Shown: positions 1 to 64,000 of the stretch, in pieces
How positions within the stretch are numbered: position 1 is the first letter of the stretch
How the letters are laid out: every line of letters starts with the position of its first letter
NCBI GenBank assembly: GCA_902789555.1
Contig: CADAOF010000001.1
Location: forward strand, 410,995 to 474,994
Direction: 5' to 3'
Origin: an uncultured Lachnospiraceae bacterium
GTDB taxonomy: Bacteria; Bacillota; Clostridia; Lachnospirales; Lachnospiraceae
Length of the DNA: 64,000 bases
The notes under the pieces: generated by a model
Databases searched by the model: none
What the model saw: the letters and a program-made list of their open reading frames with translations, nothing else
Told to the model about the DNA's origin: nothing
Made by a program: the position numbers and the translations under genes

Positions 1-1555
1 TCACGTTGCCGAAGCAGCTGATCGTGTTCAGGAAGGCGGTAAATGCGCCGCCGAGGCCTGCCTTCAGGCCCTGGCCGAAGGTCTTCCCCGGCTCCATGCC
101 GCTGAAGAGAACGACTAACAGGAAGGCAAGGCCGATCGCGCCGAACACGGGGATCATCGGGATGCTTTCCCCGATGACCAGCACTAACGCCAGCAGGTAC
201 ATGGCCACGATCGCGATCACCCAGCCGAGATCGGCGATCCAGCTGAGATTCTTCTCCGCGATCTTCTTCCGGATCGCGAGGAGCGAGCCGAGGGCCATCT
301 GCACCGCACCGATCGTGAAGGAGAACTTCATGATGTTGTTCTGCTGCGCAGTCGAGCTCACGTCGAAATACTGCGGGTAGTTCGCAAATCCCGGTATGAC
401 CAGCGATTTCAGGAAAGGCACTTCCATGGCCTTTTCGATCCCGAACCAGGTCCCGGTGAGCGCGCCCCAGACGATCGTCGCACCCGAAAGCACGTACAGA
501 AGGAACAGCACGTCGTTCAGCTTCTTCGTCTTCAGATGGAACGCCGCAGTCCCGAGCAGGATCAGGAAGCCGTAGCCCGCGTCGCCGATGATCATGGCAA
601 AGAACAGGATGAAGAACAGGAAGAACCAGAGGGAAATGTCCTGTTCCCGGTACCCCGGCTGGATGCTCAGGATATCGAATACCGGCTTGATGAGACGGGA
701 CACCTTGCTGTAGCGGACCTTGGTCGGCGTCTGATCGTCGTCCGCGGCCACGTCGTCAATAAGGTAAGCCCAGCCGTTTTTCGACGCCTCCGCCTTAAAC
801 GAAGCTTCATCGGGTTCCGGAATGTAGCCGGAAAGCCAGACCAGTTCGCTGTCGCTTTCCGCGGTCGCGCTTGCCGAGGACCAGATCTCTTCGTTCTGCG
901 TTTTCAGGAGCTGCGCCCTGAAACTTGCGGCATGGACCGCTGTTTTCTTCAGTTCTTCGGCACAGTCCGCAATGCCTTTGTCGCAGGCGGCTATCTGCGC
1001 CTTCAGTTCGCTGAGGCTCTTCTCCGGCAGGATGAACTCCGTCGCACTGATCTCCGGCGGGAGCTTGCCCAGCACGGCGGCCGTTTCCATCTTGTCGACC
1101 GGAGCGAGGCGAATCAGCCGGATCCCTTCATCCTCAGCCGCTGCGAGGTAATCCTTCTTCGTCATGCGGTAGAAATGAAGGTCGAAGCCTTCGCCGGCCA
1201 GGGCTTTGCATTCTGCCGGGGAGAATTCGCCCCAGGCCCGCACCCTGTCGGCCTCGGTCGCCGCAGCGCCTCTTTCCTGTACGAGCGCCGTTCTCCGGTC
1301 CAGACAGGCGAGGGTATTGCGGAAGACCTGCTCGAATTCTTCGTCGGAAAGGAGCGTTTCGCTCTCCTTCTCCGGCTTGAATTCCGAGAGCGCCATCAGC
1401 GCCCGGGAAAGGTCGGAAAAGCGTTCCGTGCTTTCACGGCTCGCCGCCTTCTTATCAGCCAGATGCAGGATCCCCAGATCCCGCAGCGCGGCCAGCATTT
1501 CTTCCTTGCGGGAAGCGGAGGCGACTACGCAGACTTTTTTCATTTTTTCGATCAT
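1..1555 (-). CDS. ntpI: V-type ATP synthase subunit I (C-terminus beyond window edge)
   Basis: This is the membrane-embedded stator subunit of the V/A-type ATPase, equivalent to the a subunit, which forms the ion half-channels next to the K ring. The reading frame is open from the ATG at 1555 to the left edge, so about 518 residues are seen and the C-terminal membrane part is cut. The start reads MIEKMKKVCVVASASRKEEM, the usual beginning of the cytoplasmic N-terminal half in this family. The ATG overlaps the stop of subunit D as ATGA, so translation is probably coupled. An in-frame ATG four codons later is an alternative start. The call rests on the N-terminal sequence and on operon position. 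The K (proteolipid) gene would be expected just past the edge. Confidence 0.88.
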   Translation of the reverse strand, partial: MIEKMKKVCVVASASRKEEMLAALRDLGILHLADKKAASRESTERFSDLSRALMALSEFKPEKESETLLSDEEFEQVFRNTLACLDRRTALVQERGAAATEADRVRAWGEFSPAECKALAGEGFDLHFYRMTKKDYLAAAEDEGIRLIRLAPVDKMETAAVLGKLPPEISATEFILPEKSLSELKAQIAACDKGIADCAEELKKTAVHAASFRAQLLKTQNEEIWSSASATAESDSELVWLSGYIPEPDEASFKAEASKNGWAYLIDDVAADDDQTPTKVRYSKVSRLIKPVFDILSIQPGYREQDISLWFFLFFILFFAMIIGDAGYGFLILLGTAAFHLKTKKLNDVLFLLYVLSGATIVWGALTGTWFGIEKAMEVPFLKSLVIPGFANYPQYFDVSSTAQQNNIMKFSFTIGAVQMALGSLLAIRKKIAEKNLSWIADLGWVIAIVAMYLLALVLVIGESIPMIPVFGAIGLAFLLVVLFSGMEPGKTFGQGLKAGLGGAFTAFLNTISCFGNV

Positions 1556-2166
1556 GTCTCCGCCCCCGTTAATTTCTTCTTGGAGATCTTGCCGCGGACG
1601 ACGGCTGCCGTCTGCTGATCCCCCAGATAGACCCCGATGACCCGGATGTTCTCCTTGGCTTCGGGTATTTTGACTTTTTCAAACAGATTCACGCGCTGCG
1701 AAGTCGAGCGAAGTTCCTTTTCCAGGCACTCCACGCGCTTCCTCTGCGTGGATTCCAGTGCGTCAAGACGTGCGATTTCGCGCAGTTTCACCAGAGCGGT
1801 ATCCACCCACAGCGGGTAGTCGTCGACGTCGTAGTTTATTCCCTTGAAGGTCAGTTCCCTGAACAGCGGGACGTTGACGCCGGCGATGTTTTCCGTCGTG
1901 CAGATGACCGTATCGGGCCGGACCAGGCGGTCCAGCTTCATGGCATCGCCGAAAAGGCTGTTTTCGGCGAATACCGCGATCCAGTCATCCAGATCGCCGA
2001 TCATGGCGGTGCGTTCGATCTCAAGCTGCTCGAGCTCGGCGTTCTCCTTCATGATCACGGACTGCAGCTGCTGTTTCTTGAGCTGCAGCGTCGGAAGGTA
2101 GCGCTCAAACTGCTTCAGGTTGTCTTTCTGCACCTTCTGCTCATTTTTCGTGAGTTTGATCGCCAT
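1552..2166 (-). CDS. ntpD: V-type ATP synthase subunit D
   Basis: Subunit D is the central rotor shaft of the V1 part and couples ATP turnover in A3B3 to rotation of the membrane ring. The protein has 204 residues, the normal size. It is largely helical and charged: an N-terminal MAIKLTKNEQKVQKDNLKQF helix and a C-terminal helix with the REIARLDALESTQRKRVE stretch give the expected antiparallel coiled coil. It lies 12 bases after subunit B and overlaps the subunit I start by four bases, as expected for one polycistronic message. The ribosome site AAGGAGCAGGCA precedes the ATG at 2166. No separate F subunit gene is present next to it. Confidence 0.92.
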   Translation of the reverse strand: MAIKLTKNEQKVQKDNLKQFERYLPTLQLKKQQLQSVIMKENAELEQLEIERTAMIGDLDDWIAVFAENSLFGDAMKLDRLVRPDTVICTTENIAGVNVPLFRELTFKGINYDVDDYPLWVDTALVKLREIARLDALESTQRKRVECLEKELRSTSQRVNLFEKVKIPEAKENIRVIGVYLGDQQTAAVVRGKISKKKLTGAET

Positions 2167-2178
2167 TGCCTGCTCCTT

Positions 2179-3474
2179 TTAGCCGAGCGCCTCTTTTTTC
2201 GGCCATCTTTCCCTGATCAGGCTCGTCTTCAGGCCGGTCTCGTTCGGCTCAAAGCATTCCGCGAGGATCTCCCAGCCGAGGTCAAGCGCCTGCTCCAGCG
2301 GGATGTTCACGGACAGATCCATCAGCTTAGACTCGAACAGCTCGCCGTACTTCAGGAGCTTGTCGTCCCATTCCGTCATCAGAAAGCCCATGGATTTCTT
2401 TTCCAGGCTTTCCTTGTATTGGGCGTAGAGCTTGATCATGCCGTCCATCAGTGCCCGGTGGTCGTCGCGGGTCTTTCCGTTGACGTTCTGTTTCAGACGG
2501 GACAGAGAGCCGAAGGGTTCGATGTGGCCGCCCTTCAGGTAGTACTGGCCTTCGGTAATGTAGCCGGTGTTGTCGGGCACCGGGTGCGTCACGTCATCGC
2601 CGGGCATCGTCGTAACGCCCAGGATGGTGATCGAGCCCGCGCCGTCGATGTCCACGGCCTTCTCGTAGCGGGACGCGAGGCAGCTGTAAAGGTCGCCCGG
2701 GTAGCCGCGGTTGGACGGCACCTGCTCCATCGTGATGGCCATTTCTTTCTGCGCGTCGGCGAAGTTCGTCATGTCGGTCAGAAGGACCAGCACCCGCTTG
2801 CCTTCCAGGGCGAACTGTTCCGCCACCGCAAGGGACAGGTCCGGGACCAGCGTGCATTCCACGATCGGGTCGGAAGCCGTGTGGATGAACATGACCGTAT
2901 GGCTCATGGCGCCGCCTTTTTCCAGCGTGTCGCGGAAGGTCAGGTAGTCGTCGTATTTCAGACCCATGCCGCCGAGAACGATCACGTCGACTTCCGCCTG
3001 CATCGCGATGCGTGCGAGCAGGGCGTTGTAGGGCTCACCCGAGATCGAGAAGATCGGAAGCTTCTGGCTTTCCACGAGTGTGTTGAACACGTCGATCATC
3101 GGGATGCCCGTACGGATCATCTTATTCGGCAGGATACGCTTTGAGGGGTTGAAGGAAGGTCCGCCGATGGGGATCATATTCTCCTTCAGCGCGGGGCCGC
3201 GGTCGCGCGGAACGCCGGTCCCGTCGAAGATGCGGCCGAGCAGGTTTTCCGAGAAGGACACCATCATGGGCCTTCCGAGGAAGCGGACGGGATCCGTCGT
3301 GCTGACGCCCTGCGCGCCCGCGAATACCTGGAGGGATACGATATCCTTATCCAGCTTGATCACGCTGGCATAGCTGTCGCCGACGAGAGCCAGGTCGCCG
3401 ATGCGGATCCCTTCGGCTCTCACGGTGATCACGTTGCCGATGATCGATCTGATTTCCGTATATACCTTTTGCAT
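2179..3474 (-). CDS. ntpB: V-type ATP synthase subunit B (non-catalytic nucleotide-binding)
   Basis: Subunit B is the non-catalytic partner in the A3B3 hexamer. It has 431 residues, slightly shorter than the usual 450-460. It starts [18 protein letters not shown], a typical beta-barrel opening. In place of a normal P-loop it has [20 protein letters not shown], which agrees with the degenerate Walker A of B subunits. FEPNETGL and [10 protein letters not shown] are near the C-terminus. A good ribosome site (TAGGAGGACGATATG) sets the start at 3474. The gene follows subunit A by nine bases. Confidence 0.95.
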
Positions 3475-3483
3475 ATCGTCCTC

Positions 3484-5211
3484 CTATTTCACAGCCTTCG
3501 TCATGTAGAAATCGGTGATCTTCTTCTCCTGTGCTTTGAACTCCGGTGTCTCGAAGTAGGTAGCGTGCCAGTCAAGGAATTCCTGCCTGAGCTGGTTGAA
3601 GAAGCCGCGGATCTCTTTCTTATCGTTCAGATCGTATGTCGTCATCAGGGCGTCATACAGTCTGTCAAACTCGATCTGCTGTCTCTCCGGCGGACAGACG
3701 GCGTCGATCGGGTCGAAGGAGTTCTGCTGCAGGTAGACCGCATCCAGAAGTTCGCCTTTCTGGTAAATGATGTAGTCCTCGGAAGAAGTGCCTTCCTCAC
3801 CGACGACCTTCATCATCTGGCCGACTTCATTGCTGCGGTGAAGGATCGCGCGGGCTTCCTCCACGCGCGCCTTGTCAACGACGCCCTCATACTTGGACCA
3901 GGAATCCATCGGGTGGATCGCGGGATACTTACGGGCGTCGGAACGTTCACGGGAAAGGCCGTGGAAGGCGCCGACGACCTTCAGCGTCGCCTGCGTCACC
4001 GGCTCTTCGAAGTTGCCGCCGGCCGGCGATACGGTGCCGCCGATCGTGATGGAGGCGTTCCGGCCGTCTTTCAGGCGGACCTTGCCGGCGCGTTCGTAGA
4101 AGGCGGCGATGGTGGATTCGAGGTAGGCCGGGAAGGCTTCTTCGCCGGGGATCTCCTCCAGTCTGCCGGACATCTCACGCATGGCCTGCGCCCAGCGGCT
4201 CGTGGAGTCCGCAAGCAGCAGCACGTCGAGGCCCATCTGCCGGTAATATTCCGCCAGCGTCACGGCCGTGTAGCAGGACGCTTCACGAGCAGCGACCGGC
4301 ATCGAGGACGTATTGCAGATGATGATCGTCCGTTCCATCAGGGAGCGGCCGGTCTTCGGGTCTTCCAGTTCGGGGAATTCCGTCAGCACTTCCACGACCT
4401 CGCCGGCACGCTCGCCGCAGGCTGCCACGATCACGATGTCCGCTTCGGAGTTCTTTGCCTCCAGATGCTGCAGCACCGTCTTGCCGGCGCCGAAGGGGCC
4501 GGGCACGCAGAAGGTCCCGCCCTTCGCAACGGGAAGGAAGGCGTCGATGCAGCGGATCTTCGTGACCAGCGGTTCATCCGGGCGGAGCCGTTCGTCATAG
4601 CATTTCACGGCCTGCTTGATCGGGTGCGAAAAGACCATGGACAGCGCCTTCTCCTCGCCTTTGTCATTGCCGATCACGCAGACGGTATCGCGCACGTTGT
4701 AATTGCCTTTTTCCTTTATGGACTTCACGATCCATTCGCCCTTCGTGATGAAGGGGACCATGATCTGGTGCGTGAACACGCCCTCGGGGACCGTCCCGAT
4801 GGTGTCGCCGGCCGTGACCCTGTCACCGACCTTGACGGCGGGCGTGAAATCCCAGTTCCGGTCCGGGATGGGGTTCAGATATACGCCTCTCTCCAGGAAG
4901 AAGCCGCACTGCTTCGCCAGATTGGGCAGAGGGTTCTGGAGTCCGTCGTAGACCTGCGTCAGCAGGCCGGGGCCGAGCTCCACGCTCATCAGTTCCCCGG
5001 TGAATTCCACCGGATCGCCGACCTTGATCCCGTCTGACATTTCGTAGATCTGCATGCTGGCTTCGCCGTTCGCAATGCGGATGACCTCGCCTTTCAGGCG
5101 CTTGTCATCGACGATGACGTAGCCGACTTCATTTTTTCGAACGGACCCCTGGAAGCTGACCTTTGTCAGGTTGCCGTTAACTCCGGTTACTCGTCCTGTT
5201 AATGTTCCCAT
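3484..5211 (-). CDS. ntpA: V-type ATP synthase subunit A (catalytic)
   Basis: This is the catalytic ATP-binding subunit of the V/A-type ATPase. It has 575 residues, near the usual 580-595. The Walker A motif GPFGAGKTVLQ lies around residue 240, followed by the LLLADSTSRWAQAMREMSGRLEEIPGE region that is highly characteristic of V-type A subunits. The non-homologous insert typical of A subunits is present before the P-loop (FTHQIMVPFITKGEWIVKSI). Together with B, D, E and I it would form a proton- or sodium-translocating rotary enzyme. The ion cannot be decided because the K subunit is outside the window. Confidence 0.97.
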   Translation of the reverse strand: MGTLTGRVTGVNGNLTKVSFQGSVRKNEVGYVIVDDKRLKGEVIRIANGEASMQIYEMSDGIKVGDPVEFTGELMSVELGPGLLTQVYDGLQNPLPNLAKQCGFFLERGVYLNPIPDRNWDFTPAVKVGDRVTAGDTIGTVPEGVFTHQIMVPFITKGEWIVKSIKEKGNYNVRDTVCVIGNDKGEEKALSMVFSHPIKQAVKCYDERLRPDEPLVTKIRCIDAFLPVAKGGTFCVPGPFGAGKTVLQHLEAKNSEADIVIVAACGERAGEVVEVLTEFPELEDPKTGRSLMERTIIICNTSSMPVAAREASCYTAVTLAEYYRQMGLDVLLLADSTSRWAQAMREMSGRLEEIPGEEAFPAYLESTIAAFYERAGKVRLKDGRNASITIGGTVSPAGGNFEEPVTQATLKVVGAFHGLSRERSDARKYPAIHPMDSWSKYEGVVDKARVEEARAILHRSNEVGQMMKVVGEEGTSSEDYIIYQKGELLDAVYLQQNSFDPIDAVCPPERQQIEFDRLYDALMTTYDLNDKKEIRGFFNQLRQEFLDWHATYFETPEFKAQEKKITDFYMTKAVK

Positions 5212-5224
5212 TGAAAATCTCCCA

Positions 5225-5746
5225 TCATAAGCTGTAAACGCGTTCCTGGATCGAGCGGAAGAGCCGGCCGAATTCCGCCTTGCCCTTCTCCTTCTCGAAG
5301 CAGTTTTTGCGCTCCAGCAGTTTCAGTTTCAGCGCATAGCCGAACAGCACCTGTTCGTCAAACATGTGCAGGCCCACCAGCGTATCCAGCAGCTCGAATT
5401 CGTGGTCGAGCAGGATCTGCTCAGCCTCCAGCGGGTTCTTCGCGGCGAGGACCGCAGCGATCACCTTGCTGTTCATGCCGTCCTTATCGAAGTCGCGGCC
5501 GTAGGTCTTCCCGAGCGCCAGGCTTCTCTGCTGGTTCAGTTCTCCCATCAGCGATCCGTAGGCAGCCGCCCAGTCTTTCAGCAGCGGCCCTTCCGTCGAG
5601 GCAGGCGTCAGCGATTCCAGAAGCCGGTAGGTCTCTTCGCTGACGTTTCCCTGGCAGCACTTCAGGAACTCCCCGTAGGTCATCGGCATCTCTCCGTCGG
5701 AACTGAGCGTCGGCAGGCTTGATACCAGATAGTAATAAGACGCCAT
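5225..5746 (-). CDS. DUF2764-like protein of V-ATPase operon
   Basis: This 173-residue protein lies between subunits E and A. Its opening MASYYYLVSSLPTLSSDGEM resembles DUF2764, a family known to me from V-type ATPase operons of Bacteroidetes and related bacteria. The longer frame begins eight codons upstream, but the strong site GAGGAGGTGCAC directly before the ATG at 5746 decides the start. Its position is where subunit C (the stalk-top socket protein) stands in other V-ATPase operons, and no C subunit is seen here. I infer that it may be a shortened subunit C or a functional replacement for it. No catalytic motif is visible. Confidence 0.8.
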   Translation of the reverse strand: MASYYYLVSSLPTLSSDGEMPMTYGEFLKCCQGNVSEETYRLLESLTPASTEGPLLKDWAAAYGSLMGELNQQRSLALGKTYGRDFDKDGMNSKVIAAVLAAKNPLEAEQILLDHEFELLDTLVGLHMFDEQVLFGYALKLKLLERKNCFEKEKGKAEFGRLFRSIQERVYSL

Positions 5747-5759
5747 GTGCACCTCCTCA

Positions 5760-6320
5760 TCAGAAATCAAGATTTCTGAAATACGGCATCAGCATCTCCG
5801 TGATCTCTTCGTCGGAACAGTCAAAATAGCCGGAGCCGTCGTTGGCGGCCAGCCGGAATCCTGCCTGTACGTTCTTGGTCGGCCGGATGGTGAGTCCTGC
5901 CTTGATCTCCTCCGCCAGTTCGGCCTTCAGCGAGTCGCTGACCTCCGCCACTTCTGCCGTATATGCCGACAGGTCTTCGCCTTCCGCGGCGGCGCGGATC
6001 AGCTTGCCGAGCGATTCGCCGCTGAAGGAAGAACGGATCTTGGCCGAAAGCAGCCGTTCGTATGCTGCCTGCACTTCGGCCTTGAACGCCAGCACGGCGT
6101 CACGCTTGGCCTGTTCGGCACTCACGATGGCGCTTTCCCTGAGCGTATTGATTTCCTTTTCCGAGGCTTCTTTGGTGCGGGCCGCTTCCGTTTTAGCCTC
6201 TGCTACGATTGCTTCCGCCTTTTTCTTCGCTTCAGCAAGAATGGCGTCCGCCTCCAAGTTGGCCTGATCGATTCCTTCCTTACGGATCGATGAAACCAGA
6301 TCCTGAATCTGTAATTCCAT
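5760..6320 (-). CDS. ntpE: V-type ATP synthase subunit E (peripheral stalk)
   Basis: Subunit E forms the peripheral stalk that holds the A3B3 head against rotation. The protein has 186 residues. Residues 15-90 are a long Ala/Glu/Lys-rich helix (EADAILAEAKKKAEAIVAEA is typical), followed by a compact C-terminal domain. It is the first gene of the operon. The ATG at 6320 is preceded by GAGGAGGC at slightly long spacing. The stop lies 13 bases before the DUF2764-like gene. No separate G/H partner subunit is visible in the operon. Confidence 0.88.
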   Translation of the reverse strand: MELQIQDLVSSIRKEGIDQANLEADAILAEAKKKAEAIVAEAKTEAARTKEASEKEINTLRESAIVSAEQAKRDAVLAFKAEVQAAYERLLSAKIRSSFSGESLGKLIRAAAEGEDLSAYTAEVAEVSDSLKAELAEEIKAGLTIRPTKNVQAGFRLAANDGSGYFDCSDEEITEMLMPYFRNLDF

Positions 6321-6437
6321 AGATAAGCTTTGCCTCCTCGTCTGTATTTACTTTTCCTGCTGCGGCCCCGTTCCTTCCGTGAGGATCCCGGAACGTCTTC
6401 TGCGTGGTCGGACCGCACCGAATAATTTTTCTAACAT

Positions 6438-6466
6438 AGCATAGCATATTTAGCCTGTTTCGGCAA
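6438..6466 (-). promoter_or_regulatory. Promoter of the V-ATPase operon
   Basis: On the minus strand TTGCCG (6461-6466) and TATGCT (6438-6443) are separated by 17 bases, about 120 bases upstream of the subunit E start. A second TATGCT-like hexamer at 6443-6448 has poorer spacing. The match to the sigma-A consensus is good but untested. Confidence 0.6.
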
Positions 6467-6597
6467 GTTTTTGTGCTTTTTTACTTATAAAAATTAAGCG
6501 CCATCCCCGCAGTCACAGCCGTCTTTTTCACGTTCTTGCGCTTTTCTGCGAAAAATGATACAGTTGCCTTATCTTATTTATACGGCGAGGCAGCCTA

Positions 6598-8112
6598 ATG
6601 GACGAAAAGAAACGCATCAAAAAGAATCTGATCATGTTCCCTCTCGGGACCGTCGGACGGGACATGGTCTATGCCCTGGTCACCAACTTCCTGATGACCT
6701 TCGTGCTCTTTACCCGTGACCTGACCGACGCGCAGTTCTCCGCGATCGCCGCCATCATGGTGGCAGCCCGCGTGTTCGACGCGCTGAACGACCCCATCAT
6801 GGGCAACATCATCGAACGCACCCGCACGAAGATCGGCAAGTTCAAGCCCTGGATCATCGCCGGCATGGTCTCCACCTCGCTGGTGATCTATGCGACTTTC
6901 AACGTAAAGCTGCAAGGCTGGAGCTTTGTCTGGTTCTTCGGCGCCATGTACTTTGCCTACAGCATCACCTATACGATGGGCGACATCTCCTACTGGGGCA
7001 TGATCCCGTCCCTCAGCTCCGACGGTGATACGCGCAACGCCTTTACGGCCCGCACGACCCTGTTCGCCGGCATCGGCGGCACCGGCGCGGGCATCCTCAT
7101 CCCCATGCTGACCACGGGCGCAGGCGCCATCGGCGGCAGCACCACGGTCGCCTACGGACGCATCGCCCTGGCCATCGCCATCCTCTGCCCCGCTTTCCTC
7201 TGCTTTACGCTCTTCGGCGTGAAAGAGGACCGGAGCTACGAGGCCGAGCCCGTGCCGCCCGTGAGTTTCAAAAAGATCTGGAAGACGATCTCGGGCAACA
7301 GCCAGCTGATCTGGATCTCCATCATCTTCCTGATCCACGAGGTCGGCAACACCATCGTCGTTTCCGGCGTCGGCTCCACCTACATCTATGCCGAATTCGG
7401 CTATCGCGGCGGGCTGTATTCGCTGTTCACGACGATCGGCATGTCGGTCACTGCGCTGCTCATGATCTTCTACCCCATGATCTCGCGCAAGGTACCGAGA
7501 AAGCGCTTCATGCGGACGCTCCTCATCGTTTCCGTCATCGGCTACGCGATCATGTTCATCCCCGGCGTTCTCATGCGGTCCGGTACCGTGATGCTCGGCG
7601 GGATGGACCTCAAGTTCCTTCTCGTCACCCTCGGCTTCATGCTGGCGAACTTCGGTCAGTACGGCTTCTACCTGATCCTGATGATCTCCGTCATCAACAC
7701 GGTGGAGTACAACGAATACCTGCACGGGACACGGGATGAAGGCATCATCACTTCCATGCGGCCGTTCCTGACGAAGCTTGCTTCCGCGCTCACCGTCGTG
7801 ATCGCTTCCGCGACCTTCCTGCTGACCGGCGTGCGCGAATACACCAACCAGATCTCCAAGCTGGAAAATGCCGCCGCGGCAGGCCGCATCACCGAAGCCG
7901 AGAAGCTCGCGCAGATCGACGGCGTCCTCGCAAACGTGACCCACGGCCAGTCCACGGGCATCCTGCTCGTCATGATCGTCATTCCGCTCCTGCTGATGTC
8001 CGTGAGCTACGCGATGTACCTGAAGCATTACAAACTGGATGAACCGGAATACGACCGCATCTGCGCCGAACTGAAGGCGCGCAGGGAAGGAGGCGCAAAT
8101 GAGTCTCACTAA
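6598..8112 (+). CDS. MFS transporter of the GPH (glycoside-pentoside-hexuronide:cation symporter) family
   Basis: This is a 504-residue membrane protein with about 12 hydrophobic segments. VFDALNDPIMGNIIERTRTK near residue 60 is the DxxxDPxMG-type signature of the GPH symporters (MelB/XynB-like). SYWGMIPSLSSDGDTRNAFT follows in the position conserved in this family. The C-terminal tail is short and charged. It probably imports a sugar, glycoside or similar compound with Na+ or H+. It overlaps the next gene (PIG-L deacetylase) by 14 bases, so the two are cotranscribed and perhaps handle the same acetylated sugar. The ribosome site is weak (GGCGAGGC). Confidence 0.88.
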   Translation: MDEKKRIKKNLIMFPLGTVGRDMVYALVTNFLMTFVLFTRDLTDAQFSAIAAIMVAARVFDALNDPIMGNIIERTRTKIGKFKPWIIAGMVSTSLVIYATFNVKLQGWSFVWFFGAMYFAYSITYTMGDISYWGMIPSLSSDGDTRNAFTARTTLFAGIGGTGAGILIPMLTTGAGAIGGSTTVAYGRIALAIAILCPAFLCFTLFGVKEDRSYEAEPVPPVSFKKIWKTISGNSQLIWISIIFLIHEVGNTIVVSGVGSTYIYAEFGYRGGLYSLFTTIGMSVTALLMIFYPMISRKVPRKRFMRTLLIVSVIGYAIMFIPGVLMRSGTVMLGGMDLKFLLVTLGFMLANFGQYGFYLILMISVINTVEYNEYLHGTRDEGIITSMRPFLTKLASALTVVIASATFLLTGVREYTNQISKLENAAAAGRITEAEKLAQIDGVLANVTHGQSTGILLVMIVIPLLLMSVSYAMYLKHYKLDEPEYDRICAELKARREGGANESH

Positions 8113-8866
8113 GACCGTTCTCCGCTTTGCCGCACCTCTTCCGCAGGTGGAATCGTTCGAACGGTACCTCTTCATCGGGCCGCACCCGGATGACATCGAG
8201 ATCGGCGCCGGTGCGACGGCGGCGAAGCTTGCCACTGCCGGGAAGAAGCTTACCTTCCTGATCTGCACGGACGGCCGCTTCGGTACGGAAAACACGCCGG
8301 GCACCGCGTCGGAGGAGCTGATCCGCCTGAGAAAGGCGGAATCCCTGGCCTCCGCACGCGCCATCGGCGTTGACGACGTCCGTTTCCTGGAACTTTCCGA
8401 CGGCGCCTTCTACGACCCGGCCGACCTCTTCCGCGGCATCGTCCGCGTGATCGGCGAGGCGAAGCCGGAGCTCATTTTTGCGCCTGACCCGGACGTTTCC
8501 AGCGAATGCCACGCCGACCACCGGAACACCGGTGAAGCCGCAAGACGCGCTGCCTTCTTCGCTCCCTTCCCGGAGATCATGAATCAGCACGGCGCCGCGC
8601 CTGCAGACGTTCAGGCGCTCGCCTTCTACATGACGGCAAAGCCGAACCGCTTCGTGAAGGTAAAAGGCCTCATCGGCCGCCAGCTGGGCGCGCTTCTTCT
8701 CCACAAAACGCAGTTTCCGCGGGAATCCGAATCCTTCCGGACGATCTCCCTGTACCTGAAGCTCCGCGCCGCAGACTTCGGTCTGAGGAGCCTTAACGGG
8801 CAGGCGGAAGGCTTCCGCGTCCTCGGCAGAACGCAGATGCACTGCCTGCCGGAAGCAGGGAAATAA
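8099..8866 (+). CDS. PIG-L/LmbE family deacetylase
   Basis: This 255-residue protein is a zinc-dependent N-deacetylase of the PIG-L/LmbE fold. The metal-binding signature GPHPDDIEIGAG lies near residue 27-38, and the third ligand site SECHADHRNTGEAARRAA lies near residue 138. Members remove acetyl groups from N-acetylglucosamine-type sugars or related conjugates. Its start lies inside the end of the symporter gene, which suggests a small uptake-and-deacetylation unit. The exact substrate cannot be read from sequence. Confidence 0.88.
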   Translation: MSLTKTVLRFAAPLPQVESFERYLFIGPHPDDIEIGAGATAAKLATAGKKLTFLICTDGRFGTENTPGTASEELIRLRKAESLASARAIGVDDVRFLELSDGAFYDPADLFRGIVRVIGEAKPELIFAPDPDVSSECHADHRNTGEAARRAAFFAPFPEIMNQHGAAPADVQALAFYMTAKPNRFVKVKGLIGRQLGALLLHKTQFPRESESFRTISLYLKLRAADFGLRSLNGQAEGFRVLGRTQMHCLPEAGK

Positions 8867-8883
8867 GCATCTCCTGCACGAAA

Positions 8884-8920
8884 AAAGAGGGGTGATAACG
8901 ACGGTTATCCCCCCTCTTTG
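8884..8920. terminator. Bidirectional terminator
   Basis: A 16-bp stem with one mismatch (AAAGAGGGGTGATAAC pairing with GTTATCCCCCCTCTTT) has A- and T-rich flanks. It sits between the converging deacetylase and M20 amidohydrolase genes and can serve both strands. Confidence 0.8.
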
Positions 8921-8930
8921 TCTTTGTCCG

Positions 8931-10112
8931 TCATTCCGCGAGGAACTTGAGCGCGGACTTCACCATGACTTCCATGCCGTAAGGCAGGGCTCTCTCATCA
9001 GCGAAGAAACCGCCGCTGTGGATCGGATAGAACGGCAGCTCCGGATCGTGGCAGCCGAGCCACCAGAAGGCGCAGGGCACCTTCTCGGTGTAGAAGGAGA
9101 AATCCTCGCCGCCGAGCGCGGAGTTCTCGGGGATGACCAGCAGGTCGTCGCCGCCGACTTCCCTGATCACGTCGCGGACCAGTTCGAACTTCTTCGGGTC
9201 GTTCACGGTCGGACTGTAGCAGCGCAGGTACCGGAAATCGTAGGTGCCGCCCATGCCTTCGGTAACGCCCTTGATGATGTTTTCGATGCGTTCGGGCATC
9301 TTGTTGCGGACTTCGGGATTGAGGTTCCGGCAGGTGCCTTCCATCGTCACGGTATCCGCAATGATGTTGTAGCGGGTGCCGCCGTTCATCAGACCGATGG
9401 TCACGACCGCGCTGTCAAGCGGGCCGACATTGCGGGAAACGATGCTTTGCAGGGCGCTGATGACCTGTGCCGCGATCACGATCGCGTCAATGCCGGCGTC
9501 CGGCTGCGAACCGTGGGCGTTCTTGCCGTGGATGGTGATGAAGAAGCGGTCGGAAGAGGCCATCATGGCACCGTTGCGAATGCCGATCTTGCCGGTATCG
9601 AGGGTCGGCCAGACATGCTGTCCGAAGACCGCATCCACGTGCGGATGCTCCAGCACGCCGTCTTCGATCATGGCCTTGGAGCCGCAGGCCGCGGCATCTT
9701 CTTCCGCCGGCTGGAAGATCAGCTTCACCGAACCGTCGAATTCATCCTTCAGTTCATTCAGCACGTAGGCCGCGCCGAGCAGCATCGCCGCGTGCGCATC
9801 ATGGCCGCAGGCGTGCATCACGCCGGGGTTCTCCGAGGCGTAGGGGAGGCCGGTGCATTCGGTGACGGGCAGGGCGTCAAAGTCCGCGCGCAGGCCGACG
9901 CATTTGCCGTGGCCGCGGCCGTTGATGAGGGCCGTCACGCCGTAGCCGCCGACGTTCTCCTTCGGTTCCAGGCCGATCTCGCGCAGCGTCTTCGCGATGT
10001 AAGCCGCCGTTCCTCTTTCTTCGTGGCTCAGTTCGGGATGGCGGTGGAACCATTCGCGGTGCTCCTTCACCTTGTCCCAGTATTTGTTGATGACTTCGCG
10101 AACATCACTCAT
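8931..10112 (-). CDS. M20 family amidohydrolase (M20D, hippurate hydrolase/aminoacylase type)
   Basis: This is a 393-residue metallopeptidase-fold amidohydrolase. Key features are EWFHRHPELSHEERGTA near the N-terminus, the metal site MHACGHDAHAAMLLGAA around residue 100, IFQPAEEDAA with the catalytic glutamate pair, and a C-terminal SALGGEDFSFYTEKVP metal-ligand region. The family hydrolyses N-acyl-amino acids, hippurate, or indole-acetyl-amino acid conjugates. A longer start three codons upstream touches the AGGAGG with no spacer, so the ATG at 10112, nine bases from it, is preferred. It follows the AbgA-like gene by about 22 bases. Confidence 0.9.
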   Translation of the reverse strand: MSDVREVINKYWDKVKEHREWFHRHPELSHEERGTAAYIAKTLREIGLEPKENVGGYGVTALINGRGHGKCVGLRADFDALPVTECTGLPYASENPGVMHACGHDAHAAMLLGAAYVLNELKDEFDGSVKLIFQPAEEDAAACGSKAMIEDGVLEHPHVDAVFGQHVWPTLDTGKIGIRNGAMMASSDRFFITIHGKNAHGSQPDAGIDAIVIAAQVISALQSIVSRNVGPLDSAVVTIGLMNGGTRYNIIADTVTMEGTCRNLNPEVRNKMPERIENIIKGVTEGMGGTYDFRYLRCYSPTVNDPKKFELVRDVIREVGGDDLLVIPENSALGGEDFSFYTEKVPCAFWWLGCHDPELPFYPIHSGGFFADERALPYGMEVMVKSALKFLAE

Positions 10113-10134
10113 GACATTCATCCTCCTTTATCCG

Positions 10135-11436
10135 TCAGTAATGCGAAACTTCCAGCGCCAGTGAGGCAAACACCCGGGCGCCGATGCCGATGACCCGTTC
10201 GTCTACGTCGAACAGGCCGTTGTGATGCGGGGCGGTGAGCGGCATGCCGATGATCATCTCGGTCACCTGGCCGCCGTGCGCCTGCACGTCCTGCATCATG
10301 GTCGTTACGTCTTCACCGCCGCCGAAATCGGCGCTGCGGATGATCTCGTCCACACCGTCCACGCCCGCGAGGATCTTCACGGTCTTGTCCACCAGTTCCT
10401 CGTCGCAGACGACGCTCCCGGCCGATCCCATGAATTTCGTCTCGACCGTGCAGCCGTACATGGCCGCCGCGCCGTTCAGCACTCTGAGCGCCGACTTTTC
10501 CATGTACTCGTTGATCTCGTTCGTCACGCCTCTCGTCTCAATGGCCAGCGTGGCCGTATCCGGAATGACGTTCCGGCCGGTCCCCCCGTGGAAGGTACCG
10601 ATGTTGATGCGGCTAGAGCCGCCGTGATGGCGGGCGATCGCCAGCATGTTGACAACAGCTGCCGAGGCGGCGCCGATCGCGTTGCAGCCCATGTCTGGCG
10701 CCGCGCCGGCATGTGCCGCGAGCCCGTGGAAGACGGCGTCGAATTTCGTACTGGAGAGGAAGCCGTAGCTGGATGCGGCGACCGCGCCGACATGCAGCTG
10801 CTTCAAGCCCACGTGTGCGCCGAAGAAATAGTCGCATTCCGAAAAGCGTCCGGTCGCCGTGAGGGACGCCGCACCGCGAAGGCCCTCTTCTCCCGGCTGA
10901 AAGACAAGGATCACCTTGCCGGGCAGGACGTCCCTGTACGCGCAGAGGATGCGTGCCGTGCCGATGCCTATCGCCGTGTGGGCGTCGTGGCCGCAGGCGT
11001 GCATGCAGTGCGGATGCAGGGAAGCGTAACCGCCCGCAGCGGGCTTGTGATCCTGCGCGTCCGATTCGTCGCAGTCGTTGCAGTCGATGTCCACGCGGAT
11101 CCCGACCGTGGGTCCGGGAAGCGCACCCTGAATTTCCGTGATGCAGCCGGTAAAGCCGCCTTTCATCTTCTCAATGAGATCCGGCCTGTCGGATTCGCCG
11201 AGCGCCCGCTCATAGCAGGCCTGCATCTCGGCTTCGGACGGCATGCCGAACATCTTCTCCGGGACGTGGATGGCCGGTCCGAATTCCACGGGCAGGCCCA
11301 GTTTTTCCAGTTCCGTGATGATGAGCGCCGTCGTGCGGAATTCCGTCCAGGCGGTCTCCGGGTGACGGTGCAGATCGCGGCGGATCCGGACCAGGTCCTC
11401 CTCCAGCGCCTTCATGTCGATACGGTCAAATGTCAT
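10135..11436 (-). CDS. abgA: M20 amidohydrolase resembling p-aminobenzoyl-glutamate hydrolase subunit A
   Basis: This 433-residue M20 amidohydrolase resembles E. coli AbgA along its length. It has DLHRHPETAWTEFRTTALI at the N-terminus, GGFTGCITEIQGALPGPTVG, the metal site MHACGHDAHTAIGIGTARIL, and FQPGEEGLRGAASLTATGRF. The C-terminus carries GGGEDVTTMMQDVQAHGGQV and APHHNGLFDVDE. AbgA with AbgB cleaves p-aminobenzoyl-glutamate. Here the partner gene is a shorter M20D enzyme instead of a clear AbgB, and an AbgT-family transporter lies nearby. The start at 11436 is chosen because GGGAGAG lies seven bases before it. A longer frame begins five codons earlier. Substrate assignment is inference. 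Confidence 0.82.
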   Translation of the reverse strand: MTFDRIDMKALEEDLVRIRRDLHRHPETAWTEFRTTALIITELEKLGLPVEFGPAIHVPEKMFGMPSEAEMQACYERALGESDRPDLIEKMKGGFTGCITEIQGALPGPTVGIRVDIDCNDCDESDAQDHKPAAGGYASLHPHCMHACGHDAHTAIGIGTARILCAYRDVLPGKVILVFQPGEEGLRGAASLTATGRFSECDYFFGAHVGLKQLHVGAVAASSYGFLSSTKFDAVFHGLAAHAGAAPDMGCNAIGAASAAVVNMLAIARHHGGSSRINIGTFHGGTGRNVIPDTATLAIETRGVTNEINEYMEKSALRVLNGAAAMYGCTVETKFMGSAGSVVCDEELVDKTVKILAGVDGVDEIIRSADFGGGEDVTTMMQDVQAHGGQVTEMIIGMPLTAPHHNGLFDVDERVIGIGARVFASLALEVSHY

Positions 11437-11466
11437 GTTGCACTCTCCCATTCGTTTATTTTACGC

Positions 11467-11496
11467 AAAAGCCTGCGCGGAAACCCTGGCGCAGGC
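11467..11496 (-). terminator. Terminator after the NERD-like gene
   Basis: An eight-base perfect stem GCCTGCGC/GCGCAGGC is followed on the minus strand by TTTTGCG. It lies between the NERD-like gene and the AbgA-like gene. Confidence 0.65.
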
Positions 11497-11509
11497 ATAA
11501 TTATCGGGC

Positions 11510-12220
11510 TTATTGTTTTGTTTCGGAAGATTCTTCGGAGCCCCCCTGCGGCGCATCCGTAAAGGACTTCTCGAGAGCGGCCTTGACCTCTTCCAGATTG
11601 AGCGGGACCTTATCCAGCTTGTAGGTACGGCGCCACGATCCCATCTGCTGGATGGGAACGACGTTGGCAGCCTTCAGCCCGTGGATCGAAAAATCGGCCC
11701 GCCCGTAATTGTCGGCAAAGACGACGAGAGGGATCACCGGAACGCTGCGCTGATTGGCGCGCAGAAGCACACGGGTGACCACCCCACGCTGCAGGTCCAG
11801 ATCTCCTAAGGGGTTCGGCTCATAGCGGACTTCCTTGCCGTACATGAAGGCCCATTCCTTCTCCGTCTTGCTGCCGGAGACCTTCGTGCCCCAGGGGAAT
11901 ACCTTGACCACGTAGATCCGGTCCTTGGCCACATTGATCAGCTCGCAGAAATGTTCCATATCCGTCGTTTTGACCATTTTATCGACATAACAGACGGAAC
12001 CCTTGCCCCCGAGCCGTTTCAGCTTTCTTGCCACGCGCTTCTTGGCATCGGCAAGATTGCGGTGTTTTTTCAGGCTGCGTGTTACGAAGAAGAATATCAG
12101 AAAACCGATCAGCAAAAGGATGCCGAAGAAAATGTAGTCCCATTTGGTCTGCAGCTTCCAGGGCTGGAAATTATCCGTGGAAAACCAGTTGCTGAACAGA
12201 TTCTTGATGCTTTCGCCCAT
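11510..12220 (-). CDS. NERD-like domain membrane protein
   Basis: This 236-residue protein has one membrane segment near residues 29-46 (WDYIFFGILLLIGFLIFFFV) and a cytoplasmic basic region. A domain follows that looks like NERD (nuclease-related domain): RIYVVKVFPWGTKVSGSKTE, then a YEPNP element with a following Q, and IPLVVFADNYGRADF. The usual acidic E-x-K active-site element is not evident (VVKV in its place), so nuclease activity is doubtful. The start at 12220 is fixed by GGAGGTCCTTTCATG. It lies between the AbgA-like and AbgT-like genes and is bounded by hairpins on both sides, so it may be a separate unit. Function unknown. Confidence 0.65.
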   Translation of the reverse strand: MGESIKNLFSNWFSTDNFQPWKLQTKWDYIFFGILLLIGFLIFFFVTRSLKKHRNLADAKKRVARKLKRLGGKGSVCYVDKMVKTTDMEHFCELINVAKDRIYVVKVFPWGTKVSGSKTEKEWAFMYGKEVRYEPNPLGDLDLQRGVVTRVLLRANQRSVPVIPLVVFADNYGRADFSIHGLKAANVVPIQQMGSWRRTYKLDKVPLNLEEVKAALEKSFTDAPQGGSEESSETKQ

Positions 12221-12286
12221 GAAAGGACCTCCACACTGCTGTGATTTGAGACCGGCAGGGAACATCCGGCCTCTTTGATGAGAAAG

Positions 12287-12310
12287 GGGCCCTGAGGGGA
12301 CTCAGGGCCC
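12287..12310 (-). terminator. Terminator after the AbgT-family gene
   Basis: A perfect 10-bp stem (GGGCCCTGAG / CTCAGGGCCC, loop of four) is followed on the minus strand by CTTTCTC. It lies just after the transporter stop. Confidence 0.7.
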
Positions 12311-12342
12311 TGATGTTTGCCTCCCTTACGGGATAACAGGAC

Positions 12343-14019
12343 TTAGCCGCCCAGAACAGCAGCCAGTTCTGCCGGAAGCGCCGTGGTGACGCCGGGGCCG
12401 ATCGGGAGCTTGAGCAGCATCCACAGACCCAGGAAGATGATCCAGGCGATCTGCAGGACAATACCGATCGGGAACAGGCCGGAAGCCAGCGTACCGATAC
12501 CGCAGTTCTTGTCGTACTTTCTCTGGATCAGGGAAAGCTGGACCCACAGGTAAGGGGACAGAGGCGTGAAAGCGTTGGTCGGGGAGTCACCCAGACGATA
12601 GATCAGCTGGATGAAGCCGGGGTGATAACCAAGGAGCATCAGCATGGGTACGAACACGGGCGCCAGGATGGCCCACTTGGCGGAACCGGACGGCACGAAC
12701 AGGTTGATGAGGCCGGTGACCAGGATGACCGCGACCAGCATGCCGAAGCCGGTGAAGCCGATGGCGTTCAGCAGGTCAGCACCGCCGATGGCAAGGCAGG
12801 TGGCCAGCTTCGTGTAGTTGAACATACCGGTGAACTGTCCGGCGAAGAAGCAGAATGCTACGTAGGAGCCCATAAGCTGCATCTGGTGAGTCATGGCCTT
12901 GGAAACGTCTTTGCTCTTCTTAAAGGTGCCGGCGGTAAACGCAAAGGTAAGGCCGACGACCATGAACAGCAGGAACAGCACGGGGATCAGGTTCTTCAGC
13001 AGCACGGAGCCGACGAACTCGGTGGAGTACAGCATCTTCTCATTGCCGAGAATGCCCTTCACGGTAATCCCCTTCTTGGCTGCTGCCGCAATGACATCTG
13101 CTGCCGTCTGATCCTTGCCGATCGCATATTCCTTGCCCAGAGGGCCGATGAAGAACAGCGCCACGATGATCGCGATGTAGATCAGCAGGGCAAGACCCGC
13201 AGCACGGAGACCCTTCTTCTCCTTCTTCGTGACTTCACGAAGTTCGGGCATTTCGACTTCCATGTCTTCCGGCGGCTGATATTTGCCGAAACGTTTTTCT
13301 ACAACGAATTCGCAGACCGCGCCGATGACCGCGCCGCACAGGAAGGTGGAGGCCATCATGAAGTACCAGTTGCAGGTGACGTCAACTTCATATTTGATCT
13401 TGTCACCCAGGAACGCAGCCAGGTTGGTATTGGTAACGCCCTGCAGCAGGGAGTCGGTACCGGCGATCATCAGGTTGGCCGAGAAGCCTGCCTGCGCGCC
13501 CGCATAGCCGTTGATGATACCGACGAGCGGGTTCTTGCCGGCGCCGATATACAGCACCGCAGCGATAGGCGGGATAACGACCATGGCGGTATCGGAAGCG
13601 ATGTTGCCGCAGGTACCGACGAAAGCGATCACGTAAGGCAGGATGGCCGGCGGGATGTTGCGAAGCTTATCGTTCAGCAGGGTCGAGATGAGCCCGCCTT
13701 CTTCGCAGATACCGATGGCCAGGCTCATGGTGATAACCAGACCCAGGGGAGCGAATCCCGTGAAGTTGGATACCATGTTGCCGACAAAGTACCGGAGACC
13801 GGCCGTCGAGATCGGGTTCTGCACCTTGACGACTTCGCCAGTCGCTACGTTCTCCGCAGAGACGCCGAGCAGACCCAGGATGCAGCCCAGTACCAGGATG
13901 ATGAAGAACAAGTAGATGAACAGGATCGTGGAATCCGGAAGCTTGTTACAAACTCTCTCGAGCCAGTCGAGGAATTTGTCAAGCCAGCCTTTTTTTGCCA
14001 CTTTGGTTTCTTCAGGCAT
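12343..14019 (-). CDS. abgT: AbgT family transporter (p-aminobenzoyl-glutamate transporter type)
   Basis: This 558-residue polytopic membrane protein belongs to the AbgT family. Diagnostic stretches include KLPDSTILFIYLFFIILVLG, FVGTCGNIASDTAMVVIPPI, AGAQAGFSANLMIAGTDSLL, and FVPSGSAKWAILAPVFVPML with the following RLGDSPTNAFTPL. Known members import p-aminobenzoyl-glutamate or export sulfonamide-type antimetabolites. The start at 14019 is set by GAGGAGGAAGAAAATG rather than the frame start five codons upstream. The nearby AbgA-like hydrolase supports an uptake and cleavage role, although the two are separated by the NERD-like gene and by terminators. It has its own promoter. Confidence 0.9.
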   Translation of the reverse strand: MPEETKVAKKGWLDKFLDWLERVCNKLPDSTILFIYLFFIILVLGCILGLLGVSAENVATGEVVKVQNPISTAGLRYFVGNMVSNFTGFAPLGLVITMSLAIGICEEGGLISTLLNDKLRNIPPAILPYVIAFVGTCGNIASDTAMVVIPPIAAVLYIGAGKNPLVGIINGYAGAQAGFSANLMIAGTDSLLQGVTNTNLAAFLGDKIKYEVDVTCNWYFMMASTFLCGAVIGAVCEFVVEKRFGKYQPPEDMEVEMPELREVTKKEKKGLRAAGLALLIYIAIIVALFFIGPLGKEYAIGKDQTAADVIAAAAKKGITVKGILGNEKMLYSTEFVGSVLLKNLIPVLFLLFMVVGLTFAFTAGTFKKSKDVSKAMTHQMQLMGSYVAFCFFAGQFTGMFNYTKLATCLAIGGADLLNAIGFTGFGMLVAVILVTGLINLFVPSGSAKWAILAPVFVPMLMLLGYHPGFIQLIYRLGDSPTNAFTPLSPYLWVQLSLIQRKYDKNCGIGTLASGLFPIGIVLQIAWIIFLGLWMLLKLPIGPGVTTALPAELAAVLGG

Positions 14020-14121
14020 TTTCTTCCTCCTCATTTTTTCGGCGGGGCCCAGCCGGTGCCGACAGCCGTGTCTTCTGTCTGCAGCGGGTGGTTACGTCCC
14101 CCATCCGATTAATTTGCTTAT

Positions 14122-14150
14122 ATCTTAATACATTTTTTATAAAATGGCAA
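14122..14150 (-). promoter_or_regulatory. Promoter of the AbgT-family gene
   Basis: On the minus strand TTGCCA (14145-14150) and TAAGAT (14122-14127) are separated by 17 bases. The site is about 100 bases upstream of the transporter start. Confidence 0.6.
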
Positions 14151-14206
14151 GCATTATTTTAGCCTTCAGAGGAGTTTGTTGCGAGAAGATGCCTTTTTGC
14201 ACAATA

Positions 14207-14234
14207 ATGGGGCGCCGCCTGTGCGGCGCCCCAT
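14207..14234 (-). terminator. Hairpin terminator after the SPFH gene
   Basis: A perfect 12-bp stem, ATGGGGCGCCGC with its complement, has a four-base loop. It lies just past the stop of the SPFH gene on the minus strand. The downstream sequence is only weakly T-rich. Confidence 0.6.
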
Positions 14235-14249
14235 CCCGGGCGGAAAGGT

Positions 14250-15218
14250 TCATTCCTGCGCGGCAGCGTCCGGGATCCCGATGATCGTGCTGACGTTGTC
14301 GCTGCCCATGTAGTAGTTCGGGAGGATCCCGTTCCACTGCTGGATGTAGTAATAGTTGAGGAGATCCTTCGAAAGGTTCTCGGCGATGGCCTTGTTCTTT
14401 GCGGCTTCCTTCTGGCCGGCGTACTCTGCAGCGTCTGCCTGGATCTTGGTCACGGCCAGATCCGCTTCCGCCTGAATGCGCGCCACCTCAGCCGCAGCGT
14501 TGGCATCGATCACGGCACGTTCCGCCGTGGACTTCTGCTCCATGATCTTCTGCTGCTGCTCGATCTCCGCCTGCAGCTTGTTCTGCGCAGCGACCTGCTT
14601 CGCTTCGACCGCGTTCGTAAAGGCATCCGTGAAATCCATGTCCTCGATCGAGGTCCCGACCACCACGATGTTGTAGCGGCTGAGCTGTTCCGAAAGCAGG
14701 TCTTCGATCTTCTCGGACAGCTCGTCACGGGAAGCCACCAGGTTCTCGGCGGTGTAGCGCGCCGTCATGACCTTCACGGCCTCCGAAACGTTCGGGGTGA
14801 TCACGGTGTCATAGTAGAGCGTTCCGATCCGGCTGTAGATCGTCATCGCGTTTTCCTTGCTGATCTGGTAGTTGACAGTGTAGACCACCTTCACTTCCTG
14901 AATGTCAGAAGAGAAGCAGTTCAGTTCGATGCGGGCTTTCTGCACGCGGTTGTCCAGAAGCACCACTTCCTGAAAGGGAAGCTTGCCGTGGATGCCGGCG
15001 TCCAGGGTGAAGTTCTCCACCTTGCCGAAGGTGGTGACCACGCCGGTGTGGCCGGTCGGCACCGAGACGAAGCAGGATCCCGCAAGGGTGACGACTGCGG
15101 CGATCACGCCGAGGATTATCGGCAGACTTGCTTTCCTGCTTTTCGACGTCTGCTTCATGATGATACCCGCGACGATACCGCCCAGTAAAAAGAATACGGC
15201 TAATCCTGTTGTAAGCAT
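14250..15218 (-). CDS. SPFH/Band 7 (prohibitin-like) membrane protein
   Basis: This 322-residue protein has two N-terminal hydrophobic segments (residues 4-21 and 33-53) followed by a prohibitin-type SPFH domain. SVPTGHTGVVTTFGKVENFT and LDAGIHGKLPFQEVVLLDNR are typical. The domain continues to about residue 220. A long Ala/Glu/Gln coiled-coil tail follows (QKIMEQKSTAERAVIDANAA). Such proteins form large membrane scaffolds that often modulate FtsH-type proteases. It is monocistronic between its own promoter and a hairpin terminator. AAGGAGGTACGAAAG precedes the ATG. Confidence 0.9.
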   Translation of the reverse strand: MLTTGLAVFFLLGGIVAGIIMKQTSKSRKASLPIILGVIAAVVTLAGSCFVSVPTGHTGVVTTFGKVENFTLDAGIHGKLPFQEVVLLDNRVQKARIELNCFSSDIQEVKVVYTVNYQISKENAMTIYSRIGTLYYDTVITPNVSEAVKVMTARYTAENLVASRDELSEKIEDLLSEQLSRYNIVVVGTSIEDMDFTDAFTNAVEAKQVAAQNKLQAEIEQQQKIMEQKSTAERAVIDANAAAEVARIQAEADLAVTKIQADAAEYAGQKEAAKNKAIAENLSKDLLNYYYIQQWNGILPNYYMGSDNVSTIIGIPDAAAQE

Positions 15219-15284
15219 CTTTCGTACCTCCTTAAACGTACTGTGATGTTGTTTGCTGCCAAAGCTTATTTCAAACTTGTTAAA

Positions 15285-15314
15285 AGTATATCACACTTTT
15301 TCGCTCTTGTGTAA
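15285..15314 (-). promoter_or_regulatory. Promoter of the SPFH gene
   Basis: On the minus strand TTACAC (15309-15314) is followed after 18 bases by TATACT (15285-15290), with a TG one base before the -10, so it is an extended -10 promoter. It lies about 70 bases upstream of the ATG. Confidence 0.5.
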
Positions 15315-15360
15315 AAATTCGGACTTTTCCGCATGGTTATGCGGTTTTCGAAGGATCGAA

Positions 15361-15382
15361 AAAACCGCCTTGCGGCGGTTTT
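15361..15382 (-). terminator. Terminator after the AEC carrier gene
   Basis: A nine-base perfect stem (AAAACCGCC / GGCGGTTTT) on the minus strand ends in a run of six T. A second small hairpin (CCGCAT/ATGCGG) lies at 15329-15344. Confidence 0.75.
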
Positions 15383-15436
15383 CAGCGGGCGGATAAGGGA
15401 TTTTTGAAATCATGAAGCGTTTGGTGAGGCCCTTTC

Positions 15437-16354
15437 CTACCCTACGATATGTGCCCAGAGGGGCAGGGTGACCATGCTGATGAGGGTGCTCAGGACTACG
15501 CATTTCGTGGCAAACTCCGCATCGCTCTCATAGCGCGCAGCAAGGATCGCCGCAGTGGCGCCTGCCGGCATGCCGGTCATGAGGACGCTCACGCCGTGCG
15601 AGACGTTATCCAGGCCGAGCAGCATCCCCAGGCCGAAGGCGGCCGCGGGAAGCAGCGCGAGGCGCAGGGCGGAAAAGCCGAGTGTCGCCTTACTGAAGAT
15701 CGAAAGGAGCGGCACGTCCGCCAGGATGGTCCCGACGATGATCATGGTGAGTGCGGTGTTGCAGTTCCCGAGGTACTGAATGGGCTTCAGGATCACGGCC
15801 GGCGGGCGGAAGCCCGTGACCATGCAGATGAGGCCCAGGTAGATCGCGACCAGCGCCGGATGCGTCAGCACGTTTTTCAGGACCTTTTTCGGATCCGTTT
15901 TCTCTCCTGCCACGAAGTAGCTGGTGCCGACGGACCACATGATGATCCGCATCGGGATCAGAAAGATCGAGGTGTACAGCACACCGACCGAACTGTAGAT
16001 GCCTTCGGCGATCGGATTGCCCAGAAAACCGCTCATCGGTACGATGGTGCAGTACTGCAGCACTTTCTTCCGGCGCTGCTCCTGACCGTTGTAAATGAAG
16101 CGGTTGAGGAGCAGGCAGACCGCCTGCAGGATCACGGCCGAGACCAGCAGCAGGCCGCAGGTCTTCAGGATGTCCGGCGTGAAGTCGATCAGAAACGACT
16201 TGAAGATATTGCAGGGGATCACGACTTTGATGCAAAGATCCGAAAGAGTCTTTTTCCCCTCCGCGCCGATGACGCCTGTCTTTTTCAGCAAGGCGCCGAC
16301 CATCATCAGGATGAATAAGGTGATCTGAAGGCTGATCAGTGACCACAGGTCCAT
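15437..16354 (-). CDS. AEC (auxin efflux carrier) family transporter
   Basis: This is a 305-residue membrane protein with about ten hydrophobic segments in two inverted halves. MMVGALLKKTGVIGAEGKKT at the N-terminus and the PMSGFLGNPIAEGIYSSVG and MTGMPAGATAAILAARYESD segments match the AEC family (PF03547), bacterial members of which export or exchange organic acids such as malate. A TTG-started extension of ten codons exists, but the ATG at 16354 fits the family. It follows the TAXI-TRAP genes on the same strand, separated by a strong hairpin. The substrate is unknown. Confidence 0.85.
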   Translation of the reverse strand: MDLWSLISLQITLFILMMVGALLKKTGVIGAEGKKTLSDLCIKVVIPCNIFKSFLIDFTPDILKTCGLLLVSAVILQAVCLLLNRFIYNGQEQRRKKVLQYCTIVPMSGFLGNPIAEGIYSSVGVLYTSIFLIPMRIIMWSVGTSYFVAGEKTDPKKVLKNVLTHPALVAIYLGLICMVTGFRPPAVILKPIQYLGNCNTALTMIIVGTILADVPLLSIFSKATLGFSALRLALLPAAAFGLGMLLGLDNVSHGVSVLMTGMPAGATAAILAARYESDAEFATKCVVLSTLISMVTLPLWAHIVG

Positions 16355-16386
16355 GATGAAGCCCGTCCTTTCTCGTTTGTTCAAGA

Positions 16387-16416
16387 AAAGGCCGGGGCCG
16401 TGAAGGCCCCGGTCTT
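16387..16416 (-). terminator. Terminator after the TAXI binding-protein gene
   Basis: A GC-rich perfect stem (CCGGGGCC / GGCCCCGG) is followed on the minus strand by CCTTTTCTTG. It lies 20-40 bases past the stop. Confidence 0.7.
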
Positions 16417-16430
16417 CCGGTCATCGGAAA

Positions 16431-17426
16431 TTATTTGATCAGACCGACTTCCTTGTAGAACTTCTCTGCACCGGGGTGCAGCTTGATCGGCAGATCGTTG
16501 GCGATGAACGCTTTTTCCTTCATCATGAAGAACACAGCGCTGGCTTCCGCCATCTTTTCAGCCTGTTCGTACAGGGCTTTCGCCATCTGATAGGCTTCGT
16601 CTTCGCCGAGGTTCTTGTTGCAGATGACCATGCACTTCACGCCGAAGGTCGGGACGTCTTCTTCCTGATTCGGATAGGTCTTGGCCGGGATGGTGGCTTT
16701 GTAGTAAGCAGGGTTCCTGGCAACGATCTTATCCAGTTCTTCTTCGGTGAAGCCGAGCCATACGCACTCCTTGGTGGTGGCAGCACTCTGATGCGCGCCG
16801 ACCGGGATGCCCGCGAACGCGGTGGAGGCGCTCATCATGCCGTCAGCCACGTTGTTGGCGCCTTCGCCCAGGGTCACGTTGGTGAAGGTCGCGCCGTTTT
16901 CCTTGCTGATGCCGGCGATCTCAAGGCCGAGCAGAGCGGAGGATTCGGAAGTGGAAGCGGAGGGGCCTACACCGTAGGTGCCCTTAGGATCCGCATCGTG
17001 CAGATACTTCCAGCCGGTGGACTTCAGAGCGATCCAGTTGGACAGGGACGGATACACGGCGCCGATGGCGCAGATGTTTTCCTGCTTGCCCGATTCCGCA
17101 AACTTGCCGGTGCCGTTTACGGCATCCAGAGCAGCATCGCCGGAGCACATGCCGAGCTGGATCTCGCCGCTGTTGACTTTCTTGGCGTTCTCATTGGAGC
17201 CGGTGGAGGTGGTAGCATCCACGTTCATGCCGTTGATGTTGTTGGTGAAGGTCGCGGCAACCTGGACAGCCGCAGCATACATGGTGCCGGTGGAGTCCGC
17301 GCCGCCGATGGTCAGACGGTCGCCGGTGTACTTGTAGCCGCCGGACTCGCTGCTACTGCTGCTTCCGCAGGCAGCAAGCGCCAGAACCATCGTCAGGACC
17401 AGAAGCAGGCTAACGATTTTCTTCAT
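16431..17426 (-). CDS. TAXI family TRAP transporter solute-binding lipoprotein
   Basis: This 331-residue secreted lipoprotein has a signal peptide with lipobox LALAACGSS (Cys20). The mature part contains LTIGGADSTGTMYAAAVQVA, NVDATTSTGSNENAKKVNSG, and YGVGPSASTSESSALLGLEI, the phosphate-loop-like and binding segments typical of TAXI proteins (TRAP-associated extracytoplasmic immunogenic). It would capture a carboxylate or amino acid such as glutamate or 2-oxoglutarate and deliver it to the fused permease encoded just upstream. The 75-bp spacer from the permease gene holds a small hairpin. AAAAAAGGAGAAGTAACAATG gives a clear start. Confidence 0.93.
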   Translation of the reverse strand: MKKIVSLLLVLTMVLALAACGSSSSSESGGYKYTGDRLTIGGADSTGTMYAAAVQVAATFTNNINGMNVDATTSTGSNENAKKVNSGEIQLGMCSGDAALDAVNGTGKFAESGKQENICAIGAVYPSLSNWIALKSTGWKYLHDADPKGTYGVGPSASTSESSALLGLEIAGISKENGATFTNVTLGEGANNVADGMMSASTAFAGIPVGAHQSAATTKECVWLGFTEEELDKIVARNPAYYKATIPAKTYPNQEEDVPTFGVKCMVICNKNLGEDEAYQMAKALYEQAEKMAEASAVFFMMKEKAFIANDLPIKLHPGAEKFYKEVGLIK

Positions 17427-17459
17427 TGTTACTTCTCCTTTTTTGATGTTTTTATAGAA

Positions 17460-17478
17460 CGAAAACGCTGGGTTTTCG
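17460..17478 (-). other. Intercistronic hairpin between TRAP permease and binding protein
   Basis: A seven-base stem (CGAAAAC/GTTTTCG) with a five-base loop lies between the two TRAP genes. It has no strong T tract, so it more likely protects or separates transcripts than terminates them fully. That role is inference. Confidence 0.4.
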
Positions 17479-17501
17479 GGCTATCGAAAGAGATGCGGCC
17501 C

Positions 17502-19526
17502 TTATGCGGGCTGAGTTTTCTTGTTCTGCATCTTCGTCAGTACGAACAGGCAGACAAGCACGGCCAGGCCGACGATGCTCAGGAGGTCGTTCGGGATCAT
17601 CATGCAGAAACCTGCTGCAAGCACCAGCAGGCGGATGACCCAGTTCACCTTCTTCTGGCCGCTGAAATACCAGCCCTGGATCCCGAAGGACATGGCCACG
17701 CAGCCAACAAGTGCGGTTCCAGTGACCATCAGGATCTCACCCAGACTGCCCTGCATCATCATGGCGCTGTTATAGCAGAACACGAACGGCACCACGAAGC
17801 CCGCAAAGCCGATCTTGCAGGCGTGAACAGCCGTAGGCATCGGGTTGCACTTGGCAATGCCGGCGCCCGCATAGGCAGCCAGAGCGACCGGCGGCGTAAT
17901 GGCGGACAGACAGGCAAAGTAGAAAACAAACAGATGCGCGACCAGAGCCGGGAAATACTGATCAGCCGCTACCAGCTCAGGCGAAAGCACATTTCTCAGC
18001 ATGGGGATCAGGGCAGGCGCCAGGATGGACGCGCCGATGACGTACGCGGACGTGGTCGGCAGGCCCATGCCCAGGATGACGCAGGCGATGGCCGTGAACA
18101 GCAGCCCCAGGAACAGGCTGCCGCCGGCGGCGTTCATCATGGCATTGCCGAATTTTCCGCCGAGACCGGTACGGGCGACCATGGACACGACGATACCTGC
18201 GCAGGCGCAGCCCGCCACGATGGTCAGGGCATTGAAGCCGGATTTCACCAGTGCGGACGGGATCTTCGTGATCGGGAAGCGTTTCTTCTTGTCGACCAGC
18301 ATGACAACCGGCACGGAAGCAGAACCGATCAGGGCCGCGACCACCGGCGAGAACTGTTGGATCAGCAGTGCCCAGATCAGCACGGCGATGATGACAAGGT
18401 ACATCCAGCCGTCCTTCAGGACGCTTCTGGTCTTCGGGATCTGTTCCTTCGGCATCAGTTCGACGTCACCGACTTCGCCCTGCGCATACACGGCAACGCC
18501 GGCGCCGAGGAAGTACAGGATCGCCGGAATGACGGCGCATTTGACGATAAGCGGATAAGCTTCATTCGTAAACGCGACCATCAGGAAAGCGCCGGAGCCC
18601 ATGACGGGCGGCAGGATCTGTCCGCCTGTCGAAGCCACCGCTTCCACGCCGGCAGCGAATTCCGGCTTGTAGCCACGGGATTTCATGAGCGGGATGGTGA
18701 AGGTACCGGTACCGACGACGTTGGCGACGGCGGAACCGTTGATGCAGCCCATGAGGGCGGAAGCAACGACCGCGGAAAGGGCGGGGCCGCTGCGCAGCTT
18801 GCCGGTCAGGGAAAGGGCCAGGTCATTGATGAACTGCGAGCAGCCGGAGGCTTCCAGGAAGGCGCCGAACATGACGAACATGAAGATAACGCCGGCAGAC
18901 ACGGAAATGGTGGTGCCGAAAACGCCGTCAAGGTCGATGGCCATGTACTGGAACAGCTGCTTCAAGGTGTATCTGGCGTGTCCGAGCTGGCCCGGGATCT
19001 TATGGCCAAACAGGGCGTAGGCAAAGAAGATCAGCGCCAGGATGGGCATGATGTAGCCCAAGCACCGTCTGGCTGCTTCCAGCACCAGAAGGAACAAAAC
19101 GCAGCCGGCAACAGCCGCCCATTTTCCGGGAATGCCCAGATTTTCCGACAGATGGCTGTACTCGTAACTGCACATGTAGATGGCGCCCCACAGGGCAAGG
19201 ATGCAGAGGATGTCCACGATCCGGCATATGATGCGGAATCCCTTATTGCCGGCAAAACGGTCCTTGAATACATGCTCATACAGCGGCATGCTCAGATACA
19301 GGATCGTAAAGGCGAAAGCGACATGAATGCCGCGTTCGGGAATGACGTCCATCTTCAGGATCTGCACGGTCTTGAGGATATGGTACACGGCCATGCAGAA
19401 TGCAAAGACGATCGCCATCTTGCCGAACAAGGTCTTCTTGCTCTCTTCCAGCTTTTGCGCCGCTGCCAGATCGGCGTCCAGGGAATTGACGTCGATCTCC
19501 TGGACGGCTTTTTCTTTTTTGCTCAT
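17502..19526 (-). CDS. TRAP transporter permease, fused 4TM/12TM type
   Basis: This 674-residue protein fuses the small DctQ-like and large DctM-like TRAP permease subunits. A charged cytoplasmic N-terminus of about 35 residues is followed by four or more membrane segments, then the DctM-like part with GAFLEASGCSQFINDLALSL, MGCINGSAVANVVGTGTFTI, and STGGQILPPVMGSGAFLMVA. It uses an ion gradient to import the solute bound by the TAXI lipoprotein encoded 75 bases downstream. AGGAGAGAACCTATG sets the start. It is the first gene after its promoter. Confidence 0.94.
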   Translation of the reverse strand: MSKKEKAVQEIDVNSLDADLAAAQKLEESKKTLFGKMAIVFAFCMAVYHILKTVQILKMDVIPERGIHVAFAFTILYLSMPLYEHVFKDRFAGNKGFRIICRIVDILCILALWGAIYMCSYEYSHLSENLGIPGKWAAVAGCVLFLLVLEAARRCLGYIMPILALIFFAYALFGHKIPGQLGHARYTLKQLFQYMAIDLDGVFGTTISVSAGVIFMFVMFGAFLEASGCSQFINDLALSLTGKLRSGPALSAVVASALMGCINGSAVANVVGTGTFTIPLMKSRGYKPEFAAGVEAVASTGGQILPPVMGSGAFLMVAFTNEAYPLIVKCAVIPAILYFLGAGVAVYAQGEVGDVELMPKEQIPKTRSVLKDGWMYLVIIAVLIWALLIQQFSPVVAALIGSASVPVVMLVDKKKRFPITKIPSALVKSGFNALTIVAGCACAGIVVSMVARTGLGGKFGNAMMNAAGGSLFLGLLFTAIACVILGMGLPTTSAYVIGASILAPALIPMLRNVLSPELVAADQYFPALVAHLFVFYFACLSAITPPVALAAYAGAGIAKCNPMPTAVHACKIGFAGFVVPFVFCYNSAMMMQGSLGEILMVTGTALVGCVAMSFGIQGWYFSGQKKVNWVIRLLVLAAGFCMMIPNDLLSIVGLAVLVCLFVLTKMQNKKTQPA

Positions 19527-19618
19527 AGGTTCTCTCCTATCTTGGCTGTTTTCCGGTCCGGTATCTCCCCGAAAACGCTTGAATGAAAAACAGTCCCATT
19601 ACGGGTCTTAACGCAAAA

Positions 19619-19646
19619 ATTATATCATATTTTTTTACAATGTCTA
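19619..19646 (-). promoter_or_regulatory. Promoter of the TAXI-TRAP operon
   Basis: On the minus strand TAGACA (19641-19646) and TATAAT (19619-19624) are separated by 16 bases with an upstream TG, so it is an extended -10. It lies about 95 bases upstream of the permease start. An XRE regulator gene is next door. Confidence 0.65.
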
Positions 19647-19680
19647 CAGTGTTTTTTTATAATCATTCAGTGCACGCCCG

Positions 19681-19720
19681 CAAAAAAACCGGAAAACCTG
19701 ACGGGTTCCCGGTTTTTTTG
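19681..19720. terminator. Terminator after the XRE regulator gene
   Basis: A long stem (CAAAAAAACCGG with its complement) encloses a second inner pairing (AACC/GGGTT). A and T runs on both sides allow use on either strand. It lies just after the XRE gene stop on the minus strand. Confidence 0.75.
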
Positions 19721-19733
19721 CGTTTCGCAGCGT

Positions 19734-20435
19734 TCAGAACTGCTCGACGGCAAACATGTTCAGTTTTCGGATCAGTTTGATGTCCTTCTGCGTCAGGATC
19801 AGTTCCTCCTGCAGGCGCTCATCTTCAACGAGCGGTTCCGACGAGAGGATGCATTTGATGGAGATGGGCAGCAGCGGGTAGCGCGACATGCCCGAAAGCA
19901 TGCCCAGCACCTCGGTGCTGCGGTCGAAGGGGTTGAGGGCCGTAAGCGTTACGCGTTCGCTGTGGTTGCTCTGGCTCTCGAACAGGAAATTGGAGACGGT
20001 ATCGAAGAATTCCGCCTTGCCGAAATAGAGGTTCCGGCAGCCCTCCGGCCGGTCAAAGGAGGCGAGATCGTAGTACAGTGCCGCGGTCGGGGCACCGCCC
20101 TCGCGGCTGATCTCCAGAATGTTCCGTACGATCTTTTTTACCCGGCCGTCATAGAAATAGACGTAGGTACAGCGCTGAGGGAAGAAGCTGTCCTCTCCTG
20201 CCGCGGTCTCTTCTGCCGATTCCGGCCGCCAGTCGATGAGCTGCTGCACCGAGATGCCAAGCGCGGACGCGATGTCGAAAAGCGTCTCCACGTCCACCGT
20301 GATCTCTCCGGTCTCATATTTGGACAGCGTTGCCTTGCTCTTATGGATCCGCGCAGCAAGATCCGTAAGCGTGAAATGCTTCACCTTGCGGTACAGACGG
20401 ATGCGTCCGCCGACGTGCGCACGTACTTCCTGCAT
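19734..20435 (-). CDS. XRE family transcriptional regulator with unassigned C-terminal domain
   Basis: This 233-residue protein has an N-terminal helix-turn-helix of the XRE/Cro type at residues 10-65 (FTLTDLAARIHKSKATLSKY and DVETLFDIASALGISVQQLI). The remaining 140 residues (from about TYVYFYDGRVKKIVRNILEI) match no family I can name and may sense a ligand. The ATG at 20435, eight bases after GAGAGG, is preferred over a GTG three codons upstream. It lies directly upstream of the TAXI-TRAP operon on the same strand, separated by a terminator, so control of that operon is plausible but unproven. Confidence 0.8.
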   Translation of the reverse strand: MQEVRAHVGGRIRLYRKVKHFTLTDLAARIHKSKATLSKYETGEITVDVETLFDIASALGISVQQLIDWRPESAEETAAGEDSFFPQRCTYVYFYDGRVKKIVRNILEISREGGAPTAALYYDLASFDRPEGCRNLYFGKAEFFDTVSNFLFESQSNHSERVTLTALNPFDRSTEVLGMLSGMSRYPLLPISIKCILSSEPLVEDERLQEELILTQKDIKLIRKLNMFAVEQF

Positions 20436-20478
20436 GATATTCACCTCTCGAGTGGTCTTTCATGCATCATAACACAAA

Positions 20479-20505
20479 ACCCGCGGAAAATCCAGTTCCG
20501 CGGGT
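20479..20505 (-). terminator. Terminator of the mrp-dacA-dut operon
   Basis: A perfect 10-bp stem (ACCCGCGGAA / TTCCGCGGGT) with a seven-base loop is followed on the minus strand by TTTTGTGTT. Confidence 0.75.
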
Positions 20506-20530
20506 GAAATCTTTTCTTTTTATGAAACCG

Positions 20531-20962
20531 TTACCGTATGCCGGTGGAGCCGAAGCCGCCCCGGTCCTTTGCCGCAAGGTGTTCGACCTGTTCAAAGACG
20601 AGTTCCGGCTGATTCTTCACGATCCGAAACTGGCAGATCCTGTCGCCCTTTCGAATCAGGACGTCGCGGGTCGCGAGCATCGGTGCCTTCCATTCGTCGT
20701 TATCGCCGCAGTAGCTGCCGTCCACGACGCCGACGCTGTTCGTCTGCAGCAGGCCGAAATTCCTGAAGGTCGAACTGCGCGGCGCGATATGGGCTTCGTA
20801 ACCTTCCGGCAGCTGCATCGCGACGCCGAGCGGGATCAGGCGGAATTCGCCCGCCTTCATCTCGATATCCTCCGCAGCGCGCAGGTCCACCCAGTCGCCG
20901 CCGGGCGCAGCCGCGATCGGCGGAAGGTCTTCGCATAAATAACGGATCCGGATCGTTTCCAT
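20531..20962 (-). CDS. dut: dUTP diphosphatase
   Basis: This trimeric dUTPase hydrolyses dUTP to dUMP and pyrophosphate. It has 143 residues from the chosen start [14 protein letters not shown]. Conserved motifs are visible in order: [12 protein letters not shown] (I), [20 protein letters not shown] (II-III), and the C-terminal flexible motif [10 protein letters not shown]. The open frame extends 28 codons further upstream, but that stretch overlaps dacA in another frame. The ATG at 20962 follows the dacA stop by one base (TAAGATG), which indicates translational coupling. The C-terminus is short after motif V. Confidence 0.92.
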
Positions 20963-20963
20963 C

Positions 20964-22385
20964 TTATCTGTGTTTCTTTCTGCGCTTCTTCGCGCGGAGG
21001 AACATTTCGCCGAGGATGTAAAGCGCGACGGAAAGCAGGGCGACAAGGACGCAGATCACGATGACCTGGCGCGTGCTCAGGCCGTTCTTCGCTTCCTCCC
21101 CTTCCTGCGTGGAGGCGGGGACGCTGCTCTCGGTGCCGGCAGGGGAACTCTTCCCTGCATTGTCGGGCAGGGTCGCTGCAGTCTCCTGCTCCTGTGCCTG
21201 CGACGATGCGTACGGGTCGTCCACCCAGACCGGGAAGGTCACGGTGAGGACTTCATTGCCGAAAACATATTTGGCCATAAGGCTGCCCTCTTCGGAGGTC
21301 AGTTCCGGCTTCCAGCTGAGGTTTTTGCTGGCGTTCGGGACAAGGAAACGTCCGGGATACTGTTCGATCATGTCGCCGGCCATCAGTTCGATCTGCCGGC
21401 CGCTCGCCGCCGTCATGATGAAATCCTTCGGATCGTATTTCGGAAGGTCCAGCAGCGAGAAGTTGTTGAAGCCGTAGTCCAGCAGCGTCTTGATGTCCTG
21501 GTAGGCCAGAGCGGTGGTATCCGAATGCATCGTGACCGCGATCAGGTCCAGCTTGCCGTCGGTCGCATAGACCGCGCGGGTAAACATGGCTTCGCTCGTG
21601 TAGCCGGTCTTGCCGCAGACGCATCTCGGGTCGTAGTACTGCGAGTCGCGGCTGAACACCTTATAGCCGTGGCTGCAGTTGATGGTCTTGCCGAAACTGT
21701 CCGTGAAGCTGTATTTCTCCGTACCGGCGATCTTGCGGTAAATGTCGTTTTCCGCCGCCGCCCACAGGATCTTGGCCATGTCGTGGGCCGTGGTCAGATG
21801 CGTCTGATCGTTCAGGCCGTGCGGGTTGTTGAAATGCGTATTGACCGTGCCGACCGCCTGTGCCTTCTCGTTCATCAGCTTCGAAAAGCCGTCAAGGCTC
21901 CCGGAAATATGCTCCGCAAGCGCATAGCCGATGGTGTTGACCGAGTCGAGCGAAAGGGCATAAAGAGCCTGCTCAATGCTCATGGACTGACCTTCGTAAA
22001 AGCGCATCTGGCTGTCGAAGCCGCCCCAGACAAGGTCCGTGACGGACGCTTTCGAAAGGGTCAGCTTTTCCCACAGCGGAACGTTCTCGATGGTCACGAG
22101 CGCCGTCATGATCTTGGTGATGCTCGCCGGGAACATCTGCTGGTGCGGGTTCTTCGCGTAGAGAACGGTGCCGCTGTTCAGTTCCACCAGGAAAGCGGTA
22201 TCCGCCTCTACGTAAGGGTTTGCCGGCCAGGGCAGGTTCAGGTGGTCCGTAAAGGCATGGTCGCTGCGGCCGATCGGTGTCGTCTTCAGCTGCGCCTCGG
22301 GGACCGCCGCCTGCGCGGGGACCGCCGCCGTGATCAGCAGAAGGCACGCCATGAGCCACAGGACTGTTTTTCTGATCTTCTTCAT
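20964..22385 (-). CDS. dacA: D-alanyl-D-alanine carboxypeptidase (S11 family penicillin-binding protein)
   Basis: This 473-residue low-molecular-weight PBP trims the terminal D-Ala from peptidoglycan stem peptides. A signal peptide ([20 protein letters not shown], cut after AQA) leads to the catalytic domain. The SxxK motif is SITK in [20 protein letters not shown], the second motif is SVN in [20 protein letters not shown], and KTG is in [20 protein letters not shown]. The C-terminus has a Ser/Thr/Glu linker and a membrane helix [20 protein letters not shown] followed by a basic tail, rather than an amphipathic anchor. The ATG overlaps the mrp stop as ATGA, so 49 codons of upstream open frame are not used. 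Confidence 0.94.
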
Positions 22386-23257
22386 TCTTCTTCCTTCGGG
22401 AGGAGCGCCGCGACGGCTGCAAAGCCCTCGGGCACCTCGTAGTATTCCATTTTCCCGTTGTCGGAAAATGCCGTCATAGCCGGATCGAGAGGCAGGTGCG
22501 CCGCGACCGGGACATCGTGGGCGAGCGCCCATTCGCCGATGCGGCTTTCACCGAACAGTTCGATTTTTCTGCCGCAGTCCGGGCAGGTAAGCCAGCTGAA
22601 ATTCTCAATGACGCCGAGCACGGGGATGTCCATGAGGGCAGCCATGTTGTACGCCTTGGTCACGATCATTTCCACGAGGCTCTGCGGGGAGGTGACCAGG
22701 AACACGCCGTCGACCGGCAGGGACTGGAAAACGGTAAGCGCGACGTCGCCGGTTCCGGGCGGCATGTCGACGAGCAGGTAATCCAGCTCGCCCCAGCGCA
22801 CTTCGCTCCAGAACTGCTGCAGCACGCCGCCGAGGATCGGGCCGCGCCACAGTACGGGCTGTCCCTCGTCTTCCAGCAGCAGGTTGATGGATATGATGCG
22901 GATACCCGTCGCGGTCTCGGCCGGGATCATTTCTTCGTCCTTCACGCCGGCAAGCCGGTCGGCGCCGAACATGCGCGGGATGGAAGGACCGGTGATGTCG
23001 GCGTCAAGGATGCCGACTCTATAGCCCTGACGGCGCAGATAAACGGCCAGCATGGCAGTCACGCTGCTCTTGCCGACGCCGCCCTTGCCGCTGATGATGC
23101 CGATGACATGGCGGACATTGCTGTTCGCATTCATGGGTGCATGCATGTCCTGCGCGCCCTGACCGCCCTGCGCAGACGGGCAACTCTGTGCGGACGGGCA
23201 GCCTGCGCAGCTTTCCTTGCTGCAGCCGGATGAAGTGTTATTCGTATTCTGAGCCAT
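22382..23257 (-). CDS. mrp: Mrp/NBP35-type P-loop ATPase, Fe-S cluster carrier
   Basis: This 291-residue Mrp/ApbC protein assembles and carries Fe-S clusters. The deviant Walker A GIISGKGGVGKSSVTAML begins near residue 56, followed by LDADITGPSIPRMFG and LLVDMPPGTGDVALTVFQSL. The N-terminal extension holds a Cys cluster (CSKESCAGCPSAQSC) that could bind a cluster of its own, and a CPDC pair occurs in SWLTCPDCGRKIELFGE. AGGAGGCACATTTATG sets the start at 23257. The first 16 codons of the open frame are excluded. It is first in an operon with dacA and dut. Confidence 0.92.
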   Translation of the reverse strand: MAQNTNNTSSGCSKESCAGCPSAQSCPSAQGGQGAQDMHAPMNANSNVRHVIGIISGKGGVGKSSVTAMLAVYLRRQGYRVGILDADITGPSIPRMFGADRLAGVKDEEMIPAETATGIRIISINLLLEDEGQPVLWRGPILGGVLQQFWSEVRWGELDYLLVDMPPGTGDVALTVFQSLPVDGVFLVTSPQSLVEMIVTKAYNMAALMDIPVLGVIENFSWLTCPDCGRKIELFGESRIGEWALAHDVPVAAHLPLDPAMTAFSDNGKMEYYEVPEGFAAVAALLPKEEE

Positions 23258-23295
23258 AAATGTGCCTCCTGATGGGGATGATCCCACAAATGAGT

Positions 23296-23324
23296 AATAT
23301 AACACAGTTTCTGCAAGATGTCAA
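23296..23324 (-). promoter_or_regulatory. Promoter of the mrp-dacA-dut operon
   Basis: A consensus TTGACA (23319-23324) and TATATT (23296-23301) on the minus strand have 17-base spacing, about 40 bases upstream of the mrp start. Confidence 0.75.
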
Positions 23325-23362
23325 AATCTCCGTAACCGCACGGCGGAAGCAGTATTTCCCTG

Positions 23363-23391
23363 TGGTGATTTCTGCGGAATCATGATATAAT
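23363..23391 (+). promoter_or_regulatory. Extended -10 promoter of the trmO operon
   Basis: A perfect TATAAT at 23386-23391 with TG at 23383-23384 lies 22 bases before the trmO start. The -35 hexamer (TGGTGA, 17 bases upstream) is poor, as is common for extended -10 promoters. Confidence 0.6.
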
Positions 23392-23413
23392 ACAGTTTTG
23401 CAAAGGAGTCACC

Positions 23414-24109
23414 ATGGAGATCGTTGCGCGGATAAAAAATGATTACGGAGAAAAGTTCGGCGTGCCCAGACAGGCAGGCCTCACAGAACACGCGGTCAGC
23501 CGCGTGGTCATTGAGCCGCCCTTCCGCATACGGGAGGCATTCCGCGGCATTGAAGCCTGCTCTCACCTCTGGCTCATCTGGGGCTTTTCGGAAAACGAAA
23601 GCCGCGGATGGTCCCCTACCGTGCGTCCGCCGCAGCTCGGCGGAAACACCCGGCTCGGCGTGTTCGCGACGCGCAGCCCCTACCGGCCGAACGGGATCGG
23701 CATTTCCGCGGTGAAGCTGGAAAGCGTAAATCTTGACGATCCGGACGGCGCATATCTTACCGTTTCCGGCGCGGATCTCATGAACGGAACGCCGATCTAC
23801 GACATCAAACCCTACGTTGCCCTCTCGGACGCGCATCCGGAAGCCTCGGACGTGCTCGGCGGACGGCGTGTCCGGAAGAAACTCAAGGTCATCTGCAGCG
23901 GAGAGCTGCTCGCCCCCCTCTCTGAACATGAACGGCTCGGCCTTCTGGAAACGCTCAAGCTCGATCCGCGGCCGGCCTACCAGGACGATCCCGACCGGAT
24001 CTACGGCATGGCCTTTGCGGGACGGAACGTCCGCTTCAGAGTGGAAAAAGAAGTTCTGACGGTACTCGGCATCGAAAAAGCCGCAGCAGCCGCGGAAAGG
24101 AAAATGTAA
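23414..24109 (+). CDS. trmO: tRNA (N6-threonylcarbamoyladenosine37-N6)-methyltransferase TrmO
   Basis: TrmO (formerly YaeB/TsaA) uses S-adenosylmethionine to methylate t6A37 of certain tRNAs. The protein has 231 residues, near normal size. It has the family core IEACSHLWLIWGFSENESRG, then LGVFATRSPYRPNGIGISAV and GADLMNGTPIYDIKPYVALS, which is the single-sheeted beta-barrel signature of the family. AAAGGAGTCACCATG gives a strong start. The stop TAA overlaps the next gene start by one base (TAATG). Confidence 0.93.
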   Translation: MEIVARIKNDYGEKFGVPRQAGLTEHAVSRVVIEPPFRIREAFRGIEACSHLWLIWGFSENESRGWSPTVRPPQLGGNTRLGVFATRSPYRPNGIGISAVKLESVNLDDPDGAYLTVSGADLMNGTPIYDIKPYVALSDAHPEASDVLGGRRVRKKLKVICSGELLAPLSEHERLGLLETLKLDPRPAYQDDPDRIYGMAFAGRNVRFRVEKEVLTVLGIEKAAAAAERKM

Positions 24110-24837
24110 TGAATGAAGAAAAAAAGGTCCTCGGCATTCTCGGCGGCATGGGTCCGCTCGCGACCGTCGACCTGTACAAGAAGATCGTGCTGCTTACCGC
24201 AGCCGAAAACGACAATGCGCACATCCACACGCTGATCGATTCGGATACCGACATCGCGGACCGGACCGCGGCGATCCTCTCCGGCGGGAAGGACCCCCTG
24301 CCCGAACTGCTGAAGGCAAGAGATAACCTGGTGCGTGCAGGCGCGGAATGCCTCATCATGCCCTGCAATACCGCCCACTATTTTCTGGAACCGCTTCGCG
24401 AAGGCTGCCCCGTGCCCTTCCTCAGCATGCTGGATGCCGCCGCCGAAGCCGCAGCCGTGAAATATCCCGGGAAGACCGGCGTGATCCTCGCGACCCGCGG
24501 GACCCTTGCAACCGGCCTCTACGGGCGCACCCTGGAAAAGCACGGCGTGCCCTTCTTCGAACCTTCGGAGGAAGAAAAGGACGTGCTGATGCACCTGATC
24601 TATGACATCGTCAAAGCCTCCCGACCGCTCGGCGAAGGCATTCCTCTCTTCCGGGAACTCCTCCGCGGTCTGAAGAAAAGAGGCGCCGACTACTTCGTTC
24701 TCGGCTGCACGGAACTGCCGATCCTCGCCATGGAAGTGCCGCAGGAAGGTCCCTTCATCGACGCGACCTTGGAACTGGCCAGGGCGGCGATCCGCGCCTG
24801 CGGCTATGCGGTCGAAGAACGGGACGTCAAGCCGTAA
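24109..24837 (+). CDS. Aspartate/glutamate racemase family protein
   Basis: This 242-residue protein is a PLP-independent amino acid racemase of the aspartate racemase type. It has LGILGGMGPLATVDLYKKIV at the N-terminus, the first catalytic cysteine in LIMPCNTAHYFLEPL near residue 84, and the second in VLGCTELPILAMEV near residue 197. Both cysteines are intact, so activity as a racemase is likely. D-aspartate or a related acid is the probable product. It is coupled to trmO by a one-base overlap. Confidence 0.9.
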   Translation: MNEEKKVLGILGGMGPLATVDLYKKIVLLTAAENDNAHIHTLIDSDTDIADRTAAILSGGKDPLPELLKARDNLVRAGAECLIMPCNTAHYFLEPLREGCPVPFLSMLDAAAEAAAVKYPGKTGVILATRGTLATGLYGRTLEKHGVPFFEPSEEEKDVLMHLIYDIVKASRPLGEGIPLFRELLRGLKKRGADYFVLGCTELPILAMEVPQEGPFIDATLELARAAIRACGYAVEERDVKP

Positions 24838-24858
24838 GAAACTTTGATCAGGACAATA

Positions 24859-24898
24859 AAAGACCCGGCTGCAGATGATCTCTGCAGGCCGGGTCTTT
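24859..24898. terminator. Bidirectional terminator
   Basis: A 10-bp outer stem (AAAGACCCGG / CCGGGTCTTT) and a seven-base inner stem (CTGCAGA/TCTGCAG) are flanked by A and T runs, between the converging racemase and PH-domain genes. Confidence 0.85.
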
Positions 24899-24915
24899 CT
24901 TTTGAAAAACGGTTC

Positions 24916-25323
24916 TCAGCGTTCGGAAGGTCCGTTTACGGCTTCCGGGAGCGGCTGCTCCATCGCCCAGTCAAAGAATTTCTTCATGCTTCCCTGGGTA
25001 TTCGCGAAAACGAACTCTTCATTCTCCGTGGCGAATCCCGCTTCGGAAAACAGCAGTTTCTTGTTGAACCAGTGCCGGCGCACCGCTTCGCGCTTCACGA
25101 CCTTGAATTCGCCCGTGCCCAGTACTCCGGCGAAGATGATCAGAACGCGCCTGTCGGTCACGGCCATCATGGAACGATTGCCGCCGTAGACGCCGGTCAG
25201 GATGCAGTTCAGCTGCTCTCCTTCCTTCAGCATCTGCGCGAGAGGCTTCAGTTCCTTCCGCTGAAAGTAGCTGCTGTACAGGCCGAGTTCTCTGAGCCGT
25301 TTTTCCAGTTCGTGCTTATTCAT
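24916..25323 (-). CDS. PH-like (YokE-type) domain protein
   Basis: This 135-residue soluble protein has a helical N-terminus (MNKHELEKRLRELGLYSSYF) followed by a beta-rich domain with GVYGGNRSMMAVTDRRVLII, FKVVKREAVRRHWF, and a final helix NTQGSMKKFFDWAME. The pattern of a TDRRVLI strand and a C-terminal helix is that of bacterial PH domains of the YokE type. It starts three bases after the symporter stop (TAAGGCATG), so it is translated together with that gene. The cellular role is unknown. Confidence 0.65.
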   Translation of the reverse strand: MNKHELEKRLRELGLYSSYFQRKELKPLAQMLKEGEQLNCILTGVYGGNRSMMAVTDRRVLIIFAGVLGTGEFKVVKREAVRRHWFNKKLLFSEAGFATENEEFVFANTQGSMKKFFDWAMEQPLPEAVNGPSER

Positions 25324-25326
25324 GCC

Positions 25327-26628
25327 TTATTTCAGGATCGAGTCTTCCTTCAGCAGGCCGAGCTTTTTGGCGATGCAGGCCGTGCAGGTCAGGTCGCCGG
25401 TGACGTTCAGCGCGGTGCGGCCCATGTCAAGCAGGGCGTCGATGCCGAGGATCATGGCATATGCCTGAGCCAGCGTGGTACCGGCTTCGATCGGCAGGTT
25501 GATGCCCGCCATGACCATGGCCAGCATGATGGCGCCGGCGCCGGGAACACCCGCGGTGCCGATGGAGGCAAGGGTCGCCAGCAGGATGACCATGCCCATC
25601 TCACCGAAGGTCAGGCCGCGGCCGTAGCAGGTCATGACCAGGAAGAACGCGCAGACGCCCTGATAAATGGCGGTGCCGTCCATGTTGATGGTGGCGCCGA
25701 GCGGCAGCGAGAACGCGTAGACTTCCTTATCGATGCCGAGGTTTTCGGCAGCGGTCATCGTGGTCGGCAGGGTGCCGTTCGAGGAACGGGTAACGAACGC
25801 GGTAAGGAACGGCGTACGGGCTTCCTTGACGAACTTGCCGATCTTGATCCGGAAGATCTTCAGCAGGCCGCCGTAGACCAGGACGATGTGTATCGCATAG
25901 CCGAGGAAGCAGGCCACAAGGACGATCACGAGCGCGCCGACGACGTTCGCGCCGTTCTTCGCGAAGACTTCGCAGATCAGGACGGCAACACCGACGGGAG
26001 CGTACTGCATGATGCCCTGCACGATCTTCATCATGATCTCGGTCAGGCAGTCGAATACGTTGTAGGTAGTCTGCGCGATGGTTTTCAGGCGCTCATCACT
26101 GGAGGCCTTGAGGTAGGACAGGCAAAGACCGAAGACCAGGCAGAAGAAAATGACCTGCAGCACGGTCTCGTTGACCAGGGAGGAAAGGACGCTGGTCGGG
26201 ATGATGTTCGCAATGATGTTCCAGATGGTCTGGTCCGTAGTGGCCGGGACCTTCTCGGCTGCTTCGACGGCCAGAATGGCGTGCGGCTGGAAGATGTTAC
26301 CCATCACAAGGCCGATCGTGACACCGATGGCGGAAGTGATAAGGTAGATGATAACGACACGGATGCCGACCTTACCGACGGTAGCCGGGGAGACCGAAGC
26401 CGCACCGACGACCAGCGAACCGACGATCATCGGGATGATGATCATCTTCAGCAGACGGGTAAAGATGGTGCCGAACATGCTGATCCAGGCGGGCAGAGCG
26501 GTAACGCCGCTTGCCGCAAGGATGACGCCGGCAATCGCGCCGATGACAAGACCGATCAGGATCTTGTACAGAACGTTGAAGTTCAGGTACGCCTGAAAGA
26601 TACCGCCTTTTTTAGGTGCTTGACTCAT
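25327..26628 (-). CDS. Dicarboxylate/amino acid:cation symporter (DAACS family)
   Basis: This 433-residue membrane protein of the GltP/DctA/SstT family has eight membrane helices and two re-entrant loops. The first hairpin signature TRSSNGTLPTTMTAAENLGI and the NMDGTAIYQGVCAFF motif in helix 7 are both present. PGAGAIMLAMVMAGINLPIE forms the second hairpin region. It takes up glutamate, aspartate, serine/threonine or C4-dicarboxylates with Na+ or H+. SSNGT resembles serine-rich motifs that occur in several subgroups, so I leave the substrate open. A good promoter lies upstream. Confidence 0.92.
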   Translation of the reverse strand: MSQAPKKGGIFQAYLNFNVLYKILIGLVIGAIAGVILAASGVTALPAWISMFGTIFTRLLKMIIIPMIVGSLVVGAASVSPATVGKVGIRVVIIYLITSAIGVTIGLVMGNIFQPHAILAVEAAEKVPATTDQTIWNIIANIIPTSVLSSLVNETVLQVIFFCLVFGLCLSYLKASSDERLKTIAQTTYNVFDCLTEIMMKIVQGIMQYAPVGVAVLICEVFAKNGANVVGALVIVLVACFLGYAIHIVLVYGGLLKIFRIKIGKFVKEARTPFLTAFVTRSSNGTLPTTMTAAENLGIDKEVYAFSLPLGATINMDGTAIYQGVCAFFLVMTCYGRGLTFGEMGMVILLATLASIGTAGVPGAGAIMLAMVMAGINLPIEAGTTLAQAYAMILGIDALLDMGRTALNVTGDLTCTACIAKKLGLLKEDSILK

Positions 26629-26695
26629 AAGGAAACCTCCTCTTATTATTACCGCCGCAGTTTTTACGATTCCCGGCGGTTTTCTTTATGGTTAA

Positions 26696-26724
26696 ATTAT
26701 AGCACCTTTTCGGCCGAATGTCAG
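26696..26724 (-). promoter_or_regulatory. Promoter of the DAACS symporter gene
   Basis: On the minus strand CTGACA (26719-26724), a 17-base spacer and a perfect TATAAT (26696-26701) with an upstream TG lie about 70 bases before the ATG. Confidence 0.7.
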
Positions 26725-26761
26725 CAAAAAAATGAATATCCCGTAAGTTTTCTAAAAAAAC

Positions 26762-26795
26762 AATAAAACCCGGGCTTTTCAGTCCGGGTTTTATT
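26762..26795 (-). terminator. Terminator of the tig-to-zinc-ribbon gene cluster
   Basis: A 12-bp perfect stem (AATAAAACCCGG / CCGGGTTTTATT) is followed on the minus strand by GTTTTTTTAG. Confidence 0.8.
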
Positions 26796-26851
26796 TTCGA
26801 AAGGGAAGCAGTTTCTGCCCTGCGCCGCAGGCTCGCGTCATCCATCCGTAC

Positions 26852-27457
26852 TCAGTTGACGAACAGGTGCGCACGCTTTCCATAGTAATTCCTGTTCACG
26901 AAGATCATGACGACCGAGATGGCCAGGCTCATGAAGGTGGATGACAGCGCTGAAGTCACGTCGACACCCTTGCCGGACAGGATCACGGCAGACCAGATCA
27001 CGTAGATGAGGCATGCGATCACCGAAACGGCATACGACAGCGTCAGGAGTTTCGGTCCATTTGCCTTGAACTTCAGCAGGGAAACGGCGGTAATGACCAG
27101 CAGCACGGCAGTGACAGCGCACAGGACACCGAAGACCTTGTCCGGCATTTTCATCTCCGGGATAAGGCTGTAGACTGCTTCAGCGTTTCCTTTGTACTGC
27201 TGACCCGTAATGGCCTGTATCCCGTTCCAGAGATTGGCGACCGCGCTGAACCAGAGGCTGAAATAGGCCAGGAACTTGTGCCACTTCATACCCTGCTGCG
27301 GAACAGGCTGAGAGTAAGATTCGTACGCCGACTGCTGCCAGTCATTCCTCTGAGGCGCCTGAGCAGGCTGCGTACCCTGCGCGTTCAGCGGCGCGCCGCA
27401 GTTTGCGCAGAAAGATGCTCCGTCCGCGGCCTGCGCGCCGCATTTTGAACAGTACAT
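26852..27457 (-). CDS. Zinc-ribbon membrane protein of unknown function
   Basis: This 201-residue protein begins with a zinc ribbon: MYCSKCGAQAADGASFCANC has two CxxC pairs. A Gln/Pro-rich linker to about residue 55 leads to four hydrophobic segments (FLAYFSLWFSAVANLWNGIQ, VFGVLCAVTAVLLVITAVSL, LSYAVSVIACLIYVIWSAVI, SLAISVVMIFVN). The ribosome site AAAGGAGG lies inside the last codons of ftsH, five bases before its stop-to-start gap, so the two genes are tightly linked. It is not a recognised FtsH modulator, but the placement invites that idea. Confidence 0.75.
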   Translation of the reverse strand: MYCSKCGAQAADGASFCANCGAPLNAQGTQPAQAPQRNDWQQSAYESYSQPVPQQGMKWHKFLAYFSLWFSAVANLWNGIQAITGQQYKGNAEAVYSLIPEMKMPDKVFGVLCAVTAVLLVITAVSLLKFKANGPKLLTLSYAVSVIACLIYVIWSAVILSGKGVDVTSALSSTFMSLAISVVMIFVNRNYYGKRAHLFVN

Positions 27458-27462
27458 TCTCT

Positions 27463-29406
27463 TTATTCCTCCTTTGCGTCATCGGCCGGGGTTTCGGCTT
27501 TGTTCCCGGCTTCGGTCTCCGCCTTGCTTTCGGCTTCGCCCATCATTTCCGGGAAGCGTTCGCGCAGAGCCGCTTCGGCTTCGGCACGTTCCTTCTTCGC
27601 CTCATCCATCAGCTGCATGAATTCCTTGCCGGTGATGGTCTCCTTCTTCACCAGGAAGGCTGCGATCTTGTGCATGATGTCCTTGTTGGCCGAGAGCAGT
27701 TCCTTCGCCTTCGCATAGGCTTCCTCCAGCATCTTCTTCACGACCATGTCGACCTTGGCGCTGGTCTCATCTGCACAGTTCATGTAGGAACGGGCGGTCA
27801 GATACTCGCTGTCGATCGTTTCGAGGCCCATCAGGCCGAACTCTTCGCTCATGCCGAAGCGGGTGACCATGGAGCGGGCCAGCTTCGTGGCCTTCTCGAT
27901 GTCGTTCGCCGCGCCGGTCGAGACGGAATCGAAGAAGATCTCTTCGCTGGCGCGTCCGGCGAGGAGCGTGACCAGTTCAGCGTCCAGCTCGTCTTTCGTC
28001 ATCAGGAACTTCTCTTCTTCCGGCGTCTGCATGACGTAGCCGAGAGAGCCCATGGTACGCGGCACGATAGTGATCTTCTGCACCGGCTCCGTGTGCTTCT
28101 GCAGGGCGGTCGCGAGCGCGTGGCCGACTTCGTGGTAGGCCACCATGCGCTTCTCACCGTCGTTCATCACGCGGTCTTTCTTTTCCTTGCCGGCGATGAC
28201 CACTTCCACGGATTCCAAAAGATCGGACTGCGTGACGTAGTTGCGGCCGTTCTTCACCGCCAGGATGGCGGCTTCGTTGACCATGTTGGCAAGGTCGGAA
28301 CCCACAGCGCCCGAGGTGGCAAGAGCGATCTCGTTAAAGTCGACGGATTCGTCGATGTTGACGTGCTTCGCGTGGACCTTCAGCACCGCGATGCGGCCCT
28401 TAAGATCCGGCTTATCTACGATGATACGGCGGTCCAGACGGCCGGGACGGCACAGGGCCGGGTCCAGGACCTCCGGACGGTTGGTCGCCGCCAGGATGAA
28501 CACGCCCTTCGAGGAATCGAAGCCGTCCATTTCGGCAAGCAGGGCGTTCAGAGTCTGCTCGCGCTCGTCGTTGCCGCCGTAGCGGGAATCGCGCGACTTG
28601 CCGATGGCATCGATCTCATCGATGAAAATAATGCAGGGCGCCATCTGCTGGGCATCCTTGAAGAGGGAACGGACACGGGATGCACCCATGCCGACGAACA
28701 TTTCCACAAAGTCGGAACCGGCCAGGGAGAAGAACGGGACCTTCGCTTCGCCGGCAACAGCCTTTGCAAGCAGGGTCTTGCCGGTGCCGGGAGGACCCAC
28801 GAGCAGCGCGCCCTTCGGCAGCTTCGCGCCGATCTCCGCGTACTTGCCCGGATCATGCAGGAATTCCACGATCTCCAGCAAAGATTCCTTGGCTTCTTCC
28901 TGTCCGGCCACGTCCGCAAAGGACACGCCGGTCTCCTTCTGCACGTACATCTTTGCCGTGCTCTGACCGAAATTGCCCAGCAGGCCGCCGCCCTTCCGCA
29001 TCGACCGCATGGAATACAGCAGGAACCCGATGAACATCGCGTACATGAGGATGCTCACCCAGCTGCCGGACGAAATGACGGTCCCGCTGACAGGGATGTT
29101 CCGCTCATTGATGATCTCGAGCGCCGCCTCCTTGTCCACGATGGCCGTCGTGTAAACGACCTCTCTGCCGTTTGCATCCTTCACCGTCGCCGAGACCTTG
29201 TTGTAGTACTCGTTGAAGGTAACTTCCTTCACTTCCTTCGTCTTCAGGATCTCCAGAAACTCCGTGTAGGTGAGGCTTCCGGTGCGGTCGGCCAGCAGCG
29301 ACCTTGACAGGAAGGAAAGGGCAAACGTGGCCGCCAGGGCGATGAGCATGATCATCAGCCATTTGGGCTGTTTGTTCTTATCGTCGTCTTTTTTCTTGTT
29401 GTTCAT
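27463..29406 (-). CDS. ftsH: ATP-dependent zinc metalloprotease FtsH
   Basis: FtsH is a membrane-anchored hexameric AAA+ protease. The protein has 647 residues. It has an N-terminal membrane helix ([20 protein letters not shown]), a periplasmic-side domain, a second helix around residue 115, and an AAA domain with Walker [17 protein letters not shown], Walker [12 protein letters not shown] and the second region of homology [20 protein letters not shown]. The protease site is HEVGH in [16 protein letters not shown]. The usual third residue is Ala, but the HExxH zinc site is intact. An acidic tail of about 25 residues ends the protein. It follows sir2 by 12 bases. Confidence 0.97.
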
Positions 29407-29418
29407 CTTGTTTATTCC

Positions 29419-30162
29419 TTACATCAGTCCCAGGGCGCGTACGGCCTCCCCGAGTACCAAAGCAATGTCGTCGTGGATCACTAGTTCCGCTTCGTCATCC
29501 ATCTGCGTCGTGCTCTTGTTGAGAAGGACCAGGTGCTTTCCGCGGAAGTAGCGGACGAAGCCGGCTGCCGGGTAAACGACGAGGCTGGTGCCGCCGATGA
29601 TCAGCATGTCGGCCTTCATGATGGCTCTGGCCGCGCCCTCCATCACGTCTTCGTCGAGCATTTCCTCGTAAAGGACCACGTCGGGCTTGATGACGCCGCC
29701 GCAGCGGTCGCATTTCGGAACGCCCTTCGCGTTCAGGACCGCGGTCTCGTCGAAGAACTTATGGCAGCGGGTGCAGTAATTCCGCAGGACCGAGCCGTGG
29801 AGTTCGAAGACGTTTTTGCTGCCCGCCTTCTGGTGCAGGCCGTCGATGTTCTGCGTGACGACCGCACTGAGCTTGCCGGCTTTTTCCAGCGCCGCCAGCG
29901 CCTTGTGGCAGTCGTTCGGCTGCGCCTCGGGATAGATCAGCTTGTCGCGGTAGAAGTCGAAGAAGTCCTCGGGATCGCGCACGAAGAAGCTGTGCGAGAC
30001 CATCTCCTCCGGAGACAGGGTGCGTTTGTATTTCTGATTGTAGAGGCCGTTCGCGGAGCGGAAATCCGGGATCCCCGAAGCGGTGGATACGCCCGCGCCG
30101 CCGAAAAAGACGATGCGGTTGGATTCGCGAAGCATCTCTGTGAGTTGTTCGATCGGGGTCAT
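29419..30162 (-). CDS. NAD-dependent protein deacylase (sirtuin)
   Basis: This 247-residue class sirtuin uses NAD+ to deacetylate lysines. It has FFGGAGVSTASGIPDFRSAN at the NAD-binding start, TQNIDGLHQKAG, the catalytic histidine in FELHGSVLRNYCTRC, and two zinc CxxC pairs (CTRC and CDRC about 20 residues apart). GTSLVVYPAAGFVRYFRG and a final acidic region complete the fold. The start at 30162 follows AAAGGAGAGACC. The open frame begins five codons earlier. It is placed between asnS and ftsH, and a 43-nt structured repeat lies just upstream. Confidence 0.94.
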   Translation of the reverse strand: MTPIEQLTEMLRESNRIVFFGGAGVSTASGIPDFRSANGLYNQKYKRTLSPEEMVSHSFFVRDPEDFFDFYRDKLIYPEAQPNDCHKALAALEKAGKLSAVVTQNIDGLHQKAGSKNVFELHGSVLRNYCTRCHKFFDETAVLNAKGVPKCDRCGGVIKPDVVLYEEMLDEDVMEGAARAIMKADMLIIGGTSLVVYPAAGFVRYFRGKHLVLLNKSTTQMDDEAELVIHDDIALVLGEAVRALGLM

Positions 30163-30207
30163 GGTCTCTCCTTTCATTAATATCCCCGGCTCCTTGTTCG
30201 CACGAAA

Positions 30208-30250
30208 CTTTCTCGGAACGATTCACATTCGCTCAAATGTTCCTCGAAAG
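30208..30250 (-). repeat. 43-nt intergenic structured repeat, copy 1
   Basis: This sequence is 42/43 identical to the copy at 32327-32369. On the minus (coding) strand it folds as CTTTC/GAAAG, a symmetric GA/GA internal loop, GGAAC/GTTCC, and an inner ACATT/AATGT. Here the outer flanks extend the stem (GCACG with CGTGC). It lies in the 140-base gap between asnS and sir2. Confidence 0.85.
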
Positions 30251-30302
30251 TTCCGTGCTCGCGTTCGCCGGATCATGTCGCTCATCCATGGGAGGGAGTA
30301 AA

Positions 30303-31693
<1,391 letters not shown>

Positions 31694-31697
<4 letters not shown>

Positions 31698-32275
31698 AAT
31701 AATTCCTCCAGGTAGGCATATATCTCTTCCCTGCCCTCCTGCGTCACCGCGGAGTAAGGGAATATCCGGGTCTTTGCGCCGATGCCGAGACCGGCACGCA
31801 GTATCTTGTCCGCCTTCTGCCGCTCGCTGCGGTTCAGCTTGTCCAGCTTGGTGGCGATGATCACGGGTTCGTAGCCGTTGGCGACGATCCATTCGTACAT
31901 CTGCCTGTCGTTCGCGCCTGGCGCGTGCCTGATGTCCACGAGCAGGAAGACCTGCCGCAGCTGCTTTGACGTGTGCAGATATTTTTCGATCATCTTGCCC
32001 CAGCGGGCTTTTTCCGCCTCGGAGACCTTTGCGTAGCCGTAGCCGGGCAGGTCCACGAAGTAGAAGGCGTCGTTGATGTTGTAAAAGTTGACGGTCTGGG
32101 TCTTGCCGGGCTGGGCGCTGGTGCGCGCGTAGCTTTTGCGGTTCATCAGGCCGTTGATGAGGGAGCTTTTCCCCACGTTGGACTTGCCGGCAAAGGCAAA
32201 TTCGGGGAGAGCGTTTACCGGAAATTTGCTGGTGACGCCGCAGACCGTTTCAAGATTGACTGTTTTGATGATCAT
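31694..32275 (-). CDS. engB: Ribosome biogenesis GTPase YsxC/EngB
   Basis: This 193-residue GTPase is needed for 50S subunit assembly. G1 is [17 protein letters not shown]2 lies in [19 protein letters not shown]3 is [13 protein letters not shown]4 is ATKLDKLN and G5 lies near PYSAV. The ATG at 32275 follows AAAGGAGGCACCGC. The 23-codon upstream extension runs through the structured repeat and is rejected. It overlaps asnS by four bases. In many Firmicutes this gene follows lon or clpX, and here it follows clpX. Confidence 0.96.
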
Positions 32276-32326
32276 GCGGTGCCTCCTTTCCGTTAATGAT
32301 TTTCCCGCCTCGCATCCGGGCAGACC

Positions 32327-32369
32327 TTTCTCGGAACGATTCACATTCGTTCAAATGTTCCTCGAAAGC
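32327..32369 (-). repeat. 43-nt intergenic structured repeat, copy 2
   Basis: This is the second copy of the structured repeat, differing from copy 1 by one base in the loop-side region. It lies in the gap between clpX and engB. The flanking bases differ from copy 1 but still allow outer pairing (AGA with TCT after one mismatch). Confidence 0.85.
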
Positions 32370-32401
32370 TCTCCCGGCCTGCTCGGCGTAATCTTTCAAT
32401 G

Positions 32402-33703
32402 TTACCCAACCAGGTTGTCGGCGCTCATCTTTGTCCGGTGTTCCGGCATGACGTCGCGGTAGGTCAGGACGGGTTCCGCACCTTTTTCGACCACGTCTTC
32501 GGTGATCGTGCAGATGCCGATCGTGTCGTCCGAAGGCAGGCGGTACATCAGATCCATCATGGTATTTTCCATGATGGCGCGCAGGCCTCTCGCACCGATA
32601 TTGCGCTCCAGGGCCTTCCGCGCGACCGCACGCACCGCTTCTTCGGTGAATTCCAGCTTCACGCCGTCGATCTCGAAGAGGCGCTGGAACTGCTTCACGA
32701 GGGCGTTCTTCGGTTCGGTCAGGATCCGCAGCATCGCGTCTTCGGTCAGCTCGTCCAGCGAGACGACCACGGGCACACGGCCGACGAATTCGGGGATCAG
32801 CCCGAACTTTACCAGATCCTTCGGCATCACCTGGCGGAACAGTTCGCCGACCTTCTTGTCGGCCTTCTTCTCCACAGTGCCGTTGAAGCCGATGCTGTTC
32901 TCGCCGAGGCGGCTCTCAATGATCTTCTCCAGACCGTCGAAGGCGCCGCCGCAGATGAACAGGATGTTGGTCGTGTTGATCTGGATGGTCTCCTGGTAAG
33001 GGTGCTTCCGTCCGCCCTGCGGCGGGACGTTGGCGTCGGTGCCTTCCAGGATCTTCAGCAGGGCCTGCTGCACGCCTTCGCCGGAGACGTCGCGGGTGAT
33101 CGAGACGTTCTCGGATTTCTTCGTGATCTTATCGATCTCGTCGATGTAAATGATGCCTTTTTCGGCCTTCTCGATGTCGTAGTCCGCCGCCTGGATCAGC
33201 TTGAGAAGGATGTTCTCCACGTCCTCGCCCACGTAGCCGGCCTCGGTCAGTGCCGTCGCATCGGAGACAGCAAAGGGCACGTCAAGGCATTTCGCAATGG
33301 TCTGCGCGAGGTAGGTCTTGCCGGAACCGGTCGGCCCCAGCATCAGCACGTTGCTCTTCTGCAGTTCCACGTCGCTCCCGCTGCCGGCAAGGATGCGCTT
33401 GTAGTGGTTGTAGACCGCAACGGCCAGGACCTTCTTCGCGTCCTCCTGCCCGATCACGTACTGGTCCAGGAAGGCTTTGATCTCTTCCGGGCGCTTCAGG
33501 TTCTTCAGGCTGAGCGGGGCGGATTTCTTGCCCTTCTTCTGAGGCGCCTTCTCCCAATCCTCTTCCAGGATCTCCATGCAGACCGACACGCAGTCGTCGC
33601 AGATGTAGGTCGGGGAAATGGAACTGGAGATCAGGCGGTTCACCTGCGCGGCGCTGCGGCCGCAGAAGGCACAGGTATGAAGATCTTTTGTCTTGCTCGG
33701 CAT
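32402..33703 (-). CDS. clpX: ATP-dependent Clp protease ATP-binding subunit ClpX
   Basis: ClpX unfolds substrates for the ClpP protease. It has 433 residues. The N-terminal zinc-binding domain has two CxxC pairs (CAFC and CDDC). The AAA+ domain has Walker [21 protein letters not shown], Walker [15 protein letters not shown] and sensor regions. The pore loop GYVGEDVE and the ClpP-docking IGF-type loop region ([10 protein letters not shown]) are visible. It lies nine bases after clpP. Confidence 0.97.
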
Positions 33704-33712
33704 GAGTGCTCC

Positions 33713-34297
33713 TTAGCTTCGTTTTTCAATGACCTTATCCACGATGCCGTAGGCGACCGCTTCTTCGGGATCCATGTAATTGTCGCGTTCGGTATCCGCG
33801 GCGATCACGTCGAGCGGCTTGCCGGTGTTGGCGGCGAGGATCCGGTTCAGCTGATCCTTGGTCTTCTGGATGCGGTCTGCGACGATCATGATGTCGGTCG
33901 CCTGGCCCTGCGCGCCGCCGCTCGGCTGATGGATCATCACTTCGGCGTTCGGCAGGATGTAGCGCTTGCCCTTCGCGCCGCCCGCAAGCAGGAAGGCGCC
34001 CATGGAGCAGGCCATGCCCAGGCAGATGGTGGAAACGTCGCACTTGATGAACTGCATGGTGTCATAGATCGCGAGCCCCGCGGTCACGCTGCCGCCCGGG
34101 CTGTTGATGTAAAGATTGATGTCCTTGCCGGGGTCTTCCGATTCCAGGAACAGCAGCTGCGCGACGACCAGGTCGGCAGTGGCATCGTTGATCTCCCCGT
34201 CCACAAAAACGATCCTGTCCTTAAGCAGGCGGCTGAAGATGTCGTAGGCACGTTCGCCGCGGCTCGAGGACTCGATAACGGTAGGAACTAAGTTCAT
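33713..34297 (-). CDS. clpP: ATP-dependent Clp protease proteolytic subunit ClpP
   Basis: This 194-residue serine protease forms the ClpP barrel. The catalytic serine is in [20 protein letters not shown], the histidine in [16 protein letters not shown], and the aspartate in the ERDNYM region ([20 protein letters not shown]). The N-terminus [20 protein letters not shown] is typical. AAAGGAAAACC places the start at 34297. The open frame begins ten codons earlier. The tig stop is 13 bases upstream. Confidence 0.97.
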
Positions 34298-34310
34298 TGG
34301 TTTTCCTTTC

Positions 34311-35591
34311 TTATTTCGCTTCGGCAAGCAGCAGGTCCAGCGCCTTCTGGACGGCCAGATCCAGCTTCATGGTCTTGGCGTCTTCCTCGCCCATGTACTG
34401 CTTGATCTGATCGATCTCCATGCCGTACTGCTCTGCCATCTTCTTGTACTCGGCGTCCAGGTCTTCCTCGGTCGCTTCCAGAGATTCGGCATTCGCAATG
34501 GCTTCCAGCACCAGGCGGGTCTGAATGCGCTTCTTCGCCGTCGCTTTATACTGCTCGACCAGCTGCGGCATGGTCATGCCCGTAAACTTCATGTACTGCT
34601 CCAGCTGCATGCCCTGCATCTGCAGCCTCTGGCCGAAATCGCGGACCATGTCCTCGGCCTGGCTCTCGATCATCATTTCGGGGATGTCCATCTCGGCATT
34701 CTCGACGGCCTTTTCAGCGAGCGCGTTTTCCTTCGCGGTCTTCGCTTCTTCCTGCTTCTTTTCCAGGAGCTTGGCCTTCACGTCGGCCTTGTATTCTTCA
34801 AGGGTCTCGAACTCGGAAACTTCGGAGGCGAACTCGTCATCCAGTTCGGGCAGGATCTTCTCGCTGATGCCGTTCAGTTTTACGTGGAAGACGGCAGCCT
34901 TGCCGGCCAGAGACTTCTCACCGTAATTTTCCGGGAAGGTCACGTTCAGGTCCTTTTCCTCGCCGATGTTCATGCCGATCATCTGATCTTCGAAGCCGTC
35001 GATGAAGCTGTGGCTGCCGATGACCAGGGTCTGGTTTTCAGCGGTGCCGCCGTTGAAGGCCACGCCGTCGACCGTGCCGGCATAGTCAAGATGCGCGGTA
35101 TCGCCTTCCTTCAGCGCGCGGCCTTCCACGTCGCTTTCCACGGCGTTCTGTTCCTGCGCCTTCTTCAGTTCGGCTTCAAGGTCTTCATCGGTCACTTCGG
35201 CCGGAGCGACGTCCACGGACAGTCCCTTGTATTCGCCGAGTTTCACTTCGGGCTTCACGGCCACGACGGCATCGACGACGATCGCCTTGCCGTGCTCGAC
35301 CTGCTTGTAGTCGATTTCCGGACGGGAAACGATCTCGAGGCCGGATTCCTTGCAGGCGGCTTCATAGGCGTCGGGCAGCAGGTCGTTGACCGCGTCTTCC
35401 ATGAAGACATCCGCGCCGTACATATGTTCAATCATCTTCTTCGGGGCCTTGCCCTTGCGGAAGCCGGGGATATTGATCTTGCTGCGGTTCTTCTGATACG
35501 CACGTTCTTCGGCAGCGGCAACTTCCTCCGCCGGGATCTCGATCGTCAGCTTAGCCAGGTTGTGTTCCATCTTCTCTACGGAAACGCTCAT
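34311..35591 (-). CDS. tig: Trigger factor (ribosome-associated chaperone, PPIase)
   Basis: This 426-residue trigger factor has the ribosome-binding N-domain with the signature [20 protein letters not shown] near residues 40-60, a central FKBP-type PPIase domain ([40 protein letters not shown]), and a helical C-domain. The start [20 protein letters not shown] follows AAGGAGGAATTATTCAC. Thirty-two upstream codons in frame are rejected as 5' leader. It is the first gene of the tig-clpP-clpX cluster, under a strong promoter. Confidence 0.96.
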
Positions 35592-35677
35592 GTGAATAAT
35601 TCCTCCTTGAACCCTGTGGGTCTTTCTCATTTGCTTTATGCCCACAGGAAAAAGACCCTTCAGGGCATATCGGGAGT

Positions 35678-35707
35678 ATTGTAGCACAGACCGTGGAAAA
35701 ATGCCAA
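35678..35707 (-). promoter_or_regulatory. Promoter of the tig-clpP-clpX cluster
   Basis: On the minus strand TTGGCA (35702-35707), an 18-base spacer and TACAAT (35678-35683) with a TG before the -10. The leader to the tig start is about 80 bases and contains a short inverted repeat (GCCCTGAAGGGTC). No CtsR-like heptad repeat is obvious. Confidence 0.7.
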
Positions 35708-35743
35708 TAAAAATTTAGAGAAGAAAGAGGCAAAAACGTGCAA

Positions 35744-35771
35744 AAAGACGCACGCCTGAGCGTGCGTCTTT
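35744..35771 (-). terminator. Terminator after the SPFH/NfeD operon
   Basis: A perfect 12-bp stem (AAAGACGCACGC with complement, loop of four) is followed on the minus strand by TTGCACG. Its own stem ends in TTT. Confidence 0.8.
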
Positions 35772-35793
35772 CTTCTTACCGATGAGGCCGGTC

Positions 35794-36750
35794 TCAGTCC
35801 TTAACGGTTTCCTTCAGTGCCGTCAGCGCGCCGGCAAGGCCCTGGATCTCACTCGGGATGATGATCTTGGTGGCCTGGCCTTCGGCAGCCTTCGCGAAGG
35901 CTTCGAGGGACTTGATCTGCAGGACGGCCTGGTCGGCGCCCGCTTCCTTGATAAGCTTGATACCTTCGGCATTCGCCTGCTGGACCTTCAGGATGGCTTC
36001 CGCCTGGCCTTCGGCTTCGCGGATCATGGCTTCGCGCTTTGCTTCGGCGCGGAGGATGGCCGCCTGCTTGTCGGCTTCAGCGTCCAGAATGGCTCTTTCC
36101 TTATTACCTTCGGCAACCAGGATGGTGGACTTCTTTTCACCTTCTGCCTGCAGGATCTTCTCACGGCGTTCGCGTTCCGCCTTCATCTGCTTCTCCATGG
36201 AATCCTGGATCTCACGCGGCGGGATGATGTTCTTCAGCTCAACGCGGTTGACCTTGATGCCCCAGGGGTCGGTCGCGACGTCCAGCTGGGTGCGCATCTT
36301 GGTGTTGATGATCTCACGGGAGGTCAGGGTCTGGTCGAGTTCGAGTTCGCCAATGATGTTACGCAGGGTCGTCGCGGTCAGGTTCTCGATGGCCATCAGC
36401 GGATTTTCCACACCGTAGGCGTAGAGCTTCGGGTCGGTGATCTGGAAGAACACGACGGTATCGATCTGCATGGTGACGTTATCTTTCGTGATAACGGGCT
36501 GCGGCTTGAAGTCGATGACCTGTTCCTTCAGGTTCACGCGGCGGGCCACACGGGATACGAAGGGAGTCAGGAAATGCAGGCCGACGCCCCAGGTCCCCAC
36601 GTAAGCGCCGAGACGTTCAATGACGAAGGCCTGGGCCTGAGGGACGATCTTGATGCAGGAAACGAGGATGATCAGGATGATCGCAACGAGCGCGATCAGC
36701 AGTACGCTCTTGATCAGGTTGTCAGCAAATGCGGCAATGAGCAGATTCAT
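35794..36750 (-). CDS. SPFH domain protein (stomatin/QmcA type)
   Basis: This 318-residue membrane-anchored scaffold protein has an N-terminal membrane helix at residues 15-34 (SVLLIALVAIILIILVSCIK) followed by a stomatin-type SPFH domain (IVPQAQAFVIERLGAYVGTW, ITKDNVTMQIDTVVFFQITD, ELDQTLTSREIINTKMRTQL). An Ala/Glu-rich coiled-coil tail follows. It is paired with an NfeD-family gene ten bases upstream, the usual arrangement of slipin/NfeD partners in membrane quality control. Confidence 0.93.
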   Translation of the reverse strand: MNLLIAAFADNLIKSVLLIALVAIILIILVSCIKIVPQAQAFVIERLGAYVGTWGVGLHFLTPFVSRVARRVNLKEQVIDFKPQPVITKDNVTMQIDTVVFFQITDPKLYAYGVENPLMAIENLTATTLRNIIGELELDQTLTSREIINTKMRTQLDVATDPWGIKVNRVELKNIIPPREIQDSMEKQMKAERERREKILQAEGEKKSTILVAEGNKERAILDAEADKQAAILRAEAKREAMIREAEGQAEAILKVQQANAEGIKLIKEAGADQAVLQIKSLEAFAKAAEGQATKIIIPSEIQGLAGALTALKETVKD

Positions 36751-36759
36751 GGGTTCCTC

Positions 36760-37188
36760 CTATTTTCTCTTTACGATGCATTTGACGCCTTCGATCTTCT
36801 CGACGACGACTTCTTCTCCGACGGGGATGATCTCTTCCTCAGCAGCTGCACGGGCAGTCCAGGGAAGTCCGTCAATGGTGACGCGGCCGGTAGCGGCCAG
36901 ATTGTTGACCTCTTCCGTAACGATTGCCGTACGGCCGGGGATCGTGTCCTTGTTGGTCTTGGCTGCGCGTTCATTGATGTACTTCTTCGCAAGCGGCCTG
37001 GTGAGAAGCAGCAGCACGACCGAGATCAGGACGAAAACCATGACCTGGACCGCGGTTCCACCGCCCAGAAGTGCCGAAATGTACGCCGCAAGTGCGCCGG
37101 CAGCGAACCAGATGGATACCAGTCCGGGCGCCGAGATCTCAACTACGATCATCACGGCCATGACGATAAGCCAGATATAACTTGGCAT
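36760..37188 (-). CDS. NfeD family membrane protein
   Basis: This 142-residue short NfeD protein has two or three membrane segments (IWLIVMAVMIVVEISAPGLV, IWFAAGALAAYISALLG, VMVFVLISVVLLLLTRPLAK) followed by a C-terminal OB-fold (GRTAIVTEEVNNLAATGRVT and VEKIEGVKCIVKRK). The serine protease domain of long NfeD proteins is absent. It is transcribed with the SPFH gene. Confidence 0.92.
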   Translation of the reverse strand: MPSYIWLIVMAVMIVVEISAPGLVSIWFAAGALAAYISALLGGGTAVQVMVFVLISVVLLLLTRPLAKKYINERAAKTNKDTIPGRTAIVTEEVNNLAATGRVTIDGLPWTARAAAEEEIIPVGEEVVVEKIEGVKCIVKRK

Positions 37189-37217
37189 GGACGCACCTCC
37201 TTTTATTCATTAAACAT

Positions 37218-37246
37218 ATTTTACCCCATATGAAGGGAAAATACAA
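37218..37246 (-). promoter_or_regulatory. Promoter of the NfeD-SPFH operon
   Basis: On the minus strand TTGTAT (37241-37246), 17 bases, TAAAAT (37218-37223). It lies 30 bases upstream of the nfeD start. Confidence 0.65.
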
Positions 37247-37258
37247 TATCTTTCGCAT

Positions 37259-38104
37259 TTACTTCTTGATCGTGAACCCTCTCCCGCTCACTTCGGAAAC
37301 GTTCCCCACGATCACGAAAGCGGAAGGATCGACCTCCAGCACTGCCTGCTTGATCGCGAAGAATTCGCGGGGCGTGACCACGGTCTGCAGCTCATAGCTT
37401 TCGCCGCGGGAGTAGCCGCCCTCGATATGGATGAGGGTCGCTCCGCGCCTGAAGCGGTTCAGGATCATTTCATTGATCTTCTCATATGCAGGGCTGATGA
37501 TCTCGATCTGGATCATCGACTTGCCGCGGGCGATGACGTTGTCCACGAGCAGGGTGTAGCCAATGATGATCAGAATGCCGCACAGGACATTTTCCTTCGA
37601 GGTATAAAAGACCTGCGGAAGAAGCGTCACGTATTCGATGACGTTCAGCGAGACGGACATATTCACCCCGGCCTTTTTATTCAGCAGGACGGCAATAGTA
37701 TCCAGAGCACCGGACGCCGCGCCTTCCCGCATGATGAGGCCGATGCCGATGCCGTAGCACAGGATCGCGCAGACCGTATTCAGGGCGGGATTCTCCGTCA
37801 GCCTGCCGATGCTGTCCGTCAGCATGGTCAGCAGCTGGTAGAACAGGGGATAAAGGATCACGCAGGTGAGGGAATGGAAGGCGAACGCCTTGCCGAGCGT
37901 GACCAGGCCAAACAGCAGAAACACTACCGAGAGGGCCGCGATCAGCGTCGATACCGACAGTGGAATGATGCGGTTCAGGATCAAGGCAAGCCCCGTGACG
38001 CCGCCGGTGATGAAGCCGGACGGTACGACAAACATGGCTGAGCCCGCGGCCATGATCATGTTTCCCAGAATGATGGTCAGAAGACGTTTTATCTCGCTCT
38101 TCAT
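37259..38104 (-). CDS. YitT family membrane protein
   Basis: This 281-residue protein has five or six membrane segments in the first 180 residues (MKSEIKRLLTIILGNMIMAA, VPSGFITGGVTGLALILNRI) and a C-terminal DUF2179 domain (GYSRGESYELQTVVTPREFF, IKQAVLEVDPSAFVIVGNVS). This is the standard YitT architecture. The function of the family is not settled. It follows the thiolase on the same strand behind a strong terminator. Confidence 0.92.
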   Translation of the reverse strand: MKSEIKRLLTIILGNMIMAAGSAMFVVPSGFITGGVTGLALILNRIIPLSVSTLIAALSVVFLLFGLVTLGKAFAFHSLTCVILYPLFYQLLTMLTDSIGRLTENPALNTVCAILCYGIGIGLIMREGAASGALDTIAVLLNKKAGVNMSVSLNVIEYVTLLPQVFYTSKENVLCGILIIIGYTLLVDNVIARGKSMIQIEIISPAYEKINEMILNRFRRGATLIHIEGGYSRGESYELQTVVTPREFFAIKQAVLEVDPSAFVIVGNVSEVSGRGFTIKK

Positions 38105-38122
38105 GGATCCCCCTCCTCTCCG

Positions 38123-38160
38123 AAAAAAGCGGGGGCGGTTCGAACCGCTCCCGCCTTTTT
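38123..38160 (-). terminator. Terminator after the thiolase gene
   Basis: A two-part stem (GCGGG with CCCGC outside, GCGGTTCGAACCGC inside) has A and T runs on both sides. It lies just after the thiolase stop. Confidence 0.8.
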
Positions 38161-38177
38161 AAAGCGTCATGCTTTTA

Positions 38178-39437
38178 TCAGCACTTTTCCCAAACGGTGG
38201 CAACGCCCTGGCCGCCGCCGATGCAAAGGGTGGCAAGCCCCTTCTTGGCATCTTCTCTCTTCTGCATCTCGTGCAGCAGAGTGACGATGATGCGGGCACC
38301 GGAAGCACCGACCGGGTGGCCGATGGCGATGGCGCCGCCGTTCACGTTGACCTTGCTCATGTCAAAGTGCAGTTCACGGGCAACCGCGACAGACTGGGCC
38401 GCGAAAGCTTCGTTGGCTTCGACCAGATCGATGTCATCGATGGTCACGCCGGCTTTCGCCATGGCCTGACGGGATGCCGGGACCGGGCCAACGCCCATGA
38501 TCTTCGGATCAACGCCGCCCTGGCCGTAGCCGATGAGCTTCGCCATGGGCTTCAGGCCGTACTTTTCAACGGCTTCGCCGGAGGCCAGCACGAGGGCGGC
38601 AGCGCCGTCGTTGATGCCGGAGGCCTGGCCGGCAGTCACGCGCTGAACGTGCTTGCGGGTATCGGCTTCGTGAACTTCAGTGGGCTTGAAGGTATCGACG
38701 ATCTCGTCTTCCACGCCTTCCGGACCGACCGGGAAAGCGCCGCGCAGCTTGGCAAGACCTTCCATGGTGCTGCCGGCACGAGGGAACTCGTCGCGCTTGA
38801 ATTCAACGATCTGCTTCTTGACCTTGACGGGGACCGGAACGATCTCATCGTCGAAACGGCCGCTGTTCTGGGCGGCTTCGGTCTTCTGCTGAGAAGCCAG
38901 GCCGAACGCATCCAGCTCTTCGCGGGTGATGCCCCAGTAGTCGCAGATGTTCTCGGCGGTGGTGCCCATGTGGTAGTTGTTGAACGCATCCCACAGGCCG
39001 TCCTTGATCATGGTGTCGACCAGCTTCTTGTCACCCATGCGGGCGCCCCAGCGGGCGTCGGGAGCGGCAAAAGGAGCAGCGGACATGTTCTCGGTGCCGC
39101 CGGCCACGATGATGTCGGCATCGCCGCACTGGATGGCACGGGCAGCTTCGATGACGGACTTCATGCCGGAACCGCAGACCATGCCGACGGTGTAGGCAGG
39201 TACTTTGTAAGGGATACCGGCTTTAACCGCTACCTGACGGGCCACGTTCTGGCCAAGGCCGGCGGTCAGGATGCAGCCGAACATCACTTCATCGACGTTC
39301 TCCGGATTCACGTTCGCGCGCTTCAGGGCTTCCTTCACGACAATGGCGCCCATCTCGGCGGCGGGGGTGTCTTTCAGGGACCCGCCGAAGGAACCTACGG
39401 CCGTACGGCAGCAGTTGACTACATAAATGTCTCTCAT
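38178..39437 (-). CDS. thlA: Acetyl-CoA C-acetyltransferase (thiolase) with an internal insertion
   Basis: This enzyme condenses two acetyl-CoA to acetoacetyl-CoA, the entry to butyrate or butanol formation in clostridia. All catalytic residues are present: Cys88 in [19 protein letters not shown], His374 in [15 protein letters not shown], and Cys405 in [10 protein letters not shown]. The protein has 419 residues against about 392 in the clostridial enzymes I recall. The surplus lies near residues 236-266 ([20 protein letters not shown] and following), between the GLAKL stretch and [16 protein letters not shown], in the loop domain near the CoA site. The gene is monocistronic with its own promoter. 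Confidence 0.94.
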
Positions 39438-39485
39438 TTTGTATCTCCTTTTATTTAATGTTTAGTGAGATCGATTGTTGCGGGC

Positions 39486-39499
39486 GGACACAAATGTCC
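39486..39499. promoter_or_regulatory. Small palindrome in the thiolase leader
   Basis: The sequence GGACACAAATGTCC (five-base arms, four-base centre) lies just downstream of the thiolase -10. It could be a regulator site or a leader hairpin. It does not match a Rex operator. Confidence 0.35.
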
Positions 39500-39508
39500 T
39501 GTCAGTTT

Positions 39509-39538
39509 ATTATACAGGGAAAGCAGGCGTAAAATCAA
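39509..39538 (-). promoter_or_regulatory. Promoter of the thiolase gene
   Basis: On the minus strand TTGATT (39533-39538), 18 bases, perfect TATAAT (39509-39514). It lies about 70 bases upstream of the ATG. Confidence 0.65.
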
Positions 39539-39618
39539 GGGGAGCAGGCGGGTTTTTTTATTATAAATATTTTTATATCAACTCGCGTGCTCATAACAAA
39601 ATGTTAGGTCCTGCAGCC

Positions 39619-40392
39619 TTATTCTCTCCTCTGTCGGAAGTGTTCGTAGAGCAGGACGGCGCCGGCGGTGCTGACGTTCAGGGATTCCGTCCGTCCCGCC
39701 ATGGGAATGCGGATGCGTTCGTCGGCAAGCGCGGTGACGGCGTCACTGAGGCCGTTCCCTTCGTTCCCGAGAAGAAAGGCCGCGCGTTCCGGGTAGCTGA
39801 CCCTGTCGTATTCCCGGCTCCCCTCAAGATGCGCTGCATAGAGCGTCATGCCCCGGGCTTTCAGACCCCGGAGCGCCGCGGGAAGGTCTTCGCTCACCGC
39901 GAAAGGCAGGCGGAAGATCGCGCCCATGGTGCCCCGGACCACCTTCGGCTGCCAGGGATCGGCCGTCTCCGCATCCATGAGGATGCCTGCTGCCCCTGCC
40001 GCCTCCGCCGTCCGGAAAAGCGTGCCCACGTTGCCCGGATCCTGCACGTGCTCCAGCACCAGGAGCGGGGCGGGAGCCGCTGTCAGGTCATCAAGGCTCC
40101 ATTTCTTCTGCCGCACCACCGCAAGGATCCCCTGCGGGGTCTTCGTATCGCTCATGCGGGCCATGACAGCATCCGAAACAGGCTCTGCGGCTAGGCGCGC
40201 ACAGAGGGCCTTTCCTTCCTCCGAAGCCGCGAACTCCTCGGTCGCGTAGGCGCGGACCACGTCCTCCGGCGCCGCTTCGCGCACGAGCCGCAGCCCTTCC
40301 ACCACAAAAAAGCCCGATTCGCGTCGGGCTTTTGCCTTCGTCTGCCACAGGGCAACGTCCTTGACGGCCGGGTTGGAAACGGAGGTGATCAT
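39619..40392 (-). CDS. TrmH/SpoU family RNA 2'-O-methyltransferase
   Basis: This 257-residue SPOUT methyltransferase has an N-terminal substrate-binding domain of about 95 residues (MITSVSNPAVKDVALWQTKA, ESGFFVVEGLRLVREA) and the knotted C-terminal SAM-binding domain. Motif 1 is LVLEHVQDPGNVGTLFRTAE, motif 2 is AAFLLGNEGNGLSDAV and motif 3 is RIPMAGRTESLNVSTAGAVL. It methylates a ribose in rRNA or tRNA. The exact target is unknown. It follows apt by three bases. Confidence 0.92.
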   Translation of the reverse strand: MITSVSNPAVKDVALWQTKAKARRESGFFVVEGLRLVREAAPEDVVRAYATEEFAASEEGKALCARLAAEPVSDAVMARMSDTKTPQGILAVVRQKKWSLDDLTAAPAPLLVLEHVQDPGNVGTLFRTAEAAGAAGILMDAETADPWQPKVVRGTMGAIFRLPFAVSEDLPAALRGLKARGMTLYAAHLEGSREYDRVSYPERAAFLLGNEGNGLSDAVTALADERIRIPMAGRTESLNVSTAGAVLLYEHFRQRRE

Positions 40393-40395
40393 CTT

Positions 40396-40923
40396 TTATT
40401 TTCCTTCGTAGCAAATCGCGCTGCGCACGTCATAGCCTTCGAGTACTTTTCTGCCGTTCAGTCCGGCGAGTTCGAGTACGAAGCAGAGCCTGACGACTTC
40501 GCCGCCCAGCTGCTCCACCAGCTGCGTGATGGCCTTGACGGTCCCGCCGGTCGCGATCAGATCGTCTACGATCACGACCTTCTGGCCGGGTTTGATCGCA
40601 TCCTTATGCATCTGCAGGATCGCAGTGCCGTATTCCAGCGCGTATTCCACTTCCACGGTCTCGCGCGGGAGTTTCCCTTTCTTGCGGGCCAGCACGAAAG
40701 GCTTGTGCAGGCGGTCGGCCATCGGTGCGCCGAAAATGAAGCCGCGCGATTCCGCGCCGACGATCACGTCGAAATCGAGATCCTTCACCATGCCGACCAG
40801 CGTGTCGATGGACAGGCGGAAGCCGTCTGCGTCCTGAAGGATGCCCGTGATGTCACGGAACATGATGCCGGGCTGCGGAAAATCGGGAATGGTGATAACG
40901 TAATCTTCCAGTTTTTTCATCAT
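40396..40923 (-). CDS. apt: Adenine phosphoribosyltransferase
   Basis: Apt makes AMP from adenine and PRPP. The protein has 175 residues. It has the typical start DYVITIPDFPQPGIMFRDIT, GAESRGFIFGAPMADRLHKP, RKKGKLPRETVEVEYALEYG, and the PRPP-binding loop VVIVDDLIATGGTVKAIT. Two adjacent ATG codons could start translation. GAGGAGAG lies 12-14 bases upstream. The 64-codon in-frame extension crosses the promoter and is rejected. Confidence 0.95.
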   Translation of the reverse strand: MMKKLEDYVITIPDFPQPGIMFRDITGILQDADGFRLSIDTLVGMVKDLDFDVIVGAESRGFIFGAPMADRLHKPFVLARKKGKLPRETVEVEYALEYGTAILQMHKDAIKPGQKVVIVDDLIATGGTVKAITQLVEQLGGEVVRLCFVLELAGLNGRKVLEGYDVRSAICYEGK

Positions 40924-40959
40924 GATATGTTCGTTCTCTCCTCGTGGGATTTCGGTTTT

Positions 40960-40988
40960 ATTGTACGCGTTCCTCAGGGCAATGTCAA
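40960..40988 (-). promoter_or_regulatory. Promoter of the apt operon
   Basis: On the minus strand consensus TTGACA (40983-40988), 17 bases, TACAAT (40960-40965). It lies 37 bases upstream of the apt start. Confidence 0.8.
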
Positions 40989-41044
40989 CGGAAATTATGC
41001 ACCGCGCGGCGCCGGCGGAGACAGCTCCTGTCCGGCCGGAAGCA

Positions 41045-41076
41045 CAAAAAAAGGACGCTCCCTTTCGGCGTCCTTT
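41045..41076 (-). terminator. Terminator after tRNA-Val
   Basis: A nine-base stem (AAAGGACGC / GCGTCCTTT) is followed on the minus strand by a seven-T run. Confidence 0.85.
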
Positions 41077-41082
41077 CATCAT

Positions 41083-41155
41083 GGTGGCTGTCGGGCTCGA
41101 ACCGACGACCTCCACGTTGTCAACGTGGCGCTCATCCCAACTGAGCTAAGTCACC
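41083..41155 (-). tRNA. tRNA-Val (anticodon GAC)
   Basis: A complete 73-base cloverleaf on the minus strand. The acceptor GGTGACT pairs with AGCCACC (one A-C mismatch at the fifth pair). The D arm is GCTC/GAGC, the anticodon stem CCACG/CGTGG encloses loop TTGACAA (anticodon GAC, reading GUC), and the T arm is GTCGG/CCGAC with loop TTCGAGC. The 3' CCA is not encoded. It is flanked by its own promoter and terminator. Confidence 0.93.
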
Positions 41156-41193
41156 GCAGGCGTTCTTTCGGCTTTTTCCGAAAGCGCTATACC

Positions 41194-41222
41194 TTTATAG
41201 CAGATTCCGCCGCTTCTGTCAA
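41194..41222 (-). promoter_or_regulatory. Promoter of tRNA-Val
   Basis: On the minus strand TTGACA (41217-41222), 17 bases, TATAAA (41194-41199). It lies about 40 bases upstream of the tRNA. Confidence 0.8.
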
Positions 41223-41309
41223 CCTGTTTTTTCAGTTTTTTTCCGCGGAGGGCGCTGCCGGCACAGCCTCATGCGGCGTAAGCCTGCTGTCCGCTCTCCC
41301 GGGACCCTC

Positions 41310-43052
41310 TCAGGCGTGGAAATGCTCGATCCGGAACTGGAGACTCTTCCGGCCTTCGTATTCGTGCAGCATCGGTTCGTACGCGAGGGCAAGGCGGACC
41401 TTCGTCTGCCCGCGCTCCAGCATGGTAAAGGTCTTCTCCCCGAATTTTTCCGCAAGAAAGCGCTCCCAGACGCGCATGTCACCGAACCAAATGCCTTCAA
41501 AGCTCCGTCCGCTCTCCCCTCTGAAGCGGAGGCGCAGGGCATTGCGGTTCTGTCCCAGCACGCGGACGTTCTCAAGCAGCAGGCCTCCGCGGCCGAACAG
41601 CGGCCTCGCAAAGCCCGTTCCGAAGGGGCCGAGTCCGTCCCATTCGCGGATGAGTTCCGGCGTCACGTATTCCGGCGGCATGGCAGCGTCCAGCTGGACC
41701 GTCGGAAGGAGGTCATCGTCCGTCAGGCCGGAGCCCTCGTTCAGGGCTTTCCGCAGCGCGCCGATGTTCGCCTCCGGCAGGGAAAAACCGGCGGCCATCG
41801 CATGCCCGCCGAAACGGCTGAAAAGTTCCCCGCAGGCCTCCATGTGTGCAAACATGTCATAGGCTTCGATGGAACGTCCTGAACCCTTGCAGGCTTCGCC
41901 GCGGCCCGTGATCACGAGCACCGGCCGGTGATATTCCTCCTTCAGCCTCCCTGCCACGATACCGGCGACGCTCTCGTGGACGTCCGGCAGATGCACCGTC
42001 AGGACGCGGTCGTCCGCAAAACCTTCCTTCGCGATCGTTTCCTCGGCGGCGCGGCGGCCTTCCTCGGTCAGCGCCTTGCGCAGGCCGTTCAGATCCTGCA
42101 GTTTCTGCGCGAAAGGCATGGCCTCCGCCACGGTCTTCGCGGCAAGCAGCTGCTGTACGATGTCCACGTTTTCCAGGCGCCCCGCAGCATTGAAGCAGGG
42201 GCCGAGCACGAAGCCCAGGTGGTAGGCAGTGAGCGGCCTCCCTTCCAGGCCTGTCGCCGTGATCATGGCGCGAAGGCCGGGCTGTCCCGTCTTTTCAAGC
42301 ATTTTCAGACCTTCGCGGACGAGGATGCGGTTTTCTTCGACCAGTTCCATGACATCCGTCACGGTCGCGATCGCCGCGTAGGGGATGAGGTCGTCCGTCT
42401 CCTCCTGCGGGCGGCCGAGCCTGCGATACAGCAGGCACATGAGCTTGTAGGCAACGAAGGCGCCGCAGATGCCCGGGAAGGGATAGCTGTCGCCCTCCTG
42501 CTTCGGGTCCACGACGGCGTCCGCAGCCGGAAGGCCGGCTGCCGGCTCCTCATGGTGGTCCGTCACGAGCACCGTCATGCCGAGAGACTTCGCGTAGTCG
42601 ACCGCGTCGTACGCGGAAATGCCGTTGTCGCAGGTGACGATGACGCCGGCCCCGAAAGCTTTCGCATCCTCCACGATGCGGCGGTTCATGCCGTAGCCTT
42701 CCGTGATGCGGTCGGGCGTATAGACCCGCACTTCAGCGCCGAGGCGCTCCAGCGCAGTCTTCAGGATGGTTCCGGAAAAGATCCCGTCGGCATCGTAGTC
42801 CGACGCGACCGCGATCTTCTCCCCGCGCTCCAGGGCGGCCGCAAGCAGCGTGACGAGTCTGTCCGCGTCCTTCAGAAGCGAAGGATCGTGCAGGTCCGAC
42901 ATCGTCCCGGAAAGGCATTCTCTTGCCTTTTCCACGGTATTTGCCCCGCGGTTTGCGAGGAGGCGCGCGGTCAGCGGGTCGATGCCGAGGGCATCCGTGA
43001 TCGCCTGCAGATCGGCTTTCTTATTAACGATGATCCATTTGGCATCCGCCAT
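41310..43052 (-). CDS. recJ: Single-stranded-DNA-specific exonuclease RecJ
   Basis: This 580-residue DHH-family 5'-3' exonuclease acts in recombination and mismatch or base-excision repair. Motif I is VASDYDADGIFSGTILKTAL near residue 85, motif II is CDNGISAYDAV, motif III is VLVTDHHEEPAAGLPAADAV (the DHH), and the DHHA1 nucleic-acid domain has RFGGHAMAAGFSLPEANIGA. The C-terminal OB-type region (RLALAYEPMLHEYEGRKSLQ) completes it. It lies 24 bases after mutY in a DNA-repair pair. Confidence 0.95.
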   Translation of the reverse strand: MADAKWIIVNKKADLQAITDALGIDPLTARLLANRGANTVEKARECLSGTMSDLHDPSLLKDADRLVTLLAAALERGEKIAVASDYDADGIFSGTILKTALERLGAEVRVYTPDRITEGYGMNRRIVEDAKAFGAGVIVTCDNGISAYDAVDYAKSLGMTVLVTDHHEEPAAGLPAADAVVDPKQEGDSYPFPGICGAFVAYKLMCLLYRRLGRPQEETDDLIPYAAIATVTDVMELVEENRILVREGLKMLEKTGQPGLRAMITATGLEGRPLTAYHLGFVLGPCFNAAGRLENVDIVQQLLAAKTVAEAMPFAQKLQDLNGLRKALTEEGRRAAEETIAKEGFADDRVLTVHLPDVHESVAGIVAGRLKEEYHRPVLVITGRGEACKGSGRSIEAYDMFAHMEACGELFSRFGGHAMAAGFSLPEANIGALRKALNEGSGLTDDDLLPTVQLDAAMPPEYVTPELIREWDGLGPFGTGFARPLFGRGGLLLENVRVLGQNRNALRLRFRGESGRSFEGIWFGDMRVWERFLAEKFGEKTFTMLERGQTKVRLALAYEPMLHEYEGRKSLQFRIEHFHA

Positions 43053-43076
43053 GGTGTGTCTCCTTTTATTCTGCTG

Positions 43077-44180
43077 TCAGTTATCAATGTTCAGTTCATT
43101 CCGGAAGTACCGGAAGGCTGAGGGAAGGGCGTATTCGTTTGCGAGGTCCGGCATTGATACATAAAGCAGGCCGGGGACAGGCTTTTCGGTTTCCGCAAGA
43201 TATCCGGTCATGTGCCACTCCCTGTGGGTAAACACGTGTTTTGCGCGGCCGCAGGGATGAATGCTGAGCGGAGTGATGCCTTTTTCACGAAGTGCCGCGT
43301 CTGCGGCGTCCGCATCCGGAACAGTCCCTTCGGTCATCGGAAAGCCGTAAAGGCCGCGGAGCATGCCGCTTTCGGGGCGCTTTTCTAGCGCAACCTTCCC
43401 GCCGCACATGAAGATCCAGACGGTCTTTTCCTCCACGGCTCTGGCGGCGCCGGCCGAGCGGTAAGGCAGTTCTTCTTCTCTTCCTTCGGCGTGCGCGAGG
43501 CAGCTGTCCCTGAACGGGCAGGCTTCACAGCGCGGTTTTCCCTTCGGTGCGCAGAGCGTCTCTCCGAGTTCCATCAGGGCTTCGTTGAAGAGCGAAGGCG
43601 AAACCTGGCCGCCTTCCAGCACCTCCCGAATGACGTCTTCCGCCTCTTTCCTGACCTCCGGGAGCCTTACGTCCCGTCCGTCGCCGAAAAAGCGCGCCAG
43701 TACGCGCAGGACGTTTCCGTCCACTGCGGGGACCGGCTCGTCATGGCAGAGCGACGCGACCGCGCCGGCAGAATACGGCCCCAGCCCGGGGAGTTTGATC
43801 AGTTCCGCAAAGGTCTCCGGCAGTTCGCCGTCAAAGCGCTCCGTGCAGATCTCCGCACATTTTTTCAGGTTCCGCGCCCGGCTGTAATAACCGAGCCCTT
43901 CCCAGTGCTTCATCACGAGGTCATCCGTCGCTTCGGCAAGCGTCCTGATCGTCGGGAACGCCGCCATGAAGCGGTCGAAATACTTCAGCACCGCCTCGAT
44001 GCGGGTCTGCTGCAGCATGGTTTCGGACACGAGGACCCCGTAGGGTGTGCGGCCTTCCCGCCAGGGAAAGCTCCGCCGGTTCGCGGCAAACCAAGCCGTA
44101 AGAAGCGGCGCCGCTTCGCCGAGCGCGCGTACGCGTTCGCCAAGACGCTTTTTTGTATCTGCCGTGATCCGCTTTATCAT
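43077..44180 (-). CDS. mutY: A/G-specific adenine DNA glycosylase MutY
   Basis: MutY removes adenine opposite 8-oxoguanine. The protein has 367 residues. It has FPWREGRTPYGVLVSETMLQ and QQTRIEAVLKYFDRFMAAFP, the helix-hairpin-helix LPGLGPYSAGAVASLCHDEP with the catalytic aspartate in PAVDGNVLRVLARF, and the Fe-S cluster cysteines in CAPKGKPRCEACPFRDSC. A C-terminal NUDIX-like domain recognises 8-oxoG (TVWIFMCGGKVALEKRPESG). The integrated element begins about 80 bases upstream of this gene. Confidence 0.95.
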   Translation of the reverse strand: MIKRITADTKKRLGERVRALGEAAPLLTAWFAANRRSFPWREGRTPYGVLVSETMLQQTRIEAVLKYFDRFMAAFPTIRTLAEATDDLVMKHWEGLGYYSRARNLKKCAEICTERFDGELPETFAELIKLPGLGPYSAGAVASLCHDEPVPAVDGNVLRVLARFFGDGRDVRLPEVRKEAEDVIREVLEGGQVSPSLFNEALMELGETLCAPKGKPRCEACPFRDSCLAHAEGREEELPYRSAGAARAVEEKTVWIFMCGGKVALEKRPESGMLRGLYGFPMTEGTVPDADAADAALREKGITPLSIHPCGRAKHVFTHREWHMTGYLAETEKPVPGLLYVSMPDLANEYALPSAFRYFRNELNIDN

Positions 44181-44202
44181 CGTCCCCTCCTCCCTCAGGC
44201 GT

Positions 44203-44231
44203 ATTGTACCCGAAAGCGGGGGCTTTGTCTA
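44203..44231 (-). promoter_or_regulatory. Promoter of the mutY-recJ operon
   Basis: On the minus strand TAGACA (44226-44231), 17 bases, TACAAT (44203-44208). It lies outside the integrated element, so insertion left it intact. Confidence 0.7.
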
Positions 44232-44262
44232 TGAGAAGCACCGCGTTCCGGGCACAAAAAAG

Positions 44263-44286
44263 AGCGGATAACGGGAATCGAACCCG
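44263..44286. repeat. Attachment site, left copy
   Basis: These 24 bases, beginning AGCGGATAACGGGAATCGAA, are identical to 53429-53452. They duplicate the last 24 bases of tRNA-Gly(CCC), including the discriminator base. This copy is the displaced 3' end of the tRNA gene. Confidence 0.9.
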
Positions 44287-44305
44287 ACAAGAAATGTGCG
44301 CGAAT

Positions 44306-44326
44306 CCGCACGGTTAAGCCATTTTT
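44306..44326. repeat. 21-bp direct repeat near left end
   Basis: The 21 bases starting CCGCACGGTTAAGCC recur exactly at 53372-53392, in the same orientation and just inside the other attachment site. They are likely part of the recombination site architecture. Confidence 0.75.
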
Positions 44327-44334
44327 GAAAACGT

Positions 44335-44355
44335 CGTGTCAACTTCGTGTCAACT
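44335..44355. repeat. Integrase arm-type repeats, left (two copies)
   Basis: CGTGTCAACT occurs at 44335-44344 and 44346-44355, an 11-base period. Three further copies in the same orientation lie at the other end of the element. The spacing suits arm-type binding sites for the N-terminal domain of a lambda-type integrase. Confidence 0.7.
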
Positions 44356-44356
44356 T

Positions 44357-45165
44357 CGGTTCTCTGGTCCATATCTCCGCACTGAAATCATACACTATCC
44401 GAAGGCAAATCACAAGGGAAAGAGGGCGCGGAAACACCTTCCAAACCTCAAAGGAATACGCTGCAGCACGATGCCAGGACCAGCAGGAGGATCCTGACAG
44501 ATATGGCAGTTTTATAGAGAGGGGGAGGGGTCGCGCGCGAAGGGCCACGATAGTCACGGTAGGAGGATCTCGATGAATCTCCGGACAACTCTGGCCGGCT
44601 TCGCCTTATTCTTCTTCTCTCGAGGGATCTCCGACCACGCGCGCGAAAATCTGCAAAAGAACAGACTCCACGCCGGTTAGGGAGGGGATACCATAGAACT
44701 CGAAGCGGTAGGGGGGGATACCATGACCGGCAGGAGGATCTCCGTGACGAGCTGGGCAGAGAAATCAAACCGGTGATCGGGGATGCGTTTTAGATTTTCC
44801 CCACTGGCCAGTGCAGCATGGGGAAGATCCGGCCTTGAGAGGACTCAGGACCCCCCCTATGCACGAAAAAAAATAGAGGCCCACGGGTAACCGGTGATCG
44901 GGGTTTAAAAATACATATAGCGAGAGCGACGATCGCACCGTCATCCCTTCCGGAGGCCCATATCGGCCCCAGAATAAGACGGAATTAGGCAGAAAAAGGG
45001 AAAGAAAATTGATAGCAAGTGTTTTTATTTGATTTTGCAAAGAATAAGGTTTTTTTATCGTGCGTCTTCAGGGGGAAGGCGTTTTTTCGGTCCTCTGGCA
45101 GCCGGTTACGGATGGGCATTCCCCTGATCTCCGCGCATAGGTGAATCTGGCAGTAGGGAAAGCAC
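44357..45165. other. 800-bp region without a convincing gene; short direct repeats
   Basis: No frame here has a believable start, composition or similarity. It holds several direct repeats. GGGGATACCAT occurs at 44684-44694 and 44714-44724. AGGAGGATC occurs near 44485, 44561 and 44732. CGCGCGCGAA occurs at 44532-44541 and 44638-44647. A 15-bp repeat AACCGGTGATCGGGG occurs at 44768-44782 and 44889-44903. It may hold a packaging (cos/pac-like) or other cis-acting site. Confidence 0.55.
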
Positions 45166-45194
45166 TTGCATTATTATAATGTTTATGTTATAAT
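45166..45194 (+). promoter_or_regulatory. Promoter of the element's accessory operon
   Basis: TTGCAT (45166-45171), 17 bases, perfect TATAAT (45189-45194) with a TG one base before it. It lies about 48 bases upstream of the DUF1492-like gene. Confidence 0.75.
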
Positions 45195-45242
45195 ATCTAT
45201 AAGCATATAGTTATATCGTGCGGCATGCGTAGGAAGGACCTG

Positions 45243-45662
45243 ATGGACATCGTTGAATGGCTGGAACAGTATCATGACCTTGAACAGTACCCGAAGAGGT
45301 GTGCGCTGAACGTTGACGAAGCAAGGCGCTGCAGCCTCAGGTCAGTGAGCTTCGACAAAGGTGTAAAAACCTCCGGCACATATACTCTTGATCGTCCAGT
45401 GGAGAAGATCGAGACCGCTGAAGCCAGATACAAGAGTGCCAAGGCCAAATTACTGGCGCGGCTGAATGATCTGGCCGACATGATCGACAAGCTCGACGAG
45501 TACGATCATAAACTTGTTCTATTTCACCGGCATCTTTTCGGTCTACAGTGGAGCGATGTTGCCGAGAAGATGGATCTCAGCGAAGCGTCTGTCCGCAGGA
45601 TCCACAAGACCGCGCTGGGAGAATTACAGAAGATCCTTGATGACATGGAGGGGAATACATGA
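45243..45662 (+). CDS. DUF1492-like sigma-70 region 4 type phage regulator
   Basis: This 139-residue protein ends in a sigma-70 region 4-type helix-turn-helix: LFGLQWSDVAEKMDLSEASV followed by RRIHKTALGELQKILDDM. The N-terminal 60 residues are charged and end in a coiled-coil region (KSAKAKLLARLNDLADMIDK). This is the layout of DUF1492/ArpU/RinA-like activators that switch on late genes in phages and satellites. The start at 45243 is preferred because AAGGACCTG precedes it. An ATG at 45225 lacks a ribosome site. The stop overlaps the next small gene as ATGA. Confidence 0.75.
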   Translation: MDIVEWLEQYHDLEQYPKRCALNVDEARRCSLRSVSFDKGVKTSGTYTLDRPVEKIETAEARYKSAKAKLLARLNDLADMIDKLDEYDHKLVLFHRHLFGLQWSDVAEKMDLSEASVRRIHKTALGELQKILDDMEGNT

Positions 45663-45835
45663 CGGAAGAAGCAAGAGCGGCCAGAAACGCATACCACCGC
45701 GAATGGTCGAGAGAACATCCGGAGAAGATCCGCGAATATGCAGCTCGTCACTGGGAGAAGAAGGCCGCCCAGATGAAGGAATATCTCGAAGGAAAGGAGG
45801 AAACCGATGAAGACGAAGACGATCGGGTCCGCTGA
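45659..45835 (+). CDS. Small charged phage-type protein
   Basis: This is a 58-residue protein, too short for many gene callers. It starts MTEEARAARNAYHREWSREH and continues with an EKIREYAARHWEKKAAQM helix and an acidic tail. Proteins with such an aromatic and basic helix (xxYxREWxxxxPEKxREYxxRYWxKK) are frequent in clostridial phages and have no known function. The ATG overlaps the previous stop as ATGA. The end overlaps the following gene by 29 bases. Confidence 0.65.
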   Translation: MTEEARAARNAYHREWSREHPEKIREYAARHWEKKAAQMKEYLEGKEETDEDEDDRVR

Positions 45836-46040
45836 ATACCGCGAGACACTCGAAAATGAAGAAAGACGCTCTCGTCTGCTGGCTTGGCTGGAGAGTGATC
45901 CGGTCAAGAAGCAGGAACACTTGCGGAAGAACAGACGGACCAAGAAGCTGCTCTCCTGCATCCGCAAGATCGTAGGCGATGGCATTGAGACGGCCACAAC
46001 GATGAAACCGGAAAATCCGGAAGACAAACTGAAGAACTAA
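45807..46040 (+). CDS. Small hypothetical protein
   Basis: This 77-residue basic helical protein (MKTKTIGSAEYRETLENEER at the start, QEHLRKNRRTKKLLSCIRKI in the middle) has no family I recognise. AAAGGAGGAAACCG six bases before the ATG supports it as a real gene although it overlaps the upstream one. Confidence 0.6.
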   Translation: MKTKTIGSAEYRETLENEERRSRLLAWLESDPVKKQEHLRKNRRTKKLLSCIRKIVGDGIETATTMKPENPEDKLKN

Positions 46041-46055
46041 GAGGAGAATGAAGCA

Positions 46056-46676
46056 ATGAAAATTGACAAACTGATCAAAGAATACAATGCGGCGATGGCC
46101 GGCAAGGAAAGCCTCACCAATGAGGTCGAACGGCTCCGCGCTGAAAAGATCAACCTGACGGCCGAGGCCGAAGCTGCCGCGAAGGCCGGCGATGTAGAGA
46201 CTTACAAGCAGAAACGTGATGCCGCCTCTCTGGCTGCAGACAATCTCTTCGTCAAGGAGAAACAGATCGAAGGTCTGAGCTGCCTCCGCACTGAGGACGA
46301 AGCGAAAGACGCATGGAAGGAATTTGCCGAGGACTATAACAAGAGCTTCGGCAAGGCGTGGAAGGCATACGAAGCGAAGCGCAAGGATCTCTATAACGAG
46401 TTTCTTCGACTGGTCGACATGCAAAACGCCATGCTGAAGAAGCGCGAAGCATGCGGAGACTGCTGCGGTCTGCCGAGAGCTTCTTTTATGGACAATCCTG
46501 CGGACCGAGTCTTCCCGATCGACCTCCTGCCGATCTCGGCAATGGGGGAGAAGGTCATCCACGCGAATTTCCGTCAACCGGATGTCGCTTTCTTCTTCTC
46601 GTCACTGCTGGCCGGTACTCGCGAAGCATCGCTTTTCAATCAGGTCATCCGTCTGCACATGCCCTTCGAGGAATGA
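46056..46676 (+). CDS. Hypothetical coiled-coil protein
   Basis: This 206-residue protein has a predicted coiled coil over residues 1-130 (EYNAAMAGKESLTNEVERLR, AKAGDVETYKQKRDAASLAA, ALKAYEAKRKD-like stretch). A CGDCCGL cysteine cluster lies near residue 133, followed by a C-terminal part containing MDNPADRVFPIDLLPISAMG. It looks like a small phage scaffold or accessory protein, but no function can be assigned. The ribosome site is AGAGGAGAATGAAGCA. Confidence 0.65.
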   Translation: MKIDKLIKEYNAAMAGKESLTNEVERLRAEKINLTAEAEAAAKAGDVETYKQKRDAASLAADNLFVKEKQIEGLSCLRTEDEAKDAWKEFAEDYNKSFGKAWKAYEAKRKDLYNEFLRLVDMQNAMLKKREACGDCCGLPRASFMDNPADRVFPIDLLPISAMGEKVIHANFRQPDVAFFFSSLLAGTREASLFNQVIRLHMPFEE

Positions 46677-46689
46677 ACCGGAGGCCGTC

Positions 46690-46992
46690 ATGAAGCCGTA
46701 TGCCAAAGACTTTTATTTCAGTCCAGCATGGAGATCCTGCCGCGAGTCATACCTGAAGAAGGTCGGCGGCCTTTGTGAACTCTGCGAAAGGCAAGGGAGA
46801 ATCACTCCGGCCGAGATCGTTCACCATAAGATCCCGATCACTCCGGAGAATATCAGCGATCCCAGCATCACGCTGAGTTTCAATAACCTTCAGGCACTCT
46901 GCCGAGACCATCATGCAGAGGTCCACAAGAAGGACTTTCCTGAACGGCGATACACCATAGACGAATACGGACGAGTGAAAGCACATGACTGA
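46690..46992 (+). CDS. HNH endonuclease
   Basis: This 100-residue HNH nuclease has a start MKPYAKDFYFSPAWRSCRES of the kind usual in phage HNH proteins. It has a first zinc pair in LCELCERQGRITPAEIVHHK, the catalytic HH in VHHKIPI, N in FNNLQALCRDHHAEVH, and the second Cys/His set there. In cos-type phages such enzymes lie next to the small terminase and are needed for DNA packaging. No terminase follows here. It overlaps the next gene by eight bases. Confidence 0.85.
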   Translation: MKPYAKDFYFSPAWRSCRESYLKKVGGLCELCERQGRITPAEIVHHKIPITPENISDPSITLSFNNLQALCRDHHAEVHKKDFPERRYTIDEYGRVKAHD

Positions 46993-47239
46993 CAAACTGA
47001 CGAAATACCAAATCAAGAAAGAGATCGCGGTCCTCTCTACCAGTGGCAAGAAAAGCATGCGCTTCAATTTCTCAAGCTGGAATGACGGCCCCGACACATA
47101 CGAGATCCGTTTATATTTCGATTCTCAGCCTGAAGGATTACTTCCTGGCAAAGGTCTTCTGTTGAACGAGCAGGAGGTCCGGAACCTCTATGCTGCGCTT
47201 CAGGAGCTTTTTGCCGAGGATCCCGATGGCTTAGGATAA
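46985..47239 (+). CDS. PC4/YdbC-like single-stranded DNA-binding protein
   Basis: This 84-residue protein resembles the PC4/YdbC-type fold: KYQIKKEIAVLSTSGKKSMR, then FNFSSWNDGPDTYEIRLYFD, then GKGLLLNEQEVRNLYAALQE with a final helix. The SWN-x-G-P-x-Y-x-IR element and the terminal helix are what I recall of that family, whose members bind single-stranded DNA. The assignment is by pattern only. Confidence 0.6.
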   Translation: MTDKLTKYQIKKEIAVLSTSGKKSMRFNFSSWNDGPDTYEIRLYFDSQPEGLLPGKGLLLNEQEVRNLYAALQELFAEDPDGLG

Positions 47240-47240
47240 G

Positions 47241-47561
47241 GCGGCCAGCCGCAAGGATTTCTTTTTCCTCCGCTTGCGAGGTTCTGGCCGAACACCTCCG
47301 AAACGCTGCTCCTGCGTTAATGGAGCGAAGGTCGAGAACGGCGAAAAGGTCCGTTTCCTCGGCCTTTTTGATATGCCGGAAAGGTCGATGATCCAAACAA
47401 GGCAAATAAGGCCGATTTTCCATTCGAGACGCACAATTCCTCACCGAGACTCACGCAAGCCCGTAGAAAGGCAAATAGAGGCCTTCTCGCGCGAGTTACG
47501 GCAGGAGGTCAAGTCGTGTGCAGATTATATCAGTTTTGTGTTTTCTTTTTTATTTTTGTTG
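47241..47561. other. Intergenic region with a long inverted repeat
   Basis: No convincing gene is seen. At 47244-47290 GGCCAG pairs with CTGGCC and CGCAAG with CTTGCG, which could fold as a stem ending the upstream operon. The rest, up to the promoter at 47562, carries short repeated words such as AGGCAAATA but nothing I can identify. Confidence 0.45.
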
Positions 47562-47591
47562 TTGACACGCGATAAATGCATAGAGTATCAT
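47562..47591 (+). promoter_or_regulatory. Strong promoter ahead of a structured leader
   Basis: Consensus TTGACA (47562-47567), 18 bases, TATCAT (47586-47591). Transcription from here would give a leader of about 110 bases before the ATG at 47712. Confidence 0.7.
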
Positions 47592-47612
47592 ATCCCTGAC
47601 AACATAAAAAGA

Positions 47613-47686
47613 CCGCAGGGAAGGCTGGAGACCAAGGCCCTGCGGCCACACCACTGAAGGCGCGAGAAATATTATAGCATATCCGC
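47613..47686 (+). other. Leader with two hairpins
   Basis: The stem CCGCAGGG/CCCTGCGG (47613-47645) and a second stem GGCGCG/CGCGCC (about 47658-47687) lie between the promoter and the ribosome site AAAGGAGGAATGCT. There is no T run after the first stem, so it may be a translational or RNA-stability element, or a small RNA. Confidence 0.5.
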
Positions 47687-47711
47687 GCCTGATAAGCAAA
47701 GGAGGAATGCT

Positions 47712-47996
47712 ATGATCACCAGAACAATCTCACCTGAACAATTCGCCACCATCGAGAACTCGATCACTGAACTCGATCAGGCCGCCGGAATGCTTGCCAT
47801 CATGCAGAACGCACTCGCCGCGCCAGACGGATCTCCCGATCCGGCCGATCTCACCGAGGCCGCTGCTGGTATCGAGCGGAACCTGCGGAGCATCTCCCAG
47901 AATCTCGACAAGCTTGCAAGCGAGATCCTGAAGGGCAATCTCGACATCACCGGCGCAGACCTGACACCGACCACCGCGCAGTTCCTGAAGGCATAA
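47712..47996 (+). CDS. Small hypothetical phage-type protein
   Basis: This 94-residue, mostly helical protein is low in Lys (MITRTISPEQFATIENSITE, IERNLRSISQNLDKLASEIL). An excellent ribosome site (AAAGGAGGAATGCTATG) and its own promoter support expression. No known domain. The strong promoter and leader suggest high or regulated expression. Confidence 0.65.
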   Translation: MITRTISPEQFATIENSITELDQAAGMLAIMQNALAAPDGSPDPADLTEAAAGIERNLRSISQNLDKLASEILKGNLDITGADLTPTTAQFLKA

Positions 47997-48047
47997 GCAG
48001 GAAGGCCGGTCTCATTGCCCGTAACGAGTGCAGGAGGAAGGAGGACC

Positions 48048-48317
48048 ATGAACCCGGAGACAATGGATCCCGACAACATGTCGAAGCAGCAAGGCAGCAG
48101 AGGCCATAAGGCCATGCGCATCAATATGGCAATCTCGGATCTCAACTACCAGTATGCGAAGGATCTGGCCAAGTACTACGACAGTAACGTGACGGCGATC
48201 GTGAACGGCATCATCGACCTATACCGCAGAAATCATCCGGAGATCCTCGCAGACGCGATCCGGTACCACCAGAACCGGCAGGAGCTGATCGGCAAAGAAA
48301 AAGAGGCGGACACCTGA
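48048..48317 (+). CDS. Small protein with a ribbon-helix-helix-like region
   Basis: This is an 89-residue protein. After a disordered start (MNPETMDPDNMSKQQGSRGH) the segment KAMRINMAISDLNYQYAKDL and AKYYDSNVTAIVNGIIDLYR has the strand-helix-helix pattern of Arc/CopG-type DNA-binding proteins. GGAAGGAGGACC sets the start at 48048. An 11-codon upstream extension is rejected. It may regulate the element. This is inference from pattern only. Confidence 0.55.
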   Translation: MNPETMDPDNMSKQQGSRGHKAMRINMAISDLNYQYAKDLAKYYDSNVTAIVNGIIDLYRRNHPEILADAIRYHQNRQELIGKEKEADT

Positions 48318-48398
48318 TCGGGCCGCCTCACCAGATACCGCTTGACGATATAGAGAATCAGCGATAATCTGTAATTGAATTTTTACAAGAGATTCGGG

Positions 48399-48426
48399 AA
48401 AGGCTGGTCTGCACACCGGCCTTTTT
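48399..48426 (+). terminator. Terminator of the accessory operon
   Basis: The stem AAAGGCTGGT/ACCGGCCTTT (one G-T pair) is followed by TTTTT. It separates the rightward genes from the converging 48426-48638 gene. Confidence 0.75.
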
Positions 48427-48638
48427 CATTTGTCCGGATTCAATTCGTATTCCCGAATGTCATTCCATCCCGAAGCGAACGGAAGACCTAACCTTGCCAG
48501 CAGTCTGGCGGCTTCGACCAGATGCTTCTGGAGTCTCTTCTTGTCTTCGGACCATGCGATTTTCGCTCTCGGCTTATGATGCCTCCAGTGTCGATGGCTC
48601 CGCATGAAAGCCTCGTATTTTTTGTTCTTTACATCCAT
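48426..48638 (-). CDS. Small basic hypothetical protein
   Basis: This 70-residue protein is rich in His and Arg (MDVKNKKYEAFMRSHRHWRH, AWSEDKKRLQKHLVEAARLL). AGGAGG seven bases before the ATG at 48638 supports the start over one two codons earlier. It is downstream of the primase across the candidate origin. No known family. Confidence 0.55.
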   Translation of the reverse strand: MDVKNKKYEAFMRSHRHWRHHKPRAKIAWSEDKKRLQKHLVEAARLLARLGLPFASGWNDIREYELNPDK

Positions 48639-48674
48639 GATCATGCCTCCTGCTTTTGTGGTGGTTTTGGTCCT

Positions 48675-48853
48675 TAGGGAAAAAAGGGAGGAAAATTCTC
48701 ACTCGCTATATTTTTTATATTTACGCCTGTTTTAGCCATAAATATTTTTTATTTTAAATCGGCTCCCTTTTCTCCCTTTTCTCCCTACGCCTTGTAGTTA
48801 TGCGGTTTTCCGAAGGTATCATTTCTCCCTACCATTTCCCTTTTCTCCCTGAT
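48675..48853. repeat. Candidate replication origin: iterons flanking an AT-rich stretch
   Basis: Left of an AT-rich stretch (48704-48762) lie AGGGAAAAA and AGGGAGGAAAA. Right of it lie at least five copies of TCTCCCT or close variants in the opposite orientation (48763-48790 and 48827-48853). The right block runs into the 3' end of the primase-helicase gene. Opposed iterons around an AT-rich core beside rep is the arrangement known from SaPI origins. Confidence 0.65.
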
Positions 48854-50234
48854 TATCGAACGGAAAGCATCCATCAGGGGGATCTATGAAACCAGTTAGG
48901 GATTTTTCAGGGAGATTTCTCTTGTGATCTATCCCCTTGAAATACTCGGCTCCGGTCGTTTTAATTTCGCCGAATCCCTTCGCCTTCATGGACCGGTAAA
49001 AATTCTGCTTCGTGAGTGACTGTCGGCCCATGTCCTGGCAGAAGTTTTCATACTCACGATACAACGACGATTTCTTGATCCGGCCGTCCGGAACCTTCTC
49101 TGTCGTTTCTGTCAAAAACGCTTCTACAGTGTCCGAATCGCACCGAAGTCGTGTCACTGCTTCGACGGATCGCGGAGATTCCGCAATCGTACCGCGCTGG
49201 TACATTCTTTCGAGTGCTGCCACGCTGGCATGGATGAAGTCATCGATATCGGCCGACAACATGTCGAAGAAGTCGGGATCCTTCTTCTCCGGAACCTTAT
49301 CCATCGTCAGGATCATCAGTCTCCGGTAAAAGCCGTTTGTCCGCTCGGCTTTGACGATCGGCAGCTCGTTCGTGGAAAAGATCAGCTTTGCAAACGATAC
49401 GAAACTGATGGCATCCTTCCCTTTTGCCTCGGCAGAAATGGAGTCTTCACCGAGGACCTTCTTCAGCGTCGAAACATCCGACAGAGCGTCGAGCTCCAGA
49501 TCCGCGCAACTGTTCAAGAGCTTGCCCAGAAGATTGATAGGCGCGAACCGCTGCGTCAACTGATAAAGACTGACATTCGAGATATTCTCCAGACCGACCA
49601 TTTTATTGAGCATCCGGATCACTGTCGATTTTCCCGTTCCACCTTCACCGACTAAGACGAGGAATTTCTGCTGCCGTGTGTCTCTGGTCATGCAGAGGCC
49701 GGCGAACTGGCAAAGCATCTCGACATCTTCCGGAGTTTCGCAGATGGATCTGAGCCATTCCTGAACGACTGTTCCGTGCTGGCCGCCTTCGGGATCGTAG
49801 TCGTGAGGGATTTGATTGACGGCCAGATAGCTGGGATCGTGGGGAATGATTTTTCGGTTCACCGGATCATAGAATCCGTTCCGGAAGTTGATCCACTCCA
49901 CCGGATACCGGTTCAAGTCTTCGGCAGTGATATTCAGCTTCGCATCAGTGACGAAGAGGTCGTAAATCCTTTTGATCGTCGGACTCCTCACGTACTGCGG
50001 ATAGATGAGATCCCGAATCATGGTCTTCAGCACCGCACCGGACTGGTCCTGACGATAAACGCCTTCGCGGTAGATATAGGGGATACCTCCGAGGATAAAG
50101 ATATTCTTTTCTTCCTTCAGGTATTCAAGGATCGCGAAGTCATAAACGCCAGTGATTTGGTCATTCCGGAAAAGGTGGAACCGGTCGAGGTCGATCGCGT
50201 TCACCTCAGCATGGTATTCTGCTGGACGTTTCAT
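48819..50234 (-). CDS. Primase-helicase of the P4/D5 type (replication initiator)
   Basis: This 471-residue protein has a D5-type N-terminal region (NRYPVEWINFRNGFYDPVNR, YLAVNQIPHDYDPEGG) and a superfamily 3 helicase core with Walker A LVLVGEGGTGKSTVIRMLNK around residue 205, Walker B NSCADLELDALSD, and FAKLIFSTNELPIVKAERTN with YRRLMILTM. A C-terminal winged-helix-like part (SSLYREYENFCQDMGRQSLT) could bind iterons. It would unwind and perhaps initiate replication of the excised element. AGGAGGTGGACGGA sets the start at 50234. It overlaps the upstream gene by 29 bases. Confidence 0.9.
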   Translation of the reverse strand: MKRPAEYHAEVNAIDLDRFHLFRNDQITGVYDFAILEYLKEEKNIFILGGIPYIYREGVYRQDQSGAVLKTMIRDLIYPQYVRSPTIKRIYDLFVTDAKLNITAEDLNRYPVEWINFRNGFYDPVNRKIIPHDPSYLAVNQIPHDYDPEGGQHGTVVQEWLRSICETPEDVEMLCQFAGLCMTRDTRQQKFLVLVGEGGTGKSTVIRMLNKMVGLENISNVSLYQLTQRFAPINLLGKLLNSCADLELDALSDVSTLKKVLGEDSISAEAKGKDAISFVSFAKLIFSTNELPIVKAERTNGFYRRLMILTMDKVPEKKDPDFFDMLSADIDDFIHASVAALERMYQRGTIAESPRSVEAVTRLRCDSDTVEAFLTETTEKVPDGRIKKSSLYREYENFCQDMGRQSLTKQNFYRSMKAKGFGEIKTTGAEYFKGIDHKRNLPEKSLTGFIDPPDGCFPFDNQGEKGNGREK

Positions 50235-50445
50235 TCCGTCCACCTCCTGACTGCAAGAACTTGCTCCATTTGAGCACACTCTCAGCCGCTTCTAGCTCGC
50301 CAACGGTAAACCGATCCGGATGATCCAGCCGTCGTTTCAGCGTGTCCGTGGAAATTCCCATCTTCCGCGCGAGCTGGTCCTGCGTGTGCCCGGTGTAGGC
50401 CATGCCGGCGCGAATTGCCTTTGCATACTGTTCACCTTGTTTCAT
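50206..50445 (-). CDS. Small HTH (XRE-like) DNA-binding protein
   Basis: This 79-residue protein has a helix-turn-helix (GHTQDQLARKMGISTDTLKR) and a second helix region (HPDRFTVGELEAAESVLKWS). It resembles Cro-like or excisionase-type proteins in phage early regions. It ends inside the primase gene. The ribosome site is CAGGAGGTGAATC. Confidence 0.75.
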   Translation of the reverse strand: MKQGEQYAKAIRAGMAYTGHTQDQLARKMGISTDTLKRRLDHPDRFTVGELEAAESVLKWSKFLQSGGGRNETSSRIPC

Positions 50446-50692
50446 GATTCACCTCCTGCAGTTTCTCGGGAAAGTACGCTGCATGTCTGTAGATATCCAT
50501 GCGGTCGTTCTGAGTCTTCAGGATCTCATAGACCAGACTGAGCTTGTCAGGCAACTGGCCGACATCCGGATCCACGCCGGTCACATGCATGGCCAAGGCC
50601 TTCAGTACCAGGCCAATTTCTTCCTCCGTCAGGACCTGGAGCATACGCAAGTTTTCCGGCAGGATGATAATTCCGTTGTCAAAGCGTTCCAT
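50432..50692 (-). CDS. DUF6291-like phage protein
   Basis: This 86-residue protein with core FDNGIIILPENLRMLQVLTE and YEILKTQNDRMDIYRHAAYF resembles the N-terminal part of phage replication-associated DUF6291 proteins, which pair with primases or replisome organisers. The start at 50692 follows GGAGTGACGAAG. A 44-codon extension overlaps the upstream gene and is rejected. It overlaps both neighbours slightly. Confidence 0.55.
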   Translation of the reverse strand: MERFDNGIIILPENLRMLQVLTEEEIGLVLKALAMHVTGVDPDVGQLPDKLSLVYEILKTQNDRMDIYRHAAYFPEKLQEVNHETR

Positions 50693-50912
50693 CTTCGTCA
50701 CTCCAATTCTCGACACATTCCAGCCTTGCCGCTGCAGCCTGGTAGAACGTGTCCTCTCGTACGCCTTCCAGGTCTTCAGCAAGAACGAGCAATTCCCGGT
50801 ATGTTCTTTCCTCCTGCCGCACATGATCGTTAATGAGCAGGAGGTCGCTCATGATGAACGACCGTATCACGGCAGCCAGATCATCGTTCCTTTTCGTGTT
50901 AGCGCTGGCCAT
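50679..50912 (-). CDS. Small hypothetical early protein
   Basis: This 77-residue acidic helical protein (MASANTKRNDDLAAVIRSFI, LLINDHVRQEERTYRELLVL) has no recognised domain. GAGGTGACGTG before the ATG at 50912 supports the start. The end overlaps the following gene by 14 bases. Confidence 0.6.
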   Translation of the reverse strand: MASANTKRNDDLAAVIRSFIMSDLLLINDHVRQEERTYRELLVLAEDLEGVREDTFYQAAAARLECVENWSDEDGTL

Positions 50913-50916
50913 CACG

Positions 50917-51117
50917 TCACCTCGCGCCGCCTTCCTGGGCGATCTGTTCAATTATTGCAAGGACTTCGACCTTGTCTTCCGGTGAAAGCTCATGCCGCAT
51001 TTTCCGCGACATATCAAATTCACTCATTCCGAGTTTTTCAGCCACAGCCCACTGCGGCACTCCCGACTGCTTCATACGCTGCCGGATTTCATTGTTGCAT
51101 TTTGGTAGAACTCTCAT
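50917..51117 (-). CDS. Small HTH regulator, first gene of the early operon
   Basis: This 66-residue protein carries a helix-turn-helix (MKQSGVPQWAVAEKLGMSEF, then MSRKMRHELSPEDKVEVLAI). It is divergent from the repressor gene, a Cro or Str-like position. GAGAGGTATAGAAC precedes the ATG. It could act as the early activator or anti-repressor of the element. Confidence 0.7.
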   Translation of the reverse strand: MRVLPKCNNEIRQRMKQSGVPQWAVAEKLGMSEFDMSRKMRHELSPEDKVEVLAIIEQIAQEGGAR

Positions 51118-51418
51118 GTTCTATACCTCTCTTTTTTGTTTTTGCGATTCCCACATTCAGTTGTCAAAATGCCACTTTTCAAACGTTCGCTCCGGGCCCG
51201 GATCAAAAAATCAAAGATAAGCGTTGACATTGTTGTTATTGCTTGCTATAACTGAAGTGCATCGCAGATTACGAGTTTAGATATTTGTTTCGTATCTGCC
51301 GACAGAATAACATCAACAAAAGGCTGCGTCAACGGCCCGGCAGGAAGTCACGGTCGTTAACGAATGCGAGCCCGAAATCGCGCGTTGTCTCGTAAATGCC
51401 GATGGGATGGAGGAGAAA
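51118..51418. promoter_or_regulatory. Divergent control region of the element
   Basis: This 300-bp region lies between the early operon (leftward) and the repressor-integrase operon (rightward). The rightward promoter is clear: TTGACA (51224-51229), 17 bases, TATAAC (51247-51252). Its leader is about 165 bases. A leftward TTGACA lies near 51171-51176 with no good -10, so the early promoter may need activation. Operators for the repressor are expected here, but I see no clear palindrome. Confidence 0.65.
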
Positions 51419-52246
51419 ATGCCTAAGAAGAAAACTGATGAAAAAGATAAGCAAAAAAGACGATTCGATCCTGACAAATTCCCCATGCGCTTGCTTAACT
51501 GCATTGAAGGAAAAGCCGGAACAAGGGGAAAGGTTACCAACAGAGCCCTGGCGAAAGTGTTAGACCTGGGATCCGACAGTCAGATCAGCGATTATCTGTC
51601 TGGCAGGAGTGATATGAGTTACGAAAACTTGTGTAAGACTGCCGACTATTTCGGCGTCACCGTCGATTACCTTGTCGGACATAGGAAAGCATGGAAGACC
51701 GACGAAGCCACAATCAAGGTCTCCGACTATATCGGGCTCTCGGATGAGGGTATAGAAGCACTGCATATAGCAGCACACACAACACGGCATGATGACGGAT
51801 ATTATAATAACCTTCGGTTGCTCAGCTTCATAGACCGAGAACTCAAAGCCACCTTAAAGCGGCAGAAGGCATTTGCGAAATGGTTGCCGCAGACAAAAGC
51901 GTTGCCTTCGATTTTTGTGGACTTGGAAAACTATATTTGTGGATCAGGTCAAATAGGCTTCGCTGAATATGATGGAAAGATGATAGGCTCCGGCTTAACA
52001 ATCGATCAAATATTCCGCACAAGTGCTTTTGAAGACGCCAGACATAAGTTATCCGAGATGGCAAAAGAAATCGGCCTTGTTGGCGATGTATATGCTCGAA
52101 CATGGGAAGAATATGCGGATCAAAAAGAAGCACTCGAAAATGATGTCCCTTTTAGTCTGGAAGATAATATAGATGAAGTTATGAAGATGTTTGCCGAACA
52201 AACAGAGGAGGATCAAATAAATGAAGAACAGAACGCTGAAGGCTGA
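51419..52246 (+). CDS. Phage-type repressor with XRE helix-turn-helix
   Basis: This 275-residue protein has a basic N-terminus, then an HTH at about residues 40-95 (TNRALAKVLDLGSDSQISDY, SYENLCKTADYFGVTVDYLV) and a long C-terminal domain of unknown type (EGIEALHIAAHTTRHDDGYY, EEYADQKEALENDVPF). It lacks the Ser/Lys LexA-type autoproteolysis residues I would expect of an SOS-cleaved repressor, so derepression may depend on a partner protein, as with Stl of SaPIs. GGAGGAGAAA sets the start. It overlaps the integrase by 26 bases. Confidence 0.8.
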   Translation: MPKKKTDEKDKQKRRFDPDKFPMRLLNCIEGKAGTRGKVTNRALAKVLDLGSDSQISDYLSGRSDMSYENLCKTADYFGVTVDYLVGHRKAWKTDEATIKVSDYIGLSDEGIEALHIAAHTTRHDDGYYNNLRLLSFIDRELKATLKRQKAFAKWLPQTKALPSIFVDLENYICGSGQIGFAEYDGKMIGSGLTIDQIFRTSAFEDARHKLSEMAKEIGLVGDVYARTWEEYADQKEALENDVPFSLEDNIDEVMKMFAEQTEEDQINEEQNAEG

Positions 52247-53261
52247 ACAGTTACCGTCCGGGAGCTGGCGAGTGCGCGTATATCTCGGAGAAGTGAACGG
52301 CAAAAAGACATGGAAATCGGTCACGGCAGACACTGCCTCGGATGCCCTGAGGAAAGCCGCACTTTTCGAAATGCCAACGAATGAAGAAATGACCGTGCTG
52401 CAGGCGTGCGAACGGTATATCCGTGAAAAGAGCGAAGGCAATACACCTCTCTCCCCTTCCACGCTTCGAGGATATCTCGGCACGGTGAACGAGTACATCA
52501 AGAAGGATAAGCTCGGCGGAGTCAAGATCCACAAGGTCGACACTTCGATGTTGCAGACCTGGATCGGCCGGATGAATGTCTCGAAGAAATCAAAGAAGAA
52601 TCATCTGTACTTTGTGCTTGCCGTGCTGAAATATTTTGAGATCGACAAGATCTTCCGGGTAAGACTTGCCGAGCCGGACCAGAAAGAACTCTACACGCCG
52701 ACGGTGCAGGAGATCAATGCAGTGATCGCCCAGGCACTGAAGCAGGGAGACGATGAACTTGTCCTCGCGATTCATCTGGGCAAGCTGGGCATGAGGCGCG
52801 GAGAGATCTGTGCGCTGAACGCTGAAGACTTTGACAGACAGACCGGCCACGTATACGTGACGAAAGCCTATGCGAAGTCTCCTGACGGCACTTTCGTGCT
52901 GAAGGCCCCGAAGACAAAGGGGAGCCGTCGAGCCGTACCGGTCACGCCTGAAATTCTGGACATGCTGCCGGAAAGCGGCCCGATTATCTCCTACTCGCCC
53001 GACTGCCTGACCAACAGATTCGCCCACGTTGTGAAGCGTGCCGGTGTACATCCCTTCCGTTTCCATGATCTCAGATCCTTCTTCGCAAGCTCACGGTATG
53101 AGATGGGAATCAGCGACCGCACCGCGCAGGATCTCGGCGGATGGGAAACCGATCGGATAATGAACAGGAACTACACCCGGTCAATTCCTGACTGGAAACA
53201 GAGAGACGAAGAAGCAATTATCCTCTTCCACTCCAGGAATTTCATCACGAAGCAGGGCTAA
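52221..53261 (+). CDS. int: Tyrosine recombinase/integrase
   Basis: This 346-residue integrase has an AP2-like arm-binding N-terminus (LPSGSWRVRVYLGEVNGKKT), a SAM-like core-binding domain (LSPSTLRGYLGTVNEYIKKD) and a catalytic domain. Catalytic residues seen are Arg in GKLGMRRGEICALNAEDF, the Lys in KTKGSRRAVPVTPE, H-x-x-R in FRFHDLRSFFASSRYE, Trp replacing the second His in LGGWETDRIMN, and Tyr in RNYTRSIPDW. It lies about 170 bases from its attachment site in tRNA-Gly. AGAGGAGGATCAAATA precedes the ATG. Confidence 0.95.
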   Translation: MKNRTLKAEQLPSGSWRVRVYLGEVNGKKTWKSVTADTASDALRKAALFEMPTNEEMTVLQACERYIREKSEGNTPLSPSTLRGYLGTVNEYIKKDKLGGVKIHKVDTSMLQTWIGRMNVSKKSKKNHLYFVLAVLKYFEIDKIFRVRLAEPDQKELYTPTVQEINAVIAQALKQGDDELVLAIHLGKLGMRRGEICALNAEDFDRQTGHVYVTKAYAKSPDGTFVLKAPKTKGSRRAVPVTPEILDMLPESGPIISYSPDCLTNRFAHVVKRAGVHPFRFHDLRSFFASSRYEMGISDRTAQDLGGWETDRIMNRNYTRSIPDWKQRDEEAIILFHSRNFITKQG

Positions 53262-53272
53262 CGGTCCTTTTT

Positions 53273-53303
53273 CGTGTCAACTCGTGTCAACTCCGTGTCA
53301 ACT
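53273..53303. repeat. Integrase arm-type repeats, right (three copies)
   Basis: CGTGTCAACT is present at 53273-53282, 53283-53292 and 53294-53303, in the same orientation as the two left copies. They start 12 bases after the integrase stop. Confidence 0.75.
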
Positions 53304-53366
53304 TTTTGAGAAACGAATGCGGAAATACTCCGCAAAGGCGCGGATGGCAAAAAAAAGAAAACATTC

Positions 53367-53410
53367 AAAAACCGCACGGTTAAGCCATTTTTCGGCACTC
53401 GTGCGGTTTT
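53367..53410 (+). terminator. Terminator of the integrase gene
   Basis: The stem CCGCACG (53372-53378) with CGTGCGG (53400-53406) is flanked by AAAAA and TTTT. The 5' arm is part of the 21-bp repeat shared with the left end. Confidence 0.65.
53372..53392. repeat. 21-bp direct repeat near right end
   Basis: Exact copy of 44306-44326, in direct orientation, 36 bases from the attachment core. Confidence 0.75.
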
Positions 53411-53428
53411 GTGTTGCAGATATGCGGA

Positions 53429-53452
53429 AGCGGATAACGGGAATCGAACCCG
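53429..53452. repeat. Attachment site, right copy (inside tRNA-Gly)
   Basis: Identical to 44263-44286. It contains the 3' acceptor strand and most of the T arm of the tRNA. Confidence 0.9.
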
Positions 53453-53499
53453 CCTATCCAGCTTGGGAAGCTGGTGTTCTACCAATGAACTATATCCGC
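53429..53499 (-). tRNA. tRNA-Gly (anticodon CCC)
   Basis: A 71-base cloverleaf on the minus strand. The acceptor GCGGATA/TATCCGC pairs perfectly, the D arm is GTTC/GAAC, the anticodon stem CCAGC/GCTGG encloses loop TTCCCAA (anticodon CCC), and the T arm is GCGGG/CCCGT with loop TTCGATT and discriminator T. CCA is not encoded. Its 3' 24 bases are the integration site and are regenerated by the element, so the tRNA stays intact. Confidence 0.93.
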
Positions 53500-53508
53500 G
53501 TGGAAGTG

Positions 53509-53537
53509 ATTATAGCATCTTGACGGACGAAAGGCAA
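53509..53537 (-). promoter_or_regulatory. Promoter of tRNA-Gly
   Basis: On the minus strand TTGCCT (53532-53537), 17 bases, perfect TATAAT (53509-53514) with TG before it. It lies just upstream of the tRNA and outside the element. Confidence 0.75.
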
Positions 53538-53545
53538 ATGTTTTT

Positions 53546-53580
53546 TTCTCGAAAAACGGCCCCTGCCGAAGCAGGGGCCG
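53546..53580 (-). terminator. Terminator after the S8 protease gene
   Basis: A perfect 10-bp stem (CGGCCCCTGC / GCAGGGGCCG, loop of four) is followed on the minus strand by TTTTTCGAG. Confidence 0.85.
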
Positions 53581-53607
53581 CCCTTAGATTACTGTTTCAG
53601 GGGAAGA

Positions 53608-56600
53608 TCAATCTTCCTCTTCTTTTTTGCGGCGGACACGCATCACGCCGAGAAGCGCTGCCGTTGCCGCGCCGCCCATCGTCATGAACAGAGGCAGGTT
53701 GGAAGCGTCTCCGGTAGGAGGCGTGGCGGCCGTCACCTTCTTCGTTTCGGTGTAGGTCTTGCCGTCCGGACCGGTAACTTCGCCCGTGTAGATATAGGCG
53801 CCGTTCGCATCCGTCTCGGTTTCGATCTCTTCATCGACAACGACTTTGACGTGTTCTTCGTTGTTCTGGCAGATGAATGTGAAGGTTGCCTTGGTGTAGC
53901 TGGTGGCATCGTCGCCTTCCCACTCCACGGAATCCAGCTTCCAGTCATGGTCGCTTTCCACTACCGCATCCGCTTCTTCGTCCAGACCAAGGTCTTCGTT
54001 GCGTTCCTCGGTCGTGGTCGTCACGTCACTGTTTTCGCAGGTGAGCGTTTCGAATTCGACTTCAAGGACCGGATTGCCGGCTTCGACCGCATTGCGGGTC
54101 GCATAGGCAAAGCTGACGGTACCCGCTTCCTCATCCACTTCATAGCTGGAGAACAGATCCTCCACGTCGGCGCCGGGTTCCGCAGGCGTGATCACGCTCT
54201 TGAACTTCAGGCTTTCGGTATCGTAAGTGAGAGTGAGTTTGCCGTTGTTGACGTTTTCATCCTCAGTCACGGTAATGACCGTCGTGTCGGAATCAGCATC
54301 GGTCTCAGCCGAAGGCGTCGCGGACATCAAGCTGACCGTACCGGTCATCGGCAGCTTGTTCACGGTACCGGAGGTACGGACGACTGCCGTCAGACCGCCG
54401 AAGGCGGGTTCGGTTTCCGCTTCAGTCTCTTCTTCCGTAGGAGCCTCAGTTTCCGGCTCGGTTTCGGCCTCGGTCACTTCTTCGGTAGACGCTTCAGTCT
54501 CCGGCTCCGTTTCGGCCTCGGTCACTTCTTCGGTAGGTGCTTTAGTCTCCGATTCGGTTTCCGCTTCGGTCACTTCTTCGGTAGGCGCTTCGGTCTCGGC
54601 TTCGGTGGCTTCCTTGGTTTCCTCCTCGGCAGGAGCAGGCTCCTCCGCAGGTTCCGTTACCTCTTCGGTCGGCTCCTCGGCAGGTGCGGTCGGCTCAGCC
54701 TCAGTCGGAGCTTCAGTCTCTGCTACAGGAGCAGGAGCTTCAGTCTCCGCAGGAGTCTCGGCAGGTTCTTCCGCAGGTTCCGTCACCGCCTCGGTCGGTT
54801 CCTCGGCAGGTGCGGTCGGCTCGGTTTCAGTCGGGGCTTCAGGTTCCGTTACCGGTGCTACAGTAATAGCTCCTTCAATTCTTACGGAATCCATCATTCC
54901 CTGTATTCTCTCAGTGGAGTAACTGGGGACAGGTGCTGCTCCATTCAACGCGTCTACTGCATCGAGGTCTGCATTATACAGGGAGGAAAGATTCGTTGCG
55001 CCTTCCAGTCGTCCTATAAACGCTGCATCTACTTCCGTAGCTTCCTCAGCTTCAAAATCGATATCGCTGAAGTCGACAAAATAGATCCCTTTCGACGTGT
55101 TGTCTCCAATAAAGACGCCTTCAGTCTCCGTCTCCTCATCGTAATAATAGGCCATGGAGTAAGCTGTCAGATCATCACCGAAGCTCAGCACGTTGACGTG
55201 TGCGACTTCTCCAAACACTGCTCTTTCAGCACCACGTGCCGGGTCATAAAACTGAAGCCACTGATATAAGAGTCCATCTGTTGCGAGGAAGTAATAAACC
55301 AGCGCTAAAGGATATGTTGTGCCACTGTAGGTGAAATCCGGAATAACACCGCCAAACGCTGCCGCAACAAAAGTACCATAACTGCTCAAAGTGAAATAGG
55401 AAATCGAATCTCCTTCCACTGTCAACCAATTACTGCTTGCATTAAAGCCGATAAAGTCAGGAGTAAATGAAACCTCTTCATCATCAATTGTCAGCGTATA
55501 ATGAGGATAGCTGGCAATATCGATCAACGCCCATTGTGGATTGATCACAAAATGATAATCCGAGTCATACCCGTAATTATTTGTGATGTCAAAGCGATGG
55601 ATGTCATTATCCGCATCGTTGCCATAGACATAATTGCCGGACCGTCCGCCGCCGGTAAAGGCGCTGAAGGCCTCTCCTTCGGTGGAGACGCTCATATCAC
55701 TCAGATCGATCTTAGCAAAGCGTACATCACTGTTGCTGTAAGCAACCTGAGCGTAGATCTCGGCATCCATTGATTGACCTTTAGTCACATTAATGGTTGC
55801 TGTGGCCTTTAGATGAGGTTCTGCCTTTGTCGTAGCCGTAATCTCAGCAGTTCCGAGGCCCACAGCTGTGACCAGACCGTCTTCGTCAACGGTAGCCACA
55901 GTCTCATCTGAAGACGTCCAGGTCACGCCGCGGTCATCCAGCACCACGGGCTGCACATCGGCCTTAAGCTGAACAGTAGGAATCACGTCAAGGATCAGCG
56001 TGGAGGTTTCAGGAGTGACAGTGATACTCCAGGCTTCGGTCGGATCAACAGGCATGTCAACATATTGCTTTTGGTACAGGTAGATCGGTGCCGGATAATA
56101 GTAATAGAAAGATCCATTCAAGAACGCAACACCACCGCCAAAACCGGAACCGTTCACCAGCAGATAATTATCTTCCGTATAGGTAAATGTATCTGCATAG
56201 CCTGCATCCTCCCAGTTGGCAAAGGGATAACCTCCTTGGTAATATCCCAGCCACGTTCCAAGATCATTATTCTGGAAGCGAATTCCTTCTGCTGTCATCC
56301 AAACCGTCGAGCTGTCCGCATCTTCACCGTTGATATAGGTGCCGAATTCCTCATCAACCGTGATCGCCGTCGGCACACTGTCCACAAAATATTCTGGAGT
56401 TGAAGCCCCAAGAGCATAGGCAGGCCCAGCTGTTTTGCTGCTGGCGATAATGTATTCCTCACCGGCAACCAGCTTATCGGTCAGTACATAGATCGGAACT
56501 TTCATCGTAATGTCTTCGTCAGAAAGTTTCGCAAGTTTGGCCGTCTCGTTGCAGGCATAGTCAGCAACCACCACAGCTACTGCAGGATCGTCCAATGCCG

Positions 56601-59600
56601 ATGCGTCGAAAGTGTATGTCACTTCTTCACCGGCCGCCGACTGAGCGGGAAGCTCGGCTTTCAAGTACTCAATGTTGCCGCCAAGATCATAGACCGCAAT
56701 ATACGCAATGTACTCGTTATCCTGAGCGGTTACCGTGATTTTTCCGGTTTCCTGATCTACTTTGACTTCCGTTACTTTGGGAGCGGTATTATCAACAGTG
56801 AAGTCATACCCCAGATAAGCGCCTGATCCAAGGATCGTTTCCGAATCAGTATTAAGCAACAAAGCCTTAAACTCATCTTCTGTCAGCGTTCCGGATGCTG
56901 CATCATTAAGCTGCATAGCATAGTATTCCGGAATCGCATAGTAACCGATGCGGATCTTGTCACCTTCCTCAACCCCCAGATCCGAAAGCGCAAGGTTCGT
57001 CTTGGTGTTGATCGGGTTATTATTCATCCATCGGCCTTCATTAACATAGAAGTATAACGGGTATGCGTTGCTGCTCATGCTGTCAACAGCGAGCACCTCT
57101 GCAGGTTCCCCATTATCATCCAGCTTAACCACAGCAATAGCCATAGTGCCGGCTGCGCGAATGAGAAGTGAATTGAAGTTTGTTATTGCAGCTTCACTAT
57201 TCAGCGCAAAACGAGCCTCGGGAATCTCTTTTTCGATCATATACGGGTTGCCGCTGAATCTGGCTGCAGTACCATCCTGATACTTTACAGTCATGTAATT
57301 CGTGCCTTTAGCGCCGCTGTATGTAAGCCTCTTGTTCCCATACAGTTCTTCAAGGTACGAGTTCGCATCGTACATGGAGGCGTCGGTAAAGCTGCCGAAG
57401 AAGCCCTGCAGCGGGATGGAGTGCTCGACTTCAAGCAGTTCGCCGTCGTCGCTCACGCTCTGGCAGGTCACGAAGGTGTAGCCCTGCACCCACATGCCGT
57501 TCACAAAAATTTCATCGATGTACGGCTGCCAGGAGGAGACGTCAATGCTGACCTTAACGGTCTTGCTCGTTCCGGCCGGAACAAGGACGGTGTCCTCATC
57601 TTCTTCCGTACCGTTCATGGAATGGAGCCAATCCAGAAGGAGCTTGGCATCCAGGGACGTCACAGCCTTGTCTTCGTCCAGATCCGCGACCGGCGTGCTC
57701 AGATCAAGATCCTTGCCGTCACGCTTGCCGGTCAGATAGTCCAGAATGGCCTGTACGTCATCGGTATCCGTATCGCCGTCCTTGTCCACGTCGTGGAGCG
57801 GCGCCTGAGGGAATTCATAGCTGACATTGCCGGGCATGTCCATGGCAGTGTCATCCATGTAGTAATTCTCGCCGTCGAAAGCAAGGAACTGCGTGAACAG
57901 ATCCGTGCTGAGGTCGTAGATCAGGTCATATTCGGAAGGATTGTAGATGGTGAAGGAATAGCCGTAAGTACCGGCAATGCTCTGTCCGAGCTCGGCCTTT
58001 ACTTTGCCGTCTTCATAAGAGATCGTCGCATCCTTGCCCATCATCAGGAAAGACCTGGCGGCAACGGCATTGCCGATGCTGGCAAGGCCGGCACCCTGGC
58101 GAAGGATGGGATAGTAAGTTTCGGATTCCGCTTCGATCATCGGGACTGCCGTAGACATCAGCAGGCTGTGCGCCAGCTGACGCTGCGTAAACTGTCCGGG
58201 GAAAGCCGCTTCCACGTATGCCTTAAGGGCCTTCTCATAGTATTCGCTGAACAGGCCCATCATGCCGGTCACCTGAGGCGCCGCCATGGAGGTACCGGAC
58301 ATGTTCTCATAGCCGTCAGTGGTAAAGCCGTTGACGGAATAAATGTTGCCGCCGGGAGCGGTGATCTCCGGCTTGATCAGCAGGGAGCCGTTGCCGCCCC
58401 AGGAGCTGAAATCGGACATGGTCGGTTCATCGGCAACAACGGAGGAGACCAGCTCATTCTTCACTTCTACCTTGCCGGTATAATAATTATAATCACCGGC
58501 CGTTCCGGCTTCAGATGCTTCAATGACCGCTTCACCGTTGTCGAGGCTCATGGAGACCATCGGGAAATCGCCTTCGTACCCGGTAAGTGCCATGCGGATC
58601 TCGCCGGGCTGATTGTTCACGACGATCACGGCTGCCGGTTCGTAGGGTATTGCATTATTGCCTTTTTCAAAGAAGCTCAGTTTGCCGCGGAAGACCATGA
58701 CGATCTTGCCCTTCAGCGGAACAGCTTCATTAACGGCTGCGTACTCTTCCTCTTCGCCGACACCGTCAATGAGCACGTAGTCATACGTCCCCGCGATCGT
58801 CTTGATCTCAGGATTGCCGTAAGGCACGGGCGGGTTTTTCGAGGTATCCGCCGTGGTTTCCCAGTAGTACACGGTCTGGTCGCCGTTGAACACCAGCGGA
58901 TAATCGGTAAGACCGATGCTTTCTGCAGAGGCTACGCCCAACGTATTGACAAACGATCCGGGAGAACCACCGGTCGATTTGTTGATATCCTCGATGTAGT
59001 TGTAAGGATAGTCCGTATTGGTATAGTTGCCGCCGGCTCCGTTGTTGAACGCATAGGAGTTGCCGGCAGAGGTGACCATGACCAGTCCCCCCTCCGTCAA
59101 GCTTTCCATGATCTTCTGGTATTCATCGGAAAAGGCAAAACCGACGACTGCCGAACCGAGCGAGAGGTTGACCGCATCGCAGTTCATGATGATGGCGTCC
59201 TCGATCGCGGCAAAATAGTCGCTGTCATAGGCGCCGCCGGCGGCACCGAAGACCTTCGCGGTCAGGACCTGAGCGTCCGGCGCTACGCCGACGGTCAGGA
59301 CTGCTTCCCGCGCATCCACGAACTTGCCGTTCTGCTTCACGAAACGGTTTGCCGCCGCAATGCCGGCCACGTGCGAGCCGTGTTCACTTCCGCCCGTGCT
59401 GTTGTCGGTGACATAGTTCTCATCAATATAGTTGTAGGCATAGGGAAGCTTGCTGTTGATGTAAGCAGACTCCGCCGAAACCATGTGTTTGCCGTTCACG
59501 TTGTTGGCATTCAGCTGGGCTTCCAGACTCTGCAGTTCCGCCTTGGTCAGCAGACCGTAGGAATCCAGCGTATTGCCGTCCTTCGTCAGGGCATATTCAA

Positions 59601-60267
59601 AAGCTTCCGGATCAAAGGAAATATGCTTGTCCGCAGTACCGGTATCGATGATCATGATACGGCTTCCGGCACCGTAATAGCCATTCGCCCAGGCGCCGGT
59701 ATCGGCACCGATCATGCCGGGCGTGATGGAAGTCTCCGGTTCGGCGATAGGCGCTTCATAGCGGTTTTCGGGAACGATCTTCTTCACGCCGCTGACGAGC
59801 GAAGCCTTGAGCATGTCGCCGCGCGTCATGTTGGCCGAAATGATGTTCGCAGCAAGCGTCAGGTTCCACTTCACGTCCAGCTTCTTGCCGGTGGCACGTT
59901 CGATCTGTGCCGTCACGGCCGCCTGCTGGGCCCTGACCGTCTGCCGGTAGGCCATGGCGCTGCTGTTCTTCGCGATGTTCTTCATCTGGTAGCCGGCGTC
60001 AATGGTGCCGGGCTTATCCAGAACGATGGAAACGCGAAGCACTTCCGAGAGGTCGATGGGTTTGATCTCTTCGGCCGTCTCTTCCTGTTCGCCGAGTTTC
60101 GGAACGTTCAGATAGGCGCCATCTTTTTCGATGCCGCGATTGAACTCTCCGTTGAACAAGTCCTTGATCCCATCAATGCCTGCTGCGCGGGACGGAACGT
60201 GATACGTGGTCACGACCATTGCCACCGCCAGAAGCAAAGACAGGAGCTTTCTCCGGTTCTTCTTCAT
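53608..60267 (-). CDS. Giant cell-wall-anchored subtilisin-family (S8) protease with dockerin and cohesin-like domains
   Basis: This is a 2219-residue exported protease. Counted from the chosen start (ATG at 60267 after AAAGGAAGACAAGAGG; the open frame begins with a TTG eight codons earlier), it has a signal peptide to about residue 28, then a prodomain. The catalytic Asp208 is in RIMIIDTGTADK, His296 in GGSEHGSHVAGIAAAN, and Ser660 in YENMSGTSMAAPQVTG, with a PA domain inserted at about 490-590. A dockerin with two calcium loops (DVDKDGDTDTDD, DLDEDKAVTSLD) lies at about 824-884. A BIG2 Ig-like domain lies near 1409-1494, a Pro/Glu/Thr stalk at 1802-1954, and a cohesin-like domain (NGKLTLTYDTESLKFKSV) at 1959-2069. 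A sorting tail TPPTGD plus hydrophobic helix and RRKKEEED ends it. Confidence 0.93.
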   Translation of the reverse strand: MKKNRRKLLSLLLAVAMVVTTYHVPSRAAGIDGIKDLFNGEFNRGIEKDGAYLNVPKLGEQEETAEEIKPIDLSEVLRVSIVLDKPGTIDAGYQMKNIAKNSSAMAYRQTVRAQQAAVTAQIERATGKKLDVKWNLTLAANIISANMTRGDMLKASLVSGVKKIVPENRYEAPIAEPETSITPGMIGADTGAWANGYYGAGSRIMIIDTGTADKHISFDPEAFEYALTKDGNTLDSYGLLTKAELQSLEAQLNANNVNGKHMVSAESAYINSKLPYAYNYIDENYVTDNSTGGSEHGSHVAGIAAANRFVKQNGKFVDAREAVLTVGVAPDAQVLTAKVFGAAGGAYDSDYFAAIEDAIIMNCDAVNLSLGSAVVGFAFSDEYQKIMESLTEGGLVMVTSAGNSYAFNNGAGGNYTNTDYPYNYIEDINKSTGGSPGSFVNTLGVASAESIGLTDYPLVFNGDQTVYYWETTADTSKNPPVPYGNPEIKTIAGTYDYVLIDGVGEEEEYAAVNEAVPLKGKIVMVFRGKLSFFEKGNNAIPYEPAAVIVVNNQPGEIRMALTGYEGDFPMVSMSLDNGEAVIEASEAGTAGDYNYYTGKVEVKNELVSSVVADEPTMSDFSSWGGNGSLLIKPEITAPGGNIYSVNGFTTDGYENMSGTSMAAPQVTGMMGLFSEYYEKALKAYVEAAFPGQFTQRQLAHSLLMSTAVPMIEAESETYYPILRQGAGLASIGNAVAARSFLMMGKDATISYEDGKVKAELGQSIAGTYGYSFTIYNPSEYDLIYDLSTDLFTQFLAFDGENYYMDDTAMDMPGNVSYEFPQAPLHDVDKDGDTDTDDVQAILDYLTGKRDGKDLDLSTPVADLDEDKAVTSLDAKLLLDWLHSMNGTEEDEDTVLVPAGTSKTVKVSIDVSSWQPYIDEIFVNGMWVQGYTFVTCQSVSDDGELLEVEHSIPLQGFFGSFTDASMYDANSYLEELYGNKRLTYSGAKGTNYMTVKYQDGTAARFSGNPYMIEKEIPEARFALNSEAAITNFNSLLIRAAGTMAIAVVKLDDNGEPAEVLAVDSMSSNAYPLYFYVNEGRWMNNNPINTKTNLALSDLGVEEGDKIRIGYYAIPEYYAMQLNDAASGTLTEDEFKALLLNTDSETILGSGAYLGYDFTVDNTAPKVTEVKVDQETGKITVTAQDNEYIAYIAVYDLGGNIEYLKAELPAQSAAGEEVTYTFDASALDDPAVAVVVADYACNETAKLAKLSDEDITMKVPIYVLTDKLVAGEEYIIASSKTAGPAYALGASTPEYFVDSVPTAITVDEEFGTYINGEDADSSTVWMTAEGIRFQNNDLGTWLGYYQGGYPFANWEDAGYADTFTYTEDNYLLVNGSGFGGGVAFLNGSFYYYYPAPIYLYQKQYVDMPVDPTEAWSITVTPETSTLILDVIPTVQLKADVQPVVLDDRGVTWTSSDETVATVDEDGLVTAVGLGTAEITATTKAEPHLKATATINVTKGQSMDAEIYAQVAYSNSDVRFAKIDLSDMSVSTEGEAFSAFTGGGRSGNYVYGNDADNDIHRFDITNNYGYDSDYHFVINPQWALIDIASYPHYTLTIDDEEVSFTPDFIGFNASSNWLTVEGDSISYFTLSSYGTFVAAAFGGVIPDFTYSGTTYPLALVYYFLATDGLLYQWLQFYDPARGAERAVFGEVAHVNVLSFGDDLTAYSMAYYYDEETETEGVFIGDNTSKGIYFVDFSDIDFEAEEATEVDAAFIGRLEGATNLSSLYNADLDAVDALNGAAPVPSYSTERIQGMMDSVRIEGAITVAPVTEPEAPTETEPTAPAEEPTEAVTEPAEEPAETPAETEAPAPVAETEAPTEAEPTAPAEEPTEEVTEPAEEPAPAEEETKEATEAETEAPTEEVTEAETESETKAPTEEVTEAETEPETEASTEEVTEAETEPETEAPTEEETEAETEPAFGGLTAVVRTSGTVNKLPMTGTVSLMSATPSAETDADSDTTVITVTEDENVNNGKLTLTYDTESLKFKSVITPAEPGADVEDLFSSYEVDEEAGTVSFAYATRNAVEAGNPVLEVEFETLTCENSDVTTTTEERNEDLGLDEEADAVVESDHDWKLDSVEWEGDDATSYTKATFTFICQNNEEHVKVVVDEEIETETDANGAYIYTGEVTGPDGKTYTETKKVTAATPPTGDASNLPLFMTMGGAATAALLGVMRVRRKKEEED
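54400..54860 (-). repeat. Degenerate repeats coding the Pro/Glu/Thr stalk
   Basis: About 150 residues consist of variants of EAPTEEVTEAETEPETE and PTAPAEEPTEAVTEPAEEPA. This is typical of wall-spanning stalks and likely to vary in length between strains. Confidence 0.85.
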
Positions 60268-60345
60268 CCTCTTGTCTTCCTTTCCCTGCAACAGAGCCCG
60301 TTCGGAACGTTTTACGGACGACAGGGCTGCCGCATAAAGTGAATA

Positions 60346-60370
60346 CTCCTATAATGTTTCAATATAGGAG
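60346..60370. promoter_or_regulatory. Perfect inverted repeat over the S8 protease promoter
   Basis: CTCCTATA and TATAGGAG form eight-base arms around a nine-base centre. The repeat covers the predicted -10 hexamer (60361-60366), the usual place of a repressor operator. Confidence 0.55.
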
Positions 60371-60389
60371 ATTATAAAGAAATGTTCAA
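60361..60389 (-). promoter_or_regulatory. Promoter of the S8 protease gene
   Basis: On the minus strand TTGAAC (60384-60389), 17 bases, TATATT (60361-60366). It lies about 95 bases upstream of the ATG. A second weaker pair (TTGAAA ... CTTTAT) lies just downstream. Confidence 0.6.
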
Positions 60390-60440
60390 GTAGTTTTAAG
60401 AGATTTTTCCAGGTTTTTTTGCGAACAGATTTACTTAAGC

Positions 60441-60470
60441 AAAAGGCACAGCCCGGGAAGGACTGTGCCT
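60441..60470 (-). terminator. Terminator after the dockerin repeat protein
   Basis: The stem AGGCACAG/CTGTGCCT is followed on the minus strand by TTTTGCTTAAG. Confidence 0.75.
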
Positions 60471-60483
60471 GAGGAAAAAACTA

Positions 60484-63400
60484 TTACCATTCCATGATGC
60501 TGTCTTTTCCGGCCAGAATCGTGGCGGCTTCTCTCGCAATCTTAGAAGCATCAACAGAAGTGATCTTTCCTATCGATATGACATCTGCTGCCAGACGTCC
60601 TACAGCATCCAGCATTCCTGGCTTTTGGGCAAGGACAAGTGCTGCTTCTCTTGCCGTCATGGAAGCATCCAATGCCGTTACCGATCCATTGTGGTTGGCA
60701 TCACCTTTGAGTACGATCACCAGCTTCACATCCGCGTCGCTGACTGTTACCGTAAACTGATGTTCTCCGGCTTCGGTCGTGGTGCAGGTCTGACGCTCGA
60801 AGTTGTCATCTCCATGGTCGATAGCCACCGCGCAGGCGCTGCTGCAGCTCACCGTAAACGTTACTTCTCCGCTGTAAAGCTTATCCGCTACGATGCTGGT
60901 CGTGGCTTTGCCCTTGGTATAGTCGGTAACGATGATGTGATAGCCCTGAAGCTTCGGGATCGTTTCCGTAAACGTTCCGGTGTACATCTTTTCGTCCGGA
61001 CCGGTGACCGTGGCCGTATAGGTGCGCACGCCCTCCTGCTCTGCCGTCGGTTCGGTCGTGACCTCTCCGGTGACATTCTCAGCGGCAACTGACATAGTAT
61101 GACCGCACTCGCAGGTGAAGGTCGCTGTGGCCGTATAGCCGGTCTCCGTCTTTGTCCAGGACCAGACAGGTTCCCCGTACGCATGGGCTTCCGTGGCAAA
61201 TTCCGCTGTGTATTCGGCGTTTCCGCTCACCGCGGTCACCTCTGGCATCCAGCCGGTGAAGCTGTAATGGTTCTTTTCATCGAAAGCCCTGGCAGGCTCC
61301 GCGCCGTCATAGCTGGGAGTGGTACCGTAAGGAACCGCGTTATCCGTTTCCAGAACGGAGTCGTCATAATTCTTCCAGATGACGGTGTAGGTCCGTACCG
61401 TTTCCGTATAGGTCGCCGTGTAGGCAGCATCACCGGTCACCGTGGAAACTGCCGGATCCCAGCCTTTGAAGCTGTAGGTATACTGGTCTGTAGAAGCCCT
61501 CACAGGTTCCGCGCCGTCAAAGGTCGGCGTGGTGCCGTAAGGAACATTCTCATCGGTTTCCAGAACGCTGCCGTCATAATTCTTCCAGGTGACGGTGTAG
61601 GTATTCACAGATTCTTTAAAAACCGCCGTGTAGGTCACATTGCCGGTAACGGCAGCCGGTTCGGGATTCCAGCCGGTGAAACTGTAGCTGTACTGTGCGT
61701 CGCCGGCCTTCGCAAGCTGCGCGCCGTCATAGGAAGGATCTGCGCCATAAGGGACCTCCGTATCCGTCTCAAGCACCGTGCCATCCCAGTTCTTCCAAGT
61801 GACAGTATAGGTGTTGGTCTCACTGCCGAACTGTGCGGTGTAGACCGCATCACCGGTTACGGACGCGACCGCCGGATCCCAGCCGGTGAAGGTGTAGCTG
61901 TACTGGTTGTCTCCGGCTTTGGTAGGTGTATCACCGTCATAAGTAGGCGTCGTACCGTAAGGAACGTTCTCATCCGTTTCCAGCACCGTGCCGTCATAGT
62001 TTTTCCAAGTGATCGTGTAGGTGCGCAGGACCGGTTCAAACACGGCAGTGTAGGTGGCGTCTTCCGTGACCGCAGTGGGCTCCGGCGTCCAGCCGGTGAA
62101 AGAGTAGGAATACTGCGCGTCCGCGGCTTTGGCAGGCGTTTCGCCATTGAAGGAAGGCGCCGTACCGTAAGGGACGTTCACGTCAGTTTCCAGGACCGTG
62201 CCATCCCAGTTCTTCCACGTGACAGTACAGACGATTGGTTCCTTTACCGTATCGGTGTACGTCTTGCCGTCCGGGCCGGTGACTGTGGCAGTGTAAACGG
62301 TAAAGCCTACATCCTCTCCCGTGCCGGGAGCAGAGGTGATGACGGCTTCTACAGTTTTCGTGTGAGAGGCGTCATGTGTACAGATAAATGTGGCCGCAGC
62401 AGACTCATGGCCGTTCCATGACCAGACAGGCTCGCCCCAGTCGTGTCCGAGGGCCGCAACTTCTCTCTTTTCAGCTTCGCCACAGCGTGAGCAGGTGCGG
62501 GTCTCCTCGCCCTTTTCCGTACAGGTGGGAGCCTTGGTCTGCGTCCACTCGCCCCAGTTATGGCCGAGGGCTGGGATCTCTTCCTGAGCTACCAGGATCT
62601 CTCCGCAGCGAGAACACTTCTTTCCTTCAGTAAGACCAGTCTCCGTGCAGGTAGGTTCTTTGCCCGGGATCGTTTCTTCTTCATGGCCGAGGGCTGCAAC
62701 TTCCCTCGTCTCCTTCTCACCGCAGCGTGAGCAGGTGCGGTTTTCCTCGCCCTTTTCCGTGCAGGTAGGAGCCGTAGTTACCGTCCACTCACCAAAATCG
62801 TGGCCGAGGGCAGGAACGGTCTCCTGTGCCTCCAGGATCTCACCACAGCGAGAACACTTCTTGCCTTCAGTAAGCCCGGTCTCAGTGCAGGTAGGTGCCT
62901 TGCCCGGGATCGTTTCTTCTTCATGGCCGAGAGGGTCAACATCCCTCTTCTCAATCTCACCACAGCGTGAGCAGGTACGAGTTTCCTCGCCCTTTTCCGT
63001 GCAGGTAGGCGCCGTAGTTACCATCCACTCGCCGAAATCGTGGCCGAGGGCAGGAACGATCTCCTGTGCCTCCAGGATTTCGCCACAGCGAGAGCACTTC
63101 TTGCCTTCAGTAAGCCCAGTCTCGGTGCAGGTAGGGGCAACGGCAGGGATCACTTCTTCAGTGTGTCCATGTGCCGGGATCTCTTCTGTCTTTGTCTGCG
63201 CCGTGAAGGCACTGTTATTAAACGCTGCAGACGTCCAGGTGCGTTCGCCGGCTTCAGTGCAAGTTGCCTCTTTCGTTATCTCACTCGTCGCAGAAACAGT
63301 TTCCGTCTCAGTGTGAGTGTTGTCATTCTGGCAGACTCTGGTCGCCGTCACTCGAGTATTATCCGCGGACCACTCATAGGTGGCTTCACTCCAGGCATGG

Positions 63401-64000
63401 CCGGTCGCAGCGATTTCTTTGTAAGTCGTATAGTCGCAGCGAGAGCAAGTATCATAAGCTTCCCAGCCAATCTCCGTGCAGGTCGCTGCCTTCGCATCGT
63501 GATGGATCAGGTCGTGGCCGAGGGCCGCAACCTCTCTCGTCTCTATCGCGTCACAGCGCGAGCAGGTGCGGGTCTCTTTCCCTGCTTCTGTGCAGGTGGG
63601 AGCCTCGGTCTGCGTCCATTCGCCCCAATCGTGACCGAGGGCATCGACATAAGTGTCGACGTAACTGTCATCGCAGCGGCTGCAGGTATGAGTCGTATAC
63701 CCCTGCTCCGTGCAGGTAGGGTCAGTGACGACAGCCACATAGTCGTGGCCAAGTGCTTCAACAGGTCTCGTCTCAGTCGCGCCGCAGCGTGAGCAGGTAC
63801 GAGTCTCCTCGCCCTCTTCCGTGCAGGTAGGAGCCTTGGACTCGGTCCACTCGCCCCAGTTGTGGCCGAGGGCGTCGACATAAGTGTCGACATAGCTGTC
63901 GCCGCAGCGGCTGCAGGTATGGGTCGTGTAGCCCTGTTCCGTGCAGGTAGGCGCCGTAACGACTGCCGCGTAATCATGGCCGAGCGCCTCAACCGGTCTG
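60484..64000 (-). CDS. Giant secreted repeat protein ending in a dockerin (N-terminus beyond window edge)
   Basis: The frame is open from the right edge, so the start and signal peptide are missing. About 1171 residues are seen. First come 12 Cys-rich repeats of about 35-45 residues built on APTCTEKGEETRTCSRCGE and an ALGHDWGEW spacer. Next are five near-perfect 70-residue repeats of the InlB B-repeat/Flg_new type (TYTVTWKNYDGTVLETDENV, VPYGTTPTYDG, YSYSFTGWDP, YTAVF). Then comes a domain with CECGHTMSV and VTGPDEKMYTG, and a C-terminal dockerin (GDANHNGSVTALDASMTARE, ISIGKITSVDASKIAREAAT). No wall-sorting signal is present. It is likely secreted and held by protein contact, perhaps via the dockerin. 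Confidence 0.85.
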   Translation of the reverse strand, partial: RPVEALGHDYAAVVTAPTCTEQGYTTHTCSRCGDSYVDTYVDALGHNWGEWTESKAPTCTEEGEETRTCSRCGATETRPVEALGHDYVAVVTDPTCTEQGYTTHTCSRCDDSYVDTYVDALGHDWGEWTQTEAPTCTEAGKETRTCSRCDAIETREVAALGHDLIHHDAKAATCTEIGWEAYDTCSRCDYTTYKEIAATGHAWSEATYEWSADNTRVTATRVCQNDNTHTETETVSATSEITKEATCTEAGERTWTSAAFNNSAFTAQTKTEEIPAHGHTEEVIPAVAPTCTETGLTEGKKCSRCGEILEAQEIVPALGHDFGEWMVTTAPTCTEKGEETRTCSRCGEIEKRDVDPLGHEEETIPGKAPTCTETGLTEGKKCSRCGEILEAQETVPALGHDFGEWTVTTAPTCTEKGEENRTCSRCGEKETREVAALGHEEETIPGKEPTCTETGLTEGKKCSRCGEILVAQEEIPALGHNWGEWTQTKAPTCTEKGEETRTCSRCGEAEKREVAALGHDWGEPVWSWNGHESAAATFICTHDASHTKTVEAVITSAPGTGEDVGFTVYTATVTGPDGKTYTDTVKEPIVCTVTWKNWDGTVLETDVNVPYGTAPSFNGETPAKAADAQYSYSFTGWTPEPTAVTEDATYTAVFEPVLRTYTITWKNYDGTVLETDENVPYGTTPTYDGDTPTKAGDNQYSYTFTGWDPAVASVTGDAVYTAQFGSETNTYTVTWKNWDGTVLETDTEVPYGADPSYDGAQLAKAGDAQYSYSFTGWNPEPAAVTGNVTYTAVFKESVNTYTVTWKNYDGSVLETDENVPYGTTPTFDGAEPVRASTDQYTYSFKGWDPAVSTVTGDAAYTATYTETVRTYTVIWKNYDDSVLETDNAVPYGTTPSYDGAEPARAFDEKNHYSFTGWMPEVTAVSGNAEYTAEFATEAHAYGEPVWSWTKTETGYTATATFTCECGHTMSVAAENVTGEVTTEPTAEQEGVRTYTATVTGPDEKMYTGTFTETIPKLQGYHIIVTDYTKGKATTSIVADKLYSGEVTFTVSCSSACAVAIDHGDDNFERQTCTTTEAGEHQFTVTVSDADVKLVIVLKGDANHNGSVTALDASMTAREAALVLAQKPGMLDAVGRLAADVISIGKITSVDASKIAREAATILAGKDSIMEW
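61184..62233 (-). repeat. Five tandem 210-bp coding repeats (InlB-B/Flg_new-like)
   Basis: Five consecutive 70-residue units share WKN[YW]DG[TS]VLETD, VPYG and [YS]FTGW. Similarity is high also at DNA level, for example repeated GTGCCGTAAGGAAC-type stretches on the plus strand, which suggests recent duplication. Confidence 0.85.
62440..64000 (-). repeat. Tandem Cys-rich coding repeats (PTCTE...CSRC...GH)
   Basis: Twelve PTCTE-type units are seen, running past the window edge. Two alternating subtypes occur: GLTEGKKCSRCGEILEAQE and GEETRTCSRCGE. Neighbouring units are close to identical in DNA, so copy number is probably variable. Confidence 0.85.

Follow-up and report, generated by a model that had tools for sequence, protein, structure and literature searches.

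A probable cos-packaged phage satellite in the tRNA-Gly(CCC) gene of an uncultured Lachnospiraceae bacterium

Organization of the island

The window analysed here, a stretch of 64,000 nucleotides, contains an island of 9,166 bp inserted in tRNA-Gly(CCC) and flanked by exact 24-bp repeats. As the sequence-only reading had described, one copy forms the 3' end of the tRNA. We regard the repeat as above chance because it sits exactly on the tRNA end and because 5 of 15 congeners are free of the island. In these five, the flanking gene (mutY, by eye) directly adjoins an intact tRNA, which is the empty site that the earlier reading had proposed to look for. The tRNA is also the sole credible match in an Rfam scan. 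The features are as follows:

44263-44286, att core, left copy (exact 24-bp repeat)
44303-44356, putative left integrase arm-type repeats AANCCGCACGGTTAAGCCATTTTT and TCGTGTCAACT (repeat families D1 and D6)
44470-44747, plus strand, three GGAGGATC-type repeats (repeats D8 and D12)
44768-44782, plus strand, second copy of the cos core AACCGGTGATCGGGG (repeat D19)
44852-44935, plus strand, cos-like site (HNH-TerL gap profile, jackknife, phage contig ends)
45225-45662, plus strand, ArpU-like late activator, a sigma-region-4 protein (phrog_36, 1.3e-19)
45659-45835, plus strand, small phage protein (phrog_14214, 1.6e-4)
45807-46040, plus strand, small ORF with no family at E 0.05
46056-46676, plus strand, 206-aa orphan protein with helical N-terminus and no credible relative (model pLDDT 59.8)
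46690-46992, plus strand, HNH packaging nuclease (Pfam, 2.4e-6; 37 IMG/VR relatives)
46985-47239, plus strand, PC4-like protein (Pfam PC4, 5e-4, below cut-off)
47712-47996, plus strand, ORF with no family named
48048-48317, plus strand, small ORF, ribbon-helix-helix-like by eye (all matches weaker than E 0.005)
48426-48644, minus strand, ORF with no family named
48669-48857, minus strand, replication origin with AGGGAGAAA iterons and an AT-rich stretch (conserved position and sequence beside related rep genes)
48819-50234, minus strand, Rep, helicase only (DUF5906/D5_N), primase part absent
50206-50445, minus strand, HTH protein of 79 aa (48-50% identical to a phage early gene)
50432-50692, minus strand, small ORF with no family named
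50679-50912, minus strand, small ORF with no family named
50917-51117, minus strand, small HTH protein in Cro-like position (phrog_17740, 3.8e-8)
51118-51406, presumed divergent control region with palindromes TCCGGGCCCGGA and TCGTTAACGA
51407-52246, plus strand, repressor, HTH only (HTH_3, 1.9e-4, below the Pfam cut-off; phrog_8, 5.3e-8)
52221-53261, plus strand, tyrosine integrase (Pfam Phage_integrase, 1.3e-14)
53273-53392, right integrase arm-type repeats (repeat search)
53429-53452, att core, right copy, the 3' end of tRNA-Gly(ccc) (53429-53499, minus strand)

The gene layout given by the sequence-only reading is borne out: an integrase adjoins the tRNA, a repressor lies in the same direction, a divergent operon of small genes ends in the D5_N/DUF5906 protein, and the opposite strand carries a set with a sigma-like, ArpU-like activator and an HNH nuclease. 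The reported absence of structural, lysis, terminase and conjugation genes also holds, as none of the 16 ORFs scanned against Pfam and PHROG matches a structural, lysis, large-terminase or conjugation family, and all 16 translate stop-free. Within its HNH part, the HNH ORF resembles a PHROG annotated as terminase small subunit (phrog_4581, 7e-15), and the 79-aa HTH protein weakly matches another such PHROG (phrog_309, 0.034). Genes for TerS, capsid remodelling or interference are not recognised in the island; for interference families this covers the Pfam and PHROG scans and PADLOC on 10 of the 16 ORFs, where weak matches are seen for the HNH protein (best 5e-4) and one at 0.02 links the 206-aa protein to PbeC.

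When the repressor, the 206-aa protein, the 79-aa HTH protein and ArpU were used as single-protein queries against IMG/VR, no loci were returned, and relatives of HTH and ArpU were detected solely by tblastn on loci already collected. When 392 genomes of the order were searched with the 206-aa protein, the only hits besides itself were two weak ones (E 2.5e-4 and 4.5e-4), which are antisense to long ORFs and were rejected. Its structure model (pLDDT 59.8) and that of the repressor (37.9) were too weak for use, and Foldseek gave no hit for the 206-aa protein at E 0.001. The repressor matches in 51 of 397 genomes of the family, nearly always only in the HTH part; the one long match outside the island belongs to a second element of the same genome.

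Relation to temperate phages

Compared with one temperate phage contig, the integrase reaches 47%, the HTH protein 48%, ArpU 31% and HNH 53–56%, and the att core agrees at 23 of 24 positions. The same 23 of 24 are found in the temperate phages L038, L039 and L040, and over 38 nt their contigs agree exactly with the sequence where mutY meets tRNA-Gly(ccc) in congeners G009 and G006. Integrase arm-type repeats are present at both ends of the island, and a comparable arm layout, with CGTGGAAACT units, lies beside attP of these phages. Judged by att sequence, the phage family of the island's packaging genes appears to integrate in this tRNA gene as well; no prophage was seen inserted at the tRNA-Gly site.

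The HNH nuclease has 37 IMG/VR relatives out of 39 pattern matches. TerL follows on the 3' side in 23 of the 37, within 222 bp in 12 cases, and in the other 14 no TerL was found 3', 12 of which stop within 800 nt of HNH. In the phage contig examined, no small-terminase gene was seen between HNH/cos and TerL. A search for the phage TerL in 16 genomes of the genus, including the island's own, detected no prophage with it, a point against the satellite reading, though an empty answer shows nothing without a positive control. Five phage contigs have HNH near one end and TerL near the other. The island measures 0.32–0.34 of the length of four of them and 0.41 of the remaining one (22,485 bp), near one third for most of these contigs.

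The sequence-only reading had named a full-prophage remnant as one case that would overturn it. In favour of such a remnant, the integrase, att core, HTH protein, ArpU, HNH and cos-like site all have counterparts in L039-type phages. The island could be a phage of this type after loss of the head, tail and lysis genes and later rearrangement. Head- and tail-bearing relatives indeed exist for the integrase, HTH, ArpU and HNH. None as close is seen for Rep-ori, and no Rep match was found in two stretches covering phage contig G442 (best E 2.4). The order differs as well: phages run from early genes through arpU-HNH-cos-TerL on one strand, whereas in the island cos-arpU-HNH faces the early operon convergently. 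Moreover, the 16 translated ORFs are free of stops, the origin is conserved, and no S24 peptidase was found in the island repressor, while both phage repressors tested (L038 and L039) carry this domain. We therefore consider a phage remnant unlikely. By sequence comparison the island is instead chimeric, with Rep-ori from one element family and int, att, HTH, ArpU and HNH like those of a temperate phage.

The cos-like site

The left end of the island is 0.93 kb of noncoding DNA, and within it 44852-44935 matches an element preceding terminase in phages (E 2.7e-8). This is the sole significant hit in the 64 kb, the next-best being 0.58 and the best of 30 Markov controls 2.1. The profile, constructed after an initial blastn hit to L145, was trained on 10 phage HNH-TerL gaps, leaving out the longer-gap loci, L155, and also L148 and L149, which nearly duplicate L146. 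In a jackknife the hit was kept in 10 of 10 single drop-outs (E 1.4e-8 to 3.3e-5), and without L145, L161 and L124 the E-value weakens to 0.0075.

Twelve phage loci break off no more than 800 nt from HNH, and nine of them end 36–39 nt past the same C-run. Seven of these nine contig ends read AC, and uncut sites read AC followed by C at that spacing; the exceptions are L153 (CAA) and L175 (CGG). The other three end within the C-run (L162) or within the HNH gene (L159 and L164). TerL lies near the opposite contig end in five of the nine, 52–1043 nt away, and the TerL-side ends have no common start, so that no overhang could be read from them. Because so many phage contigs stop at a fixed spacing from the C-run, we take the element to be a cos site, and the cut in the island would fall after 44891, between GGGTAAC and CGGTGATC. 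The three GGAGGATC-type repeats nearby could, speculatively, be binding repeats for terminase or HNH. Scanning IMG/VR with an exact pattern of the cos motif returned 34 contigs, roughly estimated as no more than chance, and was not used; the L039 phage contig is one of the 34.

The element might instead be regulatory and conserved for that reason, such as a site bound by ArpU ahead of late operons; its position before arpU in the island, and before the TerL operon in phages, would fit. However, a promoter would not make 9 of 12 phage loci end at equal spacing from the C-run. We judge this explanation improbable, and slightly more so once four further phage contig ends had been read.

Rep and the replication origin

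The protein called a D5/P4 primase-helicase by the sequence-only reading is a D5_N/DUF5906 helicase of about 471 aa starting with ATG at 50234, and the N-terminal primase part of its relatives is missing. Three AGGGAGAAA iterons stand in 9-bp phase near 48763-48787. In 16 of 27 regions the origin repeat has more copies than any of 20 shuffles; the island itself, with 4 copies and a shuffle maximum that is also 4, is not among them. The origin alignment used 9 of 12 relatives (L033, L035 and L036 were left out). Against 50,697 phage records, Rep has 1,336 matches, all below 60%, the best-ranked being 28.5% identical over 83%.

Closer relatives were found in 12 small IMG/VR contigs, 10 of which are 67–70% identical in DNA over Rep and the downstream origin, and the remaining two 57–62% over rep only. 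Four of the 12 are circular, with exact 127-bp terminal repeats. These circles of 10–12 kb (L026, L030, L031 and L034) share 67–71% of amino acids in the Rep helicase part and 67–69% DNA identity over rep and origin. All three circles scanned (L026, L030 and L031) encode a terminase and keep primase, TerL and serine recombinase, which the island lacks; on the other hand, no tyrosine integrase was seen in the circular elements by eye, and the island has one. A PHROG scan of 29 proteins from these three circles is given by the 25 commonest of the 62 families matched, and 10 of their unassigned proteins had no match to capsid or portal families. These terminase mini-elements therefore probably have no capsid genes. 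That the island is a self-standing integrative plasmid-like element derived from them, with phage parts as cargo and no helper packaging, would fit the 67–69% identity of rep and ori, but is very improbable given that the 16 ORFs (Pfam and PHROG) match no known family for plasmid partition or mobilisation, that TerL and serine recombinase are absent, and that a cos-like site and HNH make most sense for packaging.

Comparison with known satellites

P4 has a D5-type helicase and one-third size, as the island does, and P4 alpha retains the primase part, which the island lacks. P4 is packaged at cos by the helper terminase and encodes Sid (PMC10690885). Such cos packaging is proposed for the island, in which no Sid-like gene is recognised.

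The cos-type SaPIs also have a cos site within a small island, and the island's cos-like site resembles that of a phage lineage in the same way. Their HNH is reportedly phage-encoded (Quiles-Puchalt, 2014), whereas this island, from its sequence, encodes its own. As described for SaPIbov4 and SaPIbov5, a phage cos site in the small island allows packaging by helper cos phages (PMC5052747). SaPIbov5 is described with a capsid-protein homologue, Ccm; in our island no capsid gene is recognised and Rep is helicase-only.

PICIs are described as having int and repressor in the same direction, divergent early genes, rep and then ori, and no structural genes, with primase and rep separate or fused, a size typically around 15 kb and usually about one third of the helper, att sites never occupied by prophages, genes that only PICIs have, interference with phages, and induction and transfer that depend on a helper (PMC6092414). 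The island likewise has int and master repressor divergent from early genes, rep followed by an iteron-type ori, no structural or lytic genes in 16 ORFs, and about one-third size, but no primase part. The PICI gene order claimed by the sequence-only reading therefore stands only for int, repressor, rep and ori, because the late-type operon is convergent. The att junction also occurs in temperate phage contigs, so that the exclusive att site of PICIs appears not to apply here. The cf-PICIs share an HNH packaging gene with the island, and have in addition capsid, portal and both terminase genes (PMC10690885). None of these additional genes is recognised in the island, nor are the head, tail, lysis and large-terminase genes of a prophage. 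In literature on satellites in Lachnospiraceae, gut, Clostridia and rumen (titles and starts of abstracts, subscription literature little covered), no such element is described.

Proposed life cycle

The empty site, the shared replication module, the packaging nuclease and cos-like site without large terminase or capsid genes, and the size of about one third all agree with the satellite reading proposed earlier. We conclude with good confidence that the island is a phage satellite, packaged at cos and carrying its own HNH, and it very likely travels in particles of the HNH-cos-TerL phage family.

In the life cycle that we infer, the repressor, lacking the S24 self-cleavage domain, would silence the divergent early operon during lysogeny until a helper phage of the HNH-cos-TerL lineage lifts repression. 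Int would then excise the island at tRNA-Gly(CCC), and the helicase-type Rep would open the adjacent iteron origin and drive replication, with priming from host or helper. ArpU would switch on the plus-strand operon, so that the island's own HNH is made, and HNH together with the helper large terminase would cut the concatemer at 44891/44892. Helper heads may take up three units, which at 3 x 9,166 = 27,498 bp would make about one headful, or a single unit if the head has a third of the usual size. More tentatively, and less likely than not, the island's HNH may steer the helper large terminase to the variant cos, a role like that of TerS in SaPIs, with the island competing with the helper for the tRNA site.

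A satellite in a little-studied genus is thereby tied to a concrete phage lineage by cos, attachment site and genome size, and the helper type and the cut position are predicted, the latter to the base. The chimeric structure suggests that satellites may be assembled from the replication module of a mini-element and the integration-packaging module of a phage, and the rule of exclusive att sites in PICIs may not hold generally. The cos profile offers a means to find such satellites without a terminase gene.

Island boundaries, gene content and empty site

The last 24 bases of tRNA-Gly(ccc) are repeated exactly at the other end of the island. This makes the integrated unit 9,166 bp long and confirms the proposed direct repeat, with one copy forming the tRNA 3' end. 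The features used below are as follows.

44263-44286, exact copy of the tRNA-Gly(ccc) 3' end
44852-44935, cos-like site, noncoding
45225-45662, plus strand, ArpU-like late activator
46690-46992, plus strand, HNH nuclease
48819-50234, minus strand, Rep helicase
53429-53499, minus strand, tRNA-Gly(ccc) (tRNA annotation of the window)

A repeat search found arm-type repeats, assigned to the integrase, just inside the left and right ends. Among 16 island ORFs, Pfam and PHROGs matches comprise an integrase, an HTH repressor, two small HTH proteins, a D5_N/DUF5906 helicase, the ArpU-like activator, the HNH nuclease and a weak PC4-like match, and none of the 16 matched structural, lysis, large-terminase or conjugation families. 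The gene content given by the sequence-only reading (integrase and repressor, with none of these functions) is upheld, for terminase as regards the large subunit; the HNH part of the HNH ORF, and no more of it, also has a hit to a PHROG named terminase small subunit. After the PC4-like gene, 470 bp of noncoding DNA (47240-47711) precede the following ORF and show no credible Rfam family and no phage-gap match. Adjoining the tRNA is a 2,227-aa ORF (53608-60291, minus strand) that by eye resembles subtilisin and has long repeats of the TEAPTE type.

The left flanking gene, which we take by eye to be mutY, is present in 14 of 16 genus genomes (own genome counted). In five congeners (G005, G009, G006, G001 and G007) an intact tRNA-Gly(ccc) lies beside it and the loci, aligned to the joined island flanks, lack the insert, which supplies the empty site that had been proposed as a check in relatives. 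In the remaining eight congener loci, no tRNA-Gly(ccc) was found within the few kilobases retrieved, and these loci are uninformative on site occupancy.

A cos-like site shared with phage HNH-TerL gaps

In IMG/VR, 37 HNH loci were confirmed out of 39 pattern matches, and the large terminase gene (TerL) is found 3' of HNH in 23 of them (within 222 bp in 12, at 449-759 bp in nine, farther in two). Among the 14 others, eight stop 0-67 nt past the HNH match, four stop within 800 nt, and two (L176 and L177) continue for more than 5 kb without a TerL match.

Noncoding island DNA at 44840-44932 matches the HNH-TerL gap of locus L145 (E 5.6e-6; best shuffled control 0.053) and, more weakly, that of L161 (0.015); the other seven matches listed against HNH loci are at 0.064 or worse. 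A profile built from 10 such gaps has a single significant match in the 64-kb window, at 44852-44935 (E 2.7e-8), the next window match being 0.58 and the best of 30 Markov controls 2.1. This match persists under every single drop-out, at E 3.3e-5 without L145 and L161, and at 0.0075 when L124 is dropped as well. In 1.17 Mb of loci, profile matches to E 1 fall in phage HNH-TerL regions and the island (those weaker than 1e-3 assigned by position only), including L147 and L155, neither of which was in the training set.

Twelve loci stop within 800 nt past HNH, and nine of them (L144, L152, L157, L163, L170, L143, L153, L160 and L175) end 36-39 nt after the start of a C-run. Seven have terminal AC; the last bases of L153 are CAA and those of L175 CGG. 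Of the three exceptions, L162 stops inside the C-run and L159 and L164 inside the HNH gene. These coinciding contig ends mark the element at 44852-44935 as a candidate cos site. In all nine uncut phage gaps listed, AC|C, which belonged to the search pattern, follows the C-run at 36-41 nt (L151 also matches at 31). The island counterpart is GGGTAAC|CGGTGATC, 41 nt after its C-run. TerL lies near the opposite end in five of the nine contigs (at 52-71 nt in G749, G750 and G755, 484 nt in G753 and 1,043 nt in G748), so that the five appear to be complete linear genomes opened at the site. No common start sequence, and so no defined overhang, was seen at their TerL-side ends. Three island units amount to 27,498 bp.

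Phage contigs with TerL near the opposite end (contig, length, island fraction)
G749, 27,596 bp, 0.332
G750, 26,831 bp, 0.342
G755, 29,119 bp, 0.315
G753, 22,485 bp, 0.408
G748, 28,166 bp, 0.325

Rep and the replication origin

The island is chimeric. Rep has its closest relatives on 12 IMG/VR contigs (5.3-12.7 kb; 51-72% amino-acid identity), four of which have exact 127-bp terminal repeats and are thus circular. Six aligned relatives are 703-730 aa with an N-terminal primase-type part (the Toprim match in L026, E 1.2e-4, is below the cut-off), and the island protein starts downstream of this part; from the proposed D5/P4 primase-helicase, the helicase stands and the primase falls away.

At the DNA level, the island is 67-70% identical to 10 of the 12 contigs over rep and 100-230 bp past its stop, where similarity ends; L035 and L036 match in rep alone. 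This stretch, the island origin, contains 9-bp-phased AGGGAGAAA repeats and an AT-rich tract, and several relatives have different words at the same position (AGGGCA, AGAGCACTT, ACGGAGAAA). Compared with 20 shuffles, copy number is higher in 16 of 27 regions, the island not among them, so copy number alone is insufficient and the origin case rests on conserved position and sequence. Behind rep in L025-L036 and L093-L107 the word varies and its position is constant, as if origin specificity diversified among Rep relatives at a fixed place.

One genome-collection scan gave 15 more Rep loci (39-58% identity; seven titled Lachnospiraceae). Several of these are integrated elements that combine int, repressor and primase-helicase with HNH, TerS (small terminase) or TerL, the last three recognised by eye. 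L103, L104 and L107 look like prophages. L102, L106, L096 and L105 are integrated elements from Lachnospiraceae-type assemblies that likely form a wider satellite group: besides int and a repressor they have a helicase or primase-helicase, and inspection by eye adds HNH, TerS or TerL. The best Rep match in 98 genomes around the window's own, self excluded, is 30% identical (E 3.9e-40). Among 50,697 phage records, the best-ranked match covers 83% of Rep at 28.5% identity. The circular contigs L026, L030, L031 and L034 are 10.2-12.2 kb; each of three scanned encodes TerL and a serine recombinase along with a full primase-helicase, with no capsid family among the matches listed. They are possibly satellites with their own terminase.

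Phage-related parts and repressor

The nearest IMG/VR integrases (L037-L040 and L045) are 47-51% identical, L045 over part only, and several of their contigs have tail- and lysis-type genes by eye. Behind the integrase in L038, L039, L040 and L045, the att core has one mismatch to the island core. L038-L040 and the mutY/tRNA-Gly junction of two congeners have 38 nucleotides in common without a mismatch; 29 of these fall within the conserved tRNA, so the added weight comes from the nine bases that flank it. No prophage was seen integrated at this junction. The L039 contig also encodes a 79-aa HTH protein (48%), ArpU (31%) and HNH (53-56%), with TerL, portal and capsid next. Since the HNH and ArpU families are widespread and nearer single relatives exist (up to 64% and 40%, respectively), L039 is related to the source lineage and is not itself the source.

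No S24 peptidase was found in the island repressor at E 0.05, and S24 is present in both phage repressors tested. This fits a repressor that a helper protein, and not SOS cleavage, would release.

Proposed life cycle and comparison with known satellites

A helper phage would relieve repression, after which the island may excise, replicate through Rep and express its late genes under ArpU; HNH and TerL together would then cut its DNA, to be packaged as a trimer or in a small head. The 16 genus genomes searched (own included) yielded no helper prophage, an empty answer that lacked a positive control. Several of the IMG dataset numbers are presumably those of ruminant metagenomes.

By its sequence, the island is predicted to operate like a cos-type SaPI. 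Size limits imposed by cos packaging are described for P4 and SaPIbov5 in PMC6893505, and an average PICI size of 9.5 kb in PMC10803314. PICI membership is not claimed, since the att exclusivity rule does not appear to hold, Rep comes without a primase and the late operon runs convergently; these last two points also limit the PICI gene order of the sequence-only reading. Other features of the island fit the PICI criteria as set out in PMC6092414. The cf-PICIs carry HNH as the island does, but together with capsid and terminase genes (PMC10690885).

A second element in the same genome

On contig C8 of the same genome (44057-50561; L139 and L140), a second, 6.5-kb element lies between exact 47-bp repeats, one of them in tRNA-Thr(ggt) (50519-50593). 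No Rep, HNH or cos match was found in it; it contains a tyrosine integrase and an excisionase-like ORF, both by eye, and a PC4-like ORF. Its repressor is of the island repressor family (27%, E 1.7e-13), and its divergent HTH protein shares 43% identity with the product of the first early gene of the island.
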